DNA of 64,000 bases, taken from positions 3,924,921 through 3,988,920 of the forward strand of contig NZ_CP104302.1 in NCBI RefSeq assembly GCF_025215495.1, read 5' to 3'. Within the stretch, counting starts at the first letter, position 1, and the number at the start of each line of letters is the position of its first letter. The position numbers and the translations under genes are program-made. The notes beneath the pieces were generated by a model that was given only the letters and a program-made list of their open reading frames with translations, had not been told where the DNA came from and ran no database searches. This document shows positions 1-64,000 of this stretch, piece by piece. Source of the stretch: Mycolicibacterium brumae. Its GTDB lineage: Bacteria; Actinomycetota; Actinomycetes; Mycobacteriales; Mycobacteriaceae.

Positions 1-477
1 GCCGTCCTCAACGAGATAGGTCTTGCCGTGCAGGAATCCGCCGGAATACCGGCGCACTTCGACCTTCGCCTTCCCCTCAAGGTCGACGGTGCGAAGCCAC
101 TCGACCATCCGCTTGGCCTCTGCGGTAGGTACCCGTGCAAAACCCATCGTGTCCCGCTCAGCCTCAAGCCAGGACTGGTGGTGCCGGATCGCGGCATCAC
201 GCCGTGCGTCTTGATCGGAGTCGCCCGACACGATCGCCCGAACGGAATCTGCTTCAGGCTCTGCACCCAACAGTAGGCGGACCCGCGGGGCCAATTCCAG
301 CTCATCGGCGAGCAACGAGAATCCCCCAGGATTGACGTATGCCGTGGCGATTGCAATGGGCGGCGCAGTCACCTTGTTCTCCCGCAAGAGGCGGAACAAC
401 TCGTTGACCTTGTCGGCGACAGTCGCCGCAGCCTCGCTTGGCGAGTGATTTGTCGCGAAATCAGGTAGTTGAGTCAC
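1..477 (-). CDS. PLD-domain protein, probable defence helicase (5' part only)
   Basis: The first 159 codons are visible; the gene runs off the left edge. The start is a GTG that overlaps the stop of the upstream methyltransferase gene (GTGA, 4 bases), so the two are probably translationally coupled. The segment AYVNPGGFSLLADEL followed by APRVRLLLGAEPE, and later GGFLHGKTYLVEDG with an HxK motif, is typical of the phospholipase D-like (HKD) module that precedes SNF2-type helicase domains in prokaryotic defence proteins. One half of an HKD active site is seen directly. The helicase part is inferred from family architecture, since it would lie outside the window. Role inferred: nuclease or helicase partner of the neighbouring DNA methyltransferase. 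Confidence 0.65.
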   Translation of the reverse strand, partial: MTQLPDFATNHSPSEAAATVADKVNELFRLLRENKVTAPPIAIATAYVNPGGFSLLADELELAPRVRLLLGAEPEADSVRAIVSGDSDQDARRDAAIRHHQSWLEAERDTMGFARVPTAEAKRMVEWLRTVDLEGKAKVEVRRYSGGFLHGKTYLVEDG

Positions 478-3400
478 AACGACGCTGCCTCATATCCTGT
501 TGCCAGCATTTCGCACGCGAGATCGAAGATGGAAGCGGGAAAGCCGTCGTCGCTGAAGTCGCGCCGCACAATCTCGAAGTCGTCTGGTTGAAGCCCAAAC
601 CCATGTGCCACAACGGCTTCCGATCCGGCCCGCAACCGGTCGTAGCTGTCCCCACTGAACGGCGAGTTGTCGGCGATTCCGGCCACATCGATGCCGCTGG
701 CCAAGCAGGTGTATCCCGAATTTCGAAGCAACACAGCAGTCCGCTCGGCAAGCGTGGTGATATCCGCCTCTCCCAAAGCTGGTAGCGGCAGGTTGTTGAC
801 CACTTTGCTCGTAACGTGCCGGTCGACGAACCGGCGTGCCCACCAGTCTTCGGTGTTGGTGTTGAGCACACCGAGCAGCGCAAGCAGTACGTTTTCCGAG
901 GTTCCCGCTTTGTGGCCGATAGCGTGTACATATCCGGCGTTGTAAAGAAATCCTTTGTCCGGCAAAGCCGATGCGATCAAAGTCCGGGTGTCGTCGCTGC
1001 GACTCGGATATCGAAGGAGAACTACAGGGTGCTCGGGCTCGTACGAGGCTATGCCCTGCTCATCGATCGTTACCCCTTTTGATTTCGCAGCGAGGGCGCG
1101 AAAGTCGTCCACAAACTGTTTCGCTGCAACGCTACGGATCGAGAACGGGTCCAAGTGACGCGTCATCATCACTCGCCATGCGCCTGGGGACTCGGTTGAT
1201 ACGACCAGCCCGTGATCGCGGCCGGTCCGAGTGAAATCCCATCGCGCATCATGGGTCCCGATGACCCATGAGTCCTCCGACGAAAGCCGCGGGTAGTCAC
1301 GCATCTTGTCGAATACCAGTCGGTCACCAGGATCGTTGAACCAAGGGACCACCAAATTCTCGGAGAGGCTTGATAGCTCGTCGTGTGTGAATTTGATCAT
1401 CGACTCTGGCGCGATTGCACGAAGCTCAGCGGAGGATGTCACTACCATTACTTCGATGGGCTCGTCGGACTGGGGGCCCGCAGCGAGGAGCACCACCGCG
1501 TAGCGTGCGTCAACGCCTTCGAAGATCCATCCGCCGGCATTTCGCGCTTGGACAAGACTGACACGGTGGTGCGCAAAGAGTTTCTCTCGCAGGCGTTTCC
1601 ACCCGGCCAGGACCAGAAACTGCCGGGGTAGCACTAGGCCTATGCGGCCGGTGGAACGCACCGATGTGAGCGCCCGCTCCAGCATCAGTTGTGCGAGTTC
1701 TAGATGAGTGCCTCCCCGCAATGTGAAGACCTTTTTGAAGTATTCCTGCAGACGCTGGCGTTCGACTATCTCGGCTGCCTCCCGGGCAGCTTCTACCGGA
1801 CGCTCCTTGCGTAGCTCTTCGATGCGCGCGTCACGCTGGGTGTCAGGCAGGGCCATCAGGCCTGGACTGACTTTTGCCCAGAAGGGCGTGGCCTCCCATC
1901 GGACTTTGTCCCAAGGTGGATTTCCGATGATTGCGTCAAAACCTGGTGAGTTGCGGAGGAAGACCTCGGGGAACAGAAAGGGTAGATGTGCTGGCAGCAA
2001 ATCTTGCTCGACCTCTGCCACCTCGGGTCGAGCGAGCATCTGGAGCAATGCCCCTTCGTCCATGACTGTGTTCGGTGCCAGTGTCCCCATTCGAGCAGCC
2101 ACAGCGGCATCGAAGATTCGCCTGGCGGTATCAGCGGCCTCGTGCGCTTCAACAAGTAGGCGGGCGCTCTCTTCTATCTCGGCTTTGTTGGCTTCGCTGG
2201 CGTTCGCGACATCGACGAGAAGGGTTTTGGCGGAGGCCAATTGGTCGGTGAGTATCGAATCAAAAAGGCTGAGTTCTCCGGGGCGGCGGCCGGGTTGAAG
2301 TGCATCCAATGCTTCGTCGATTGTTGCTATGCCGGTCAAACTATTGCCATGGACGAGGCCGTGGTCGAGGTTGCTCATGGGCAAACCCGGGACAAAGGTG
2401 TGGATCCACAGGGCGAGGCGAGCGAGTTCGACCGCCATCGGGTTGATGTCGAGACCGTAGACGCAACGTCGGGCAACTTGGCGGCGCAGCAGGCCTACTT
2501 CGTCGACCTCGCTCTTGGCGACGTCGTCGGAACCGAGTGCCTCCTTCGCGACCCCCGCCAGACGCAACAACTCCTCATTGACTCCTGGAACCGTGTGCTC
2601 AGTGAGGAAGGTGCGCATCAGAGCTTCGATCTTGTCCACGGCCGCCACAAGGAAATGGCCCGATCCCATCGCGAGATCCGCCACCCGGAAGTCGAAGAAC
2701 TCTCGTGATGCGGTCGCTCCATCACCCTTCGCAAGGTGCTCCGCAATCGTCTGCAGGTGAGCCGTGAGAGCGGGAACGATCGACTGCTCGATCAGGTGGT
2801 CGACGACGACCTTCGGGGTGAAGTAGGAGCCCGTTGCTTTTCTTTCCCCTGACGCGGTGTGGAAGTACACCGAACCGGCTGGCGCGACCACTTCACCGTT
2901 TGTGGCCGGCACCCAGGCGCCGTTCTCGTCGAGGGTGAGGTCTTGCTCAGCCAGCGAGAGTGAACTCTCCAGGAGGCCCTCGTAAATCGTCCCGAACTCG
3001 CGAACGCTGAGGGATCGGAAATCCACTGCGCCGAGCACATCGTCGTCGGTGACATCGATCAACAAGCTCTTGAGCGCTGGGCCTAACACGCTGTCGGGAA
3101 GTTCGATCTTCTTGATCAACGCGCCTTCAGGCGAGCGCTCCGGATCGGTAGAGAAGAGGCCGCCGTTGTACGCGGGTATTTGCCACTGCGGATTGCCTTG
3201 ATCGATCGCATTCCACACTTGGATCAGATCCAGCCAGATCGTCGACGCGTCCCCGTACTCGGCGGTTTGTGATTCCAGAAGGCGCCGAGCATTGGTCTTA
3301 AGGCTGTTGGCGTCGAATCCTTCGTTGCGGCCCGACGGCAACAGCCCACGGTCCTCTGCGTATGCCTGAAATAGCAGGCGAAAGAGAATGCGAAGCGTGA

Positions 3401-4463
3401 TGCGGTAAGCGGTGGCGAGACCATCGGCGTCGAGTTGCACCTCTGCGTTCGCCGCAAGGCGCGTCGCTACCTCAACCGCGACCGGGGGGACAATCTCGTC
3501 GTAGATGCGCTCACGAAGACGCTCCCCAAGTTCGCTGGCGTAGCGCGCACTGTCGCGCAGCAGCTCATCGGCGGTACCACCGGCTTTCAACGCGTCCGCG
3601 GAAAAGATTAGCGGCAGCAGAGCAGCATTTTCGGAGTCGACCGTGGAAAGGTCGACCTCGAAGTAGGTCTCGGCCTGGCCCTTCGATCCGACGCCGACAC
3701 CATCGCGTCCCGGATACAGCCGTATTTGGTCCTTTCGCAGGACCATCAGCCATGGGACTTCCTCCCGAGAAGCCACGGCGAGGCCGAATGCGACGGGAGA
3801 CAGCTGGAACCGCTGAGTTTTTGCGTCGAACTGCTCGGAGTCGTCGAGCAGGACGGCGACAGCGCGAGGTTGGTGCCCGTCGATCGAAAGCAGTAACGTC
3901 CCATTCGGGCCTGGTTTGGTCTGGAATCCAAGTGCGTCGATCAGCTGTTTCCGGCGCTTGCCGAGCAGCGGCAGGGCCTGCTTGCCGAGGTCCTCCCAAT
4001 CGGCTCGATTCGGGACGTTGCTCAGGATGTGGTGAGTCGCGAATAGGCCGCTGTTGGTGAATCCCACGACGCCGGTGGAATCGCTGGATTTGCGGAAACC
4101 CGCGAATCGGTCGGTGGCAGCCAGGACGTCGGGCTCTAAAAGGATCGACTGCAGCTGGCGCGATGCCTGTTCGACGGGGAGTTCGATCGGTTGCGCTTGG
4201 GGATCGGGGCCGAAGAGGTGGGCTTTGCCGTCATGCACCACCGCCACCACGAGTTGTATCTGGGTCCTGCCTTTGCGTGCCGTGAAGAGGTCGCGCAGCG
4301 TCTGACGAGAGGGGACGGTCTCTGCGCTCGCGACTGCCACCTGGAAACCACCAAGTCCATGGGGATCCGGGCCCAGATACACCTTGTCGGTCGTGATCCC
4401 GGTGGGCGCCGATGGTTCACTCCAGGTCACGGCCTTGTCGGCAGTCAATCGCACTTGGCGCAT
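474..4463 (-). CDS. Large N6-adenine DNA methyltransferase, Eco57I/PglX-DrmMI type
   Basis: An intact protein of 1329 residues. Methyltransferase motifs are clear: YFTP (about 547-550), motif I DLAMGSGHFL (596-605), DINP (672-675) and the catalytic NPPW (848-851), marking an amino-methylating gamma-type adenine methyltransferase. About 540 residues precede the catalytic core. A long C-terminal half (about 950-1310, with NNLPLPAL) resembles the target-recognition part of type IIG enzymes. No nuclease motif is visible. Size and layout fit BREX PglX, DISARM DrmMI or type IIG-like modification subunits. It is coupled by a GTGA overlap to the PLD protein downstream. A strong GGGAGGAG lies directly against the ATG, so the real start may be the GTG three codons in (4454). 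Its exact defence class cannot be settled without the genes to the left. Confidence 0.8.
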   Translation of the reverse strand: MRQVRLTADKAVTWSEPSAPTGITTDKVYLGPDPHGLGGFQVAVASAETVPSRQTLRDLFTARKGRTQIQLVVAVVHDGKAHLFGPDPQAQPIELPVEQASRQLQSILLEPDVLAATDRFAGFRKSSDSTGVVGFTNSGLFATHHILSNVPNRADWEDLGKQALPLLGKRRKQLIDALGFQTKPGPNGTLLLSIDGHQPRAVAVLLDDSEQFDAKTQRFQLSPVAFGLAVASREEVPWLMVLRKDQIRLYPGRDGVGVGSKGQAETYFEVDLSTVDSENAALLPLIFSADALKAGGTADELLRDSARYASELGERLRERIYDEIVPPVAVEVATRLAANAEVQLDADGLATAYRITLRILFRLLFQAYAEDRGLLPSGRNEGFDANSLKTNARRLLESQTAEYGDASTIWLDLIQVWNAIDQGNPQWQIPAYNGGLFSTDPERSPEGALIKKIELPDSVLGPALKSLLIDVTDDDVLGAVDFRSLSVREFGTIYEGLLESSLSLAEQDLTLDENGAWVPATNGEVVAPAGSVYFHTASGERKATGSYFTPKVVVDHLIEQSIVPALTAHLQTIAEHLAKGDGATASREFFDFRVADLAMGSGHFLVAAVDKIEALMRTFLTEHTVPGVNEELLRLAGVAKEALGSDDVAKSEVDEVGLLRRQVARRCVYGLDINPMAVELARLALWIHTFVPGLPMSNLDHGLVHGNSLTGIATIDEALDALQPGRRPGELSLFDSILTDQLASAKTLLVDVANASEANKAEIEESARLLVEAHEAADTARRIFDAAVAARMGTLAPNTVMDEGALLQMLARPEVAEVEQDLLPAHLPFLFPEVFLRNSPGFDAIIGNPPWDKVRWEATPFWAKVSPGLMALPDTQRDARIEELRKERPVEAAREAAEIVERQRLQEYFKKVFTLRGGTHLELAQLMLERALTSVRSTGRIGLVLPRQFLVLAGWKRLREKLFAHHRVSLVQARNAGGWIFEGVDARYAVVLLAAGPQSDEPIEVMVVTSSAELRAIAPESMIKFTHDELSSLSENLVVPWFNDPGDRLVFDKMRDYPRLSSEDSWVIGTHDARWDFTRTGRDHGLVVSTESPGAWRVMMTRHLDPFSIRSVAAKQFVDDFRALAAKSKGVTIDEQGIASYEPEHPVVLLRYPSRSDDTRTLIASALPDKGFLYNAGYVHAIGHKAGTSENVLLALLGVLNTNTEDWWARRFVDRHVTSKVVNNLPLPALGEADITTLAERTAVLLRNSGYTCLASGIDVAGIADNSPFSGDSYDRLRAGSEAVVAHGFGLQPDDFEIVRRDFSDDGFPASIFDLACEMLATGYEAASL

Positions 4464-4591
4464 CTCCTCCCCGCTGGGCAGAATCTTGATCTGATCCCGT
4501 CACGGAACCTTAGCCACGGTCGCCGACGGAATGTGTATGACCCGCCTGATTCCGAATCCTGTCGGAGCAGGCGTCGACGGTCTTGCAGTAG

Positions 4592-5035
4592 TCAATCGGC
4601 CAGCGGGACGCCCGATCGGTCGGAGGCATGGTGCCGTCGTCGTATCGGGACGACCGCACCAGCCCCTGCCTGGTCGGATCTCAATTCATGGTTCTCAAGC
4701 GCGAGCACCTGGATGACGCGTTCGAGTTGGTGGATCGTCGCGGTGAGGGCCGTGACGTCCGCGGTCAGTGCCTTCACCTTCTTCGCGGCTTTGGCCTTTT
4801 CCTTCTGCAGCCCCCGAATCGCAGGCGGTTCCGTGTCGGTGTTCGCAATGCGGGCGCGGAACTCGGCTTGGAGGTCGGTGTGCCGGTGAGTTAGCAGCCA
4901 CCGCTTGATCTGCGCTTCCTGGGCGAGTGACTTCACGGTGAGCTTGCCGTCGGAGTGCAGTGGTTTGCCGGCGATGAGTCGATCCATCGCGTCGCGGATC
5001 GCGCGGCGCACATTCTCGTCAGGCTGGCCGCTCAT
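4592..5035 (-). CDS. Small coiled-coil TnpC-like accessory protein of element A
   Basis: A 147-aa protein whose ATG overlaps the stop of the recombinase gene before it (ATGA at 5033-5036). The N-terminus (MSGQPDENVRRAIRDAMDRL) is followed by a basic helical region. Residues about 75-130 form a heptad-rich coiled coil (KAKAAKKVKALTADVTALTA). Position, size and coiled coil match TnpC of Tn554-family elements (DUF6262-like), thought to influence orientation and frequency of transposition. The open frame extends upstream, but the overlap-coupled ATG at 5035 is the natural start. No enzymatic motif is present. Confidence 0.65.
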   Translation of the reverse strand: MSGQPDENVRRAIRDAMDRLIAGKPLHSDGKLTVKSLAQEAQIKRWLLTHRHTDLQAEFRARIANTDTEPPAIRGLQKEKAKAAKKVKALTADVTALTATIHQLERVIQVLALENHELRSDQAGAGAVVPIRRRHHASDRSGVPLAD

Positions 5036-7176
5036 CACGACCTCGCATTGTTCTGATGCTCGTCCACGATGCCTTGGAGGGCGGTGATGCGTCGTTCGAG
5101 CCGGCAGCGTAGCGGTATCGGCGTTGTGGGCGAGGCGATCTCGACCTGGTGCCGCGCGATGGCGTCCCGGATTTGGAGGATGTTCTGGTCGGTTCGGGCG
5201 ATGTTGCCGCATCCGGGTTGGCAGTGGGAGACATCAGGGGATCGCAGCTCGCTCGCCGTGACCTGTCGATCTGGATGGCACAGAGCTTTTGCTTGGTCGT
5301 AGCAGCAGGTGACGAACTGTTGCGGGTTGTCGTATATGCGCAGCTGCGGGTTGGCGCGCAGGGCGGCTGCCTGCTTGTTGCTCATGTAGCGGCCGCGGAA
5401 GTGCCGATCGAACAGATGGATGGCCTGGGTGTATCGGTCGGCGGCCGGGCCGCTGACCTGTTCACCGTCGTCGAGGCGTTGATGGGCGTCTTCGAGGTAG
5501 TCGGCCCGGGCGAGGGCTTCCTCCATTGGGAAGACGTCTCGCAGGCCGCCGGCGACCCGTGAGCCATAGCCGTCGGTGGTGTAGCCGCGCAGGTGTCCGT
5601 ACTGCACGCCGAGGGCCACACGTCCGCCTGGTTTGCGGTAGATGAACCAGGCCAGTGTTCGCCTGAACCGCTTGACCGTCACGGCGTCGTCGGGATCAGC
5701 GGGGATCACCTCGTGAGGACGTTCGAGCCTCTCGGCGGCGTGATTGCTCCAGTCGATCAAGTCCTGGATCCGGTCGCGGACCATGCGGGCGTGCACGGCC
5801 TTTCCGGCGTTGACACCGCAGGGCCATAGCGAGAACGCGTCGATCGGAAACAGAAGTTGGGAGGAGGGGTTCAGTGCTTCCATCACGGCGACGGCTTTGG
5901 CCACGGGTGCAATCGCCAGCCAGGGTTGTTCCCGTTCGACACCGGCGGGTATGGCGTTGCCCGACTGATCAAGTGCGCCTTTGAAGGTTCTGCCGTGAAT
6001 ACGGTAGTGGAGTTGCCCGGTCGCGGAGTCGGTGTGGGTTTGGCAGCAGCCACGCTCCAGTGCGCGGCACTCCTCGCCGCGCATCCCGGTCAGGTAGGCG
6101 ACGACGACGAACGCGGCGGTGGCCAGGTGGCGGCAGAACTCCTCGACCTCGTAGAAGCCGATCGCCGGCGTCCAGCCTTTCCCTTCGACGGAGCCTGTGA
6201 TCGGCATCGGCAGGTGCGCTTCGTCGCTGGCACTCAGGCCGGCTATCGGCCAGTGCGGATTCATCATCACGGCTTCTTCGGGAGACAGGCCCAGCTGCCA
6301 GCCGATGAATCCTTTTGCCAGAGAGCGTATGTGCGGCCGGTTGCTGCTGACCCATCCGGGCACCGTCTGTGAATCCTGGCGCCGCTGCTGGACGTACGCG
6401 CGAAACCGCTGATGGGGCGTGAGGGACTGGAGGCTGGGCGGGACATCGCGCGGTCTCGCTTTGAGTGCCTTTGCGGCAAGGATGTCGTCGCTGAAGTCGG
6501 TGACGAAGCGCAGGGCCCAGACCAGAAGGCCGGCCATCGTCTGCGGATGGATGGGGGTGGTCTTGTTTTCGCTCGACCAGTTCGCAGGCCCGAGCACCGA
6601 GGTGCGCCCGAGATAGCTGTTCTCCCATGGTGGGCGGGCGAGGCGGTCGACTTCGGGAAGGTACGGGGCGTAGAGCCAGGCACGGGTGACGGCGAACAGA
6701 ATGTTGCCCACGTTCTCGCGTGAGCCGCGGTGTCGTTTGAGGTGCTCGGCATATTCGTCGTAGATGGAGCCGCTGACCGCGTTGAACTCGTGGATGTCCT
6801 TCTCTGCCAGCCATGTCATCCACTGCCGTAGGAAGCGCGCGAACGTGCACACGGTTGCCGGTGCGAGTTGGCTGCGCGCCGCCGAGGAGCGTTCCAGATC
6901 CTCGACCGGGGTCGGCTTGTTGATGCTTGCCCAGATCAGTCGCTTGGCGGCGGCGACATAGCTCGGCGGGAAGGTGTCGAAGACGATGCTCAACGTGCCC
7001 GACACCGTGTGCTTCTGCACCAACGGTGTGAGATCCCAGCGGTTGTCGCCCACGGTGGAGAGAAGTCCGCGCCGCGCTTCAGGCACGCGCTCGATGTCGG
7101 CGATGACCGGGTCGGCGTCGTCAAGTTCGAGCCGACCAGTCTGTTGTGGCCACGAGTTGGCTGCGGCGATGCTCAC
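5035..7176 (-). CDS. Tyrosine recombinase, TnpB-like (element A)
   Basis: A 713-aa site-specific recombinase starting at a GTG that overlaps the previous gene's stop (GTGA). The catalytic domain lies in the C-terminal half: YLTGMRGEECRAL gives the first arginine, RFRRTLAWFIYRK the second conserved arginine box, and QYGHLRGYTTDGYG the histidine and likely tyrosine nucleophile. A cysteine/histidine cluster near the end (CCYDQAKALCHPD and HCQPGCGN) may bind zinc, as in other long TnpB proteins. The N-terminal half probably holds core-binding and protein-contact regions. It should act with the other two recombinases of the operon to excise and insert the element. Confidence 0.75.
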   Translation of the reverse strand: MSIAAANSWPQQTGRLELDDADPVIADIERVPEARRGLLSTVGDNRWDLTPLVQKHTVSGTLSIVFDTFPPSYVAAAKRLIWASINKPTPVEDLERSSAARSQLAPATVCTFARFLRQWMTWLAEKDIHEFNAVSGSIYDEYAEHLKRHRGSRENVGNILFAVTRAWLYAPYLPEVDRLARPPWENSYLGRTSVLGPANWSSENKTTPIHPQTMAGLLVWALRFVTDFSDDILAAKALKARPRDVPPSLQSLTPHQRFRAYVQQRRQDSQTVPGWVSSNRPHIRSLAKGFIGWQLGLSPEEAVMMNPHWPIAGLSASDEAHLPMPITGSVEGKGWTPAIGFYEVEEFCRHLATAAFVVVAYLTGMRGEECRALERGCCQTHTDSATGQLHYRIHGRTFKGALDQSGNAIPAGVEREQPWLAIAPVAKAVAVMEALNPSSQLLFPIDAFSLWPCGVNAGKAVHARMVRDRIQDLIDWSNHAAERLERPHEVIPADPDDAVTVKRFRRTLAWFIYRKPGGRVALGVQYGHLRGYTTDGYGSRVAGGLRDVFPMEEALARADYLEDAHQRLDDGEQVSGPAADRYTQAIHLFDRHFRGRYMSNKQAAALRANPQLRIYDNPQQFVTCCYDQAKALCHPDRQVTASELRSPDVSHCQPGCGNIARTDQNILQIRDAIARHQVEIASPTTPIPLRCRLERRITALQGIVDEHQNNARS

Positions 7177-8993
7177 GCGTCGAGATTCCTTCCGATGAGC
7201 GCAGTGACGACGTCGCGGTCAGCGTCGGTGACCTGGCGGCGGGCATCGCCGATCTCGGCCTTGGTCGCGTTCTGTTCGAGAATCGCCCGCAATCGGGAGT
7301 AGTGATCCCGGTAGTCAGACTCCCACCGGGCGGGGGCAACGAGGGTGGCGACATTGTCGAGGGCATCCAGCAGCGTGACCAGGCGCGGCAGATGCCCGGG
7401 GGTGACGACCGCGTTCGTGCAGGTGAAGCAGGCGAAGAATGAGGCCGGGCATGGCTCGCCGGCGGTGGCGGCAAACGGGCTGTTCAAGAAGTCGGTGCAC
7501 GCGGTGGTGGCGGTGTCGAGATTTCCGGCAAGCAGCAGCTTCAGCGTCGGCATCGAGATGCCGAGTTGTGTCGCGGCGGTTTCCGGGTCGGCGCGGGCGG
7601 CGGTCACTTCGGCGGCACTCAGCGAGCGGACCGAGACCGTGGCTTTGGCGTGGGCGACGGCATCAGCCTGTCCCTCGATGACGGTGTTGACAGCCCCTTC
7701 TGCGGTGGCCGGGTCCGGGCTGCGGTAAATGTCCTCGCTGACGGATTCACTGTTCTGCCGAGCATGTTGGTTCAACACCTGCTCGGAGAGCCGCAGCCGT
7801 CGCAGACTCACCCGCAATGATGTCCCGTCGTCGGCCAGCAGCCCGGCGTCGGCCATGTAGTGATCACCGATGCCCGCGGTCAACCATTCCTGCCGGAACG
7901 GGCCGACTCCGGTGCGGTTCTTGTGCCGGTGGGCAATGAGTAACTTCTCCGACGGGCTTCCGAGCTCGACGAGCGTCGCGCGGCACGGTTCGGTCAAGCG
8001 GACCGCGTTCTCCCACAGTTTTCCGGCCTCACCCGCAAGGATTTCGGCGCTGTAGCGCTTGGTACCTCGTCTCGGTTTATCGGTGTTGACGGTGTACACC
8101 GACTCTTCGGAGGCACCGTCGGATGCCCTGAACGAGGTCACGGTGAGGTTGTCCAGGACCGAGAGGTTGAACCCCCGCTCGCATACGAGAAGGACCATCA
8201 AGCAATAGATTTCCCGTATCGACGGGAACAACGCCTGCGCCGGATTCGACACGCCGGCCAGGTCGAAACAGCCCTTCAAGACCACCCGGTTCGCGAGGTA
8301 CTGCGAGGGAAGCATCCCGTTTCGCGACAGATACTCCAGAAGTGATCCGGTGCTCCATCGCGTCCCGCCGACCTTGAACGTGATTCCGTCCCCGACATCA
8401 CCAACCTCGCGGTAATGGTGCAGCTTCTCGGTGTTCGTCCGAATTCTGCGGAGCGCTTGACGGACCTCACCCTTGGCGGCACTGCGGATCCGCCCGAACT
8501 CGTCGCGACTGTAGGAATCATTCTCCGGCAAGCGTTTTCGAGGCTTCACGGCCTTCGCGCGCATCGCTTTCCGTGTGGTTTCGGGAAGGCGCGGCGATTC
8601 CGACAGCACGGTCCGCATGAGATTCACTTGCCCCGGCCAGCGGGCCTGACTCTCCTTCACGGTGCGCCACGCCCACCACACCTCGGGACCGAAGTCGGCG
8701 ATCGAGTGAACGTCGGGGAACTCCGTGATCAAATAGGCCATCAGTTGTCGCGCGGCACTCACCGCCGCATCTACGGTCGCAAGCGTGCGCCAACGACCAC
8801 CGGATTGAGACCCGTTCGCCAGCGCGGTGACCAGGTCATCGATCAATTCAGCGGGCCCGTGGACGTCATCGAATACGAATGTCCTCGTCCGTCCAGCCTC
8901 GTCAGTGAAGCAGAGCTGCCGAAGCTCAGGGTCCACCGGGGCGGGTCGGGCGTACTTGCCGGCGGGGAGTGCCGCTGTTCTACGGGAGGCCAC
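7173..8993 (-). CDS. Large recombinase-like protein of element A, degenerate catalytic site
   Basis: A 606-aa protein beginning at GTG, 3 bp after the first recombinase gene and overlapping the next by 4 bases. The fold-level similarity to phage-integrase proteins is weak: LRVSLRRLRLSEQVLNQ resembles the HxxR helix but lacks a clear histidine, and EDIYRSPDPATAE offers a possible tyrosine. A cysteine cluster, CPASFFACFTCTN, occurs near the C-terminus. Its place inside the coupled operon argues that it is needed for transposition, perhaps as a non-catalytic or architectural subunit. I assign recombinase relationship mainly from context. Confidence 0.55.
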   Translation of the reverse strand: MASRRTAALPAGKYARPAPVDPELRQLCFTDEAGRTRTFVFDDVHGPAELIDDLVTALANGSQSGGRWRTLATVDAAVSAARQLMAYLITEFPDVHSIADFGPEVWWAWRTVKESQARWPGQVNLMRTVLSESPRLPETTRKAMRAKAVKPRKRLPENDSYSRDEFGRIRSAAKGEVRQALRRIRTNTEKLHHYREVGDVGDGITFKVGGTRWSTGSLLEYLSRNGMLPSQYLANRVVLKGCFDLAGVSNPAQALFPSIREIYCLMVLLVCERGFNLSVLDNLTVTSFRASDGASEESVYTVNTDKPRRGTKRYSAEILAGEAGKLWENAVRLTEPCRATLVELGSPSEKLLIAHRHKNRTGVGPFRQEWLTAGIGDHYMADAGLLADDGTSLRVSLRRLRLSEQVLNQHARQNSESVSEDIYRSPDPATAEGAVNTVIEGQADAVAHAKATVSVRSLSAAEVTAARADPETAATQLGISMPTLKLLLAGNLDTATTACTDFLNSPFAATAGEPCPASFFACFTCTNAVVTPGHLPRLVTLLDALDNVATLVAPARWESDYRDHYSRLRAILEQNATKAEIGDARRQVTDADRDVVTALIGRNLDA

Positions 8994-8996
8994 CGC

Positions 8997-10448
8997 TCAC
9001 TGCTCCTCGGTGTCGACGATTCCAGGAGCCACCGCTGCGATGTGCGTGATGAAGTCGGCGATCGATGCGTCCTCCGCGCCGCCGTCATTGAGGAACAGGT
9101 CTACCTGCAAGCCAGACACCGGTTCGAGATAGCACTCGCGCGTGGTTTCCACGTTCACGTGGCCCAGTAACGTTTGAACCAAAACCCAAGGGTCACCGAA
9201 GATATGGCGATATTCGCGCCGTTCGGCAGAGGTGATGCCCATCTTGCGTTCGTGTGCGTAGATCAACGTGACCAACATCCTCAAGGCGAACGAGTGACGC
9301 AGCATATGCGGGTGACAATGGATGTCTACCCCAAGGGTCTGACACCGCTTGTTGGCCGTAGAGAAGATCGCCTCCCAAGTGCGGTACGGCAGCGGCAGAC
9401 CGGCTTCAGACAGCCACACCATCCAGGGTTCGAGCCCGCGATCAGTGGTGACGTAGAAGTTGAGTCGATCCGTTGAGTCGAGACTGTCCAGCGGTACGGT
9501 CCCTTTGGTTCCGTCCCGGCTGGTGAAGTGGACGCGGCGGTGATGGTCCACCGTGTCGACGATCTTGATGTCGGTCAGCGCATCGTAACGACCTTCGGCC
9601 CGGGCCCGGTTAACGGCCGCCGCTCGGGTTGAAATGACGTAGTTGTCAATGTGTTTCAGTGCTGCGGCGCTGATCCAGAAGTCACGGCCGCGGCCTTTCG
9701 CGACGGCTTGCCCGACTCGGGCATTGGCGTATCGCACTTGGCTGTCAGCGTTGGGAATCTCGCCCAGCACCAGCGTTCCAGCTTCTCGCAGTCGCAGTCC
9801 GCTCGACCACAGCGCTTCGGCGAATGCCAGGTTGCGGCCGTCGTTGCGTCCTCTCCAGGTCGTATCCCGTCGTCCGTCGCTGTGGTAGCCGCCGAGGCCG
9901 ACGTCGCGCCAGCGCTTGTAGGCTCGGGGCGTCAGCCACTTCAATTGGACCGAGCGGACAGCGTTCGGTTGCAGCCGCGAAGAAGATTCCCCAGTCGAGT
10001 TGGGTTTGTGCAGGGCGACAGGAGAAACAGTCACCTTGCCGCGCCACTGGTGCCAGTCGTAGAACTTCTTGATCGCCGCCAGATCCCGTGAAAACGTGGC
10101 TGCACCAACACGATCCGGGTTCTGTTGGTCGCGTCGACGCCAGAACTCGTAGTCGGCGAGATGCTCGAAGGCGGCTGCTCTCCAATCGATGCCTTGGACG
10201 GAGAGGAAGGAGAGAAACAGCTGGATGTCCGGGGCATAGGACTCCTGTGAGCCTGCCGCCAGCGATTGGAACGCCGCCGACCGGAAGAACTCCAGGACAT
10301 CGACGTCCGGCCGGCCATCGGGCATCAGGAGAAACGGTTGACCAGGACGGATTCCGAGCGCGGCCTCACGGTCTGCTAGATCGGGGAAGTCTGCAAGGAC
10401 ATCGGACCTCGCGGTGTACGGCCGGCTAGGCTGCCGCGCCCAACACAA
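8997..10448 (-). CDS. Tyrosine recombinase, TnpA-like (element A)
   Basis: First gene of the recombinase operon, about 483 aa. The core-binding domain includes SQESYAPDIQLFLSFLSVQG. The catalytic domain shows WSSGLRLREAGTL (Arg I), HPHMLRHSFALRML (HxxR) and LLGHVNVETTRECYLEPV (His and nucleophile Tyr), so all key residues are present. The reading frame stays open far upstream into the IS21 element, which cannot be native. The TTG at 10448 is the most upstream start inside element A and lies 70 bp from the element end; the ATG at 10325 is the alternative. Probably the main strand-exchange enzyme. Confidence 0.75.
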   Translation of the reverse strand: MCWARQPSRPYTARSDVLADFPDLADREAALGIRPGQPFLLMPDGRPDVDVLEFFRSAAFQSLAAGSQESYAPDIQLFLSFLSVQGIDWRAAAFEHLADYEFWRRRDQQNPDRVGAATFSRDLAAIKKFYDWHQWRGKVTVSPVALHKPNSTGESSSRLQPNAVRSVQLKWLTPRAYKRWRDVGLGGYHSDGRRDTTWRGRNDGRNLAFAEALWSSGLRLREAGTLVLGEIPNADSQVRYANARVGQAVAKGRGRDFWISAAALKHIDNYVISTRAAAVNRARAEGRYDALTDIKIVDTVDHHRRVHFTSRDGTKGTVPLDSLDSTDRLNFYVTTDRGLEPWMVWLSEAGLPLPYRTWEAIFSTANKRCQTLGVDIHCHPHMLRHSFALRMLVTLIYAHERKMGITSAERREYRHIFGDPWVLVQTLLGHVNVETTRECYLEPVSGLQVDLFLNDGGAEDASIADFITHIAAVAPGIVDTEEQ

Positions 10449-10518
10449 CCTCCACCGGGAGCCGTCGCCGTGTTGTTCCACAGCAACAGAACCTGCCACA
10501 ACACACCGACATTTTACG

Positions 10519-10562
10519 GAAGGGCGGGTTTGACATGCAGAAGTCGAAGGTGCGGTCCCAGA
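10519..10562 (-). pseudogene. hsdM: hsdM fragment 3 (catalytic NPPF segment)
   Basis: The 44 bases between element A and the IS21 copy encode, in the frame of the hsdM fragment beyond the IS, DRTFDFCMSNPPF. This contains motif IV NPPF of the type I methyltransferase subunit. After removal of the IS21 and one copy of its 6-bp duplication, the sequence reads DDLFW-DRTFDF without a break. Homology ends at base 10519, where element A begins. The rest of HsdM (about the C-terminal third) is not in the window. Confidence 0.85.
10557..10562. repeat. Target-site duplication of IS21 (left copy, CCCAGA)
   Basis: CCCAGA immediately precedes the IS left end and recurs at 13236-13241 immediately after the right end. 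A 6-bp duplication is within the usual size for IS21-family insertions. Confidence 0.93.
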
Positions 10563-10670
10563 TGTTAAGCCGGGGCTTTCGGTAGCGCCTGTGTAACTAT
10601 CCGGTAGCAGTGGCGCGGGTATCTGGTAGCGCTGTTCGAGGATCGCTTTCATCCGTGGCCGCAGGGGTCG
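10563..10670 (+). repeat. IS21 left end with multiple GGTAGC repeats
   Basis: The terminal region holds the inverted repeat plus three copies of a GGTAGC core (TTCGGTAGCG, TCCGGTAGCAG, TCTGGTAGCG). Counterparts in inverse orientation lie at 13165-13220 near the other end. IS21-family ends typically carry such multiple transposase-binding repeats. Confidence 0.8.
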
Positions 10671-10694
10671 CGGCGATTGAGAGGGATCCCGCGG

Positions 10695-12389
10695 ATGACG
10701 GATTACCGGTATGTGATGGGCCTGCTGGTGCAGGGACTGGCCTATAGGCAGATCGAAGCGATGGCGGGGTGCTCGCACCGGGCGATCGCCCGGGCCCGCC
10801 GTGTGCTCGATGAGGAGCAGTTGAGCACCGCCGAGCAGGTCGCGGCGCTGACCGCTGAGGATCTGGATCGGCTGTTCGCCGATGGCCGCAAGAACGTGGC
10901 CAGTGAGTTCGTGCCGGTCGATATCGACAAGGTCGTCGCGGCGCGGCTGGGTCGCAAGAAGCCGCCGTTGAAGGTGCTGTGGAGCCAGTACCTGCGATCC
11001 GATGCGGCCCCGGGCGCCCGGTTCTACGGGTATGAGCGCTACTGCCAGATCGTCACCGAGCACGTCCGGGTCAACGATCTGAGTGTGCCGATCGCCCACG
11101 TGCCGGGGCATACGATGCAGGTCGATTGGGCGGGCACGCCGATGAAGGTGACCGATCCGATCACCCGGGCGGTGACACCGGTGTCGGTGTTCGTGGCGAC
11201 GTTGCCGTTCTCGGGGATGGTGTTCGCCTACGGCTACTTCGATGAGAAACAGCCCGCGTGGTGCGATGGGCATCGGCGGGCGTTCGAGTATTTCGGCGGG
11301 GTCGCCCAGGTGATCGTCCCGGACAACGCTTCGACGGCGTCAAACCAGATCAGCCGCATCGACCGGGCCCGCGACGTCAACGCCTCGTATCAGGATTTCC
11401 TGGCCCACTATGGGGCCGCGGCGGTGCCGACACGCTCAAATCGCCCGCGGGACAAAGGGAACGCCGAAGCGGGGGTGAAGGTCATCACCAACTGGGTGAT
11501 CCACTTCCTGGCCGATCGGGTGTTCGCCTGCCTTGATGACCTCAACGCGGCGGTCGCCGCCCAAGTCGAGCAGATCAACGACCGGACCCCGTTTCGCGGG
11601 GAGGCGCGGGCGCGGCGTGGCTGGTTCGACGACCATGAGCGCGGCGAGCTCATCGGGTTGCCCGAGCAGCGGTGGGAACCGGTGTGCTGGCGCAAGGCGA
11701 AGGTGCACCGGGATTGGCATATCCAGCTCGACACCATCAAGTACTCGGTGCCCTACCGGTTCGCCGGGCGCGGGGTGGACGTGCGGATTATCGGCACGAC
11801 GATCGAGGTGCTCGCCGATGGGCAGATCATCGCCGCCCACCAGCAGGGCCGGCACCGCAACGGCTATGTCACCGACCCTGAGCACGCGCCCCCGCACTAT
11901 GAGTCGGTGACCGGATTGTGGACCCGCGGTTACTTCCTGCGCCAGGCCGGCAAGGTCGGCCCGGCCACGGTGGCCGCGCTCACCCGGCTGCTCGATGGCA
12001 AGGCGATCGAGGCCCAGGGCTACCGGTCCTGCATGAACATCCTGGACCTGGGCAAACGCGCCAGCGCCAACCGGATGCTGCTGGAGGCTGCCTGCCGCGA
12101 GCTCATCGCCGAGGACGCGCACCGGCCGATCACCTACACCGCGGTCAAACACCGCATCAGCGCGCTGCGCGCCGACGGCAACCAACGACCCACCACCATC
12201 GGCGGGGACGGCGATGCCGCCAACCCGATCACGCCAGCATCCAGACCCGCAGCGGCCGGGGTGGCCGGCCGTGACACCAGCCGCGCGCACCTGGCCGGCG
12301 CCGAAGCGTTCAGCCTCGACGCGCTCACCACCGGTGACCGGCGCACCGATGACGGTGGCGATGACGCCGGGGCGGGAGTCCAGCGATGA
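10695..12389 (+). CDS. istA: IS21-family transposase IstA
   Basis: A DDE transposase of 564 aa. The N-terminal helix-turn-helix region (QGLAYRQIEAMAGCSHRAIA) binds the IS ends. The catalytic acidic residues are seen in HTMQVDWAGTP, VIVPDNASTAS and RDKGNAEAGVKVITNWV, the last giving the glutamate. The ATG at 10695 is preferred over the TTG six codons earlier because GAGAGGGAT lies at a proper distance before it. It overlaps istB by ATGA, so IstA and the IstB ATPase are made together. It cuts and joins the element ends. Confidence 0.93.
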   Translation: MTDYRYVMGLLVQGLAYRQIEAMAGCSHRAIARARRVLDEEQLSTAEQVAALTAEDLDRLFADGRKNVASEFVPVDIDKVVAARLGRKKPPLKVLWSQYLRSDAAPGARFYGYERYCQIVTEHVRVNDLSVPIAHVPGHTMQVDWAGTPMKVTDPITRAVTPVSVFVATLPFSGMVFAYGYFDEKQPAWCDGHRRAFEYFGGVAQVIVPDNASTASNQISRIDRARDVNASYQDFLAHYGAAAVPTRSNRPRDKGNAEAGVKVITNWVIHFLADRVFACLDDLNAAVAAQVEQINDRTPFRGEARARRGWFDDHERGELIGLPEQRWEPVCWRKAKVHRDWHIQLDTIKYSVPYRFAGRGVDVRIIGTTIEVLADGQIIAAHQQGRHRNGYVTDPEHAPPHYESVTGLWTRGYFLRQAGKVGPATVAALTRLLDGKAIEAQGYRSCMNILDLGKRASANRMLLEAACRELIAEDAHRPITYTAVKHRISALRADGNQRPTTIGGDGDAANPITPASRPAAAGVAGRDTSRAHLAGAEAFSLDALTTGDRRTDDGGDDAGAGVQR

Positions 12390-13147
12390 ATGACCAGCAC
12401 CTCAGCGTCGATGACATGCCCGTGTTCACCAAACTGCGGATGACCGCCTTCGGCGAAGCCGTCATCGACATCGCCAACGACCCCACCTACGACCAGTGGA
12501 GCTTCTCCCGAAAGATCCGCCACGCCCTGGAGCAGGAGACCGCCGCTCGCGCCGAGCGGCGTGTGCTCAAGCTCCTCAAAGCCTCCCGGACACCGAATCC
12601 AGCGGCCTGCGTCGAAGACATCCACTACCTCGATGGCCGAAACATCAACCGGGACTTGATCGAGCGCCTCGCCGCATGCCGGTGGATCGACCGCACACAC
12701 AACTTGGTCATCCTCGGCAAATCCAGCGTCGGCAAGTCGTATCTGGCCCAAGCCCTGGTCAACGCCGCCTGCCGCCGGGACTACACCGCCAGATACTTCC
12801 GGCTCGACGACCTGGCCAACCAGCTCGCGGTCTACCAACGCCACGACGCCGGGCGGCTGACGTTCCTCACCGGCGTGCACACCTGCGAACTGCTCGTCCT
12901 CGACGACTTCCTGACCACCCCGATCACCGGCGAAACCGCCGCCGAACTGCTCAACATCCTCGCCGCCCGAGAAGGCCGCGGATCCACCGTCGTCACCAGC
13001 CAATTCGACCCCGAAGACTGGTACCGATCCCTACACGACGCTGTCATCGCCGAGTCCATCCTCAACCGCATCGTCTCCACCGCCGAACTGGTCCAGCTCG
13101 ACGGACCCAACATGCGCCGGCACGGCCACGAGACTGCGACCGAGTAG
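12386..13147 (+). CDS. istB: IS21-family helper ATPase IstB
   Basis: An AAA+ protein of 253 aa related to DnaA/DnaC. Walker A is LGKSSVGKSYLAQ (residues about 110-122), Walker B is LLVLDDFL, and a sensor region follows (VVTSQFDPEDWY). In IS21 transposition IstB forms ATP-dependent oligomers that bend target DNA and deliver it to IstA. Its start overlaps the istA stop. No defect is visible. Confidence 0.93.
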   Translation: MNDQHLSVDDMPVFTKLRMTAFGEAVIDIANDPTYDQWSFSRKIRHALEQETAARAERRVLKLLKASRTPNPAACVEDIHYLDGRNINRDLIERLAACRWIDRTHNLVILGKSSVGKSYLAQALVNAACRRDYTARYFRLDDLANQLAVYQRHDAGRLTFLTGVHTCELLVLDDFLTTPITGETAAELLNILAAREGRGSTVVTSQFDPEDWYRSLHDAVIAESILNRIVSTAELVQLDGPNMRRHGHETATE

Positions 13148-13235
13148 AAAGCGCGGGCGCGAGGACCGCTACCCGATCCCCGCGCCCGCGCTACCACTTC
13201 GTCACACAACCGCTACCGAACGCCCCTGCTAAACA

Positions 13236-13963
13236 CCCAGAACAGATCGTCGTGCAGGGTGTCACCGAGGCGGATGTTGTCGGCGTCCTGGCCCTTGACG
13301 ATCATGTCGGACTTGCAAATCGCATAGGACTGATCGTTGATCTCCTGGCCGTACAGCCGCAACCGCGCCTCCGGGTTGCGCTCCAGCAGCCGCTCCTCCG
13401 CGACCGACAACATGCCACCGGTGCCGGCCGTGGGGTCGTAGATTGTGCGGACCGTTCCGGGTTCGCGCAGCGCATCGCCGTCTTCGGCGAACAGCAGGTC
13501 CACCATGAGCCGGATGGCGTCGCGGGGGGTGTAGTGCTCACCGGCCTCCTCGTTGGAGGCTTCGGCGAACTTGTAGATCAGGTGCTCGAACAGGTCGCCC
13601 ATCTCGGCGTTGGACACCACATCCGGGTGCAGGTCCACTTCCGCGAACTGCGAACACACCAGGTACAGCCGGTTCTTCTCATCCAGGGTGGCGAGTTCGT
13701 TCTCGAACTTGAACCGCTCGAACACGTCGATGTTGGCCGAGAACCCGGTGATGTAGTCCACTAGGTTAGCCCGCAGGCCCTCCGGATCCTCTAGCAGACG
13801 TCTGAAATCAAATGCGCTGGTGTTGTAGAAGCTGAGCCCAGTTCGGCGCTTGACCTGAACAGTGAGCGCCCCCCCCCGGCGTATTCTTCAGATAGCGCCC
13901 GGACCTCGCTTCGACCAGGTTCCAAGACACAGTCCAGCCGTCGCAGGATCGTAAACGGCAGAA
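13236..13963 (-). pseudogene. hsdM: hsdM fragment 2 (type I methyltransferase core), frameshifted
   Basis: Reading downward from 13963 the sequence encodes LPFTILRRLDCVLEP. After a frame change at the G-tract it continues with TGLSFYNTSAFDF, DYITGFSANIDVFERFKFE and HYTPRDAIRLMVDLL. Motif I follows as YDPTAGTGGMLSVAEERLL, then GDTLHDDLFW. These are hallmark segments of HsdM, the N6-adenine methyltransferase subunit of type I restriction systems. The fragment is cut at the start by an IS3-family element (codons VI-LP split) and at the end by IS21. With a frameshift and two insertions it cannot make HsdM. Confidence 0.93.
13869..13877. repeat. Nine-base C/G homopolymer causing frameshift in hsdM
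   Basis: On the coding (minus) strand the run is G9 after GCC. The upstream frame (SEEYAGGG) and the downstream frame (QVKRRTGLSFYNTS) match HsdM but are out of register. Tract lengths of 7 or 10 would put them in one frame. It could be a slippage mutation, a phase-variable tract, or a sequencing error. Confidence 0.8.
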
Positions 13964-13993
13964 TGAGCTTCCCCCGAAATCGTGGAGGGTTCC

Positions 13994-14929
13994 TTATGCC
14001 GCTTCCGGCTTGGTGTTGGCTTCCCTGATTTCGTAGTCGACGGGCGATAACCCGTCTGCGGCACTGTGCCGGCGTTGGTGATTGTAGAAAGTGTGACACC
14101 AATCCATGACCACTGGACGCGCATCCACAATATCATGAAAACGGTTGCGGGACAGCACTTCCCACTCCAGCGATGAGAAGAACGATTCCGCGACCGCGTT
14201 GTCGAAACATGATCCCACCCGACCCATCGACTGCCGGATCCCCAGCTTCCGGCACGTCTTGGCGTACAACTTGGAGGTATAGACGCTGCCCCGGTCGCTG
14301 TGGAAAATCACCCGCTGACCAGGATCTTCACGCCAGATCACCGCCCGGCCGCCGCGGACCGCCACGGCCATCTTGATCGCCGCGCACGCCAACTCGGCGT
14401 CCGGACGCAGGCCCATCGCCGACCCCAGCAGCCGCCGGCCAAACAAATCGATCACGGTGGCCAAGTAGCACTTCTGACCCGACTCCGTCGGAATCTCGGT
14501 GATATCGCCCACCCATTTCTGATTCGGCCGATCGGCGCTGAACTTCCGTTTCACCAGGTCAGGGAACTTCGGCGCCGACGGATCCTGAACCGTCAGGCAC
14601 CGCCGCCGGCGGATCCGCCGCGCCACCAACCCCTGACGGCGCATCGAATCGGCCACCGTCTTCTCCGAGACCGCCCACCCCTCATCACGCAGGTCTGCGA
14701 CCAACCGCGGTGACCCGTGCAATTCCCGGGCTTTGCCGAACGCCTCCTTGACCGCGGCGTCACGCTCAGCACGGCGACGCTCCCGCTCAGTGTGCACACC
14801 GTCGGGGTCATCCGCGCGGGCGATCCACTTATAGAACCACGCCAGACTCACCCCCAGCAGAGCGCACGTGATCGTATGCGGCACACGGTATTTGGTCCTC
14901 TGGTCAGCGACAAAGCGTGCCACGCTCAC
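13994..14929 (-). CDS. IS3-family transposase OrfB (DDE catalytic part)
   Basis: 311 aa from the GTG at 14929, which overlaps the orfA stop (AAGTGAGCG) as usual in IS3 elements, where OrfAB is made by frameshifting. An HTH-like N-terminal region (YRVPHTITCALLGVSLAWFY) precedes the integrase core. The DDE residues are in WVGDITEIPTESG, VIFHSDRGSVYTS and FDNAVAESFFSSLEWE. The catalytic frame is intact, but orfA is physically split, so the IS should no longer move on its own. An in-frame extension up to 15019 reads into the inserted transposon and is not native. Confidence 0.9.
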   Translation of the reverse strand: MSVARFVADQRTKYRVPHTITCALLGVSLAWFYKWIARADDPDGVHTERERRRAERDAAVKEAFGKARELHGSPRLVADLRDEGWAVSEKTVADSMRRQGLVARRIRRRRCLTVQDPSAPKFPDLVKRKFSADRPNQKWVGDITEIPTESGQKCYLATVIDLFGRRLLGSAMGLRPDAELACAAIKMAVAVRGGRAVIWREDPGQRVIFHSDRGSVYTSKLYAKTCRKLGIRQSMGRVGSCFDNAVAESFFSSLEWEVLSRNRFHDIVDARPVVMDWCHTFYNHQRRHSAADGLSPVDYEIREANTKPEAA

Positions 14930-14976
14930 TTCGTCGCCTCCTTCACCCACAGGACCACGGATCGCTTGAGGACATC
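14926..14976 (-). pseudogene. 3' remnant of IS3 orfA
   Basis: DNA just outside element B encodes DVLKRSVVLWVKEATK and a stop, the standard C-terminus of this OrfA family. Joined to the 18859-19098 piece it gives RMER-DVLKRS, proving that element B inserted within orfA. Confidence 0.88.
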
Positions 14977-15015
14977 CATCGTTATCTTCAGCCGCCGTCA
15001 GGGATCCCGGTGTGA

Positions 15016-15435
15016 TCATGGTTGTTGCGTCGTGGACAGTGTCTTCGACGTAGTTGTCCGGCTGGCGCGGATTTGGCCGTGGAGATGGGCAATTTGACTG
15101 CGGAGTCGGTGGTTATCCTCATCGAGTTCCCGGATCCGTTGGTGAGCGAGGGTAAGCCGTTGCCGTAGCGATGCGTCACTGGCGGGTTGGGGAGATTTCG
15201 TGGGGTGGCCGGGCGCGGGCGGGCGTCGGGCACGGATCCTGCGGATTTCGTCTTTGAGGTCGGTTTGGGTGTAGAGCCAGGATCGTGAGACATCGGCGCG
15301 GTCGGCCACGGCCTGGAAACTGATCGCGGCGCCGGCCCGGTCGAGGTCATGTAGGGCGGCGATCGCTTTGGCTCGGGTCTGTTCATGGCGCTGCTTGGCC
15401 GCGGCGACAAGGTGAGAGCTGTTGTCAGCACGCAT
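15016..15435 (-). CDS. tnpC: TnpC-like accessory protein of element B (DUF6262 type)
   Basis: 139 aa, starting at an ATG that lies inside the end of tnpB (11-bp overlap). The N-terminal half has a helix-turn-helix look (ISFQAVADRADVSRSWLYTQ). A coiled-coil-like stretch follows (RQRLTLAHQRIRELDEDNHR). Size and position match Tn554 TnpC, which is not catalytic but helps set transposition frequency and orientation. The stop lies about 35 bp from the element's end, leaving no room for cargo. Confidence 0.8.
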   Translation of the reverse strand: MRADNSSHLVAAAKQRHEQTRAKAIAALHDLDRAGAAISFQAVADRADVSRSWLYTQTDLKDEIRRIRARRPPAPGHPTKSPQPASDASLRQRLTLAHQRIRELDEDNHRLRSQIAHLHGQIRASRTTTSKTLSTTQQP

Positions 15436-17641
15436 GTTTCGGGTCCTTCGGGGCGGATTCGAGTGCGGTGATGATGGTGTCGAGGTTGGCCAGCACGGTG
15501 CGGTTAGTCTGGGCCATCCGTTGTTGGCCGCGGGCTTCGGCGGCGGTGATCAATTGCAGGGTCTGGGTGCGTTGAGCGTGGTGCTGAGGCAGGAATTCGG
15601 GGGTGGTGATGAATACCGGGCAGGTCAGGCACGCGTTGGCGTGCGGGCAGGACTTCTGCAGTGGGAGACCGCAATACCCGTTGGGCAGTGTCATTTTCGC
15701 TCGGGCGAGGTTGTGGTTCATCCACTCGGCATCGCCGAGCAGCCCGTCGCCGCTGGTGTCGACGGGCTGGCCGTGGATATCAATTTTGCGAGCACGTTCC
15801 CACTGGGCACGGATTGTGGTGTCGGCCAGGCGGGCATATCGGGCGGTCATGGTGTGGCTGGTGTGATCGAGCAGCCTGCGGACGACTTCCTGGGAGACGT
15901 CGTTGTTGATCAGCCGGGTGGCGTAGGTGTGTCGGAATTGGTGCGGTGTGACTCTGACTGGGCGACCGAGTTCGTCGATGACAGCGATGTCGGCCAGCCA
16001 TTGCCTCAGGCGCAGATCGAACGTCCCGGGCCCGATGGGGTGGCGGCCGTGGGGATTGGCATGGGTGCGCGTGATCAACACCGTGGAGTCGGGATGCTTT
16101 GTCAGGGTTCGTTGTTGCTGTTCTGCGATGGCTGCGGCGAGACGGTCGTCGATGGGCACGATGGCTTCACGGCGCATCTTGTGGTTGCGGTAACGCAAGT
16201 ACGTCGCCCCGGCGGCGTCTGGGATAAGACAGTCGATGTTCAGCCGTGTGGCATCGCCGATCCGCAGCCCAGCGCCGATGAGGATATCGATGAGCAGCCG
16301 GATGCGCGGGTCAGCGATGCGATCGAGGTTCTCCGGGGTTTCGAGCTGGTTCATCACGAACTCCGGGATTGCTCGTGAGGCTGAGGACTGTTCGAGCTTG
16401 GGATGGTCGTCGGGATAGAGATCAGCATCGACGGGCAAACTTGCCCAACGGTGTTGGCGCACTCCGCGAAGGAATCCAGTCACCGCGCCGATGTCGCCGT
16501 GGCGGGTCTTGGTGTGGGGAACCTCGACTGCGAGGGCGGCCAGATAGGCCTCCAGCGCGGGCCGCGTCAGCGCTGCTGGGCTGTTCGAATCGCTTAGACC
16601 TGGTGTCAGCCGGGATAGCCGCAGAAGCGATATGTGGTCCTTGCGGACCTGCCGAAGTCCAATCCCACACGACAGCCGCCACCGGCACCAGCGTTTGACC
16701 AGGCCGCGTAGCCAGGTCGGTTGGATCGGTGTGAAGTCGAGTCGAGCGCCGTGGCCCGCCCCGGGGATTGCCAGCCGCCGCAGCAGCCACACGTCTTGGG
16801 GATACTCGGCGTCCCATCCGGTGCCGTCACGCAGGTCGAGCAGGCAGTCGATAGCGTAGCTGAGGAACGCCCGCCCGGTGCTAATCACCTTGGCGGGCAA
16901 GCCTTCTTGCCAACACGCCAGCGATTGGTCCAGCAGCGACACCTCACCGGATTCGGCGAGATGGTTCACCAACGGTTGGATCGCCCGCGGCGGGGTGCGT
17001 GCCCGCTCGCCGTCAACACGGCACTGCAATGCGTACTGGATCTCCACGCGCAGTCGCGGTGGCAGGGATCGCAAGTCGAATCGGTCCTCGCCGTAGTCAG
17101 CGCAGTATGCGATGAACTCCGTCGTCGACGGGCGCCCGCGCTGACGCCAACGAACGTGGTGGGAGCGGCACCAACCAGCATCGAGCTCAGACCACAACCC
17201 GCAGCCAGTCACCCCACACACCGCCGCAGCGGCCGCCACGGGCGGTGTCCAGGACGCCAGATCGGGACGGTCGGCACTGTCCCATTGGCGGGAATGCCGG
17301 TAGCACAAGTGATATCGGTGCTGACCGTATCCGCAGCCGACCACCGCGCAAATCTTCAACGGACGACGCCCGGCCACCATCGGGTCCGCTGAGCACGCCC
17401 AGTCCGCGAGGCCGGGGCGCCCCTGGATCGTCCAACGGCGATAATGCGGCTGACACAATCTGTCGTAGCTGGTCGAGCGAACACATCCGGCAACAACACA
17501 TGCCGGGGTGCCCAGGATCGGATCGCCGATCGTAGGCACCAACACCTCAACCTGGAACTCAGGCCTCACCGCGGCGGCCAGCCTCTCGGCGAATCCACTC
17601 ACACCGACCGCCGTGGATCGTGCCGCCGGTGTGCTCATCAC
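15425..17641 (-). CDS. tnpB: Tn554-family recombinase TnpB with three N-terminal zinc-finger-like repeats
   Basis: 738 aa. Residues about 45-165 hold three repeated Cys/His units: CVVAGC with CQPHY, CAVVGC with CYRHS, and CGVTGC with CRSHH. The catalytic tyrosine-recombinase domain follows: GAGLRIGDATRLN (Arg), TPHQFRHTYATRL (HxxR) and LLDHTSHTMTARYARL (His, nucleophile Tyr). A second cysteine cluster (CGLPLQKSCPHANACLTC) sits near the C-terminus, a common mark of TnpB. The start overlaps the tnpA stop by 4 bases (ATGA). Works with TnpA in strand exchange. Confidence 0.9.
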   Translation of the reverse strand: MMSTPAARSTAVGVSGFAERLAAAVRPEFQVEVLVPTIGDPILGTPACVVAGCVRSTSYDRLCQPHYRRWTIQGRPGLADWACSADPMVAGRRPLKICAVVGCGYGQHRYHLCYRHSRQWDSADRPDLASWTPPVAAAAAVCGVTGCGLWSELDAGWCRSHHVRWRQRGRPSTTEFIAYCADYGEDRFDLRSLPPRLRVEIQYALQCRVDGERARTPPRAIQPLVNHLAESGEVSLLDQSLACWQEGLPAKVISTGRAFLSYAIDCLLDLRDGTGWDAEYPQDVWLLRRLAIPGAGHGARLDFTPIQPTWLRGLVKRWCRWRLSCGIGLRQVRKDHISLLRLSRLTPGLSDSNSPAALTRPALEAYLAALAVEVPHTKTRHGDIGAVTGFLRGVRQHRWASLPVDADLYPDDHPKLEQSSASRAIPEFVMNQLETPENLDRIADPRIRLLIDILIGAGLRIGDATRLNIDCLIPDAAGATYLRYRNHKMRREAIVPIDDRLAAAIAEQQQRTLTKHPDSTVLITRTHANPHGRHPIGPGTFDLRLRQWLADIAVIDELGRPVRVTPHQFRHTYATRLINNDVSQEVVRRLLDHTSHTMTARYARLADTTIRAQWERARKIDIHGQPVDTSGDGLLGDAEWMNHNLARAKMTLPNGYCGLPLQKSCPHANACLTCPVFITTPEFLPQHHAQRTQTLQLITAAEARGQQRMAQTNRTVLANLDTIITALESAPKDPKHAC

Positions 17642-18786
17642 AGTCCGCTGCCGTGATCGAGAACGCCTGCGGCCACGAGCGCTCGGCGAGCGTCCGCCAC
17701 GCTCAGGTGCGAATACGTGTCACCGGTCGTGGCGATCGAGGCGTGTCCGAGCAACTTGCTGACCACCTCGACCGCGACTCCACGACGCAGCAGGCTCGTC
17801 GCGTATGTATGACGGAATACGTGCGGGGAAAACCGGATTCCTGTCCTGGAACGAAGCCGCAGCGTCAAGTCGTGAACGCTGCGGTAGGTCATCGGCGCCC
17901 CCACCGGATCGGCCCACAGATTGACGAAGACATAATCGCTATCGAGATCGCCGTACTCGACATGCAGGTAATCGCAATACATGCGAATCAGACGGCCCGG
18001 CACCGGAACTTGACGCGAACCGGACTTGGCCCGCGCCCCATTGGTATTCGCCCGGCCCACCACCGACACCACGCACGCAGCGGCGTCAATGTCCTCATGG
18101 CGCAATCCCAGAGCCTCCCCAATACGCAGCCCGGTCTCGGCCAGCACAGTGAACAACAACCGGTCCCGCAGCCGCTCGCACGACTCCAGCACCGCCGCCA
18201 CCTGCTGCTCATCCAGTGTCGACGGCAACTGCTTGTCGGCGCGCAACCGGATCCTGCTGGTCCGCTCCGGTCGAGAACCCAAGTGCGCCAACAAAGGCCG
18301 CCACGAGCTACCGCCAGACCTGCGTCGCTGCCACGTCACCAAAAGATCACCCAGATCGACACCGTGACGCTGATGGAACTCATAGAACGCCGACACCGCC
18401 GACAGTTTCCGGTTCACCGTGGCCTCTGAGCACCCCGCCGACGCCAGGGTCGGCAGCGCCACCACGTTAGGCACATCCCGACTCTCTGGCCCCAGTCTCA
18501 GCCAGGCGACGAACCGGCCCACATCCTCCAGACGCACATTCGACCACACCAGACCCGCCCGGGCACAAAACGCGAACCAGTCCCGAAGATCATGGGCATA
18601 CGCACGCACGGTGTTGACGGAGCGTTCCACCGCATGCAGATGAGCCAGGAACGCCTCGACCGGCTCCACCGTGCACGCATCGGCACCCACCACCGTCCAC
18701 GATTCCAGATCGCCGAACGGCATCACCACCCGCTGCACCACGTAACCCGGCGAGGGCGTCATGGACACTAAAGATAACCGGTCCAC
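17638..18786 (-). CDS. tnpA: Tn554-family recombinase TnpA
   Basis: 382 aa, close to the 361 aa of Tn554 TnpA. The N-terminal core-binding domain contains RSVNTVRAYAHDLRDWFAFC. All catalytic residues of tyrosine recombinases are visible: AETGLRIGEALGL, FSPHVFRHTYATSLL and LLGHASIATTGDTYSHL. The GTG start at 18786 lies 72 bp from the element end; an ATG at 18762 is the alternative, and neither has a strong ribosome-binding site. Confidence 0.9.
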   Translation of the reverse strand: MDRLSLVSMTPSPGYVVQRVVMPFGDLESWTVVGADACTVEPVEAFLAHLHAVERSVNTVRAYAHDLRDWFAFCARAGLVWSNVRLEDVGRFVAWLRLGPESRDVPNVVALPTLASAGCSEATVNRKLSAVSAFYEFHQRHGVDLGDLLVTWQRRRSGGSSWRPLLAHLGSRPERTSRIRLRADKQLPSTLDEQQVAAVLESCERLRDRLLFTVLAETGLRIGEALGLRHEDIDAAACVVSVVGRANTNGARAKSGSRQVPVPGRLIRMYCDYLHVEYGDLDSDYVFVNLWADPVGAPMTYRSVHDLTLRLRSRTGIRFSPHVFRHTYATSLLRRGVAVEVVSKLLGHASIATTGDTYSHLSVADARRALVAAGVLDHGSGL

Positions 18787-18858
18787 GACGAAATACCCTG
18801 AGCCTCAAAGGGTGTGTCGACTACATCAAAGACACCCAACCAATGGGCTGTAGATAAC

Positions 18859-19098
18859 ACGCTCCATCCGCAGCTCAGCGACCTCACCGCGCAGGCGTTT
18901 GAGCTCCTCGACATCGTCGCGGCTCAACTCCCCACGGCCCTCCCGGGCCTCCCGGTCCCGAGTGACCCAATTGCCCAAGGTGCCCTCGTTGACCCCCAGA
19001 TCCCGAGCGACCTGGGCAATCGGCTTACCCGTCTCATGAACGATCCGAACAGCTCCTTCACGGAACTCCCGGTCGTACTTCTTCCGTTTCTCTGACAT
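18859..19098 (-). pseudogene. 5' part of IS3 orfA (HTH DNA-binding protein), interrupted
   Basis: Eighty codons from ATG (19098): MSEKRKKYDREFREGAVRIV followed by PIAQVARDLGVNEGTLGNWV (helix-turn-helix) and a leucine-rich coiled segment ending AELRMER. The native continuation (DVLKRS) is on the far side of element B. The current frame runs 13 codons into the transposon before stopping. OrfA binds IS ends and supplies the N-terminus of the OrfAB transposase, so this IS copy is disabled. Confidence 0.9.
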
Positions 19099-19144
19099 CG
19101 CTACTCCTTATAGCTGATGCCTCTACGGTCTCGGGGGAAGGTCA

Positions 19145-19229
19145 GAATCACGCCGCCGTACTGGTGCGGCTTGTACACCCCGCGCAGCTGGTCAGCGATC
19201 CCCCACACCAAATTGCCCAGCTTGCTCAA
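19145..19229 (-). pseudogene. hsdM: hsdM fragment 1 (N-terminus)
   Basis: From a TTG at 19229 the sequence reads LSKLGNLVWGIADQLRGVYK then PHQYGGVI, the standard N-terminus of this HsdM subfamily. It joins LPFTILRR across the IS3 insertion. GAGGGG eight bases upstream supports the TTG start. The GAA duplication of the IS is the last three bases of this piece. Confidence 0.9.
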
Positions 19230-19330
19230 CCGACGGTCCCCTCTGATCGCACTATCTACTCCAGCATGGCACGCACGCCAGGCGCCGTAGCGAAAATCTG
19301 GGTGCTCCGCTATCGCCAGGTGTCGCCAGA

Positions 19331-19377
19331 TGTTAGGCCGTCCCGGCCTCGTTTGTCGGTAGTGCCTGGTACCTACT
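19331..19377 (+). repeat. Possible orphan IS21-type end
   Basis: The sequence TGTTAGGCCG, then TTTGTCGGTAGTGCCTGGTA, parallels the left end of the intact IS21 copy (TGTTAAGCCG, then TTTCGGTAGCGCCTGTGTA) with a short internal offset. No transposase gene is attached. It could be a relic of an older IS21-family insertion or chance similarity. Confidence 0.35.
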
Positions 19378-19383
19378 CAAGTT

Positions 19384-20463
19384 GTGACGAAGAAGCAGAC
19401 GAGGGTGACGGCGCGGATCGCTGAAACCGGCCGGTTGGTACACGCCGCGAACGACGAGGACTGGGCCTACGTGCATCGCCCGGGCGACCCCGCTCGACCA
19501 ATCCTTCACTGCCCGGAGTTGTCCGCCGGCTGCGCCAATCAACTGACCGCTGTAGAAAATCGGATACGGGCCGACGGGGGTCGTCTGCGCTCGTTCCGCT
19601 TCAGAAGCAGCACTCCGGAAGCACACCGTTGCGAACACGGGGCTGCCGGCGCAGTGCTCGTCCAAGGTAAAGAAAGCGCGGAGCACAAGTGGCTCAAGGA
19701 CTTCGTTTGCGCCACCGCGCGGGACCTTGGATACACGGCGGAAACGGAGTGGCCGTTAGATTCCGGACTTATCGCCGACGTGTGGGTCCACGAAGCGGTC
19801 GCGTGTCAGCGTGTCGAGGCGCAACGCGTGCGCACCGATATCCCTAAACGCACCGATCCGCACACCAGCGTCGTGTGGCTGCTTCGAGAAACAGCCCGCA
19901 ACAACGTAGCCATGAACCGGTATGTCTTCGCCAATCCCTGTGTGCGAGTGAACATCTTCGATTCCGACCGGAGGCCTGTTCAGCCCTGGGCGGAGCCAGC
20001 CGCGACCTACAGTATCTGCGCGTACGCTACGGTCCTTCGGCTTTCCAAGACACCGACTGCCGACTGTGATTTCTTCGAGACCGGGGAGCTGCCGCTGCGT
20101 ACGTTCCTCCGCGAGGTGTGGTCCGGTGATCGTTCTTGGATGGACGACCGTACGGTTTACAAGTTCGCCAGCAGGGTGCGCGCAAACGACCTCGAAGAAC
20201 GACAGATGTGGCTGCAGCGCCGGCAGGAGCAGGCCGCAGCACAGGCGGCGGCGACGATCGCGGCTGATAGAAGGAACCAAGAACGGCACCGGCTTTCTAC
20301 GCGGCCGAACCTTCAGCCCACGCAGAAACCTGTACCGCGGCCGCATAAACCACCGGTGACAGCGCCGCTGAGTTCGTTACCTCGTGCTGAGGGCCAGCCG
20401 ACGGACCCTGCGCGCCCGTTGTCGGTGTGGCGACGTTTCGTCGATTGGCTCGTCGGCCGCTAG
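19384..20463 (+). CDS. CoiA-like nuclease-domain protein
   Basis: 359 aa from a GTG. The central part resembles the competence-protein CoiA nuclease fold (PD-(D/E)XK type): ESAEHKWLKDFVC, then SGLIADVWVHEAVACQRVEAQ, giving the expected E/H, D and ExQ-type residues. The first 100 residues include cysteines (HCPELSAGC, HRCEHG) that may bind metal. The C-terminal 80 residues are Ala/Gln-rich and then Pro/basic, probably disordered. The gene diverges from the dead hsdM promoter region and sits alone between two insertion sites, so it may be a defence or mobile-element nuclease. True competence function is not implied. Confidence 0.5.
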   Translation: MTKKQTRVTARIAETGRLVHAANDEDWAYVHRPGDPARPILHCPELSAGCANQLTAVENRIRADGGRLRSFRFRSSTPEAHRCEHGAAGAVLVQGKESAEHKWLKDFVCATARDLGYTAETEWPLDSGLIADVWVHEAVACQRVEAQRVRTDIPKRTDPHTSVVWLLRETARNNVAMNRYVFANPCVRVNIFDSDRRPVQPWAEPAATYSICAYATVLRLSKTPTADCDFFETGELPLRTFLREVWSGDRSWMDDRTVYKFASRVRANDLEERQMWLQRRQEQAAAQAAATIAADRRNQERHRLSTRPNLQPTQKPVPRPHKPPVTAPLSSLPRAEGQPTDPARPLSVWRRFVDWLVGR

Positions 20464-20554
20464 CTGTACGTCTCAGGAACCTGGCAAATCCACCATCATT
20501 CGTAAGATCCCGCCGCGGTAAGTGAGGAGCTACAACAGCAGCGGTATGTGTCGA

Positions 20555-22324
20555 GCCTGAGTTAGGACATTTGGCTTAGTGAGCCACGCCGAGGCATCTG
20601 AGGATTTCCTGCGCTGAGCTGGGGATTTCGGGTGGGAAGGTGTGGGTGGTGCCGTTGATGGCGATGGTGGCGCTGCGTAGCGGCCGGAGTCCTTTGACGA
20701 CTTTGGCGATGGATTCCCCGGTGCGGGACTGGATGGCGTGGGAGACCGCGAGGGCGGCGAAGACGATCGTGAGGTGCGCTTCGATGGTTTCGCGCTGGCG
20801 GTGCCAGATGGGCCGGGCGGCGAGGTCGGAAGTCGACATCCGAAACGACTTCTCCACGTGCCACAAGTCGTGGTATTTCGCCATGACTTCAGCCGCCTTC
20901 ATGGTCGTGACCTGCACGTTCGTGACGTAACCTTTTAGCCCGACGAGGGATTGAGCCCGGGCCAGAGCTGCCTGGTCGAGGTGACGGTCTTTGCCGCTGA
21001 CTTTGACGAACCGCGCCGTTTTCGCCGGCTTGGCGCCGTCGACGATGTCTTTGGCGCGGGCTTCCTGGGCGGCCAGGGTTTTCTGGTCGCGGCGGGCCCG
21101 TTTGGCGGAGTACGCCCAGATCGCCCGCCACGCGCCAGCGTGGGTTTCGGGGTCCCAGACGGGTTCGCCGCGTTTGCTGCGGTCGTTGACGTTCTTGTTG
21201 TTGCCGTGCCGAGGCGTGACGGTGTCGATGACCTGCCCGTCGGTGAAGGCGTCGCCGTTCCAGTGGAAATGGGACTCCAGATCGGCGGGGGCCTTCGTGG
21301 CGCGGGAGCCGACGATGAACGACAGCCCCAGTTCGTCGAGGTCTTTGAGATTCGAGGAGGAAAGCATGCCGGCGTCGGCTGCCACGACCATCTCCGTTTC
21401 GCCGAGCTTGTGGCGATCCAGGAAGCTGCGGATGACGGGCACGATGGTGGTGGTCTCGGCGGTGTTGCCTTCGTAGCAGCCGATTTCCAGTGGGAACCCG
21501 GTCCGGTCGACAAGCAGTCCGACCACAATTTGAGGGTCGACCTTCCTGTCCTTTGAATACCCTACTTTGGGCAGGTCATCCTCATTTTCTGCTTCCCACC
21601 AAAGTGTGGTCACATCGTAGAGAATCAGCGACAGCGCACCGCAGTCACGGGCGTAGGCGAAACACTTCTCAGCAACGGTGTCGCGGTACTTGCCGGGGCC
21701 AACTTCATTGAGGTGGCGCTGGATCGTCCGATAGGACCGCGGTGCCGCACCCAGGTCTGCCAGCACCCGCACGGAATCCAGCTTGCTGGTCGGCTCGACG
21801 ATCCGGGCGATCACCAGATCCCGGAACACCTCATCGTCGATCTCGCCGAATCCGAGCCAGTCATAGACCGCGCCCACGGTGTCATACAGCAGCCGTGAGC
21901 AGGTGCCCGTCGTCCGCCCAGGCGGTGCCGGGGCGGACGCGCGAGCCGACCGCGTCGGGGCGGCGCCGGGCGCCGGAAGGGTTTGCTGCCGGTGATCAGC
22001 GACATCATCGACCCGAGCCGTGCGGGCCGGCGCTTCGAAGTCCAGCGTCTCCTGATCCCCGTCCAGCATCTGCCGGGCCCTCTCCAGCAGAATCCCCAGC
22101 TCAGCATCGGTGTGTGCCGAGCCGACATGGGCGACGAGCTCATCACGGCGACCCGCTTTGCGCATCACCTGGACCGCCACAGCCCCAGATCCGGTGCGGA
22201 CCTTGCGGATGAACACCCCCGAAACCTACCCGCTTAGTAAGCCAAAATCCCCACCCAGAACAGCAACACCGCAGGTCACGAACCCACGACAAAAGTTACC
22301 GACGAGTAATGTCCTAACTCAGGC
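20555..22324 (-). mobile_element. IS1634-type insertion sequence (1770 bp)
   Basis: Perfect 17-bp inverted ends GCCTGAGTTAGGACATT (20555-20571, and inverted at 22308-22324) enclose one transposase gene. I see no clear direct repeat in the flanks (…TGTCGA on the left, AAGATG on the right). The element separates the CoiA-like gene from the conserved dnaB region. Confidence 0.9.
20576..22216 (-). CDS. IS1634-family (IS4 superfamily) transposase
   Basis: 546 aa from a GTG. The DDE catalytic residues are in LILYDVTTLWWEAEN, EMVVAADAGMLSSSNL and HDLWHVEKSFRMSTSD, the last containing the glutamate of the YREK-like signature. The N-terminus (MFIRKVRTGSGAVAVQV) is typical of the IS1634 group. The gene fills almost the whole element, with stop and start 21 and 108 bp from the ends. 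No disruption is visible, so the copy may be functional. Confidence 0.92.
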   Translation of the reverse strand: MFIRKVRTGSGAVAVQVMRKAGRRDELVAHVGSAHTDAELGILLERARQMLDGDQETLDFEAPARTARVDDVADHRQQTLPAPGAAPTRSARASAPAPPGRTTGTCSRLLYDTVGAVYDWLGFGEIDDEVFRDLVIARIVEPTSKLDSVRVLADLGAAPRSYRTIQRHLNEVGPGKYRDTVAEKCFAYARDCGALSLILYDVTTLWWEAENEDDLPKVGYSKDRKVDPQIVVGLLVDRTGFPLEIGCYEGNTAETTTIVPVIRSFLDRHKLGETEMVVAADAGMLSSSNLKDLDELGLSFIVGSRATKAPADLESHFHWNGDAFTDGQVIDTVTPRHGNNKNVNDRSKRGEPVWDPETHAGAWRAIWAYSAKRARRDQKTLAAQEARAKDIVDGAKPAKTARFVKVSGKDRHLDQAALARAQSLVGLKGYVTNVQVTTMKAAEVMAKYHDLWHVEKSFRMSTSDLAARPIWHRQRETIEAHLTIVFAALAVSHAIQSRTGESIAKVVKGLRPLRSATIAINGTTHTFPPEIPSSAQEILRCLGVAH

Positions 22325-22474
22325 AAGATGAGCGTGACTAGGGTCGCGTCTGTTACGTGGCCCTCAGGTCCCTGCGCAACCAGCCCGGCCTTTGCCCAGC
22401 GCTACGCGCCAACCTTGTTAAACAACACCCCGTGTCCTGCTAATCCTCGCTGCATCTCGACAACCGCACTAGGC

Positions 22475-24265
22475 CTAACGAGCCATGTTTGTGAAGCGCG
22501 ACAAATGCAATTGATGCGCAACGGTGATGGTCGCTGTAGGACCATTTCTGTGTTTACCGAGAATAATATCCGCTTCGCCACCGCGGGGGTCATCGCGATC
22601 AAATGCGTCGGGCCTATGCAATAGCATTACCATATCCGCATCCTGCTCCAAACTGCCTGATTCACGCAGGTCAGACACCTGCGGACGCTTATCCGTGCGC
22701 TGCTCGGGCCCGCGGTTCAGCTGGCTGATCGCGACCACCGGAACATGCAGTTCCTTGGCCATCAGTTTCAGGCTGCGGGAAAAGTCGGACACTTCCTGCT
22801 GGCGCGATTCGTATTTCTTGCCGGACGTCATCAGCTGCATGTAGTCCACCACAATGAGCCGCAGATCCGATTTCTGCGCCAGCCGGCGGGCCTTGGCCCG
22901 GATCTCCATCATGGTGAGGTTCGGCGAGTCGTCGATGAACAGCGGGGCCTCGCTGATCTCGCTCATCCGCCGCGCCAGCTTGGTCCAGTCGTCGTCGCTC
23001 ATCCGGCCCGACCGCATGTCGCCGAGCTTGATCTTGGCTTCGGCGGACAGCAGCCGCATGACGATCTCGGACTTGCTCATTTCCAGGCTGAAGATGACGC
23101 TGGCGAGCTGGTTCTTAATGGAGCAGGACCGCATGAAGTCCAGGCCCAGCGTCGAGTTGTGGGTCGGGATCATGCCGCGGCCGGCCAGGTACAGATGCTC
23201 GGCGTTGTCGACCTCCACGCAGCGGACCGGCACGCTGGGCAGCCGCCGCACCGAGGTGATCTGCGCGACCGGGGTCAGCACCGTCGAGCGCCCGCTGCCG
23301 CCGGCCACCGTGATGGCGTGCCAGCCCGCCCGCAGGCTCGCGGTGGTCACGATGCCCTCGCCGGTGGGCCACTGGTGCTGGGCGTCGGCCACGATCGTGG
23401 TGCCGTCGCAGAACTCGACCTCGAAGCACGGCCGACCGCGCATCACAGGGGTCGCGGCGACCACCTGCGTCGGCTCGCCCTCGGCGTCGAGCAGATGGTC
23501 GCCGACGGCGACCTCGCCCATGGTGGTCCAGCCGTTGGGGGTCGGCAGCGGGGTGTCCAGGGCCAGCGCCTTACCCACACCGGGCCGGGCGGCGATGATG
23601 ATCATCTGGCCGGCGTGCAGGCCGTTGGTGATGTCATCGAGCTCGGTGAAACCGGTGGGGACGCCGCGGGCGATTCCGCCGTTGGAGGCGATCGCGTCGA
23701 TCTCGTCCATGGTGGGCTGCAGCAGCTCCTCCAGCGGCAGGAAGTCCTCGCTGGTGCGGCGATCACTGACGTCGAACATCTCGGCCTGCGCGCGGTCCAC
23801 CACGTCGTAGACGTCGGCGCCGTCGGCGCCGGCGTAGCCGTACTGCACCACCCGGGTGCCGGCCTCGATCAGGCGGCGCAGCAGGGCCTTCTCGGCCACG
23901 ATTCCGGCGTAGTAGCCGGCGTTGGCGGCGGTGGGCACCGTGGAGATCAGGGTGTGCAGGTACGGCGCCCCGCCGACCCGGCGCAACAGCCCGCGCCGGT
24001 CCAGCTCGGCGGCGACGGTGACGGCGTCGGCCGGCTCACCGCGGCCGTAGAGGTCCAGGATCGCGTCGTAGACGTTCTGGTGGTTGGGCCGGTAGAAGTC
24101 CCCCGGGCGGAGCCGCTCCAACACGTCGGCGATGGCGTCCTTGCTCAGCAGCATGCCGCCGAGCACGGACTGCTCGGCGGCCATGTCCTGCGGCGGCTGC
24201 CGACCGAAATCCTCGCCTGGCGGCTCATCCATTTCCGGGTGTCCCAGATCGTCGACTACGGCCAT
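22475..24265 (-). CDS. dnaB: Replicative DNA helicase DnaB with mini-intein
   Basis: 596 aa including a 138-aa intein. The N-terminal domain (DnaG and helicase-loader contacts) covers residues 25-180. The RecA-like motor has Walker A split by the intein (ARPGVGK before it, STLGLDF after it), Walker B LIVVDYMQL, and the R-finger region QRTDKRPQVSDLRESGS. After splicing the mature helicase is about 458 aa, the usual bacterial size. The ATG has a strong GGAGGAGGT upstream. It unwinds DNA as a hexamer at the fork. It is the first conserved core gene next to the mobile island. No strong 3' terminator is seen in the 150 bp before the IS. Confidence 0.97.
   Translation of the reverse strand: MAVVDDLGHPEMDEPPGEDFGRQPPQDMAAEQSVLGGMLLSKDAIADVLERLRPGDFYRPNHQNVYDAILDLYGRGEPADAVTVAAELDRRGLLRRVGGAPYLHTLISTVPTAANAGYYAGIVAEKALLRRLIEAGTRVVQYGYAGADGADVYDVVDRAQAEMFDVSDRRTSEDFLPLEELLQPTMDEIDAIASNGGIARGVPTGFTELDDITNGLHAGQMIIIAARPGVGKALALDTPLPTPNGWTTMGEVAVGDHLLDAEGEPTQVVAATPVMRGRPCFEVEFCDGTTIVADAQHQWPTGEGIVTTASLRAGWHAITVAGGSGRSTVLTPVAQITSVRRLPSVPVRCVEVDNAEHLYLAGRGMIPTHNSTLGLDFMRSCSIKNQLASVIFSLEMSKSEIVMRLLSAEAKIKLGDMRSGRMSDDDWTKLARRMSEISEAPLFIDDSPNLTMMEIRAKARRLAQKSDLRLIVVDYMQLMTSGKKYESRQQEVSDFSRSLKLMAKELHVPVVAISQLNRGPEQRTDKRPQVSDLRESGSLEQDADMVMLLHRPDAFDRDDPRGGEADIILGKHRNGPTATITVAHQLHLSRFTNMAR
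23156..23569 (-). other. Class 3 mini-intein in DnaB (138 aa)
   Basis: It is inserted in the P-loop between GVGK and STLG (precursor residues 233-370). It starts with Ala (ALALDTPLPTPNGW) instead of Cys/Ser and ends PTHN before Ser+1. Block B has H65 in ADAQHQW. The class 3 'WCT' triad is present: W67, C117 and T136. No homing-endonuclease motifs occur. The layout matches the M. smegmatis DnaB1 intein, known to splice through a branched intermediate formed by the block F cysteine. Confidence 0.93.
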
Positions 24266-24423
24266 CTGCGATACCTCCTCCCACCGAACACAGGTTCGAA
24301 GCCAGTTGTTTTGACGGTACGTTTCCGCACCGACAAACTTCGGTTCGATCCCCCCCGACTACGCCCGCGCGCGTCCGCGCTCGCTCGACACTAGACGTTG
24401 CTGGAGCCGGGGCAAATCGCCCC

Positions 24424-24499
24424 TGTGGATAACCCTGTGAGCGCCATGTGGATAGCGCAGGACAGCTGTGTTGAACCGTTGGGGAGAACTTGTGGACAG
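24424..24499 (+). promoter_or_regulatory. Cluster of three DnaA-box-like sites upstream of dnaB
   Basis: TGTGGATAA (24424-24432) is the perfect complement of the TTATCCACA box. TGTGGATAG (24447-24455) and TGTGGACAG (24491-24499) each differ at one position from TGTGGATAA/TGTGGACAA. All three have the same orientation. They lie 160-235 bp upstream of dnaB, so DnaA could act on dnaB expression or load locally. Confidence 0.6.
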
Positions 24500-24696
24500 T
24501 CGCCTGCGACATTCACATCTTCGCTGGTCAACGCGCCATAACGTGACTTAGCACTTGTGAGTCAAGATCGCTACGGCGTGTCGGTCCGGGTGGCCATTTC
24601 GGGCGTGTTGAGTTGCTTCGCCACCGCCGCCAGGTGAACAAACGGCGGACAAACCGGCCTAACTTACTCGCGGGTCACTTCGCCAGCGCCCACAGC

Positions 24697-24740
24697 AAAC
24701 ACCCGGGTGGGGGCCCTGAGGCCCCCACCGGGGTGTATTG
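24697..24740 (-). terminator. Strong hairpin terminator after rplI
   Basis: A perfect 10-bp stem (GGTGGGGGCC with loop CTGA) is extended after a single mismatch by about six further pairs (AACACCC with GGGTGT). It lies 20 bp downstream of the rplI stop. The symmetric stem could also stop transcription from the other side. Confidence 0.85.
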
Positions 24741-24759
24741 GCTATCGAGCCGGTTACCG

Positions 24760-25221
24760 CTACTTGCCTTCCGGCACCACGTTCAGGTTGATGACGGCCT
24801 TCAGGTCGTGCGGCAGGTGCACCTCGACCTTGTGCTCGCCGATCGCCTTGATGTGCAGCTTCGGCAGGTGCAGGTGGCGCTTCTCGAGGTTCGGGCCGCC
24901 GGCCTTCTTCACTGCGTTGACGATGTGCGCGGCGGTGACCGAGCCGAACAGCTTTCCGCCGTCGCCGGAGGTCTTCACCGGCAGCGTGACGGAGTCCAGG
25001 CCCTCGACCGCGTCTTTGATCTCACGCGCGTGATCGAGGTCGCGGACGGACTTGGCCTCCTGGGCGCGACGGATGTCGTCGGCCTGGCGCTGGGCGCCCC
25101 GGGTGGCCACGATGGCCAGCCCGCGCGGGAGCAGGTAGTTACGGCCGTATCCGTCCTTCACCTCGACGGTGTCACCGGCCGAACCGAGGTGGTCCACCTC
25201 GGTGGTCAGGATGAGCTTCAT
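24760..25221 (-). CDS. rplI: 50S ribosomal protein L9
   Basis: 153 aa. It begins [20 protein letters not shown] and [14 protein letters not shown], the hallmark L9 N-terminal domain that binds 23S rRNA. A long central helix and a C-terminal domain ending [11 protein letters not shown] follow. Last gene of the rpsF-ssb-rpsR-rplI operon, 32 bp after rpsR, with a strong terminator beyond. The frame is open upstream, but ATG 25221 is the family start. Confidence 0.97.
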
Positions 25222-25253
25222 GTTCGTACTTTCGTTCTGCGGCCAGCCTGCGG

Positions 25254-25508
25254 CTAGCGGGTGGAAGAGGTGAACGGCAGCAGGGCGACCTCGCGGGCGT
25301 TCTTGACCGCGACGGCGATGTCGCGCTGGTGCTGCACGCAGTTGCCGGTCACCCGACGGGCCCGGATCTTGCCGCGGTCGCTGATGTAGGTGCGCAGCAG
25401 CGAGGTGTCCTTGTAGTCGATCTCCTGCCCCTTCTTGGAGCAGAACACGCACTTGCGAGTCTTGACGGGCTTCTCGGGAGCCGGTCGCCTCTTGTTGGCC
25501 TTGGCCAT
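25254..25508 (-). CDS. rpsR: 30S ribosomal protein S18 (zinc-binding C+ form)
   Basis: 84 aa. KCVFCSKKG supplies a CxxC pair and a third cysteine is in TGNCVQHQ, so this is the zinc-binding type rather than the cysteine-free paralogue that mycobacteria express under zinc limitation. RNA-binding residues such as [15 protein letters not shown] are typical. S18 pairs with S6 on the small-subunit platform, matching its place in the operon with rpsF. It is 47 bp downstream of ssb. Confidence 0.97.
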
Positions 25509-25555
25509 GGATCAATCTCTTTCTGAAAAGTGGGTCGAAATGTCGATATCTGGTG

Positions 25556-26071
25556 TCAGAACGGCGGTTCTTCGTCACCTGCCGCGAAGGACCCCGACAC
25601 CGGGGCGCTGCCCCAGGGGTCGTCGGCCGGCGGGGCCGCCGCGGCGGCCGGGCGGGCGTTGCCGCCGCCCCCACCGCTGCCGAAGCCTCCGCCGCCGCTG
25701 CCGCGGCTGGTCTTGGTCACCTTCGCCGTCGCGTACCGCAGCGACGGGCCGATCTCGTCGACCTCGACCTCGACCACGGTGCGCTTCTCGCCCTCGCGGG
25801 TCTCGAAAGACCGCTGCTTGAGCCGCCCGGTGACGATGACGCGTGCGCCGCGGGTCAGGCTTTCGGCGACGTTCTCGGCCGCCTCCCGCCAGATGTTGCA
25901 GCGCAGGAACAGCGCCTCGCCGTCCTTCCACTCCCCGCTCTGCCGGTCGTAGATCCGGGGGGTGGACGCGACGGTGAAGTTGGCCACCGCGGCGCCGGAC
26001 GGGGTGAACCGCAGTTCGGGGTCAGCGGTGAGATTTCCGACGACGGTAATGGTGGTGTCACCAGCAGCCAC
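25556..26071 (-). CDS. ssb: Single-stranded DNA-binding protein
   Basis: 171 aa from a GTG with AGGAGG five bases ahead. The OB-fold domain (about 1-115) contains [20 protein letters not shown] and [19 protein letters not shown] Gly/Ala/Pro-rich linker follows, and the acidic tip EEPPF recruits partner proteins. It coats single-stranded DNA as a tetramer in replication and repair. Second gene of the ribosomal operon, as in other bacteria. Confidence 0.97.
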
Positions 26072-26144
26072 GGGATCCTCCTGAAGTAGGTGTGCTTAGC
26101 AGGTCAGCCTACGGAAGGCTGCCCACAGGCAACCCGCCTACGGC

Positions 26145-26435
26145 TCAGTGCTTATCGGTCCGCATCACCTTGGTGCGCAGAACGGATTCGTTCAGCCCAA
26201 GCTGACGATCCAGTTCGGCCACCGAGGCCGGCTCGGCCTTGACGTCGATGACGGCGTAAATGCCCTCGGCGTGCTTGGCGATCTCGTACGCCAGCCGGCG
26301 ACGGCCCCAGATGTCGACCTTGTCGACCGAACCGCCGTCTTTGCGGATGACGTTCAGGAACGTCTCCAGCGACGGGGCCACGGTGCGCTCGTCAAGAGTG
26401 GGGTCAAGGATGACCATGATTTCGTATGGACGCAT
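26145..26435 (-). CDS. rpsF: 30S ribosomal protein S6
   Basis: 96 aa: [20 protein letters not shown], then [28 protein letters not shown], the ferredoxin-like S6 fold. The leader has an excellent AGGAGGTGA about 10 bases before the ATG. It heads the operon with ssb, rpsR and rplI; the promoter should lie in the 116-bp gap shared with the divergent hydrolase gene. Confidence 0.97.
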
Positions 26436-26551
26436 GGGAACCTCATCACCTCCTATGGTCGTAGTGCGGCCGCGGGGAATTCCACGGCAGGAGGGTCGCC
26501 TGCGTCGGCAACCGCCCTAGGCTACAGGAACGTGCGCTAACCTGCGAAATC

Positions 26552-27445
26552 ATGACCACCCGCGAGGATGTCGAGTTCCGCAGCGACGGCGACATCTGCC
26601 GCGCCTGGCTGTACCGGCCCGATTCCGCCGACGCGCCGCCGCCGGTCATCGTGATGGCGCACGGCCTCGGCGCGGTCAAGCAGATGCGGCTGGACGCCTA
26701 CGCCCAGCGGTTCGCCGACGCCGGGTACGCCGCGCTGGTCTTCGACTACCGGCATTTCGGCGACAGCGACGGGCAGCCCCGCCAGCTGCTGGACATCGGC
26801 CGCCAGCGCGCGGACTGGAACGCCGCGATCGACTTCGCCAAGACCCTGCCGAGCGTGGACGGTGACCGCGTGGTGCTGTGGGGCACCTCGTTCGGCGGTG
26901 GGCACGTCATCGCGACGGCCGCCGGGCGCGACGACATCGCGGCCGCGGTGGCGCAGTGTCCGTTCACCAACGGCGCCGCCTCCACGCTGACCATCGGGCC
27001 GACGACGCTGCCGCGGCTGCTCGCCCGGATCGGGGCGGACCTGCTGGCGAAAGCGCGGCGCCGCGACCCGGTGATGATCGCCACCTCGGCCGATCCGGGC
27101 ACGCCCGCCCTGATGAACGCCCCCGGCGCGAAGGACGGCTATCTGCGGTTGCTGCCGCCCGACGCGCCGTTCCGCAACGAGGTCGCCGCCCGGGTCGGGA
27201 TGGCCATTCCGCTGTCCTTCCCCGGCCGCGCGGCGCGCAAGGTCGCCGCTCCGCTGCTGCTGTGCGTCTGCCTCGACGACGAGGTGGCTCCACCCGGACC
27301 GACGCTGCGCTACGCCGCCAAGGCGCCGCGCGCGGAGGTGAAGACCTATCCGACCGGGCATTTCGACATCTATGTCGGCGACGAGTTCGAGCGGGCCGTC
27401 ACCGACCAGCTGGAATTCTTGCGTCGTCACGTTCCGCTCGGTTGA
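26552..27445 (+). CDS. Alpha/beta hydrolase
   Basis: 297 aa with a complete catalytic triad: the nucleophile serine in VVLWGTSFGGGH (elbow GxSxG), an aspartate in LCVCLDDEVAPPG, and a histidine in YPTGHFDIYVG. The oxyanion-hole region is VIVMAHGLGAVKQMRL. The family includes esterases, peptidases and acyl hydrolases, and the substrate cannot be told. It is divergent from rpsF and its last 47 bases overlap the convergent glycosyltransferase gene. No signal peptide, so probably cytoplasmic. Confidence 0.85.
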   Translation: MTTREDVEFRSDGDICRAWLYRPDSADAPPPVIVMAHGLGAVKQMRLDAYAQRFADAGYAALVFDYRHFGDSDGQPRQLLDIGRQRADWNAAIDFAKTLPSVDGDRVVLWGTSFGGGHVIATAAGRDDIAAAVAQCPFTNGAASTLTIGPTTLPRLLARIGADLLAKARRRDPVMIATSADPGTPALMNAPGAKDGYLRLLPPDAPFRNEVAARVGMAIPLSFPGRAARKVAAPLLLCVCLDDEVAPPGPTLRYAAKAPRAEVKTYPTGHFDIYVGDEFERAVTDQLEFLRRHVPLG

Positions 27446-29051
27446 GCGGCGCCGGGCCCGCGACCGGGCGGGGCCGCAGCCACGTCGGCAGCCAGGACGG
27501 CGGCCGATCCGGCGCACGGTCGAGCACCCCGCCGGACGGGTCGTCGATCCGGCCGCCCCAGCGCACCAGGTCTTCGGCCGGCCGGTAGATCTGCCGGATC
27601 ACCAGCACGCACAGCCCGACGACGGCGATGTCGCGCAGCAGCACCGTGGCGGTGAACCACTGTTCGGGCAGCCCCTTGTTCTGCACGCCGAGCAGGTACA
27701 TCATCCGCGGAAACCAGACCAGCGCGTCAATCGTCATCCAGGCCAGCAGGATTCGGCGGTGCGGCAGCGCCAGCACCGCCAGCGGCACCAGCCACAGCGA
27801 GAACTGCGGGCTCCAGACCTTGTTGGTCAGCAGGAACGCGGCCACCACCAGAAACCCCAGTTGCGCCAGCCGCGGCCGTTGCGGCGCGGTCAGCGCGATA
27901 TAGCCGATGCCCGCGCATGCGGCCAGGAACAGCAGCGCGACAACGGAGTTCAGGATCACCGGGGGCTCCCAGAAGCCCAGGTGCCGATCGAAGCCCTGCC
28001 ACCCGGTGAACGACGAGAACACGTTGAACAACGAGTCCATATCGTCACCGCGGCGGGAGTTGAGCCGGAAGAACTCCGACCAACCACGCGGATAGAGCAG
28101 CGCGATGGGGAGGTTCACCGCAACCCAGGCGATCGCCGCCCAGGCGGTGGTGATCAGCGCGTCCCGGGTCTTCCCGGCGCGCAACGCCAGCAGCAGCAGC
28201 GGGCCGAGCAGCAGCGCCGGATACAACTTGGCCGCGGCGCCCAATCCGATCAGCACCCCCGCCACACCGGCCTTTCGGCGCGACCAGGCCAGCAGGCCTG
28301 CCATCGCGAAGCCGACTGCCAGGGCGTCGAAGTTGGTGAAGATCTGCACGATCACCAGCGGCGACGCGGCGACCAGCACCACGTCCCACGGCCGGCGGCC
28401 GGCCAACCCCGACGTCGCCCAGACGGTCACCAGCCAGGCCAGCGCCAGACCGAACGCGGCGATATTGAAGAACATCACCACTTCGGCGACCGACGGGACC
28501 GGAATCGCTTTCGCCAGCGCGGTGTAGGTCTTCGCCAACGACATGGACACGTACTGGTAGAGCCCGGTCAGCACCGGGTATTCCATGTACCGGATCGCCG
28601 GTTCGCCGTCGTATTGGATGCGCGGGGCGCCGGACTTGTCGGTCTCCACCCAGCTCGACTTGTACGGGAACTTGCCCTCGTTGAGCAGTTCGGCGGTGTA
28701 CAGCGGAACGGTGTCGGAGTAGCAGAACTGGACGTAGGCGCGGTGGCCGGACCAGTTCGCCACCTTCTGGTCGGGGGCGCCCTCACCGGTGGTTTGCAGG
28801 CAGGCGGCCTTGGTGCTCCAGCCCAGCGCCAGGAACACCACCGTGATCAGGAACATCACCCGCAGCGGGGTGAGGAACCGTTGCCGCCCGATCAGCGCGT
28901 GCCGGCCGACCGGGCCGCCGATGGTCTCCGACATCGCGCTGCCGATGGGATCGGTCCGGCTGGGCAGATCCCGGTCGGTGGCCGACCGCCGGTCCTCGGC
29001 CAGCGGCGCCGGCGATTCAGCAAGGCTCGACGGAGCGTTCTCCACCGTCAC
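27399..29051 (-). CDS. Polytopic GT87-family glycosyltransferase (Rv0051-like)
   Basis: About 550 aa. The GTG at 29051 overlaps the ponA1 stop (GTGA), indicating one transcript. A cytoplasmic tail of about 50 residues is followed by some ten membrane helices, for example FLTPLRVMFLITVVFLALGW. Loops such as FTNFDALAVGFAMAGLLAW and AAKLYPALLLGPLLLLAL are typical of polyprenyl-phosphate-mannose-dependent GT87 enzymes that build mannosylated envelope glycans. Linkage to ponA1 and the DUF5318 gene is conserved in mycobacteria. The acceptor is unknown. Confidence 0.8.
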   Translation of the reverse strand: MTVENAPSSLAESPAPLAEDRRSATDRDLPSRTDPIGSAMSETIGGPVGRHALIGRQRFLTPLRVMFLITVVFLALGWSTKAACLQTTGEGAPDQKVANWSGHRAYVQFCYSDTVPLYTAELLNEGKFPYKSSWVETDKSGAPRIQYDGEPAIRYMEYPVLTGLYQYVSMSLAKTYTALAKAIPVPSVAEVVMFFNIAAFGLALAWLVTVWATSGLAGRRPWDVVLVAASPLVIVQIFTNFDALAVGFAMAGLLAWSRRKAGVAGVLIGLGAAAKLYPALLLGPLLLLALRAGKTRDALITTAWAAIAWVAVNLPIALLYPRGWSEFFRLNSRRGDDMDSLFNVFSSFTGWQGFDRHLGFWEPPVILNSVVALLFLAACAGIGYIALTAPQRPRLAQLGFLVVAAFLLTNKVWSPQFSLWLVPLAVLALPHRRILLAWMTIDALVWFPRMMYLLGVQNKGLPEQWFTATVLLRDIAVVGLCVLVIRQIYRPAEDLVRWGGRIDDPSGGVLDRAPDRPPSWLPTWLRPRPVAGPAPLNRAERDDARIPAGR

Positions 29052-31564
29052 GGCGGAGGCGGCGGCGCGTTCGGATCGGCCGGCGGGGGCGCGGGAACGA
29101 ACGTCGGCTGGCCCCACGGGATGGTGATCCCGGGCGCGACCTCGATGGTCGGCTGAACCATGGTGCCGCCCGGAACCGGGGTGCCCTCCGGGCCCGGCGC
29201 CGGTGGGGCCGGGCCCGGTGGGGCCGGGGCCTCCGGTTCGACCGGGGCCGGCGGCGGGACGTACACCGGGACGCCGGCGTAACCACCGATCTCCGCGGGC
29301 TTGGGGAAACTCTCCTGCTCGGTGCCGTCCAGCGCGCCGTTCATGGTGTTGCGCCAGATGGTGGCCGGGATGCCGGATCCATACACCGGGCCGCCCCAAC
29401 TGTTGACCAGGGGCTTGTCACCGTTGACGGTGCCGACCCAGACCGCTGTCGACAGCGACGGGGTGAAGCCGACCATCCAGGCGTCCCGGTTGGCGCCGGT
29501 GTCGCCGAGCTGGTTGGTGCCGGTCTTGGCCGCCGACGGACGTCCGCCGGCCAGGTTGTTGCCGTTGGAGTACGCGGCGATCGGCTGCATCGCCGAGGTG
29601 ACGTTGTCGGCGACGGCCGCCTCGATGCGCTGCTCGCCGGCGTTGTCCTGGGTGTCCGCGTCGAAGAGCACTTCGCCGTCGGAGTTGACGACCTTCTGGA
29701 TGAAGTGCGGCGTCCGGTACACCCCGGATGCCGCCAGCGTCGCGTACGCCGACGCCATGTCGATGACCCGGGACTGGTACTGGCCGAGCACGATGCCGTT
29801 GTTGGGCGGGCCGCCTTCGCCGTCCTCGCTCAGGGTGTGCGCCACCCCCGGGAAGCTCTCGGCGATCCCGGCGCGGTGCGCGGCGTCGGCGACGTCCTCG
29901 GGGCCGTTCTTGAGCTTCAGCATCAACCGGTAGTAGCTGGTGTTCAGCGACATCTTCAGCGCCTGGGCGATATTGCAGGTGCCGCAGCCGCCGCCTTCGA
30001 CGTTGCTGATCTCGATGCCGTTGACCGTCAGCGGCGAGCTGTCCACCTGGTAGCCCAGGCCCATGCCCTGCTCCAGCGCGGCGACCAGCGCGAACACCTT
30101 GAAAGACGAGCCGGTCGGCAGGCCGGCCTGGGCGAAGTCGAAGCCGTTGGCGTCGGAGCCGCCGTAGTACGCCTTGACCCCGCCGGTCTTCGGGTCGATG
30201 GAGACCACGGCGGAGCGCATGTCGGCGTCTTGGCCGGACAGGGCCTGGGTGACGGCGTCCACGGCCGCCGCCTGGTCCTTCGGATCGATGGTGGTGGTGA
30301 CCTGCAGTCCCTCGGTGTTGAGTTGCTGCTCGGAGATGTTGAACAGTTCCAGCAGCTCCCGGATCACCTGGCGTTCGATCAGCCCGTTGGGGCCCACCGT
30401 CTGGTTCTCCTGGCTGGCCTGGTCCGGCGAGATGGTGGGCGGGAACACCTGCTGGGCCCGCTGCTGTTGATCGAGCGCGCCGATGGTCACCATGCCGTCG
30501 AGCACCCAGTTCCAGCGTTCCGCCGCGCCCTCGGGATCCACCGCGGGATCCAGGGTCGACGGCCGCTGGATCAGCGCGGCCAGCAGCGCGCCCTCGGCGA
30601 CGGTCAGCTCTTCGACGGGCTTGTCGAAGTAGGCCTGCGAGGCGGCCGAGATGCCGTAGGCGCCGCGGCCGAAGTAGATGATGTTCAGGTAGGCCTCGAG
30701 CACCTGGTCCTTGGACCACTGCCGGGACATCTTGGTGGAGATGACGAGTTCTTTGGCCTTGCGGATCAGACCGCCCAGGCCGGACCGGGCGTCGCCGACC
30801 AGCGCGTTCTTCACGTACTGCTGGGTGATCGTCGAACCGCCCTGGGTGTCGCCGCCGATCAGGTTGTTCTTGAACGCGCGGGCGAACCCGTTGAGCGAAA
30901 AGCCGGGGTTGCTGTAGAAATCGCGGTCCTCGGCGGCCATCACGGCGTCGCGGACGTGCACCGGAATCTGGTCGATCTTGACGTCAACGCGGTTGCCCTC
31001 CGGCGGCACGATCTTGGCCAGCTCCGAACCGTCGGAGGCGAGGATGGTCGAGACCTGCGCGGTCCGGATGTCACCGGGTTTGGGCACGTCGACGATCGCG
31101 TAGGCCATTCCGAACGTGACGATCGGAAGCAGCAGCATGATCACCACGGCGGCCAGGGCGCCGCGGCGCACCCACCGCCAATTGATCCGGCTGCTGAACT
31201 CCGCGAGCGGGCTGCGGCCTGCCGCGGCCGGCTTCTTGGCGGGTTCGGGTTCCGCGGTCGGGCGCTTCGGCGCCGGAACCCCGTCGAGCGCAGCCTTGAC
31301 CACGTCGATCGGGTCTGCCAGCGCCGGGTCGAGATCGGGCTTCGGCGGCACCGGCGGGAGCACGGTGGTCGGGTCGGCGCCGATCGGTCCGGACCGACCG
31401 GCGTTGGGGCCCGACGCCGGCGACTGCGGACCGGAGCGCGGCGAATTCGGGCCCGACGGCGGCGGGTTGGGACCTGAGGGCGGCAGGTTGGGACCCGAGC
31501 GGGGCGGGTTCGGCCCCGAGGGCGGCGACTGCGGACGCTGCGGTTCGTTGGGAGGTGTGGTCAC
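29048..31564 (-). CDS. ponA1: Bifunctional penicillin-binding protein PonA1
   Basis: 838 aa starting at a GTG that overlaps the previous gene's stop. The cytoplasmic N-terminus is proline-rich with seven 7-residue repeats. One membrane helix (RGALAAVVIMLLLPIVTFGM, about 135-157) anchors it. The GT51 domain has the catalytic glutamate in AAEDRDFYSNPG plus GGSTITQQYVKN. The transpeptidase domain has TGSSFKVFALVAAL (Ser-xx-Lys), KMSLNTSYY (SxN) and AAKTGTNQLGD (KTG). The C-terminus is a Pro-rich tail of about 90 residues. It polymerises and cross-links peptidoglycan at growing poles. Confidence 0.96.
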   Translation of the reverse strand: MTTPPNEPQRPQSPPSGPNPPRSGPNLPPSGPNPPPSGPNSPRSGPQSPASGPNAGRSGPIGADPTTVLPPVPPKPDLDPALADPIDVVKAALDGVPAPKRPTAEPEPAKKPAAAGRSPLAEFSSRINWRWVRRGALAAVVIMLLLPIVTFGMAYAIVDVPKPGDIRTAQVSTILASDGSELAKIVPPEGNRVDVKIDQIPVHVRDAVMAAEDRDFYSNPGFSLNGFARAFKNNLIGGDTQGGSTITQQYVKNALVGDARSGLGGLIRKAKELVISTKMSRQWSKDQVLEAYLNIIYFGRGAYGISAASQAYFDKPVEELTVAEGALLAALIQRPSTLDPAVDPEGAAERWNWVLDGMVTIGALDQQQRAQQVFPPTISPDQASQENQTVGPNGLIERQVIRELLELFNISEQQLNTEGLQVTTTIDPKDQAAAVDAVTQALSGQDADMRSAVVSIDPKTGGVKAYYGGSDANGFDFAQAGLPTGSSFKVFALVAALEQGMGLGYQVDSSPLTVNGIEISNVEGGGCGTCNIAQALKMSLNTSYYRLMLKLKNGPEDVADAAHRAGIAESFPGVAHTLSEDGEGGPPNNGIVLGQYQSRVIDMASAYATLAASGVYRTPHFIQKVVNSDGEVLFDADTQDNAGEQRIEAAVADNVTSAMQPIAAYSNGNNLAGGRPSAAKTGTNQLGDTGANRDAWMVGFTPSLSTAVWVGTVNGDKPLVNSWGGPVYGSGIPATIWRNTMNGALDGTEQESFPKPAEIGGYAGVPVYVPPPAPVEPEAPAPPGPAPPAPGPEGTPVPGGTMVQPTIEVAPGITIPWGQPTFVPAPPPADPNAPPPPP
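31379..31525 (-). repeat. Seven 21-bp repeats encoding SGPN heptads in PonA1
   Basis: Seven consecutive 7-residue units share Ser-Gly-Pro at fixed spacing (SGPN five times, SGPQ and SGPI once each). They are separated by PP/PR-type residues in the cytoplasmic N-terminal tail. The regular 21-bp period suggests tandem duplication. Confidence 0.85.
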
Positions 31565-31977
31565 TGGCCCTGGGCGCCTTTGCGCGCGGTCCTGGTGCGC
31601 GGGGTCTTCGGAGACTTCGGCAGTCCCAGCACGTACGACTTCACCAGGTGATTCCAACTGCAGGTTCGGCAGACTTCGACGACATGGACAGCGAACTCCT
31701 CATAGCGGGTGGCCAGGATGACCAGCTCTTCTGCGGTGCGCGCTGACCCCGACACAGCGCCCAGGTGGTCCCCGAACACCCAGGACACCAGGGTCAGCGG
31801 TTCCTTGCGGCAGATCGGGCAGGTGACCGAGCTCTGCTTGCCGTGGAACTTGGCCGCGCGCAGCAGGTACGGGTTGGCGTCGCACACTTCGGTGACCCCG
31901 GTCCTGCCGGAATACACCTCGGCCAGCAGCGACCGGCGCCGAAGCGCATAGTCCACCACCTGTCGCTGCAATCGCAC
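31561..31977 (-). CDS. DUF5318 protein (Rv0049-like), zinc-ribbon candidate
   Basis: 138 aa from the GTG at 31977 (VRLQRQVVDYALRRRSLLAE). It contains two cysteine pairs, CPICRKE and CRTCSWNH, likely to bind zinc. The sequence FHGKQSSVTCPICRKEPLTL is highly typical of this actinobacterial family. Function unknown; constant linkage to ponA1 (overlapping GTGA) suggests a role in cell-wall growth. The frame is open far upstream without plausible coding content. The basic C-terminal tail is rich in K/R/T. Confidence 0.85.
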   Translation of the reverse strand: MRLQRQVVDYALRRRSLLAEVYSGRTGVTEVCDANPYLLRAAKFHGKQSSVTCPICRKEPLTLVSWVFGDHLGAVSGSARTAEELVILATRYEEFAVHVVEVCRTCSWNHLVKSYVLGLPKSPKTPRTRTARKGAQGQ

Positions 31978-32046
31978 GATGACCAGAGTACGTCGCCACC
32001 CCCAAGCCAGAGGCGGGACAGGCGCCCACCGCCTACGATCACTGCC

Positions 32047-32895
32047 GTGACGACCCGACAGACCGCGCGGACCCGGGCCAAAGACGCCGATCGTGATGAC
32101 ACCTGCAAGGTCCTCGACAGCGCGCTGGCCGACGGCCAGCTGTCCGGCATGGAGCACGCCCAGCGCGTGAAGGCGGCCACCACCGCCGCGACGCTGGGTG
32201 ATCTGCAGGCCCTCACCGACGATCTGCAGACCGGCAACGCACCGGTCAAACTGCCCAACCTGCGCCCGGCCAGCCGGCTCAGCGGAAACCAGGGCTGGGG
32301 TCTGCGCGCCGCGGTCGCGGGGGTGCTGGTGGTGCTCGGCATCGGGATCGGCTGGGGTCTGTACGGGAACACGTCGTCGCCGTTGAGTTTCACCAGCGAT
32401 CCGGGCGCCAAGTCCGACGGCATCGAGCCCGTCGTGCTCACCCCGCCGCGGCAACTGCACTCCCTGGGCGGACTCAACGGTCTGTTCGAGCAGATGCGGC
32501 AGCGCTTCGGCGACACCGTCGGCTACCGAATGGTGGTCTATCCGGATTACGCGTCCCTGGACCGGCCCGACCCCGCCGAGCCGAGGCGGGTGCTGAACTA
32601 CACCTATCGCGGCGGCTGGGACGATTCGTCGTCCTCGGCGCGGACCTCGGAGGACCAGGTGGTCGACCTGGCCAAGTTCGACGTCGAGAAGATCGTCGGC
32701 GTCCTGCGCGGCGCCCCCGAAACGCTCGGGATGCAGCCCGGCGACGTCAAGAACACCTACTTGATCATCGGCCCCTCCGGGGATGCCGAGGATCCCGAGT
32801 CGGTCGAGATCTCGGTGTACGCCAGCGGGGACTACGGCAGCGGCTACATCGAGTTGGCCCCGGACGCCCGGGTCAAACGGATCAGCTACCCCTGA
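32047..32895 (+). CDS. DUF1707 membrane protein (Rv0048c-like)
   Basis: 282 aa from a GTG at 32047. Residues about 8-60 form a DUF1707 domain (RAKDADRDDTCKVLDSALADG, then GLTD-like SGMEHAQRVKAATTA). One transmembrane helix (LRAAVAGVLVVLGIGIGWGL) follows, then an extracytoplasmic domain of about 170 residues ending ELAPDARVKRISYP. DUF1707 domains are small N-terminal modules on actinobacterial membrane proteins with no known biochemical role. It is divergent from the DUF5318-ponA1 operon, 69 bp away. Confidence 0.8.
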   Translation: MTTRQTARTRAKDADRDDTCKVLDSALADGQLSGMEHAQRVKAATTAATLGDLQALTDDLQTGNAPVKLPNLRPASRLSGNQGWGLRAAVAGVLVVLGIGIGWGLYGNTSSPLSFTSDPGAKSDGIEPVVLTPPRQLHSLGGLNGLFEQMRQRFGDTVGYRMVVYPDYASLDRPDPAEPRRVLNYTYRGGWDDSSSSARTSEDQVVDLAKFDVEKIVGVLRGAPETLGMQPGDVKNTYLIIGPSGDAEDPESVEISVYASGDYGSGYIELAPDARVKRISYP

Positions 32896-32950
32896 TCGGC
32901 GCGACCGGTCGCTCCCCCGCTGCGCTGGGGAGTGATTTCGCGCACGGATT

Positions 32951-32980
32951 TTGTGTCCGAATATATCGGCGCGATACTAT
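32951..32980 (+). promoter_or_regulatory. Candidate padR promoter with overlapping operator
   Basis: TTGTGT (32951-32956) and TACTAT (32975-32980) are spaced by 18 bp like a sigma-A promoter. The dyad TATCG-GCG-CGATA (32964-32976) overlaps the -10 box, a natural place for autoregulation by the PadR repressor encoded 60 bp downstream. Confidence 0.45.
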
Positions 32981-33038
32981 TCACCGAACTGTTGAACCGC
33001 CGTAACGGTGGAACCTATCCGAGCAGGGAGGTGAGCAC

Positions 33039-33584
33039 GTGCTGGAGCTGGCGATTCTGGGCCTGCTGCTCGAGTCCCCTATGCACGGCTATGAGCTGCG
33101 CAAACGGCTCACCGGGCTGCTCGGCGCGTTCCGCGCGTTCTCGTACGGCTCGCTGTACCCGGCGCTGCGCCGGATGCAGGCCGACGGGCTGATCGTCGAA
33201 GACGCCGCGCCCGTCGGGGCGGTGAAGGTGCGACGGGCCCGCCGGGTCTACCAGCTGACCGACGCGGGTCGCGAGCGGTTCACCGAACTGGTCGCCGACA
33301 CCGGACCGCAGAACTACACCGACGACGGCTTCGGCGTGCACCTGGCCTTCTTCAACCGCACCCCGGCCGAGGCCCGGATGCGCATCCTGGAGGGCCGTCG
33401 GCGCCAGGTCGAAGAGCGCCGCGAAGGCCTGCGCGAGGCGATCACCCGAGCCAGCGGATCCCTGGATCGCTACACCAAGCAGTTGCACCAGCTCGGCTTG
33501 GAATCCAGCGAGCGGGAGGTCAAGTGGCTCAACGAGCTGATCGCGACCGAACGCGGTTCCCAGAACCTGCCGGAAACCCCCTGA
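33039..33584 (+). CDS. PadR-family transcriptional regulator
   Basis: 181 aa from a GTG preceded by AGGGAGGTGA. The winged-helix domain opens with [20 protein letters not shown], then [17 protein letters not shown], the PadR signature. A C-terminal helical dimerisation region contains [19 protein letters not shown]. Only 50 bp separate it from ino1, so it is probably co-transcribed with and perhaps regulates inositol synthesis; the same pair is neighbouring in M. tuberculosis (Rv0047c-Rv0046c). Confidence 0.9.
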
Positions 33585-33634
33585 ACCCCAAACCCCTAAA
33601 CAGCACCAAAGCAGTACCGATCGGAGGAGAACCC

Positions 33635-34738
33635 ATGAGTGAGAACAACGTGACCGCGTCGACGGATGTGCGGGTCGCCATTGTCGGCGTCGGGAACTGC
33701 GCGTCCTCGCTTGTGCAAGGCGTGCAGTACTACAAGGACGCGGACGAGAGCTCGACCGTGCCCGGCCTCATGCACGTCAAGTTCGGGCAGTACCACGTCC
33801 GCGACGTGAAGTTCGTCGCCGCGTTCGACGTGGACGCGAAGAAGGTCGGCTTCGACCTCTCCGAGGCCATCTTCGCCTCCGAGAACAACACCATCAAGAT
33901 CGCCGACGTGCCCCCGGCGGATGTCACCGTGCAGCGCGGCCCGACGCTGGACGGCATCGGCAAGTACTACGCGGACACCATCGAGGTCTCCGACGCCGAG
34001 CCGGTCGACGTGGTCAAGGCGCTCAAGGACGCGCGCGTCGACGTGCTGGTCTCCTACCTCCCGGTGGGCTCCGAGCAAGCCGACAAGTTCTACGCGCAGT
34101 GCGCGATCGACGCGGGTGTCGCCTTCGTCAACGCGCTGCCGGTGTTCATCGCCTCGGATCCGGTGTGGGCCAAGAAGTTCGAGGACGCCGGTGTGCCCAT
34201 CGTCGGCGACGACATCAAGAGCCAGGTCGGCGCCACCATCACCCACCGCGTGATGGCCAAGCTGTTCGAGGATCGCGGAGTCACCCTGGACCGCACCTAC
34301 CAGCTCAACGTCGGCGGCAACATGGACTTCAAGAACATGCTGGAGCGCGAGCGGCTGGAGTCCAAGAAGATCTCCAAGACCCAGGCGGTCACCTCCAACC
34401 TGACCGGCTCGCTGGCCGGCAAGGTCGAGGACAAGAACGTCCACATCGGCCCGTCGGATCACGTCGCCTGGCTCGATGACCGCAAGTGGGCCTACGTCCG
34501 GCTGGAAGGCCGCGCCTTCGGCGACGTGCCGCTGAACCTGGAGTACAAGCTCGAGGTGTGGGATTCGCCGAACTCGGCCGGCATCATCATCGACGCCGTG
34601 CGCGCCGCCAAGATCGCCAAGGACCGCGGTATCGGCGGCCCGATCATCCCGGCGTCGGCGTACCTGATGAAGAGCCCGCCGAAGCAGCTGGCCGACGATG
34701 TCGCCCGCGCGCAGCTGGAAGAGTTCATCACCGGGTAG
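33635..34738 (+). CDS. ino1: Inositol-3-phosphate synthase
   Basis: 367 aa. NAD-binding start [19 protein letters not shown], then [39 protein letters not shown] and [12 protein letters not shown], all typical of prokaryotic myo-inositol-1-phosphate synthases. It converts glucose 6-phosphate to inositol 3-phosphate, needed for mycothiol and phosphatidylinositol lipids of mycobacteria. The ATG at 33635 has GGAGGAGA nine bases ahead. It follows padR and ends at a strong terminator. Confidence 0.97.
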
Positions 34739-34767
34739 TCGTCCGCTGGCAAACCGTTCACAGCACA

Positions 34768-34820
34768 GAGTGCGGTGCGGTCCGGGCCCCGACGGGGGCG
34801 CGGTCCCACCGCACTCTTTT
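34768..34820 (+). terminator. Rho-independent terminator after ino1
   Basis: The stem GAGTGCGGTG (34768-34777) pairs with CACCGCACTC (34807-34816) and is followed directly by TTTT. A smaller GC hairpin fits in the loop. It lies 30 bp after the ino1 stop. Confidence 0.88.
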
Positions 34821-34888
34821 GCATTCGCCCCGGGTGGCGCCGACGTTCGGCACAGCCGCTCACAGCCAACAGGTTAGACTGACAAACC

Positions 34889-35386
34889 ATGTCGGAAAGC
34901 AGCACCGGCGCCGGGGGGGAACCCGGCATCGAGGACGTCGCGGAGGGCTTGCAGCGCAGCCTCTCGCAACTGTTCTCGGTGCTACGCCGCGGAGATCACC
35001 CGCGGGCGGCGGCCACCGCGGGTGAGCTGACGCTGGCGCAGCTGTCCATCCTGGTGACCTTGCTGGAGACCGGCCCCATCCGGATGACCGATCTGGCGGC
35101 CCGGGAACGGGTGCGCACCCCCACCACCACCGTCGCGATCCGCCGGTTGGAGAAGCTCGGGCTGGTCAAACGCACCCGGGACCCGTCGGATTTGCGGGCG
35201 GTCCTGGTGGAGATCACCCCGAAGGGCCACGCCGAGCACCGCGAGGCCCTGGCGCACCGGCACGCGTTCCTGCTGGACCTGCTCAAACAGTTGCGCCCCG
35301 AAGACGTCCGGGCGATCAGCGACGCGCTGGAGCCCATGGAGCGGTTGGCCGAATGCGCCGACGACGGCGCCGGCGAGGACTCCTAG
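34889..35386 (+). CDS. MarR-family transcriptional regulator
   Basis: 165 aa. The winged-helix core is ELTLAQLSILVTLLETGPIR, then MTDLAARERVRTPTTTVAIR and the wing residues KRTRDPSDLRAVLVEITPKG, a clear MarR signature with the DxR motif. The acidic C-terminus ends ADDGAGEDS. Its own upstream region has a GGTT-N9-AACC element (34873-34889), a possible self-operator. Effector and targets are unknown; the same type of gene (Rv0042c) sits near leuS in M. tuberculosis. Confidence 0.88.
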   Translation: MSESSTGAGGEPGIEDVAEGLQRSLSQLFSVLRRGDHPRAAATAGELTLAQLSILVTLLETGPIRMTDLAARERVRTPTTTVAIRRLEKLGLVKRTRDPSDLRAVLVEITPKGHAEHREALAHRHAFLLDLLKQLRPEDVRAISDALEPMERLAECADDGAGEDS

Positions 35387-35393
35387 GATTTCC

Positions 35394-35430
35394 CAGCCGC
35401 GGTCAGCCGCGGTCAGCCGCGGTCAGCCGA
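35394..35430. repeat. Short tandem repeat (10-bp unit, about 3.7 copies)
   Basis: GGTCAGCCGC is repeated in direct tandem across the 36-bp gap between the convergent marR and ggh genes. The last copy includes the ggh stop codon. Copy number may vary between strains. Confidence 0.85.
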
Positions 35431-36763
35431 GCCAGTCGAGCACGGCCGCCGCGGTCCAGGATTGCTGCATACTGCCCAGCGGCTCCCCGGTGAACGGCTC
35501 GTAGTACTCGGCGAACGACCCGTCGCAGACCTGACGTAATCCCTCCTGGCGCAACGCGTTCGCCCGGTCCGCCCAGCCGCGGCGGGCGAACGCCCAGGAG
35601 AACAGCCAGTTCATCACCGGCCAGATCGGCCCACGCCAGTATTCTCTCGGCCGGAAGTCCCGGGACACCGGCGAGGTGGACGGGATCAGCTGGTAGCGCA
35701 GGTCCGGATGACCGGCGAACCGCGGGCCTTCCAGGCGTCGGAGCAGGGCCCGCTCCTGATCGTGGCGCAGCCCTCCGCACAGCAGCGGCGCGAACGAGGC
35801 GATGGTCTCGGTGTCCACCCACTGCTGGGCGCGCAGATCGAAATCCCGTGCCATGCCGGTGCGTTCGTCGGCGGTTCGCGCCACACCGGCGCGGAAACGC
35901 TCTGCCCAACCGTTGAGATCCCGAATGTCGGCGTGCGGCCGGTTGTGGTCCTCGCCGATCTCGGCCAGCACCGCGCAGGCCAGCGCGAAGATCGCCGACA
36001 CGAACACGTCGCGCACCGCGAAGCTCATCGCGGACGGCAGCCGAAGGTCGTCGTAGCCGACGGATTTCATCTCCTCCAGCAGCCAGAGGTAGCGGTCGTA
36101 CTCACCGTCGGACGGACGCTGGCTCGGGTCGGTGATGATCTGCGAATCCGCGCGCTGATACGCCGGCAGCCGCCCGGGAATCACGTTGGCGTACGCGCCA
36201 TCCCAGCGCGGCGAGTTGTCCATCCCGGACTCCCAGCCGTGATACATCGTGATCAGCCCGACCCCGTCCGGATCGCGGGCTTCGGCGAGCCAGCGGTGCC
36301 AGCGGATCAGGTCGTTCCAGCGGCGGTCCAAGAACGCGTCGGCCACCGCCCTGGTGGAGCGGCCCCGAGACCGGGCGTGCTCCAGAATCCGTTGCACCGC
36401 AATGGCATGCACCGGGGGCTGGGTGATGCCCGAGGTCTGTCGCCCGATCGGCGCGTCGGCGGCGAGCTGCCCGCAGGCCCACCGCGCGGGACCCGGGAAG
36501 TAGCCGTCGACGCCGCTGGCGAACACGATGTGCGGGACCATGCCGTTGCCCCACTGCGCGGAGAACAAGGTGTCCAGTTCGACCACCGCGCGTTCCACCG
36601 ACAGCGGGGCCAGCCCGACCGCCACGAACGCGGCGTCCCAACTCCACATGTGCGGGTACAGCTGTGGCGCGGCGGTGGTCATCTCCCCCAGGTCATTGCC
36701 CCGCAGCAGGTAGGCGGCGCGAGCCGCCAACTGCGTCGGAGAGAAGATCGGAGTCCGGGCCAC
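35423..36763 (-). CDS. ggh: Glucosylglycerate hydrolase (GH63-like)
   Basis: 446 aa from the GTG at 36763, equal to the length I recall for the characterised M. hassiacum enzyme. The (alpha/alpha)6-barrel catalytic residues fall in ESGMDNSPRWD (Asp182) and AEYYEPFTGEPLGSM (Glu419), the same positions as the known catalytic pair. Other family segments: QLYPHMWSWDAAFVAVG and EYWRGPIWPVMNWLFSW. It hydrolyses glucosylglycerate (and mannosylglycerate), a compatible solute mobilised after nitrogen starvation in fast-growing mycobacteria. Its presence supports a rapid grower. Divergent from the SDR gene. Confidence 0.9.
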   Translation of the reverse strand: MARTPIFSPTQLAARAAYLLRGNDLGEMTTAAPQLYPHMWSWDAAFVAVGLAPLSVERAVVELDTLFSAQWGNGMVPHIVFASGVDGYFPGPARWACGQLAADAPIGRQTSGITQPPVHAIAVQRILEHARSRGRSTRAVADAFLDRRWNDLIRWHRWLAEARDPDGVGLITMYHGWESGMDNSPRWDGAYANVIPGRLPAYQRADSQIITDPSQRPSDGEYDRYLWLLEEMKSVGYDDLRLPSAMSFAVRDVFVSAIFALACAVLAEIGEDHNRPHADIRDLNGWAERFRAGVARTADERTGMARDFDLRAQQWVDTETIASFAPLLCGGLRHDQERALLRRLEGPRFAGHPDLRYQLIPSTSPVSRDFRPREYWRGPIWPVMNWLFSWAFARRGWADRANALRQEGLRQVCDGSFAEYYEPFTGEPLGSMQQSWTAAAVLDWLG

Positions 36764-36822
36764 TCGATCATTCTGCGCGGCCACCAGCGGTTGCGCGACC
36801 GCAGCTGGCCTACTGTGACCAG

Positions 36823-37491
36823 ATGCCCTCCGCACTGATCACCGGCGCATCCCGCGGGCTCGGCGCCGCCATCGCCGACGCGCTGGCCCCGACCCACACC
36901 CTGTTGCTGGCGGGCCGGCCCTCCGATGACCTGGACGCGGTGGCCCAGCGGCTCGGCGCCACCACCTGGCCGATGGACCTCACCGACGCCGAAAGCGTCG
37001 AGGCGACCGTCGAGGTGCTCGACGAACTCGACGTGCTGGTGCACTGCGCCGGGGTGGCCTACCCGGGCCGGGTCGGCGAGTCCTGCCTCGAGGAGTGGCG
37101 GGCGACCTTCGAGGTGAACATCCTGGGCCCGGTGGCGCTGACCCTGGCGCTGCTGCCGGCGCTGCGGGCTGCCCGCGGCCGGGTGGTGTTCATCAACTCC
37201 GGGGCGGGCCGCAGCCCGTCGCCCGGACTTGCGTCCTATGCGGCCAGCAAGTTCGCGTTGCGCGGGTTCGCCGAATCCCTGCGCGCCGACGAGCCGAGCC
37301 TGCGGGTGACGACCGTCTATCCGGGCCGCATCGACACCGATATGCAGCGCGATCTGGTCGCCTACGAGGGCGGCGACTATCGCCCGGAGCGGTTCCTGAA
37401 GCCCGAGACGGTGGCCGCCGCCGTCGCCGGCGTGGTGAACACCCCCGCCGACGCAAGCGTGCACGAGCTCGTCATCAGACCACCAGGTTGA
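36823..37491 (+). CDS. Short-chain dehydrogenase/reductase
   Basis: 222 aa. The Rossmann start [18 protein letters not shown] binds NAD(P), [11 protein letters not shown] is the NNAG-like motif, INSGAG supplies the catalytic serine, and [15 protein letters not shown] supplies Tyr-xxx-Lys. It is a classical SDR oxidoreductase of unknown substrate. The start is the ATG at 36823, 59 bp from the divergent ggh. Its last 17 bases overlap the convergent leuS. Confidence 0.9.
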
Positions 37492-40336
37492 CCAGCTTGC
37501 CGGGCACCACGATGACCTTCCTGGGGGCGGCGCCGGCGAGGAAATCGCGCACCTTCTCATCGGCCAGCGCCGCGGCTTCCAGGGTGGCGCGGTCCGCGTC
37601 GGCGGCCACCGTGATCCGGCCGCGCACCTTGCCGTTGACCTGCACCGGGTATTCGACGGTGTCCTCGGCCAAGTAGGACTCGTCGAGCACCGGCCACGGG
37701 CCGTGCGCCAGCGAGTCGTCGTGGCCGAGCCGGCGCCACAGTTCTTCGGCCAGGTGCGGCGCGAGCGGCGCGGCCATCAGCACCAGCGGCTCCACGGCCG
37801 CGGCCGGCGCCCCGTCGGGGTAGGCCTTGGTGAGGTGGTTGGTGTATTCGATGAGCTTCGCGGCGGCGGTGTTGTTGCGCAGCCCGACGTAGTCGTCGGA
37901 CACCCCGGCAATGGTCCGGTGCAACGCCTTCAGCGTGTCCTCGCTGAGTTCGCCGTCGCCGCAACGCAGTTCGCCGCTCTCCTCCTCGACCACCAGACGC
38001 CACAGTCGCTGCAGGAACCGCTGCGCGCCGACGACGTCCTTGGTGGCCCACGGCCGGGACGCCTCCAGTGGGCCCATCGACATCTCGTAGACCCGCAGGG
38101 TGTCCGCGCCGAAGCCGTCGCAGATCTCGTCCGGGGAGATGGAGTTCTTCAGGCTCTTGCCGATCTTGCCGAACTCCTGATTCACCTCCTGCTCCCCGTC
38201 CGGGCCGGTCAGGAAGAACCGGCCGTCACGCTCGATCACGTCGGCGGCGGGGACGTAGGCGCCGCGGGCGTCGGTGTAGGCGTACGCCTGGATGTAGCCC
38301 TGGTTGACCAGCCGGCGATACGGCTCGCGGGAGCTGACGTATCCGAGGTCGTAGAGCACCTTGTGCCAGAACCGCGAGTACAGCAGGTGCAGCACCGCGT
38401 GCTCCACGCCGCCGACGTAGAGGTCCACCCCGCCGGGATCGTTCGGCCCGTGCTCGGCCGGCCGCGGCCCCATCCAGTAGGTCTCGTTCTCCAAGGCGCA
38501 GAACGCATCCGGGTTGTCCGGGTCGGCGTAGCGCAGTTCGTACCAGGAGCTGCCGGCCCACTGCGGCATCACGTTGGTGTCGCGGGTGTAGATCTGCGGA
38601 CCGTCGCCGAGGTCGAGCTCAACCTGAACCCAGTCGGTCGCCTTGCCCAGTGGCGGCGACGGTTCGCTGTCGGCGTCGTCGGCGTCGAAGGTGGCCGGCG
38701 AGTAGTCGGCGACGTCGGGCAGTTCGACCGGCAGCAGGTGTTCGGGCAGCGCGTGCGCGCGGCCGTCGGCGTCGTAGACGATCGGGAACGGCTCGCCCCA
38801 GTAGCGCTGACGCGCGAACAACCAGTCCCGCAGCTTGTACTCGATGCGGGCGGCGCCGCGGCCGTCGTCGATCAGCCGCTGCGTCATCGCCGCCTTCGCC
38901 TCGGCCACCGGCATGCCGTCCAGGAAGCCGGAGTTCACCAGCACCCCGTCGCCGGTGTGCGCGGCCTGTGAAATATCCCCGCCGGCAACGACTTCCACGA
39001 TCGGGAGGCCGAATTCGCCGGCGAAGTCCCAGTCCCGCTGGTCCCCACCGGGGACCGCCATGATGGCCCCGGTGCCGTAACCGGCCAGCACGTAGTCGGC
39101 GATGAAGATCGGAACCGGTTGCCCGGTGGCGGGATTCGTCGCGTACGCGCCGAGGAACACACCGGTCTTGGTCTTATTCTCCTGGCGCTCCAAGTCCGAC
39201 TTCGCGGCCACCGCGGACCGGTAGGCCGCGACCGCCTCGCGCGGGGTGGCCGCGTCATAGGTCCAGCGCGGGTCCACATCGTCGGGCCAGGCGTCGGCGA
39301 CCAGCCGGTCGACGAGCTCGTGCTCGGGCGCCAGCACCAGGTAGCTGGCGCCGAACAGGGTGTCCGGGCGGGTGGTGAACACCTCGATGTCCGCATCGGC
39401 GGCGGCGAAGAACACCGTGGCGCCGGTGGATCGCCCGATCCAGTTGCGCTGCATGGCCTTGACCTTGTCCGGCCAGTCCAGGTCGTCGAGGTCGTCGAGC
39501 AGCCGGTCCGAGTAGGCGGTGATCCGCATCATCCACTGCCGCAACCGTTTCCGGAACACCGGGAAGTTTCCGCGCTCACTGCGGCCGTCGGAGGTGACCT
39601 CCTCGTTGGCCAGCACGGTGCCCAGCCCGGGGCACCAGTTGACCATCGAATCGCTGCGGTAGACCAGCCGGTGGCCGTCGATCACGTCGGCGCGCTCCCC
39701 CGCGCTCAGTTCCGACCAGCTCCGGCCATCGGCCGGGGTGCGGCGGCCGTCGGCGTATTCGGCGATCAGCTCGGAGATCGGGCGGGCCCGCTGGGCCTCG
39801 GCGTCGAACCAGGCGTTGTAGATCTGCAGGAAGATCCACTGCGTCCACTTGTAGTAGCCGACATCGGTGGTGGAGAAGCTGCGCCTGCTGTCATGGCCGA
39901 GGCCGAGGCGGGACAGTTGGCGGCGGAAGTTGACGATATTGGCCTCGGTGCGGATCCGCGGGTGCGTGCCGGTCTGGATCGCGTACTGCTCGGCGGGCAG
40001 GCCGAACGCGTCGAAGCCCAGCGCGTGCAGCACATTGCGCCCGGTCATCCGGTAGTAGCGGGCGTAGACATCGGTGGCGATGTAACCCAGCGGGTGCCCG
40101 ACGTGCAGCCCGTCGCCGGACGGGTAGGGGAACATGTCCTGGACGAACATCTTGTCGGCGGGAACCGGGGATCCGTCCGCGGGCGCCAGGTCGCCGACCG
40201 GGTTGTCGACGTTGAAGGTGCCGCGCCGCGCCCACTCGGCCTGCCAGGCCGCCTCGATGGCGCCGGCGAGCTCGGCGGTGTACCGGTACGGCGGCGAGTC
40301 GGAGTCCGACGCGTGCTGGGGTGCGGATTCAGTCAC
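37475..40336 (-). CDS. leuS: Leucyl-tRNA synthetase
   Basis: 953 aa from a GTG at 40336. The HIGH motif appears as LHVGHPLGY (78-81) in [19 protein letters not shown]. The KMSKS loop is [16 protein letters not shown]. The editing domain (CP1) holds [22 protein letters not shown]-terminal anticodon-binding and tail domain follows, ending [15 protein letters not shown]. It charges tRNA-Leu and edits misacylated products. The frame is open upstream into the next intergenic region without coding evidence. Neighbouring gene order matches Rv0041. Confidence 0.97.
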
Positions 40337-40576
40337 CCGAACAGGGTATAAGGGCTGCTTTCGCGGTCCGCACCTCGCGGCCGGTTGGCGGCCGGGCGGG
40401 CCCGGTGTCAACGGGAGGTCTCGGTTCCGTCGCGCCCTGGTCAGCGCTTGGTCCCAGCTCGGTCCCAACCCCGCCGAGAATTCGGGGACCCGACCGTCGG
40501 CGGGATACATTCAGCTGCGAGCAGGGCGAGGAATTCGATATCGAGGACCCTGCGGAACTTCTGGAAGGACACCCTG

Positions 40577-41545
40577 GTGCGCAACGACAACGTCGTTCGG
40601 TGGCGTCTGATCCTGGGCGGCGCCGCCACAAGTTTCGCGATGGCCGCGGCGAGCGTCGTCGGCCTCCCGGCGGCCTCGGCCGACCCGATCCCGGTGCTGC
40701 CGGGACCAACGCCCGCTCCGACCGCGCCCGCCGTCACCCCGGCGGCCGACCCGCTGACCGCGCCGCACGGCGCCGGGATCACGCCGGTCACCCCGACGCA
40801 GGTCGCGCTGGCCCCGGCCACCTCCGGCACGCTGTTCGAGTACTTCGACGGCCACGGCGTGAAGATGGAGCCGCAGCAGGCCGCCACCTTCCGCGCGCTG
40901 AGCATCGCGCTGCCGGTGCCGACCGGCTGGACGCAGGTTCCGGATCCGAACGTGCCCGACGCGTTCGCGGTCATCGCCGATCGCAACGGCGGCGACGGGC
41001 TGTACACCTCGAACGCACAGCTGACCGTCTACAAGCTGGTCGGCGAGTTCGACCCGAACGACGCGATCACGCACGGTTTCATCGACGCGCAGGCGCTGCC
41101 GAAGTGGCAGACCACCGACGCCTCGTTGCAGCCCTACGGCGGGTTCCCGTCGTCGCGCATCGAGGGGACGTTCCGGGAGAACGACAGCACCGTGAACACC
41201 TTCCGCCGGCACGTCATCGCCAGCACCGGGACCGACCGCTACCTGGTGTCGCTGTCGGTGAACACCTCGGTGAACCAGGTGGTGGCCAGCGCCGACGCGA
41301 CCGACGCCATCGCCAACGGCTTCCGGGTCACCGATCCGGCGGCCGCCCCCGCCGCCCCGGCGCCCGGGCAGCCGACCGCGCCCGGACCCAACGCCCCCGC
41401 GCAGCTGACCCAGCCGGCTGTGCCCGGCCAGGCCCCGGCCGCCGTCGCGCCGTCGCCGGTGTCCACCATTCCGGGCCGGGCGACCACCACGCTGCCGGGC
41501 GCGTCCAGCACCCCGCTGGCCGTCCCGGTGTCCGCCCCCCGCTGA
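40577..41545 (+). CDS. Secreted proline-rich LpqN/Mtc28-like protein
   Basis: About 322 aa from a GTG (VRNDNVVRWRLILGG). A signal peptide (FAMAAASVVGLPAASA) is cleaved before DPIPVLPGP. A Pro/Ala/Thr-rich linker leads to a globular domain (about 90-250) containing ALPVPTGWTQVPDPNVPDAF and FPSSRIEGTFREN, typical of the LpqN family that includes the 28-kDa antigen Mtc28 (Rv0040c), also next to leuS. The C-terminus is again Pro/Ala-rich. Cell-surface or secreted; function unclear. The exact start is uncertain because the frame is open upstream. Confidence 0.8.
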   Translation: MRNDNVVRWRLILGGAATSFAMAAASVVGLPAASADPIPVLPGPTPAPTAPAVTPAADPLTAPHGAGITPVTPTQVALAPATSGTLFEYFDGHGVKMEPQQAATFRALSIALPVPTGWTQVPDPNVPDAFAVIADRNGGDGLYTSNAQLTVYKLVGEFDPNDAITHGFIDAQALPKWQTTDASLQPYGGFPSSRIEGTFRENDSTVNTFRRHVIASTGTDRYLVSLSVNTSVNQVVASADATDAIANGFRVTDPAAAPAAPAPGQPTAPGPNAPAQLTQPAVPGQAPAAVAPSPVSTIPGRATTTLPGASSTPLAVPVSAPR

Positions 41546-41588
41546 TCGGATTGGCTTCGCCCGCCCGATAGCTCGTAGGGTGGCTGGC

Positions 41589-41939
41589 ATGCAGATCGCG
41601 GGTGTGCTGTGCCTGGTGGCCGGAGTGCTGGCCGCGGTGGCCGCGCTGCGCAATCAGCGGGTGGTGTCCGGCCACGAAGCCCCGATCCGGCAGGCGCTGG
41701 CCCCGACCCAGTACGCCGGCGCCGGGCTGCTGGTGGTCGGCGGGATCGCCGCGCTGATCCGGCCGGAGTCGACGCTGCTGGTGCTGATCGGGTGTGTGGT
41801 CGGCGCGCTGGCGACGATCGCCGCCGGCTCGTGGCGGGCCGCCCGGATCGCGGTCACCGAACCCCAGTCGGCCGGCGGTGGAGGCTGCGGCGGCAGCGGT
41901 GGTGGCTGCGGCGGTTGCGGCCAGATCTGCGGAAACTAG
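41589..41939 (+). CDS. Small membrane protein with Gly/Cys-rich tail (Rv0039c-like)
   Basis: 116 aa from ATG 41589 (a GTG three codons earlier is possible; TAGGGTGG lies before the ATG). It has three hydrophobic helices (IAGVLCLVAGVLAAVAAL, AGAGLLVVGGIAALI, LLVLIGCVVGALATIAAG). The tail is made of Gly and Cys ([19 protein letters not shown]) with five cysteines, which could bind metal or form disulphides. No known function. Its stop overlaps the convergent YqgE gene by 4 bp. Confidence 0.7.
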   Translation: MQIAGVLCLVAGVLAAVAALRNQRVVSGHEAPIRQALAPTQYAGAGLLVVGGIAALIRPESTLLVLIGCVVGALATIAAGSWRAARIAVTEPQSAGGGGCGGSGGGCGGCGQICGN

Positions 41940-42541
41940 TTCCGGCTGAGGTCGATCGGATGGGTGGCCAACATGGCCAGCGGCAGCGGCTGACGGCGTA
42001 GCACCCGGGCCCACAGGTCCACCCGCGGTTCCACCAGCACATCCGAGGGCAGCGCGGACAGCACGATCCAATCGTCGCGCTCGATCTCGCCCTCCAGCTG
42101 ACCGGTGGTCCAGCCGGAGTAGCCGGCGAAGATGCGGGCCGCCTCGATATGCGGCGCGACGGTCTCCGGATCGGCCTCCAGGTCCACCATCGCGATGCGG
42201 CCCTGCACGTGCCGCAGCCCGGGCACCCCGTCGACGTCCTCGCCGGAGCGCACGATCGCCAGGCAGAGCGCCGAATCACGCTTCACCGGCCCACCGACGA
42301 ACATCGTCTTCGGTTTGGAGACCACACCGGCCCAGGCGGGCAGCACGTTGTACACAGCCGTCTCACTGGAGCGGTTGAGCACCACCCCGAGGGTGCCGCC
42401 GTCGTTGTGTTCGACGACGAAGATGACGCTGCGCCGAAACGTCGGCTCCATCAGGTCGGTGTTGGCCAGCAGCAGAGTCCCGGCGCGGACCCGCTGCGCC
42501 GCGGGGGCGACGTAGTCCTCGGGATCCTCCGGTTGTGGCAT
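41936..42541 (-). CDS. YqgE/AlgH (UPF0301) family protein
   Basis: 201 aa from ATG 42541: [20 protein letters not shown], then [12 protein letters not shown] and [16 protein letters not shown], typical family segments. M. tuberculosis Rv0038 is the same length. The family is widespread and of unknown molecular function. The frame stays open upstream for 750 bp antisense to the MFS gene, which I regard as spurious. Confidence 0.9.
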
Positions 42542-42638
42542 CCCTCCATCATGGCATCGCCACCGCGGAGCGGGAACCCTTTGTAGGCTGAACGACGCGG
42601 CGCGCATCTCGGCGGCTGTTCTTTCGGGGAGTGGTCCA

Positions 42639-43961
42639 TTGGTTGACGCGCGCGCCTCCGCGGCAGCATGGCGGTCGGTGCGCGAGCTGCCCGATTTCCG
42701 TCGGCTGCTGGAGTTGCGGGTGGCCAGCCAGTTCGGCGAGGGCCTGTTCCAGGCGGGGCTGGCCGGCGCGTTGCTGTTCAATCCGGAGCGGGCCGCCACG
42801 CCGTGGGCGATCGCCGGCGCGTTCGCGGTGTTGTTCCTGCCGTACTCGCTGCTCGGCCCGTTCGCCGGCGCGCTGCTCGACCACTGGGATCGCCGGCTGG
42901 TGCTGGTGGGGGCCAATATCGGGCGGCTGGTGATGCTGCTCGGCGTCGCCGCGCTGCTCGCCGCCCGCGCCGGCGACCTGGCGATCCTGTGCGGCGCCCT
43001 GGTCATCAACGGGCTGACCCGATTCGTGGCCTCCGGGTTGTCGGCGTCGATTCCGCACGTGGTCCCGCGCGACCGGGTGGTGTCCTGCAACTCGCTGGCG
43101 GCCGCCGCCGGCGCGGTGGCGACCTTCCTGGGCGCCAACTTCATGCTGTTGCCGCGCTGGCTGTTCGGCGCCGGCGACACCGGGGCGTCGGTGGTGATCC
43201 TGATGACCCTGGTCCCGATCGGGGTGGCGCTGTTGCTCGCGCTGCGGTTCACCCCGCACGGCCTCGGGCCCGACGAGACCTCCCGGACCATTCACGGGTC
43301 GGTGCTCTACACCGTCGCCACCGGCCTGGCGCACGGCGCGCGCACCGCGCTCTCGGTGCCGTCGGTGACGGCCACGCTGGCCGGGCTGCTCGCGCACCGG
43401 ATGGTGTTCGGCATCAACACCCTGCTGGTGCTGGTCATCGTCCGGCACTCCGACGTCGGATCGGTCGCGGTGGCCGGGTTGGGCACCGCAGTGTTGTTCG
43501 TGGCCGTCACCGGCACCGGATCGTTCCTGGCGACGGTGCTGACCCCCGCGCTGATCCGGCGCTGGGGCCGGTACGCGGCGCCCAACCGGGCGCTGCTGGC
43601 CGGCGCCGTCATCCAGCTCTGCGCGCTGGGTTTGGACCTGCCGGTGATGATGGCGTGCGGCTTCTTTCTCGGCGCCGCCGGGCAGGTGGTCAAGCTCAGC
43701 GCCGACGTGGCCATGCAACTCGACGTCGACGACGCCCTCCGCGGGCACGTGTTCGCCATCCAGGACTCGGTGTTCTGGGTGGCGTTCGTCGCCGCGGTGA
43801 CCGCCGCCGCGGCGGTCGTCCCACCCGACGGCCACTCCCCCGCCCTGGTGGCCACCGGATCGGTGATCTACCTGGCCGGGCTGGCCGCGCACGCGGTGCT
43901 CGCCCGCTGGCCCGCGCTGGCCACCGAGCCGGCGCGCGATGACGAACCACCGCGGGGATAG
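42639..43961 (+). CDS. MFS transporter (Rv0037c-like)
   Basis: 440 aa from a TTG with GGGGAG upstream. It has twelve predicted hydrophobic helices. The loop between helices 2 and 3 reads [20 protein letters not shown], the MFS motif A form D-x-x-x-R-R. Substrate unknown; the family includes multidrug and macrolide exporters. It runs in the same direction as the next gene, 9 bp away, so they likely share a transcript. Conserved position beside YqgE and the mycothiol-dependent gene. Confidence 0.85.
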
Positions 43962-43970
43962 GGTGCACTG

Positions 43971-44744
43971 ATGGCCGAGCTGAGCACTATCGTCGCCGAT
44001 CTGCGCTCCGAGAGCGACGACCTGGACGCGCTGGTGGCCGAGCTGCCCGCGCAGCGCTGGGCCGAAGCCACGCCCGCGCCGGGCTGGACCATCGCCCATC
44101 AAATCGCGCACCTGTACTGGACCGACCGGGTGTCCCTGATCGCGATCACCGACCCGGACGGATTTCAGCAGCTGCTCACCGAGGCGTGGCAGAACCCGAC
44201 CGGTTTCGTCGACGACGGCGCGGACGAACTCGCGGCGCTGCCGCCGGAGGAGCTGCTCGACGCCTGGCGGCAGACCCGCGGCGCGCTGCACGACGCGCTG
44301 CTGACGGTGCCCGACGGGCAGAAGCTGCCGTGGTTCGGGCCGCCGATGAGCGCGGCGTCGATGGCCACCGCGCGGACCATGGAGACCTGGGCGCACGGCC
44401 TGGACGTCGCCGACGCCCTCGGGGTGTCCCGCACGCCGACGGCCCGGCTGCGGTCGGTCGCGCACCTGGGGGTCCGCGCCCGCGACTACGCCTACCTGGT
44501 CAACCAGCTGACCCCGCCCGCCGAGCCGTTCTACGTCGAGCTGACCGGGCCGGGCGGCGAGGTGTGGACCTGGGGCGATCCGGACGCGGCGCAGCGGGTG
44601 ACCGGGTCGGCGTTGGACTTCTGCATGCTGGTCACCCGTCGCCGCAATCCGGCCGAGCTCGACGTCGTCGCCGTCGGCGACGACGCGCAGCAGTGGCTGA
44701 CTATCGCCCAGGCGTTCGCGGGCCCTCCGGGCCAGGGTCGCTGA
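43971..44744 (+). CDS. Maleylpyruvate isomerase/mycothiol-dependent (DinB-like) enzyme
   Basis: 257 aa. The four-helix DinB-like metal-binding fold shows [19 protein letters not shown] and [17 protein letters not shown], giving the three histidines. The C-terminal domain (about 170-257) includes [20 protein letters not shown]. It belongs to the TIGR03084 group (Rv0036c), inferred to use mycothiol as thiol cofactor; substrate unknown. Its last 44 bases overlap the convergent calcium-loop gene. Confidence 0.85.
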
Positions 44745-45255
44745 GCGGGCTCGCCCCGTCGGCGCGTCCGTCGCCGTCGGCGTCCACCAGGCGCACGTCC
44801 CAGCGGCCGTCGCCATCGACGTCGACGTAGCCGCCGTCGTAACCGCCGGCCGGGGCGCGGGACAGCACCCGGTCGGCCAGACCGTCACCGTTGTCGTCGA
44901 AGAACTCGTCGTCGGCCAGCCCGTCGCCGTCGAAGTCCGCCGGTGATCCGGTGTGCTCGGCCCCGTCGAGCGCCAGCCAGCGCAGCGGTGACCCCCGGCC
45001 GACCGGGTCGGCGGCCAGCGCCCACACGCCGGTCCCGTCGTCGGTGAACCAGCGCTGATCCGGCGAGCCGGCGTCGAGCACGACGTGATCGGCCGTCCCG
45101 TCGCCATCGAGGTCGGCCAGCGCGTCGTCGCTCGCCCCATCGCCGTCGAAATCCAGACCGACGGCGTCGAACACCCCGTCACCGTCGATGTCGAGATCCA
45201 TCGGGCTGTCGAACACCGACGCCGTCCCGTCCCCGGGGCCCAGGCAGTACTCCAT
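44701..45255 (-). CDS. Protein with seven DxDxDG calcium-binding loops (Rv3906c-like)
   Basis: 184 aa, 7 bp after pcnA and on the same strand. It contains seven loops of the form D-x-[DN]-x-D-G: DIDGDG, DFDGDG, DLDGDG, DFDGDG, DDNGDG, DVDGDG and DADGDG. These resemble thrombospondin type 3 or dockerin-like calcium motifs. No signal peptide is seen at the annotated start. M. tuberculosis has a similar gene next to pcnA, annotated only by resemblance to pullulanases. Function unknown; calcium binding is a strong guess. Confidence 0.75.
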
Positions 45256-45262
45256 ACCGGTT

Positions 45263-46717
45263 TCAGACGCCGGCGGAGCCCTCCCGGTTCCACCAATCCA
45301 AGAGCTCGGCCCGGGCCTCGTCGGGGTCCAGCGGGCCGCGTTCCATCCGCAGTTCCTTGAGGTGGCGCCAGGCGCGGCCGACCTCCGGTCCGGCCGAGAT
45401 GCCGAGCAGCTCCATGATCGCGTTGCCGTCCAGGTCCGGGCGAACCCGCGCCAGGTCCTCCTTGGCGGCCAGCTCGGCGATCCGGTGCTCCAGCTCGTCG
45501 TAGGTGGCCTGCAGCCGGGCGGCGCGGCGCTTGTTACGGGTGGTGCAGTCGGCGCGGACCAGCTTGTGCAGCCTGGCCAGCAGCGGCCCGGCGTCGGTGA
45601 CGTAGCGGCGCACCGCCGAATCGGTCCACCGGCCGTCCCCGTAGCCGTGGAACCGCAGGTGCAGATACACCAGCTGGGACACGTCGTCGACCATCTGCTT
45701 GGAGTACTTCAACGCCCGCATCCGCTTGCGGGTCAGCTTCGCGCCGACCACCTCGTGGTGGTGGAAACTGACCCCGCCGCCCGGCTCGTGACGACGGGTG
45801 GCGGGCTTGCCGATGTCGTGCAGCAGCGCAGCCCAGCGCAGCACCAGGTCCGGGCCGTCGTCCTCCAGGTCGATGGCCTGACGCAGCACCGTCAACGAAT
45901 GCTGGTAGACGTCCTTGTGCTGGTGGTGCTCGTCGATGGCCATCCGCATCCCGCCGACCTCGGGCAGGATCTGCTCGCCGAGGCCGGTGGACACCATCAC
46001 CTCGATGCCGGCGGCCGGGTCGGCGCCGAGCATCAGCTTGTCCAGTTCCGCGGCGATCCGCTCGGCGGTGATCCGCGACAGCTGCGGCGCCATCTCCTCG
46101 ATGGCCGTCCGCACCCGCGGCGCCAACGCGAAGCCGAGTTGGGAGACGAACCGGGCCGCGCGCAGCATCCGCAGCGGGTCGTCGCCGAACGACACCTGCG
46201 GGGCCGACGGGGTGTCGAGCACCCGCTCCCGCAGCGCGGCCAGCCCGTTCAGCGGATCGACGAACTCACCGGGTCCGTCGGCGGTGATGCGGACCGCCAT
46301 CGCGTTGACGGTGAAGTCCCGGCGCACCAGATCACCGGCCAGGGTGTCGCCGAAGGCGACCGTCGGGTTGCGCGACACCTGGTCATAACTGTCGGCCCGA
46401 TAGGTGGTGATCTCCACCTGGTGGCCATGGCGCGCGGCGCCGACCGTCCCGAACGCGATGCCGGTGTCCCACATCGCGTCGGCCCACGGCTGCAGTATGC
46501 GTTGCACTTCGTCGGGTCGGGCGCTGGTGGTGAAGTCGAGGTCGCCGCCGAGCCGGCCCAGCAGCGCGTCGCGCACCGTGCCGCCGACCAGGTACAGCTC
46601 ATGTCCGGCGAGCTGGAAGCGCGCGCCGAGGTCCGCCAGCACGTGACGGTGGCCGGTCAGCGCGACGGCCGCGCGCGCCAGCAGCTCCGCGTCGGCGGTG
46701 TCATCGGTGTCGGGCAC
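45263..46717 (-). CDS. pcnA: CCA tRNA nucleotidyltransferase
   Basis: 484 aa from a GTG at 46717. The nucleotidyltransferase head is LYLVGGTVRDALLGRLGGDLDFTT, with catalytic aspartates in DLD; RRDFTVNAMAV and GDDPLRMLRAARF follow. A C-terminal HD domain (LLHDIGKPATRR, FHHHEVVGAKL) probably gives phosphohydrolase activity. Despite the name used in mycobacteria it should add CCA to tRNA 3' ends. Divergent from a tiny membrane protein gene 58 bp away. Confidence 0.93.
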   Translation of the reverse strand: MPDTDDTADAELLARAAVALTGHRHVLADLGARFQLAGHELYLVGGTVRDALLGRLGGDLDFTTSARPDEVQRILQPWADAMWDTGIAFGTVGAARHGHQVEITTYRADSYDQVSRNPTVAFGDTLAGDLVRRDFTVNAMAVRITADGPGEFVDPLNGLAALRERVLDTPSAPQVSFGDDPLRMLRAARFVSQLGFALAPRVRTAIEEMAPQLSRITAERIAAELDKLMLGADPAAGIEVMVSTGLGEQILPEVGGMRMAIDEHHQHKDVYQHSLTVLRQAIDLEDDGPDLVLRWAALLHDIGKPATRRHEPGGGVSFHHHEVVGAKLTRKRMRALKYSKQMVDDVSQLVYLHLRFHGYGDGRWTDSAVRRYVTDAGPLLARLHKLVRADCTTRNKRRAARLQATYDELEHRIAELAAKEDLARVRPDLDGNAIMELLGISAGPEVGRAWRHLKELRMERGPLDPDEARAELLDWWNREGSAGV

Positions 46718-46775
46718 GGTCGACAAGCCTATCGGCGCCGATAGGCTGGACGCACCGAGGTTTGAAGGAGCCAGC

Positions 46776-46898
46776 GTGGACCTCATGCCGTACATCCTGT
46801 TCGCGGTGTTCCTGCTCGCCGTCGTGGCGTTCGTGGTGTGGCGGCGACGCCGCAACCGGGGCGACGAGAACGCCCAGCTTCCGCCCTGCTGCCGCTGA
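46776..46898 (+). CDS. Tiny single-pass membrane protein (40 aa)
   Basis: GTG start with AAGGAG six bases before. It has one hydrophobic helix (PYILFAVFLLAVVAFVVW) followed by a strongly basic RRRRNR segment and a short tail ending PPCCR. The positive-inside rule puts the tail in the cytoplasm. It lies between pcnA and the Nudix gene, pointing to the latter. No known family recognised. Confidence 0.6.
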   Translation: MDLMPYILFAVFLLAVVAFVVWRRRRNRGDENAQLPPCCR

Positions 46899-46979
46899 CG
46901 GAGTTCACCGGCGGTAAAACTCCCGGTCACCGGCGAGTGCCGTCGATTGGGAATAAACCTGACCGCTACCATCGCTTAG

Positions 46980-47741
46980 GTGTCGGACGGTGAACAGGGC
47001 AGGCCGCGGCGACGCCGTGGCCGCCGCCGCGGTCGCCGTTCGGGTCCGGCTGCCCGCAACCGCGCCGAGCAGTCCCCCGACACCCCGCCGTCGGCCCCGA
47101 GTCCCGACACCGCCGCCCCGGCCTCCCCGGCCCCGTCCCGCCGCCGTCGCGCCGCCACCCGGTTGCGGACGGTGCACGAGATCTCCGCGGGCGGGCTCGT
47201 CATCGACGGCCTGGACGGCCCGCCGGAGGAGGCGCTGGCCGCGCTGATCGGCCGGATCGACCGCCGCGGCCGGATGCTGTGGTCGATGCCGAAGGGGCAT
47301 ATCGAGCAGGGCGAGACCGCCGAGCAGACCGCCATCCGCGAGGTCGCCGAGGAGACCGGGATCGAGGGCAAGGTGCTGGCCTGCCTCGGCAGCATCGACT
47401 ACTGGTTCGTCACCGAAGGCCGCCGGGTGCACAAGACGGTGCACCACTATCTGCTGCGGTTCGCCGGCGGTGAGCTGTCCGACAGTGACCGCGAAGTCGC
47501 CAAGGTGGCCTGGGTGCCGCTGTCGGAACTGCCGTCCCGGTTGGCCTACGCCGACGAGCGCCGGCTCGCGGAGGTCGCCGGCAAACTGATCACCCTGCTG
47601 CAGGCCGATGGCCCGTCGGCGCTGCCGCCGCTGCCGCGCAGCGCACCGCGACGACGGCCGCAGACCCATTCCCGCAGCCGCAACCATCGCCCCGACGACG
47701 GCAGCCGCGGGCAGGCAAACGGCCACGGTCCCGCACTGTGA
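46980..47741 (+). CDS. mutT4: Nudix hydrolase (MutT4-like, Rv3908)
   Basis: 253 aa from a GTG. A basic Arg/Pro-rich N-terminal tail (about 65 residues) precedes the Nudix domain. The Nudix box is complete: [12 protein letters not shown] then REVAEETGI. The C-terminus is again basic and disordered. It probably hydrolyses oxidised or modified nucleotides; in M. tuberculosis the orthologous locus is called mutT4. The gene ends in a GTGA overlap with the next gene. Confidence 0.88.
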
Positions 47742-50086
47742 TCCACCCCCGCGGGCGCAGCGTGTGGGCGGTGCTGGTCGTGCTGCTGCTGGTCCTGGCC
47801 CCCGCCGCGCTGCCCCCGCGCGCAGCCGCCGAGCCCGAGACACAGTTCCTGCGGGTCGAGCTGTCGCGGGTGACCCCCGAATTGGTCGACACCGCCAGCG
47901 ATCCGACCGTGACTGTCGAAGCCAGCATCGTCAATGTCGGCGACCGCCCGGTCAACGACGTGGTGGCGCGGCTGGAGCGGGCGCAACCACTGGCCGCCAC
48001 CACGGGGTTGCGCACCACCCTGACCGAGGTCGCCACCACCGGGTATGAGCCGGTCGGCCCGTTCCTGGACATCCCGGGCCCGCTGCAGCCGGGTGAGCGG
48101 GCCTCGGTGCGCTTCGATTACCCGCTGCGTTCGGTCGGCGCGGAGTCCCTCGGCATCGACCACCCGGGGGTCTACCCGCTGCTGGTGAATGTGAACGGCA
48201 CGCCGGACTTCGGATCGCCGGCCCGCCTCGCGGACACCCGGTTCCTGCTTCCCGTGCTGGGCGCCCCGTCGGCGTCCGGGGACCCGGAATCCTTCGCCGG
48301 ACCCGACGACGCCACCGGCCCGGACGTCGTCATCGTCCCGGACACCACCCGCCCGGTCCGACTGACCATGCTCTGGCCGCTGGCCGACCGGCCTCGACTG
48401 GCGCCCGGGCTCCCCGGCGGCGCCACCCCGATCCGGTTGATCGACGACGAGCTGGCGACCGAACTGTCCCCCGGCGGCCGGTTGGACGCGTTGCTGTCGA
48501 CGGTCGAGTTCGCCACCGCCGCGGAATCAGATCCCGACGGCGATCTCACCGGCGCCCTGTGCCTGGCGGTGGATCCGGACCTGCTGGTGACGGTGAACGC
48601 CATGACCGGCGGCTATCTGGTCCCCGCAAACCCCGACGGGACCGGTGACCTGCGCCCCGGCACGGGCGAGGCCGCGGCGGTCGCCTGGCTGGACCGGTTG
48701 CGCAAGCTCGCGGACCGGATGTGCGTGACCGCGCTGCCGTACGCCCAAACCGACCTCGACGCGGTGCAGCGCGTCGGCGACGACCAGCTGTCGGCCTTCG
48801 CCACCACCGGCGCCGAGGACCTGGTGGATCAACTGCTCGGCGTGACCTCGCTGCGCGGTCTCACCGTGTTCGGCGACGGCCCGCTCACCCCGGACGCGTT
48901 GGCGCTGCTGAACCACAACGGCACGGCGGTGGCGATCGCGCCGGCCTCGGCGACCGCGGAGTCCACCCCCGATCTCGGCCGGCGCCGAGTCAGCGACCAG
49001 GTCGCGGTGGCCCCGTTCGACCCGTCGGTGGCGGCCACCCTGGGGGCGCTCGGCGACCAGCCCGTCACCCCGGGCTATCTGGACACCTCGCTGGTCCCCG
49101 ACCGGCCGGAATCCTCGGCGGCGGCTCGCCGGCAGGACGCGGTGGGCGCGGTGCTGTGGCAGAGCCTGCATCCCGACGCCGAACCCCGGGACCAGATCCT
49201 CGCCCCTCCCCCGAACTGGGGGGTGAGCCCCGACGACGCCACCGCTGTGCTGCGCGCGCTGTCCACCCTGCTGGGCTCGGGGCTGGCGACGCCGCTGCCG
49301 CTACCTAACCTGATCGCCGAAACCGCGACCCTGCCGGGACCGCCGACTCCGGTCGACGAGTTCCCCACCGCCGCGCGGTTCGACGACTCGGTGATCGGCG
49401 CCATCAGCGACCAGAGCGCCCGGCTGCGCGGCCTGACCGAGGCGTTGGGGACGAACGCGCAGACCGGATTGACCGGCCAGGCCTACACCGCGCCGCTGCG
49501 CGAGGACATGCTGCGGGCGCTGAGCCAGTCCCAGCCGCTGGATGACCGCAACGGTCGCGCGCACCGCGCGCTGCAGTCCGTCGGCGGCACCATCGCCGAC
49601 CTGTTCGGCGCGGTGCAGATCATCAACCCGGGTGGTTCCTACACCCTGGCGACCGAACGCAGCCCGCTGCCGTTGGCGTTCCGCAACGATCTGGCGGTCC
49701 CGATCCGGGTCCGGCTGCTCGTCGACGGGCCGCCGGGCATGACCGTCGGCGACGTCGGAGAGTTGGAACTGCCGCCGGGCTTCCTGCCCGTCAAGGTGCC
49801 GATCGAAGTGCACTTCACCCAGCGGTTCGCCGTCGACGTCGCGGTGCAGACCCCCGGCGGGCTGCCATTGGGCGAGCCGGTCCGGCTCTCCCTGCATTCC
49901 AACGCCTACGGCAAGGTGCTGTTCTTCGTCACGCTGGTGGCCGGCGCGACGCTGGCGCTGCTGACCGGCCGGAGATTGTGGCACCGATTCCGCGGCCGGC
50001 CCGACCGCGCCGACCTGGAACCGCCGGAGGCCGACCACCTGCACTGGCCGCACCGCACACCCGAGGAACCCGGAGGAAAGCCATGA
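47738..50086 (+). CDS. DUF6049 secreted/membrane protein (Rv3909-like)
   Basis: 782 aa from a GTG overlapping the Nudix stop. It has a signal peptide ([18 protein letters not shown]), a large extracytoplasmic region, and a C-terminal membrane helix ([18 protein letters not shown]) with a short charged cytoplasmic tail. An Ig-like stretch occurs near the end ([20 protein letters not shown]). The gene is always found beside mviN in actinobacteria and couples to it by ATGA overlap, so a role in lipid II flipping or wall synthesis is likely. No enzymatic motif. Confidence 0.85.
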
Positions 50087-53000
50087 CGTCCTCTGCCGAC
50101 AAGCCCCCGGTGCGCGAGGAGCTCTCCGACAAAGCGGTGGTGTCCCGGTCCTGGGGGATGGCCTTCGCCACGCTGATCAGCCGGATCACCGGGTTCATCC
50201 GGATCGTGCTGCTGGCCGCGATTCTCGGCGCGGCGCTGTCCAGCGCCTTCACCGTGGCCAATCAGCTGCCCAACCTTGTCGCGGCGCTGGTGCTGGAGGC
50301 CACCTTCACCGCCATCGTCATCCCGGTGCTGGCCCGCGCCGAACGCGACGATCCCGACAACGGCGCGGCGTTCATCCGGCGGTTGGTCACCATCGCCACC
50401 GCGCTGCTGGCGGTGGCGACCATCGTCTCGGTGGCCGCCGCCCCGTTCCTGGTCCGGATGATGCTGGGCGATGACCCGCAGGTCAATCAGCCGCTGACGA
50501 CGGCGTTCGCCTATCTGCTGTTGCCGCAGGTCATCTTCTACGGGTTGACCGCGGTGTACATGGCGATCCTGAACACCCGCAACATCTTCGGGCCGCCGGC
50601 CTGGGCGCCGGTGGTCAACAATGTGGTGGCCATCGCGACCCTCGGTGTGTATCTGCTTGTGCCGGGCGAACTTTCGATCGACCCGGTGGAGATGGGCAAT
50701 GCGAAACTGCTGGTGCTGGGCATCGGCACCACCCTCGGCGTGGTGGCTCAGGCCTCGGTGCTGCTGGTCTCCATCCGGCGGCAGAACATCAGCCTGAAAC
50801 CGCTGTGGGGCATCGACGCCCGGCTGAAGCGCTTCGGCGCGATGGCCGCGGCGATGGTGCTCTACGTGCTGATCTCGCAGATCGGCCTGGTCGTCGGCAA
50901 CCAGATCGCCAGCACCGCCGCCGCGTCGGGCCCGGCGATCTACAACTACACCTGGCTGGTGCTGATGCTGCCGTTCGGCATGATCGGCGTCACCGTGCTG
51001 ACCGTGGTGATGCCGCGGCTGAGCCGCAACGCCGCCGCCGACGACACCGCCGGGGTGCTCGCGGACCTGTCGCTGGCCACCCGGCTGACCATGATCACGT
51101 TGATCCCGATCGTCGCGTTCATGACGGTAGCCGGGCCGGCGATGGGCAGCGCGTTGTTCGCCTACGGCAACTTCGGTTCGGTCGACGCGAACTATCTCGG
51201 CATCTCCATCGCGCTCTCGGCGTTCACCCTGATTCCGTATTCGATGACGCTGCTGCAGCTGCGGGTGTTCTACGCCCGCGAGCAGCCCTGGATCCCTATC
51301 GCGGTGATCCTCGGCATCACCGCCGTCAAGATCGTCTTCTCGCTGATGGCGCCGCACCTGACCGACAACCCGGAGCTGGTCGCCGGTTACCTGGGGGCCG
51401 CCAACGGCCTCGGTTTCGTGGCCGGCGCGGTCGTCGGGCACGTGCTGTTGCGCCGGACGCTGCGCCCGCCGTCGGGCCGGTTGTACGGCGGTTCCGAAGT
51501 GCGCACCGTCGCAGTGACGTTGGGCGCCGCGCTGCTCGCGGCGTTGTTCGGGTACCTGTTCGACCGGGTCGCCGGGCTGGCCACGCTGACCGAGCGCGGC
51601 GGCGGGCCCGGCTCGCTGCTGCGGCTGGCGCTGCTGGGTCTGGTCATGCTGCCGATCGTGGTGGCGGTGATGGTGGTGGCCCGGGTGCCGGAGGCGCTGG
51701 CCGCCCGGGACATGCTCCGCCGTTGCCTCGGCCGGGCGCCGCTGGAAACTGTCGCCGTGTCGACGCCGGTGGCGGACCCGCTGACGTACTCTGACCCGAT
51801 AAACGAGCCCGCATCGGCGCAGGCGGCGGCCCCCATGGTCGCCGCGGCGTCGCCGCCCGCGAAAGGATCCGCGGTGACCGACAGTCATCCAGACGATTCG
51901 AACTTGGCGCCAGCCGAGGGCTCTCTGGTGCCCGGAGCCTTGGTCTCCGACGGACGGTACCGCCTCCTGGTCTGCCACGGCGGCCCCGAGCATCTGCAGT
52001 TCTGGCAGGCCCTCGACACCGCCCTGGACCGCCAGGTCGCGTTGACCTTCATCGATCCCGACGGCGCGCTGCCGCCGGGCCAGCTGCGGGAAATCCTCTC
52101 CCGGACAATGCGGTTGAGCCAGATCACCGGATCCGGCATCGCCCGGATCCTGGATGTCACCGACACCGGCGCCGGCGGGCTGGTGGTGTCGGAATGGATC
52201 CGCGGCGGTTCGCTGCGCGAGGTCGCGGCCACCTCCCCGTCACCCATCGGCGGCGCCCGCGCCGTTCAGTCGCTGGCCGCCTCCGCTGCGGCCGCCCACA
52301 AGGCCGGCGTCGCGATGTCGCTGGACCATCCGGCCCGGCTGCGGGTCAGCATCGAAGGCGATGTGGCGCTGGCGTTCCCGGCGACCATGCCCGACGCGAC
52401 TCCCGAGGAAGACATCCGCGGGATCGGCGCCAGTCTCTACGCGCTGCTGATCGACCGGTGGCCACTGCCGGAGTCCGGTGTCCCCAGCGGTCTGACGCCG
52501 GCCGACCGCGACGCCGACGGGCAGCCGTTGGAGCCGCGAATCATGAACCGCGGCATCCCGTTCCAGATTTCGGCTGCAGCTCTGCGCTCGGTGCAGGACA
52601 ACGCCGGCATCCGGACCGCGCCGACCATGCTCAATCTTCTGCAACAGGCCACCGCGGTCGCCGACCGCACCGCGCTGATCGACTCCGTCGAGACCCCCGA
52701 GCCCGACGCCAAGAGCGGAAAGGGCGCCGCAGCCGAGCCGGACGCGGCCGCCAAGCGCAAGCGCGCGCTGATCATCGGGATCAGCGTCGGGGCGGCCATC
52801 CTGCTGGTGGCGTTGCTGCTGTTGGCCTCGGTGCTGAACAAGATGTTCGGCGATGTCGGCGGTGGGATCAACGGCGATCAACTCGGCCTCAACGCGCCGT
52901 CGCTGTCGCAATCCAGCACGCCCAACGCCGCTGCCACCGGCGCTGTGGTCAAACCCGTGACGGCGACGGAGTTCTCGCCCGAAGGTGGCTCCGACCATCC

Positions 53001-53391
53001 GGATCAAGCTCCGCTGGCCATCGACGACAACCCGAATTCGGCGTGGACGACCGATGAGTACACCGATCCGGTCCCGTTCCCGAACTTCAAGATCGGGCTG
53101 GGGCTGATGCTGGAACTGCCCGACCCGACGAAGGTCGGCTCGGTGACGTTGACGGTGCCCAGCACCGGAACCGCGGTGCAGATCCGGTCGGCGAAGTCGC
53201 AGACGCCGTCGTCGCTGGCGGACACCACCGAGCTGACCCAGCCGGTCACCCTGCAGCCCGGCAAGAACACCATCCCGGTGAACGCCGCCGAGCCGACCGA
53301 GCATCTGCTGATCTGGATCACCACGATGGGAACCACCGGCGGGAAGAACAAGACGGAGATCTCCGACGTCGTGGTCAATTCCGCGGGCTAG
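50083..53391 (+). CDS. mviN: MurJ/MviN lipid II flippase with fused pseudokinase and extracellular domain
   Basis: 1102 aa. Residues about 20-540 form the MurJ core with 14 membrane helices (WGMAFATLISRITGFIRIVL; NQLPNLVAALVLEATFTAI). About 620-860 is a kinase-like domain (GALVSDGRYRLLVCHGGPEH) that lacks the catalytic HRD/DFG residues, a pseudokinase. A further membrane helix (ALIIGISVGAAILLVALLLL) leads to a C-terminal outer domain (about 960-1102) resembling discoidin/galactose-binding folds. In mycobacteria PknB phosphorylates this pseudokinase so that it binds FhaA and restrains peptidoglycan synthesis. Start ATG overlaps the upstream stop. Confidence 0.95.
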   Translation: MTSSADKPPVREELSDKAVVSRSWGMAFATLISRITGFIRIVLLAAILGAALSSAFTVANQLPNLVAALVLEATFTAIVIPVLARAERDDPDNGAAFIRRLVTIATALLAVATIVSVAAAPFLVRMMLGDDPQVNQPLTTAFAYLLLPQVIFYGLTAVYMAILNTRNIFGPPAWAPVVNNVVAIATLGVYLLVPGELSIDPVEMGNAKLLVLGIGTTLGVVAQASVLLVSIRRQNISLKPLWGIDARLKRFGAMAAAMVLYVLISQIGLVVGNQIASTAAASGPAIYNYTWLVLMLPFGMIGVTVLTVVMPRLSRNAAADDTAGVLADLSLATRLTMITLIPIVAFMTVAGPAMGSALFAYGNFGSVDANYLGISIALSAFTLIPYSMTLLQLRVFYAREQPWIPIAVILGITAVKIVFSLMAPHLTDNPELVAGYLGAANGLGFVAGAVVGHVLLRRTLRPPSGRLYGGSEVRTVAVTLGAALLAALFGYLFDRVAGLATLTERGGGPGSLLRLALLGLVMLPIVVAVMVVARVPEALAARDMLRRCLGRAPLETVAVSTPVADPLTYSDPINEPASAQAAAPMVAAASPPAKGSAVTDSHPDDSNLAPAEGSLVPGALVSDGRYRLLVCHGGPEHLQFWQALDTALDRQVALTFIDPDGALPPGQLREILSRTMRLSQITGSGIARILDVTDTGAGGLVVSEWIRGGSLREVAATSPSPIGGARAVQSLAASAAAAHKAGVAMSLDHPARLRVSIEGDVALAFPATMPDATPEEDIRGIGASLYALLIDRWPLPESGVPSGLTPADRDADGQPLEPRIMNRGIPFQISAAALRSVQDNAGIRTAPTMLNLLQQATAVADRTALIDSVETPEPDAKSGKGAAAEPDAAAKRKRALIIGISVGAAILLVALLLLASVLNKMFGDVGGGINGDQLGLNAPSLSQSSTPNAAATGAVVKPVTATEFSPEGGSDHPDQAPLAIDDNPNSAWTTDEYTDPVPFPNFKIGLGLMLELPDPTKVGSVTLTVPSTGTAVQIRSAKSQTPSSLADTTELTQPVTLQPGKNTIPVNAAEPTEHLLIWITTMGTTGGKNKTEISDVVVNSAG

Positions 53392-53455
53392 GTTTATCCA
53401 CAGGCCGCGCCGGCGCTGAAGTGCGACCCGCGGTGGTGCTGGATACCGTCCGGCC

Positions 53456-54025
53456 GTGGACTCCTTCGGTGAATGTCGCAGTGACGCGGAGTTGCTCGCT
53501 GCCCATGTCGCCGGTGACCGGGATGCCTTCGCGCAGTTGTACTCCCGGCACCACGGCCGGCTGAGCCGGCTGGCGCTGGCCAACACCCGCACCCGGGAAG
53601 ACGCCGCGGACGTGGTGCAGGACGCGATGCTCGCGGCCCACCGCGCGGCCCCGACCTTCCGGCAACAGGCGGCGGTGGGCAGCTGGCTGTACCGGATCGT
53701 GTTGAACTCCTGCCGGGATCGGTTGCGGCGGCATCGAACTCACCCGGTCGAGCCGCTCGACGAGGACCGGGTGAGCGTGCCGGACCGCTGCGGTGAGGTG
53801 GACACCGCCGTCACGGTGCGCCGCGCGTTGATGCAACTGCCGGTGGAACAGCGCGCCGCGGTGCTCGCGGTCGACATGCAGGGCTTGTCGGTGACCGCGA
53901 CGGCGCGGTTGCTCGGTGTCGCGGAGGGCACCGTGAAGAGCCGCTGTCACCGCGGGCGACGTCGACTGGCCCTCACCTTGGCCGATCGGCCCCCTGAGCA
54001 GCGCACGGGAACAACACGCGCCTAA
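53456..54025 (+). CDS. sigM: ECF sigma factor SigM
   Basis: 189 aa from GTG at 53456. Region 2: [20 protein letters not shown], then [19 protein letters not shown] (core binding and -10 recognition). Region 4: [20 protein letters not shown], then [20 protein letters not shown] (HTH for -35). Position between mviN and trxB is as in M. tuberculosis. The expected anti-sigma gene (rsmA) directly after sigM is missing here: only 61 bp separate it from trxB. Confidence 0.93.
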
Positions 54026-54032
54026 CCTTGGT

Positions 54033-54061
54033 TTGACATCATGGCGGCGTCGACATACCGC
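54033..54061 (+). promoter_or_regulatory. Candidate trxB promoter
   Basis: A perfect TTGACA (54033-54038) is followed 17 bp later by TACCGC (54056-54061), a weak -10, ending 25 bp before the trxB start. It sits in the short sigM-trxB gap. A GGGAAC at 54008-54013 could be an ECF -35 element, but no matching -10 is obvious. Confidence 0.35.
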
Positions 54062-54086
54062 GCCGACCACTGCAGAAAGGTCTCCC

Positions 54087-55082
54087 GTGAGTTCCACTCC
54101 GTCCGCATCCCCCCCGTCTTTGGACCCGGTGCACGACGTCATCGTCATCGGCTCCGGCCCGGCCGGCTACACCGCCGCCATCTACACCGCCCGCGCGGAG
54201 TTGTCGCCGGTGGTGTTCGAGGGGTCCTCGTTCGGCGGCGCGCTGATGACCACCACGGAGGTGGAGAACTACCCGGGGTTCAAGGACGGCATCCAAGGCC
54301 CCGACCTGATGGACCAGATGCGTGAGCAGGCCATCCGGTTCGGTGCGGATCTGCAGATGGACGACGTCGAGCAGGTTTCCCTGGAGGGCCCGGTCAAGTC
54401 CGTCACCACCGCCGGCGGGGAGACCTACCGGGCCCGCGCGGTGATCCTGGCGATGGGCGCCGCCGCACGGTACCTCGGGGTGCCCGGCGAGCAGGAGTTG
54501 CTGGGCCGCGGCGTCAGCGCCTGCGCCACCTGCGACGGCTTCTTCTTCAAGGACCAGGACATCGCGGTGATCGGCGGCGGCGACTCGGCCATGGAGGAGG
54601 CGACCTTCCTCACCCGGTTCGCGCGCAGCGTCACCCTGGTGCACCGCCGCGAGGAGTTCCGCGCGTCCAAGATCATGCTCGAGCGCGCCCGCGCCAACGA
54701 GAAGATCACCTTCCTGACCAACACCACCATCGAGGCGGTCGAAGGCGACACCACCGTCACCGGGCTGCGGGTGCGCAACACCGTCACCGGCGAGGAGTCC
54801 ACCCTGCCGGTCACCGGCGTGTTCGTGGCGATCGGACACGACCCGCGCTCGGAACTGGTCGCCGGAGTCGTCGACCGGGACGAGGCCGGCTATGTGCTGA
54901 CCCGCCCAGGCAGCACCGCCACCACCCTGGAAGGCGTGTTCGCCGCGGGCGATCTCGTCGACCACACCTACCGTCAGGCCATCACCGCCGCCGGCAGCGG
55001 CTGCGCGGCCGCCATCGACGCCGAACGTTGGCTCGCCGACACCGCCGAGTCCAGCACCGAAAAGATTGGAGCCCACCAGTGA
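54087..55082 (+). CDS. trxB: Thioredoxin reductase
   Basis: About 331 aa from the GTG at 54087. The FAD-binding start is [20 protein letters not shown], the redox-active pair is in [16 protein letters not shown] binding in [17 protein letters not shown], and the C-terminal FAD motif is [20 protein letters not shown]. It reduces thioredoxin with NADPH. It overlaps trxA by GTGA, so both are co-translated. The frame is open 18 codons upstream, but those codons overlap the putative promoter. Confidence 0.96.
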
Positions 55083-55411
55083 GCGACACCCATGCCACCA
55101 TCACCGTCACCGACGCCTCGTTCAACGACGACGTTCTCACCAGCGACACTCCCGTGCTGGTCGACTTTTGGGCGACCTGGTGCGGCCCGTGCAAGATGGT
55201 CGCCCCGGTGCTGGAGGAGATCGCCAAGGAGCGCGCCGGTGAGTTGACCGTCGCCAAGCTGGACGTCGACGCCAATCCGGGCACCGCGGAGTCCTTCCAG
55301 GTGGTGTCCATTCCGACCCTGATCCTGTTCCGTGACGGCAAGCCGGTCCGCCGGATCGTGGGCGCCAAGGGTAAGGCCGCGCTGCTGCGCGAGCTGGCTG
55401 ACGAACTGTAA
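55079..55411 (+). CDS. trxA: Thioredoxin
   Basis: 110 aa from a GTG overlapping the trxB stop. The active site WCGPCK (Cys35, Cys38) sits in [20 protein letters not shown], and the cis-proline loop is [13 protein letters not shown]. It is the general thiol-disulphide reductant partner of the reductase next door (called trxC in M. tuberculosis). A strong hairpin follows 15 bp downstream. Confidence 0.96.
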
Positions 55412-55425
55412 TCATTCGGTTCCGC

Positions 55426-55461
55426 ACCGGCCCGCCGACCGCTCCCGGCCGGCGGGCCGGT
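55426..55461 (+). terminator. GC-rich hairpin after trxA
   Basis: A perfect 12-bp stem (ACCGGCCCGCCG with CGGCGGGCCGGT) around a 12-nt loop is extended by TTCGGT/ACCGAA after a bulge. There is no U-tract, as is common for mycobacterial terminators. Confidence 0.75.
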
Positions 55462-55557
55462 TACCGAACGGTTTCCATAATCTCGCTCCCGTCTGAGACA
55501 ATTGGCCGTAGCCTGCCTCCCGTGAGGTAGCCGCTTGAACTGATCGAAGGGCGTGAT

Positions 55558-56778
55558 ATGCCGGACCCCTCCCCCGGAGACGTTGAGAACTTGCGTCTCG
55601 GCTCTCGTGGGATTTCGGTCATCCGGGTCCGTGAAGCCCTGATCGCGCTGGGCATGATGGAGAATCCCGATGACACCCTGGTCACCGGCGCGCACGTGAC
55701 GCTGGACCGGTTCGACGAGGAACTCGACCACGCGGTCCGGGCCTTCCAACAGCGTCGCGGACTGCTGGTCGACGGCATCGTCGGCCCGGCGACGTTCCGG
55801 GCCCTCAAAGAGGCCTCCTACCGGTTGGGCGCCCGCGTGCTGGCCCACCAGTTCGGGGCGCCGATGTACGGCGACGACGTCAACGCGCTGCAGGATCGGC
55901 TGCAGGATCTGGGCTTCTACTCCGGGGTGCTGGACGGCTACTTCGGCCTGCAGACCCACAACGCGCTGATGTCCTATCAGCGTGAGTACGGGCTCGCGCC
56001 GGACGGCATCTGCGGTCCGGAGACGCTGCGTTCGCTGTACAACCTGTCGTCGCGGGTGTCGGGCGGTTCGCTGCACGGCATCCACTCCGAGGAGCTCGTT
56101 CGGCGTTCCGGCCCGCGGCTGTCCGGCAAACGGATCATCATCGATCCGGGCCGCGGCGGCAGCGATCACGGGCTGATCAGCCAGGGCCCCGGCGGACCGA
56201 TCAGCGAGGCGGACATCCTCTGGGATCTGGCCAGCCGGCTGGAAGGCCGGATGACCGCGATCGGGATGGAGACGTTCCTGTCCCGGCCGGGCAGCCACAG
56301 CCCCGCCGACGCCGAACGCGCCGCGTTCGCCAACGACATCGGCGCGGACATCATGATCAGCCTGCGCTGCGACGGACAGACCAGCCCGAACCCCAACGGC
56401 GTCGCCTGCTACTACTTCGGCAACTCGCACGGTTCGGTGTCCACGATCGGACGGAACCTCGCCGACTTCATCCAGCGAGAAGTTGTGGCGCGCACCGGTT
56501 TACGGGATTGCCGCACCCACGGCCGGACCTGGGATCTGTTGCGGCTGACCCGGATGCCCACCGTTCAGGTGGACGTCGGCTACCTGACCAACCCGCGGGA
56601 CCGTGCCCTGCTGGTCACCCCGCAGACCCGCGACGCGGTCGCCGAGGGCATCCTCGCGGCGGTGAAGCGGCTCTACCTGCTGGGCAAGAACGATCGGCCG
56701 ACCGGAACGTTCACCTTCGCCGAGCTGCTGGCCCACGAGATGTCCGTGGAGCAGGCCGGCCGGGTCACTCGCCCCTGA
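55558..56778 (+). CDS. cwlM: CwlM, amidase-fold regulator of peptidoglycan synthesis
   Basis: 406 aa. Two peptidoglycan-binding repeats (GSRGISVIRVREALIALGM…LVDGIVGPATFRAL; YGDDVNALQDRLQDLGFYSG…DGICGPETLRSL) occupy 10-165. An amidase_3 fold follows from 188. The first zinc-ligand motif reads IDPGRGGSDHG: Arg199 replaces the usual histidine, in keeping with CwlM being a regulator rather than a hydrolase. The C-terminal PTGTFTFAELL contains threonines near the PknB phosphorylation site known to turn CwlM into an activator of MurA. No signal peptide. Confidence 0.93.
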   Translation: MPDPSPGDVENLRLGSRGISVIRVREALIALGMMENPDDTLVTGAHVTLDRFDEELDHAVRAFQQRRGLLVDGIVGPATFRALKEASYRLGARVLAHQFGAPMYGDDVNALQDRLQDLGFYSGVLDGYFGLQTHNALMSYQREYGLAPDGICGPETLRSLYNLSSRVSGGSLHGIHSEELVRRSGPRLSGKRIIIDPGRGGSDHGLISQGPGGPISEADILWDLASRLEGRMTAIGMETFLSRPGSHSPADAERAAFANDIGADIMISLRCDGQTSPNPNGVACYYFGNSHGSVSTIGRNLADFIQREVVARTGLRDCRTHGRTWDLLRLTRMPTVQVDVGYLTNPRDRALLVTPQTRDAVAEGILAAVKRLYLLGKNDRPTGTFTFAELLAHEMSVEQAGRVTRP

Positions 56779-57547
56779 CCGTCCCCCGGTCACCGGCCGT
56801 GGCGCCTGCCATCGCCGCGCCGACCGGCTGCTCCAGCCGCGCGCTGTCCAGCAACCTTTCCAGGGCGGCCTCGACCTCGGCCTTCCAGCCCAGCTCCCTA
56901 TCCAGCTCCAGGCGCAGTCGCGGGAAGTACGGGTGTGGGGACACCACGGTGAACCCCACGCCGATGAGGAACTCCGCGCCGATCATGCAGTGGCCGAAGG
57001 CGCAGTCCCCCAGCGCGAGCACCGCGTCGGCGTCGGCGTCGGTCAGTCCGGCCGGGTCGATCTCGGTGGCCGCGGCGGTGCGCCCGAACGCTTCCAGGGC
57101 CCGCACCCCGCGTCGTTTGGCGGCGGTGACGACGGCGACGATCAGATCCTCGGCCAGCCCCTCGGGCTGGCCCGGCTCGACACCCATCGATGTGAGCAGG
57201 ACCGCGTCGGCGCTCACCGGTCCGGTCGGGAATCGTTGCGCGCGCGGCACCGCATAGGGCGGGGCGTAGAGCGCGTAGCCGGTGCACGGCGGCGCTTCCC
57301 CGTCGGCCGCCTCGCCGTGCGGGACGGCGATGTGCCCGCAGGAGCCCCACTCGAGCATGACCATCGAGAGCCAGGCTTCCTTTTCGAACTCCGGATCGCT
57401 GAGGTGCTCATCGGCGGGGATGGTCTGCGGGTCGACTTCCCAGAAGACACATCGCCGCGCGTGTTTGGGAAGCTGCTCGAACCCCTCGAGTCCCAACGGA
57501 ACGATGCGAGCCGACACCAGAATTCCCAGCCTCTCCATGATCGTCAC
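56765..57547 (-). CDS. Conserved protein, GNAT acetyltransferase-like (Rv3916c-like)
   Basis: 260 aa from GTG 57547 (ATG 57538 possible). Segments YALYAPPYAVPRAQRFPTGP, then LIVAVVTAAKRRGVRALEAFG and FLIGVGFTVVSPHPYFPRLRLEL, have the layout of a GNAT fold with the acetyl-CoA region degenerate. Early part: RRCVFWEVDPQTIPAD. Substrate unknown. The 3' end overlaps the convergent cwlM by 14 bp; the gene is 46 bp downstream-facing of parB's stop on the same strand. Confidence 0.7.
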   Translation of the reverse strand: MTIMERLGILVSARIVPLGLEGFEQLPKHARRCVFWEVDPQTIPADEHLSDPEFEKEAWLSMVMLEWGSCGHIAVPHGEAADGEAPPCTGYALYAPPYAVPRAQRFPTGPVSADAVLLTSMGVEPGQPEGLAEDLIVAVVTAAKRRGVRALEAFGRTAAATEIDPAGLTDADADAVLALGDCAFGHCMIGAEFLIGVGFTVVSPHPYFPRLRLELDRELGWKAEVEAALERLLDSARLEQPVGAAMAGATAGDRGTVRGE

Positions 57548-57593
57548 AGTGACGCAATGCGCCAGTATGACCGGACCTACCCTCGCAGCGGCG

Positions 57594-58621
57594 TTATTGC
57601 CGTGTTTGGTCCATCAGTTCGACGATCCGTTGCAGATCGTCGACCGAACCGAACTCGACGACAATCTTGCCTTTGCGCTTACCGAGGCTCACGGTGACCC
57701 GGGTGTCGAAGGCGCCCGACAACCGTTCGGCGACGTCCTGCAGCCCCGGCATGTGAATGGGATTCCGGCGCTTCGGCGGCGGCGCGGCGGGACCGGCCTG
57801 ATTCGCCAACGTGACGGCCTCTTCGGTCGCCCGGACCGAGAGACCCTCGGCGACGATCCGCGCGGCGAGCTCCTCCTGGGCCTCCGGCCCGGCCTCGAGC
57901 GCCAGTAGGGCGCGGGCGTGGCCGGCCGAGACAACGCCGGCGGCCACCCGGCGCTGAACCGGGATCGGCAGTCGCAGCAGCCGGATCATATTGCTGATCA
58001 CGGGGCGGGACCGACCGATCCGGGACGCGAGTTCCTCGTGGGTGACCTCGAACTCCTCCAACAGCTGCTGGTAGGCCGCCGCCTCTTCGAGGGGGTTGAG
58101 CTGGGCGCGATGAATGTTCTCCAGCAGCGCGTCGCGGAGCATGCTGTCGTCGGAGGTCTCCCGGACGATCGCCGGGATGGTCTCCAGGCCGACGGCCTGG
58201 GTCGCGCGCCAGCGCCGCTCCCCCATCACGATCTCGTACCGGATCGGCGCCGGGACGGTAGCCGCCTCGGCCGCCGGAATCTCCCGCACGACGATCGGCT
58301 GCATCACGCCGAACTCGCGGATGGAGTGCTGCAGTTCGGCCAATGCCTCGTCGTCGAAGACCTGTCGCGGCTGCTTGGGGTTGGGCCGGATGGTCGCCGG
58401 GTCCAGTTCCCGGTACACCGCGCCGACGTCATTGGCTTCGGCGGCCTCGGCTGCGGCGCCCAACCGGGCGGCTTCGGCGACCGGCCCGCCGATGACGACA
58501 TCGGCCGCCGCGGCGCCCAGTCGGGGCCCGTTCGTCGGTGATTCGACGCCGTCGGCCGGCCCGGTCGGGATCAACGACGCCAGACCCCGCCCCAGGCCGC
58601 CCTTGCGTCGTGTTGGGTTGC

Positions 58622-58625
<4 letters not shown>
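57594..58625 (-). CDS. parB: Chromosome-partitioning protein ParB
   Basis: 343 aa. The CTP-binding/hydrolysing domain contains [20 protein letters not shown] and the GERRWRA box (135-141). The helix-turn-helix ([20 protein letters not shown], about 193-213) reads parS, and a C-terminal dimerisation domain ends [11 protein letters not shown]. It loads at the four parS sites in this window and spreads to form the partition complex. The ATG overlaps the parA stop (ATGA). Confidence 0.97.
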
Positions 58626-60378
<1,753 letters not shown>

Positions 60379-60396
60379 TCACCGGCTCCATGGAGC

Positions 60397-60410
60397 GTTT
60401 CACGTGAAAC
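60397..60410. promoter_or_regulatory. parS: parS site 3
   Basis: Perfect GTTTCACGTGAAAC in the rsmG-jag gap, 127 bp upstream of the rsmG start. Confidence 0.93.
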
Positions 60411-60897
60411 ATCAGTCGTCGGCGTACGGGGCCGGTAGACCCGGTTGCTTCCGCAGTCGGAATTCGCGCCCGGGCCCGGCCGACGGTCGCGAACCGATCA
60501 CCGTGGACCGAACCAGCGACTATCACTCTCCCCCGCACAGGCAATCCCGTTGGGGCTTGCACCGTCAACGCCGCTGCTGTCCATCCGCCGCCGCGCGACA
60601 ACGTGTCCGCGGCATCGGCGGAGGCAGCCCATGACCGCCGGCCGATGTCGCCCGCGGGCTCCCCAGGCCGACGCGCTCTCATCGACTCCGGGCTCGCACC
60701 CAAGGGCGGCCGCGTCCACAACCCGGAGCGGACGCTCTCGGGGTGGGCGTCGAAGCCCGTCGGATCAACCTTCATCCGACTTCCTCCTCCAAGGCCCACA
60801 AGCACCTCTGCCATGTTCCGCGGACGCCGCCGACATGTCCATCCCGCGGACCGCGCCACGCCCGAAAAGAATTCGCCGCCCCGGTCCGGCTGCTCAT

Positions 60898-60911
60898 GTT
60901 TCACGTGAAAC
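60898..60911. promoter_or_regulatory. parS: parS site 4
   Basis: Perfect GTTTCACGTGAAAC within TGTTTCACGTGAAACA, 42 bp downstream of the jag stop codon. Confidence 0.93.
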
Positions 60912-60952
60912 AACCGGTCCGCGACGGCAAACTACACCTATGTGATTAAGGG

Positions 60953-61489
60953 TCACTCCGCGAGGATGACGACCCGGCGCGCGGGCTCAACGCCTTCGCT
61001 CTCACTTCGAACGCCATCGATCCCGGCGACGGCGTCGTGAACGATCTTGCGTTCAAACGGCGTCATCGGAGCGAGCCGCTCACGCTCACCGGTCTCCAGC
61101 ACCCGATGGGACAGCTTCTCGCCCAGCGCCGCCAACTCCTCGCGCCGGCGACGACGCCAGCTCGCGACATCGAGCATCAGCCGGCTGCGCTCGCCGGTCT
61201 TCTGATGCACCGCCAACCGGGTCAGCTCCTGCAGCGCGTCGAGGACCTCGCCCTTGCGCCCGACCAGCTTCACCAGATCGTCGCCGCCGTCGATGCTCAC
61301 GACCGCGCGGTTGCCCTCGACGTCGAGGTCGATATCCCCGTCGAAGTCCAGCAGATCCAGTAGCTCCTCCAGGTAGTCGCCGGCGATTTCGCCTTCGGCG
61401 ACCAGGCGGTCCTCCAGCTCGGCGGGCTTGTCCTCGCCCGCCTGCTCGCTGGTCTCCGCACCCTGTTCGGTGGTCTCGATATCAGTCAT
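60953..61489 (-). CDS. jag: Jag/KhpB-type RNA-binding protein (KH-R3H)
   Basis: About 178 aa from ATG 61489, with AAGGGATGGG upstream (ATG 61492 equally possible). The acidic N-terminus is followed by a KH-like domain (VVSIDGGDDLVKLVGRKGEV, LDALQELTRLAVHQKTGERS) and an R3H domain (MTPFERKIVHDAVAGIDGVR, then SEGVEPARRVVIL). It binds RNA and in Gram-positives influences cell division. Conserved between yidC and rsmG (Rv3920c). Confidence 0.92.
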   Translation of the reverse strand: MTDIETTEQGAETSEQAGEDKPAELEDRLVAEGEIAGDYLEELLDLLDFDGDIDLDVEGNRAVVSIDGGDDLVKLVGRKGEVLDALQELTRLAVHQKTGERSRLMLDVASWRRRRREELAALGEKLSHRVLETGERERLAPMTPFERKIVHDAVAGIDGVRSESEGVEPARRVVILAE

Positions 61490-61570
61490 CATTTGGTCCC
61501 ATCCCTTCACAGATCTACACGGCCACAGCTACGGCCCGGCCGCACCGGCCATCTCGCTACCCGGCTCGGG

Positions 61571-62677
61571 TCAACGTTTGCGTTTCTTCTTCTTCGGTCT
61601 GGCGCCCGGGCGCGGAACGGAGTTCGACGGTCGCGGGGCAGCGGCGGGCGGGGCAGCGGCTCCCCCGTCGGGCTCGGCCTCCGTGCCGGTCGACGTCGTC
61701 TCCTCCACCGCCTCCGAGGACTCCGCGGGATCTTCCGCGGCATTCTTGCGGGCCCGTTTGGGCTTGGCGCCGGGCGCGGGCGCGTTGGCGGAACGACGAG
61801 CCAGCTGCTCCTGCTTCTTGGCCTCTTCTTCTTCTTCGATCTTGCCGAACACGTAGTGCTGCTGACCGAAGGTCCAGACGTTGTTGGCGAACCAGTACAG
61901 GATGATCGCCAGCGGCAGGAACGGGCCGCCGACCACGACGCCGAGCGGGAACACATACAACGCCAGCTTGTTCATGATCGCGGTCTGCGGATTGGCCGCA
62001 GCCTCGGGGCTCTGCCGGCTGATCGACGCGCGGCTGTTGAAGTAGGTCGCGACGCCGGCGGCCAGCATGACCGGGATGCCCACCGCGATCAGCGCCGGAC
62101 GGCTGAAGGCGCCGAACTGGGTGAAGGCCTCCAGACCGGTGGTCTGCGTCATATAGGCGCCCAGCGGAGCGCCGAAGAAGTTCGCGTCCAGGAAGTGCCC
62201 GACGTCGACCGCGCTGAAGAAGTAGTTCGGCAGCGAGCGGTTCTCTTCGACCGACAGGCTCAGGTGCCCGATGCCGAAGCCACCGGTGCGGTTGAACGAG
62301 CGCAACACATGGAACAGGCCGATGAACACCGGCACCTGCGCCAGCATCGGCAAGCAGCCCAGCAGCGGATTGAAGTTGTGCTCGCGCTGCAGCTTCTGCA
62401 TCTCCAGCGCCATCCGCTGGCGGTCCTTGCCGTACTTCTTCTGCAGCGCCTTGATCTGTGGCTGCAACTCCTGCATCTGCCGGGTGGTCCGGATCTGCTT
62501 CACGAACGGCTTGTACAGCAGAGCACGCAAGGTGAAGACCAGGAAGACCACCGCCAGCGCCCAGGCGAAGAAGTTCGACGGCCCCAGCAGGAAGCCGAAC
62601 AGCTTGTACCAGAGCCACATGATCCCGGAGACCGGGTAATACACGTAGTCCAGACTGGCGAAGTTGAAACTAGACAT
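61571..62677 (-). CDS. yidC: Membrane protein insertase YidC
   Basis: 368 aa from ATG 62677, which overlaps the yidD 3' end by 8 bp. Five-helix Oxa1 core: [40 protein letters not shown], then [19 protein letters not shown]. The charged cytoplasmic hairpin is [20 protein letters not shown]. The C-terminal 90 residues are Ala/Pro/Glu-rich and end PKKKKRKR, a basic tail typical of insertases without SRP-independent partners. Inserts proteins into the membrane alone or with SecYEG. Confidence 0.96.
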
Positions 62678-62954
62678 GGAACTCGTTCCTGTCACCGGCG
62701 CACCGATGACCCTCGGGATGGGACGCCGCGACCGGTGGGATGGGATCCCAACCACCGCGGTGCCATGGACCGCACTTCAACAAACGAATGCTCGCCAGCC
62801 ACGCGCCGCGGAACAGTCCGTGCGCAGTCAACGCTTCGACGGCGTACTGACTACAGGTGGGCGTGAATCGACAACTCGGCAAGCGCATCGGCGACACCAT
62901 GTGCCGGTAGAGCTGGATGAGATAGATAAGGCCGCGCGCCACTCGATCGGTCAT
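62670..62954 (-). CDS. yidD: Membrane protein insertion efficiency factor YidD
   Basis: 94 aa from ATG 62954 overlapping the rnpA stop (ATGA). [20 protein letters not shown], then [20 protein letters not shown] and [13 protein letters not shown] show all conserved cysteines of the YidD family. A small peripheral or membrane-associated helper acting beside YidC, consistent with the gene order rpmH-rnpA-yidD-yidC. Confidence 0.95.
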
Positions 62955-63304
62955 CGCCGACAACCCCGCGCGATGCCGGCGCCCAGTTGCCGACTCAGAT
63001 CCTGTGACGGGGCCAGCGCGCTACTCGGCAGCGCGCGCACCACCACATTGTCCGCGGGGTGCAGATCATCGAGGAACTCGCGGACGCAGTGCCGCACCCG
63101 TCGCGACACCCGATGCCGCACCACGGCGTTGCCGACGGACTTGCCGACGATCAAGCCGACTCTCGGTCCGGGAGTCTCGGTTGAATCGATGCTGGCGCCG
63201 TGATGGAGGTACACCACGAGATCGGGTTGCACTGTCCGCTTACCGCTGCGGACGGTGCGACCGAACTCCGTGGATCTCGTCATCCGGTGCCGAGCTGGGA
63301 GCAC
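62951..63304 (-). CDS. rnpA: Ribonuclease P protein component
   Basis: 117 aa from a [23 protein letters not shown] opens the protein and the RNR-type motif [20 protein letters not shown] is present. It binds the RNase P RNA and pre-tRNA 5' leader. It lies 23 bp after rpmH, the universal arrangement near the origin. Confidence 0.96.
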
Positions 63305-63327
63305 AGTCCCCGCCTACCCGGCAGAGA

Positions 63328-63471
63328 TCAAGCAGTCAGCGAACGACGGCCCTTGCCCCGCCGGGCGGACACGATGGCCCGTCCGGCACGCGTGCGCATC
63401 CGCAGCCGGAAGCCGTGCACACGTGCACGACGCCGGTTGTTCGGCTGGAAGGTCCGCTTGCCCTTGGCCAC
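63328..63471 (-). CDS. rpmH: 50S ribosomal protein L34
   Basis: 47 aa: (M)[20 protein letters not shown], then [20 protein letters not shown] and RRSLTA, a complete L34. The start is a GTG at 63471 with AGGAGAG about nine bases before. It is first in the rpmH-rnpA-yidD-yidC-jag-rsmG-parA-parB series; its promoter must lie in the following intergenic region. Confidence 0.97.
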
Positions 63472-64000
63472 GGCTGTCTCTCCTCATTACATCTGGCGGC
63501 CGTGCCACTCTCGCCGGACCTGATGTCCGACTCGGGTGACCCGGTCGCCGCTTCCCAAGCTTCGCGCGTTCCGCATCGCGAACCGGCGCGGTCCCGGAAA
63601 CTTCCCGGTCGCAGCCGTATCGCCGACGTCTGGGCGACTGTTCGAGGGTACTTATCGCGCTAGTCCGGGTCAAACCACGATCGGGCGACCTCGGCAAACA
63701 GATTGATTGTGACCATTCGGTTGGTGCCCCGCGATAAAACTGTTAGCTTCTGCCAATCGCTTCAACCAGAGCGCGCCACAACGCAGACCAACCATGCCAG
63801 ACCAACCACCGATCGTGTCGACACCGCAGGTCACCCCGCATGTCGCGCCTTGATCTCGCCGCTTCGTCGGCCGGTCCGGACCTGGTGGGAAGGCGCCTCT
63901 TCCACCGACTATCCACATCTGTGGATAACCTTGTGGACGAACGAAGCGCGTCGCGCGCTCCAGTTTCCGCGAAACGGCAGGCTGCACAGGGGGATCATTG
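63472..64000. other. rpmH-dnaA intergenic region (partial, 529 bp)
   Basis: No gene is seen. It holds the rpmH leader, an AT-richer patch near 63700-63760 and three DnaA-box-like sites at 63909-63940. The last bases, AGGGGGATCATTG, look like a ribosome-binding site followed by a TTG: mycobacterial dnaA commonly starts with TTG, so dnaA may begin at 63998 on the plus strand, with only its first codon inside the window. Confidence 0.55.
63909..63940. promoter_or_regulatory. DnaA boxes upstream of dnaA
   Basis: CTATCCACA (63909-63917, 8/9 match), TGTGGATAA (63920-63928, perfect complement of TTATCCACA) and TGTGGACGA (63932-63940, 8/9 match) lie within 32 bp. Such boxes near the dnaA promoter are expected for autoregulation and origin function. 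Confidence 0.7.

What the first reader, a model, noticed from the sequence alone, without database searches (positions are those of the whole stretch)
1..10562. A methyltransferase/PLD defence pair may be cargo of a Tn554-like transposon that destroyed a type I restriction gene
The recombinase operon of element A ends 70 bp from a sharp break in hsdM, and the methyltransferase and PLD genes follow on the same strand directly after the tnpC-like gene. In Tn554-family elements cargo sits in exactly that place. No hsdM remainder is found at the low-coordinate side of the recombinase genes, as expected if the element continues leftward past the window. This would be a defence module swapped into a restriction locus by a tyrosine-recombinase transposon.
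Basis: partly seen in the sequence, partly recalled or inferred. Interest (0 to 1): 0.75.

Follow-up and report, generated by a model that had tools for sequence, protein, structure and literature searches.

The report
Mobile island targeting DNA-methylase catalytic motif
A mobile DNA island has landed exactly inside the active-site code of a bacterial DNA-methylation defence gene and brought its own defence-like genes along, and its relatives do the same in several unrelated kinds of methylation defence genes.

Summary
It is not Tn554-like; it has the four-gene layout of a GInt (ginABCD, then cargo).

The larger finding is the target. Of 22 related loci with a readable right junction, 20 sit in DNA methylases at the codons of catalytic motif IV, (N/D)-P-P-(F/Y) or one variant: hsdM, type ISP, type III mod, Eco57I-like, IIG-like, HmaB. 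One more has the motif without other support; one is not a methylase. Collapsing near-identical targets: 16, 1 and 1 of 18. The crossover is CCNCCN (Pro-Pro); its two copies differ only at codon third positions. In this genome none of 18 other copies of the 12-mer lies in a DNA methylase by eye. All 9 elements with classified cargo carry another methylase-bearing defence system; in one genome a BREX island is nested in an HMA island. GInts and their defence cargo are known; seven literature searches found no report of this target. No function was tested.

The parts
1..477 (-). 5' end of the PLD-SNF2 helicase cargo gene (1149 aa; continues left of the window to L002:15948)
   Evidence: PLDc_2, SNF2 and Helicase_C by Pfam; PADLOC C3a139 (HKD+Snf2), DrmD-like, PLD_Helicase
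474..4463 (-). cargo DNA methylase, 1329 aa, Eco57I type, IIG/DrmMI-like; motif IV reads NPPW
   Evidence: Pfam Eco57I; PADLOC REase_MTase_IIG 585 bits, DrmMI 224 bits; motif codons
4592..5212 (-). ginD-like small coiled-coil protein (206 aa as read; start uncertain)
   Evidence: ORF; conserved next to ginC in relatives; no family match
5035..7176 (-). ginC-like recombinase, 713 aa
   Evidence: No Pfam or NCBIfam match; plasmid relatives annotated as integrase
7173..8993 (-). ginB-like protein, 606 aa
   Evidence: No significant Pfam match; 129 relatives; conserved between ginA and ginC
8997..10448 (-). ginA, Xer-like tyrosine recombinase (483 aa as read; start uncertain)
   Evidence: Pfam Phage_integrase and Phage_int_SAM_1 (on a longer reading of the frame)
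10499..10521 (-). right end of the element, TTCCGTAAAATGTCGGTGTGTTG, inverted relative to the left end
10522..10527 (-). right copy of the crossover core CCGCCC = Pro-Pro codons of hsdM motif IV; the left copy is L002:13901-13906, outside the window
10528..10562 (-). hsdM 5' part, piece next to the junction (WDRTFDFCMSN)
10563..13235 (+). IS21-like element inside hsdM (istA 10677-12389, istB 12386-13147), CCCAGA on both sides
   Evidence: ends read; ORFs; about 26% identity to annotated IS21 istA/istB of the M. poriferae plasmid
13236..13975 (-). hsdM 5' part, farther piece, with an apparent frameshift at a C run near 13875 and a break near 13975
   Evidence: N6_Mtase on 13213-13761; frameshift and break by reading

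Best explanation
The interval is the right two-thirds of a 15.5-kb GInt-type element. Its recombinase set (ginA-D) integrates a circular form at a short site whose 6-bp crossover is CCNCCN. The element arms are TACGGAA and TTCCGTA; the target arms are the codons for N or D and for F or Y. In DNA methylases this site is the code for catalytic motif IV, (N/D)PP(F/Y). Third codon positions in the crossover may mismatch, so one recombinase set can use motif IV of unrelated methylases. Integration cuts the resident methylase in two. In the systems hit (type I, ISP, III, IIG/Eco57I-like, HMA) the methylase chain is expected, from general knowledge of these families, to be needed for restriction too, so its loss should not cause self-restriction. 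The element brings another methylase-bearing defence-like set: here an IIG/DrmMI-like methylase, a PLD-SNF2 helicase and an Mrr-like protein. The net effect is a swap of one methylation-based defence for another. Shown by sequence: borders, gene layout, target motif in many loci, cargo type, one nested case. Inferred: circular intermediate, strand-exchange chemistry, that the cargo defends, and any benefit to element or host.
For: Both ends and the hsdM remainder; uninterrupted hsdM in G020. Of 22 loci with a readable right junction (21 printed plus L100), 20 lie in methylases with independent support. Cores at both ends in 9 elements: 3 identical, 6 differing, all 8 differences at core positions 3 or 6. 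The lineage is one clade in a GinA tree (90/90; 97/94 without Ferrithrix); 17 more distant loci show no such motif within 450 nt of ginA. 12-mer background: 18 other copies in this genome, none in a DNA methylase by eye. Cargo holds a defence-type methylase in 9 of 9 elements classified.
Against: One locus (L090, PSTR-4-N) is not in a methylase, and L087 has only the motif. L100 carries a variant (NPCS; core not CCNCCN). Several targets are the same allele, so events are fewer than loci. Cargo methylases are not spared: 9 of 13 with a motif carry the 12-mer. GinB and GinC have no significant integrase match in Pfam or NCBIfam. The AT-rich 3' end of published GInts is absent. No movement or defence activity was tested.
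Confidence: 0.8

Rival explanations
1. The recombinases recognise only a short GC-rich DNA sequence. Defence methylases are found because they are dispensable, so insertions there survive while others are lost. Hitting defence genes is then a by-product, not an evolved strategy.
For: The 12-mer AAYCCNCCNTWY is short, and it also occurs in other methyltransferases that seem not to be hit (two PrmC-like and one RsmC-like reading in this genome, judged by eye), as expected if such hits are lost. One insertion (L090) is outside methylases at a fitting core.
Against: 15 of the 18 other copies in this genome are in neither kind of methyltransferase and eight other genomes hold 17 to 42 copies each (contexts not read), yet 20 of 22 junctions are in methylases. 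Two targets begin with GAC, so the true DNA site is even less specific than the 12-mer.
Confidence: 0.35
2. There were few ancestral insertions; cargo and recombinase genes were then exchanged by homologous recombination at already occupied sites.
For: Four ISP targets are 99.6-100% identical and two hsdM targets are identical over 600 nt although the cargo differs.
Against: Targets include families with little or no detectable similarity to one another (hsdM, ISP, type III mod, HmaB, Eco57I-like); collapsing still leaves 18 target alleles, 16 in methylases.
Confidence: 0.05
3. A Tn554-like transposon with defence cargo.
For: Tyrosine recombinases, small last gene, cargo behind it, 6-bp footprint.
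Against: Four genes instead of three; ginB and ginC lie between the Xer-like gene and the small gene.
Confidence: 0.03

Closest known systems
[quoted passage not shown] called a Tn6571-family transposon in PMC10121019); PMC5385486, parts 1-2 of 6 and passages read
   Same: Four-gene operon, cargo directly after the fourth gene, short imperfect repeats, site-specific insertion, about 6-nt exchange with mismatch tolerance; published GInts often carry restriction-modification or other defence genes
   Different: [quoted passage not shown] here the site is inside catalytic motif IV of methylases. The AT-rich 3' end is absent. Homology to the Pseudomonas genes was not tested.
Tn554 family
   Same: Tyrosine recombinases, site specificity, small last gene
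   Different: Three genes; radC target (recalled, from no call)
SE elements and RIT elements (PMC10214605, PMC8138268; passages read)
   Same: Two or three tyrosine recombinases, 6-bp footprint in SEs, inverted repeats
   Different: SEs carry intA-tfp-intB-srap and form separate protein clusters from GInts; RITs have three recombinase genes; neither is described in the passages as hitting methylases
Streptococcal ICEs with serine-integrase triplets in hsdM (PMC4701971; passages read)
   Same: Site-specific insertion that disrupts hsdM
   Different: Serine recombinases, conjugative elements; the passages tell of hsdM, mutT and traG, not of a motif shared by unrelated methylases

Membership tests
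GInt | Four-gene operon at one end (three recombinase-like genes and a small fourth gene) | tested here: met
   Order, sizes and strand of ginA-D here and in relatives
GInt | All three large genes are integrases | tested here: inconclusive
   ginA: Phage_integrase. ginB and ginC: no significant Pfam or NCBIfam match; ginC relatives on plasmids are annotated integrase
GInt | Cargo begins right after ginD | tested here: met
   ginD ends at 4592, cargo methylase starts at 4463
GInt | Imperfect direct repeats at the ends, site-specific insertion | tested here: met
   Core CCGCCCT at both ends; 9 elements with both ends
GInt | Short AT-rich 3' end | tested here: not met
   39% AT over 190 nt against 38% for the window part of the element; 41 and 42% in two relatives. 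Filed therefore as GInt-type, not as a strict member
GInt | Sequence homology to published GinABCD | not tested
   No Pseudomonas GInt sequence was compared
GInt | Circular intermediate; all four genes essential | not testable with these tools
   Needs experiments
Tn554 family | Three-gene tnpABC operon | tested here: not met
   Four genes
DISARM (cargo) | drmA, drmB and drmC beside drmMI/drmD | tested here: not met
   Three cargo genes only; the best models are IIG/DrmMI-like, HKD+Snf2/DrmD-like and weak LmuA-like; DrmD scores 139.7 bits against an NCBIfam cut-off of 610

The most novel reading that the evidence does not exclude
A lineage of mobile islands whose attachment site is the catalytic motif of methylation-based immunity itself. 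The recombinases tolerate codon wobble, so they reach unrelated methylase families; each integration switches off one resident methylation defence and installs another. Repeated rounds, as in the BREX island inside the HmaB gene of an HMA island inside hsdM, would make this an engine of defence-system turnover.
Probability: 0.55. Interest if true: 0.9.

Novelty: new variant of a known kind. Interest (0 to 1): 0.78.

Why it matters
How defence systems replace each other at one place in a genome is poorly explained. Here a mobile element uses the most conserved stretch of one class of defence genes as its doorway and carries a substitute of the same class. That gives a concrete, testable route for defence turnover, a rule for finding broken methylases together with the islands that broke them, and a recombinase family whose target is defined almost at the protein level through codon wobble.

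Tried and rejected
Tn554 membership: rejected on gene count and layout. DISARM for the cargo: rejected, core genes missing. Self-protection of cargo methylases by an altered motif: rejected. Viral contigs and phages (E up to 1e-30) gave no relatives. Order-wide GinA search: 10 of 397 genomes at E up to 1e-60; class-wide: 2 of 394 at E up to 1e-85; only the window's own element belongs to this lineage. The genus of R. coprophilus: 1 of 18 genomes, itself.

A correction found on checking: one search read the wrong side of ginA in the outgroup loci that are not turned. One search repeated this with the right orientation for 17 outgroup loci; none has an (N/D/S)PP(F/Y/W/C) reading within 450 nt upstream of the ginA match, though L075, L143 and L145 have such readings farther off (over 1 kb).

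Rows dropped or not examined: L069/L091 (one element; contig begins inside ginA, no junction); G334, same record as the M. poriferae plasmid, counted once; L080 and L081 and G291 left out of the tree; GinB hits at 36% identity or less not examined at their junctions unless they reappeared as outgroup loci; hits H16, H17, H19-H23, H25-H46 and 18 unlisted records not opened. GinC relatives not opened.

Literature searches: (listings, titles, abstract starts). Passages read: PMC5385486 (also parts 1-2 of 6), PMC10121019, PMC4701971, PMC6222049, PMC10214605, PMC8138268. None of what I read reports methylase motif IV as the site of an island.

Full report
1. What is there. The window is the last 64 kb of a single-contig genome of 3,988,920 bp. 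Its held relatives include many of its own genus, and named records of the close loci are mostly mycobacteria. I fetched the 39 kb left of the window. On the - strand the order is: hsdM 5' part; right core at window 10522-10527; ginA 8997-10448; ginB 7173-8993; ginC 5035-7176; ginD 4592-5212; DNA methylase 474-4463; PLD-SNF2 helicase from 477 leftwards (1149 aa); a 596-aa gene with weak Mrr_cat (below cut-off) and LmuA-like matches; left core at L002:13901-13906; hsdM 3' part; hsdS; hsdR. The element is 15,541 bp core to core. Its ends are inverted and partly alike: right TTCCGTAAAATGTCGGTGTGTTG, left CAACACGCCGAAACCCTGTACGGAA.

2. The split gene. The right side reads ...FDFCMSNPPF, the left side PPYGVDWK...; genome G020 carries FDFCMSNPPYGVDWK in one open frame. 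Separately, an IS21-like element (10563-13235, CCCAGA on both sides) interrupts the 5' part, and by reading the farther 5' part has a frameshift and another break near 13975. In this strain hsdM is thus a multiply broken relic; the hsdS and hsdR frames are open.

3. What kind of element. Four genes, cargo after the fourth, imperfect repeats and an about 6-nt exchange are the published description of GInts (PMC5385486, read). One published trait, an AT-rich 3' end, is not met; homology to the Pseudomonas genes was not tested; ginB and ginC have no significant family match. Hence 'GInt-type'.

4. The target is general. Relatives came from 396 genomes of the genus, a named scan of genome contigs and plasmids. 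Twenty-two loci have a readable right junction. hsdM or hsdM-like, 8: this window; M. canariasense L055; M. austroafricanum outer element L059; Mycolicibacter senuensis L063; R. coprophilus L096; a Rhodococcus MAG L095; Ferrithrix thermotolerans L097; R. pyridinivorans PE41 L139. Type ISP, 8: G164 L054; HKST-UBA35 L061; HKST-UBA43 L060; M. poriferae plasmid L098; G148 L066; Gordonia sihwensis L094; R. pyridinivorans Y6 L099; Ornithinimicrobium L100, where the reading is GNPCS and the core is not CCNCCN. Eco57I-like, 1: L093. IIG-like, 1: L092. HmaB (DUF1156 methylase), 1: M. austroafricanum inner element L058. Type III mod-like, 1: Gordonia terrae L101, YIDPP on one side and PPYNTGNDG on the other. 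NPPF without other support, 1: L087 (60 aa; nothing in NCBIfam, only weak and mixed PDB matches). Not a methylase, 1: L090. Support for the 20 comes from Pfam, PADLOC, NCBIfam, record annotation and direct comparison. For L101 Pfam and NCBIfam found nothing on the N part; the evidence is annotation, motif and BLAST to a type III mod.

5. Independence. Four ISP targets are 99.6-100% identical over 1018 aa, and the M. canariasense and M. austroafricanum hsdM are identical over 600 nt. Collapsed, 18 target alleles remain: 16 methylases with support, 1 motif only, 1 not a methylase.

6. Chance. AAYCCNCCNTWY occurs 19 times in this genome; the same pattern read backwards occurs 10 times. I read the 18 copies other than the junction: by eye none lies in a DNA methylase, three lie in other methyltransferases (two PrmC-like, one RsmC-like) and 15 elsewhere. 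Eight other genomes hold 17 to 42 copies (backwards pattern 4 to 39); their contexts were not read. Two targets (L058, L101) begin with GAC and are not covered by that pattern. A recombinase using the bare 12-mer at random would be expected mostly to miss DNA methylases. Whether the rest of the preference is recognition or selection is not settled.

7. The crossover. In 9 elements with both ends the cores are CCNCCN. Three are identical at the two ends; six differ, at 8 positions in all, all third or sixth bases, the third positions of the Pro-Pro codons. This fits the mismatch tolerance reported for GInts (PMC5385486).

8. Lineage. In a GinA tree of 36 rows the 21 of this lineage form one clade (90/90; 97/94 without Ferrithrix); 15 rows are outgroup, 46% identity or less to this GinA. 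One search, with corrected orientation, found no motif within 450 nt of ginA in 17 outgroup loci. Long outgroup branches leave the deeper order unsure.

9. Cargo. Eight elements were scanned with PADLOC and one was read from annotation; all nine have a defence-type DNA methylase behind ginD. This window: IIG/DrmMI-like + PLD-SNF2. M. senuensis and G. terrae: PLD helicase + IIG-like. M. austroafricanum outer: HmaA, HmaB, HmaC. M. austroafricanum inner: PglX, PglZ, BrxL (a 1152-aa neighbour was not scanned). G. sihwensis: PLD-Snf2 + type III mod and res. R. pyridinivorans Y6: IIG-like, helicase, GIY-YIG. Ferrithrix: methylase + IIG-like. M. poriferae: type I M, S, R with SIR2 and DUF87. For G. 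sihwensis and R. pyridinivorans Y6 the left end was not found, so membership of their cargo rests on position. M. canariasense, PSTR-4-N, R. coprophilus and the Rhodococcus MAG look alike by similarity or start sequence only. Between this window and M. senuensis ginA to ginC are 86-90% identical and ginD 68%, while the PLD helicases are 27%, so cargo is exchanged.

10. Nesting. In M. austroafricanum the inner BREX-type island sits at the DPP codons of HmaB, itself cargo of the outer island in hsdM. The target in L092 is 89% identical over 44 aa to the cargo methylase of M. senuensis, a possible second case.

11. The pair without the island. The methylase-PLD pair of this window occurs in 5 of 296 other genomes of the genus, with no gin gene of this lineage in the stretches fetched. 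It is a portable module.

12. Literature. GInts carrying restriction-modification and other defence are known (PMC5385486, PMC10121019), and serine-integrase ICEs in hsdM are known (PMC4701971). Seven searches showed no report of an island whose site is methylase motif IV. The library is incomplete, so this is absence from the searches, not proof.

Noticed in passing
window 10563-13235: IS21-like element inside hsdM with CCCAGA on both sides, a second insertion in the same gene.
   Followed up: partly
window 13836-14102 and 13994-15019: By reading, the 5' part of hsdM has a frameshift at a C run near 13875 and breaks near 13975, next to an IS3-like transposase frame (no family search run on it).
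   Followed up: no
window 15016-17641: A second tyrosine recombinase (738 aa, Phage_integrase) with a small gene beside it. Recombinases 27-29% like it lie near the methylase-PLD pair in G034 (L134:6219-6836) and G229 (L138:3793-4542).
   Followed up: partly
L057-L059 (M. austroafricanum): Nested islands: a BREX-bearing GInt inside the HmaB gene of an HMA-bearing GInt inside hsdM.
   Followed up: yes
L090 (Mycobacterium sp. PSTR-4-N): The single insertion outside a methylase; its cores (right CCGCCT, left CCACCC) still fit CCNCCN.
   Followed up: partly
L100 (Ornithinimicrobium plasmid): Relative whose right junction reads GNPCS in a type ISP gene; its end differs from the rest and resembles that of Gordonia terrae. 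Its recombinase genes look disrupted.
   Followed up: partly
plasmids of Agrobacterium, Sphingobium and others: Distant GinC-like proteins, about 25-28% identical over most of the length, annotated as integrase; their sites were not examined.
   Followed up: no
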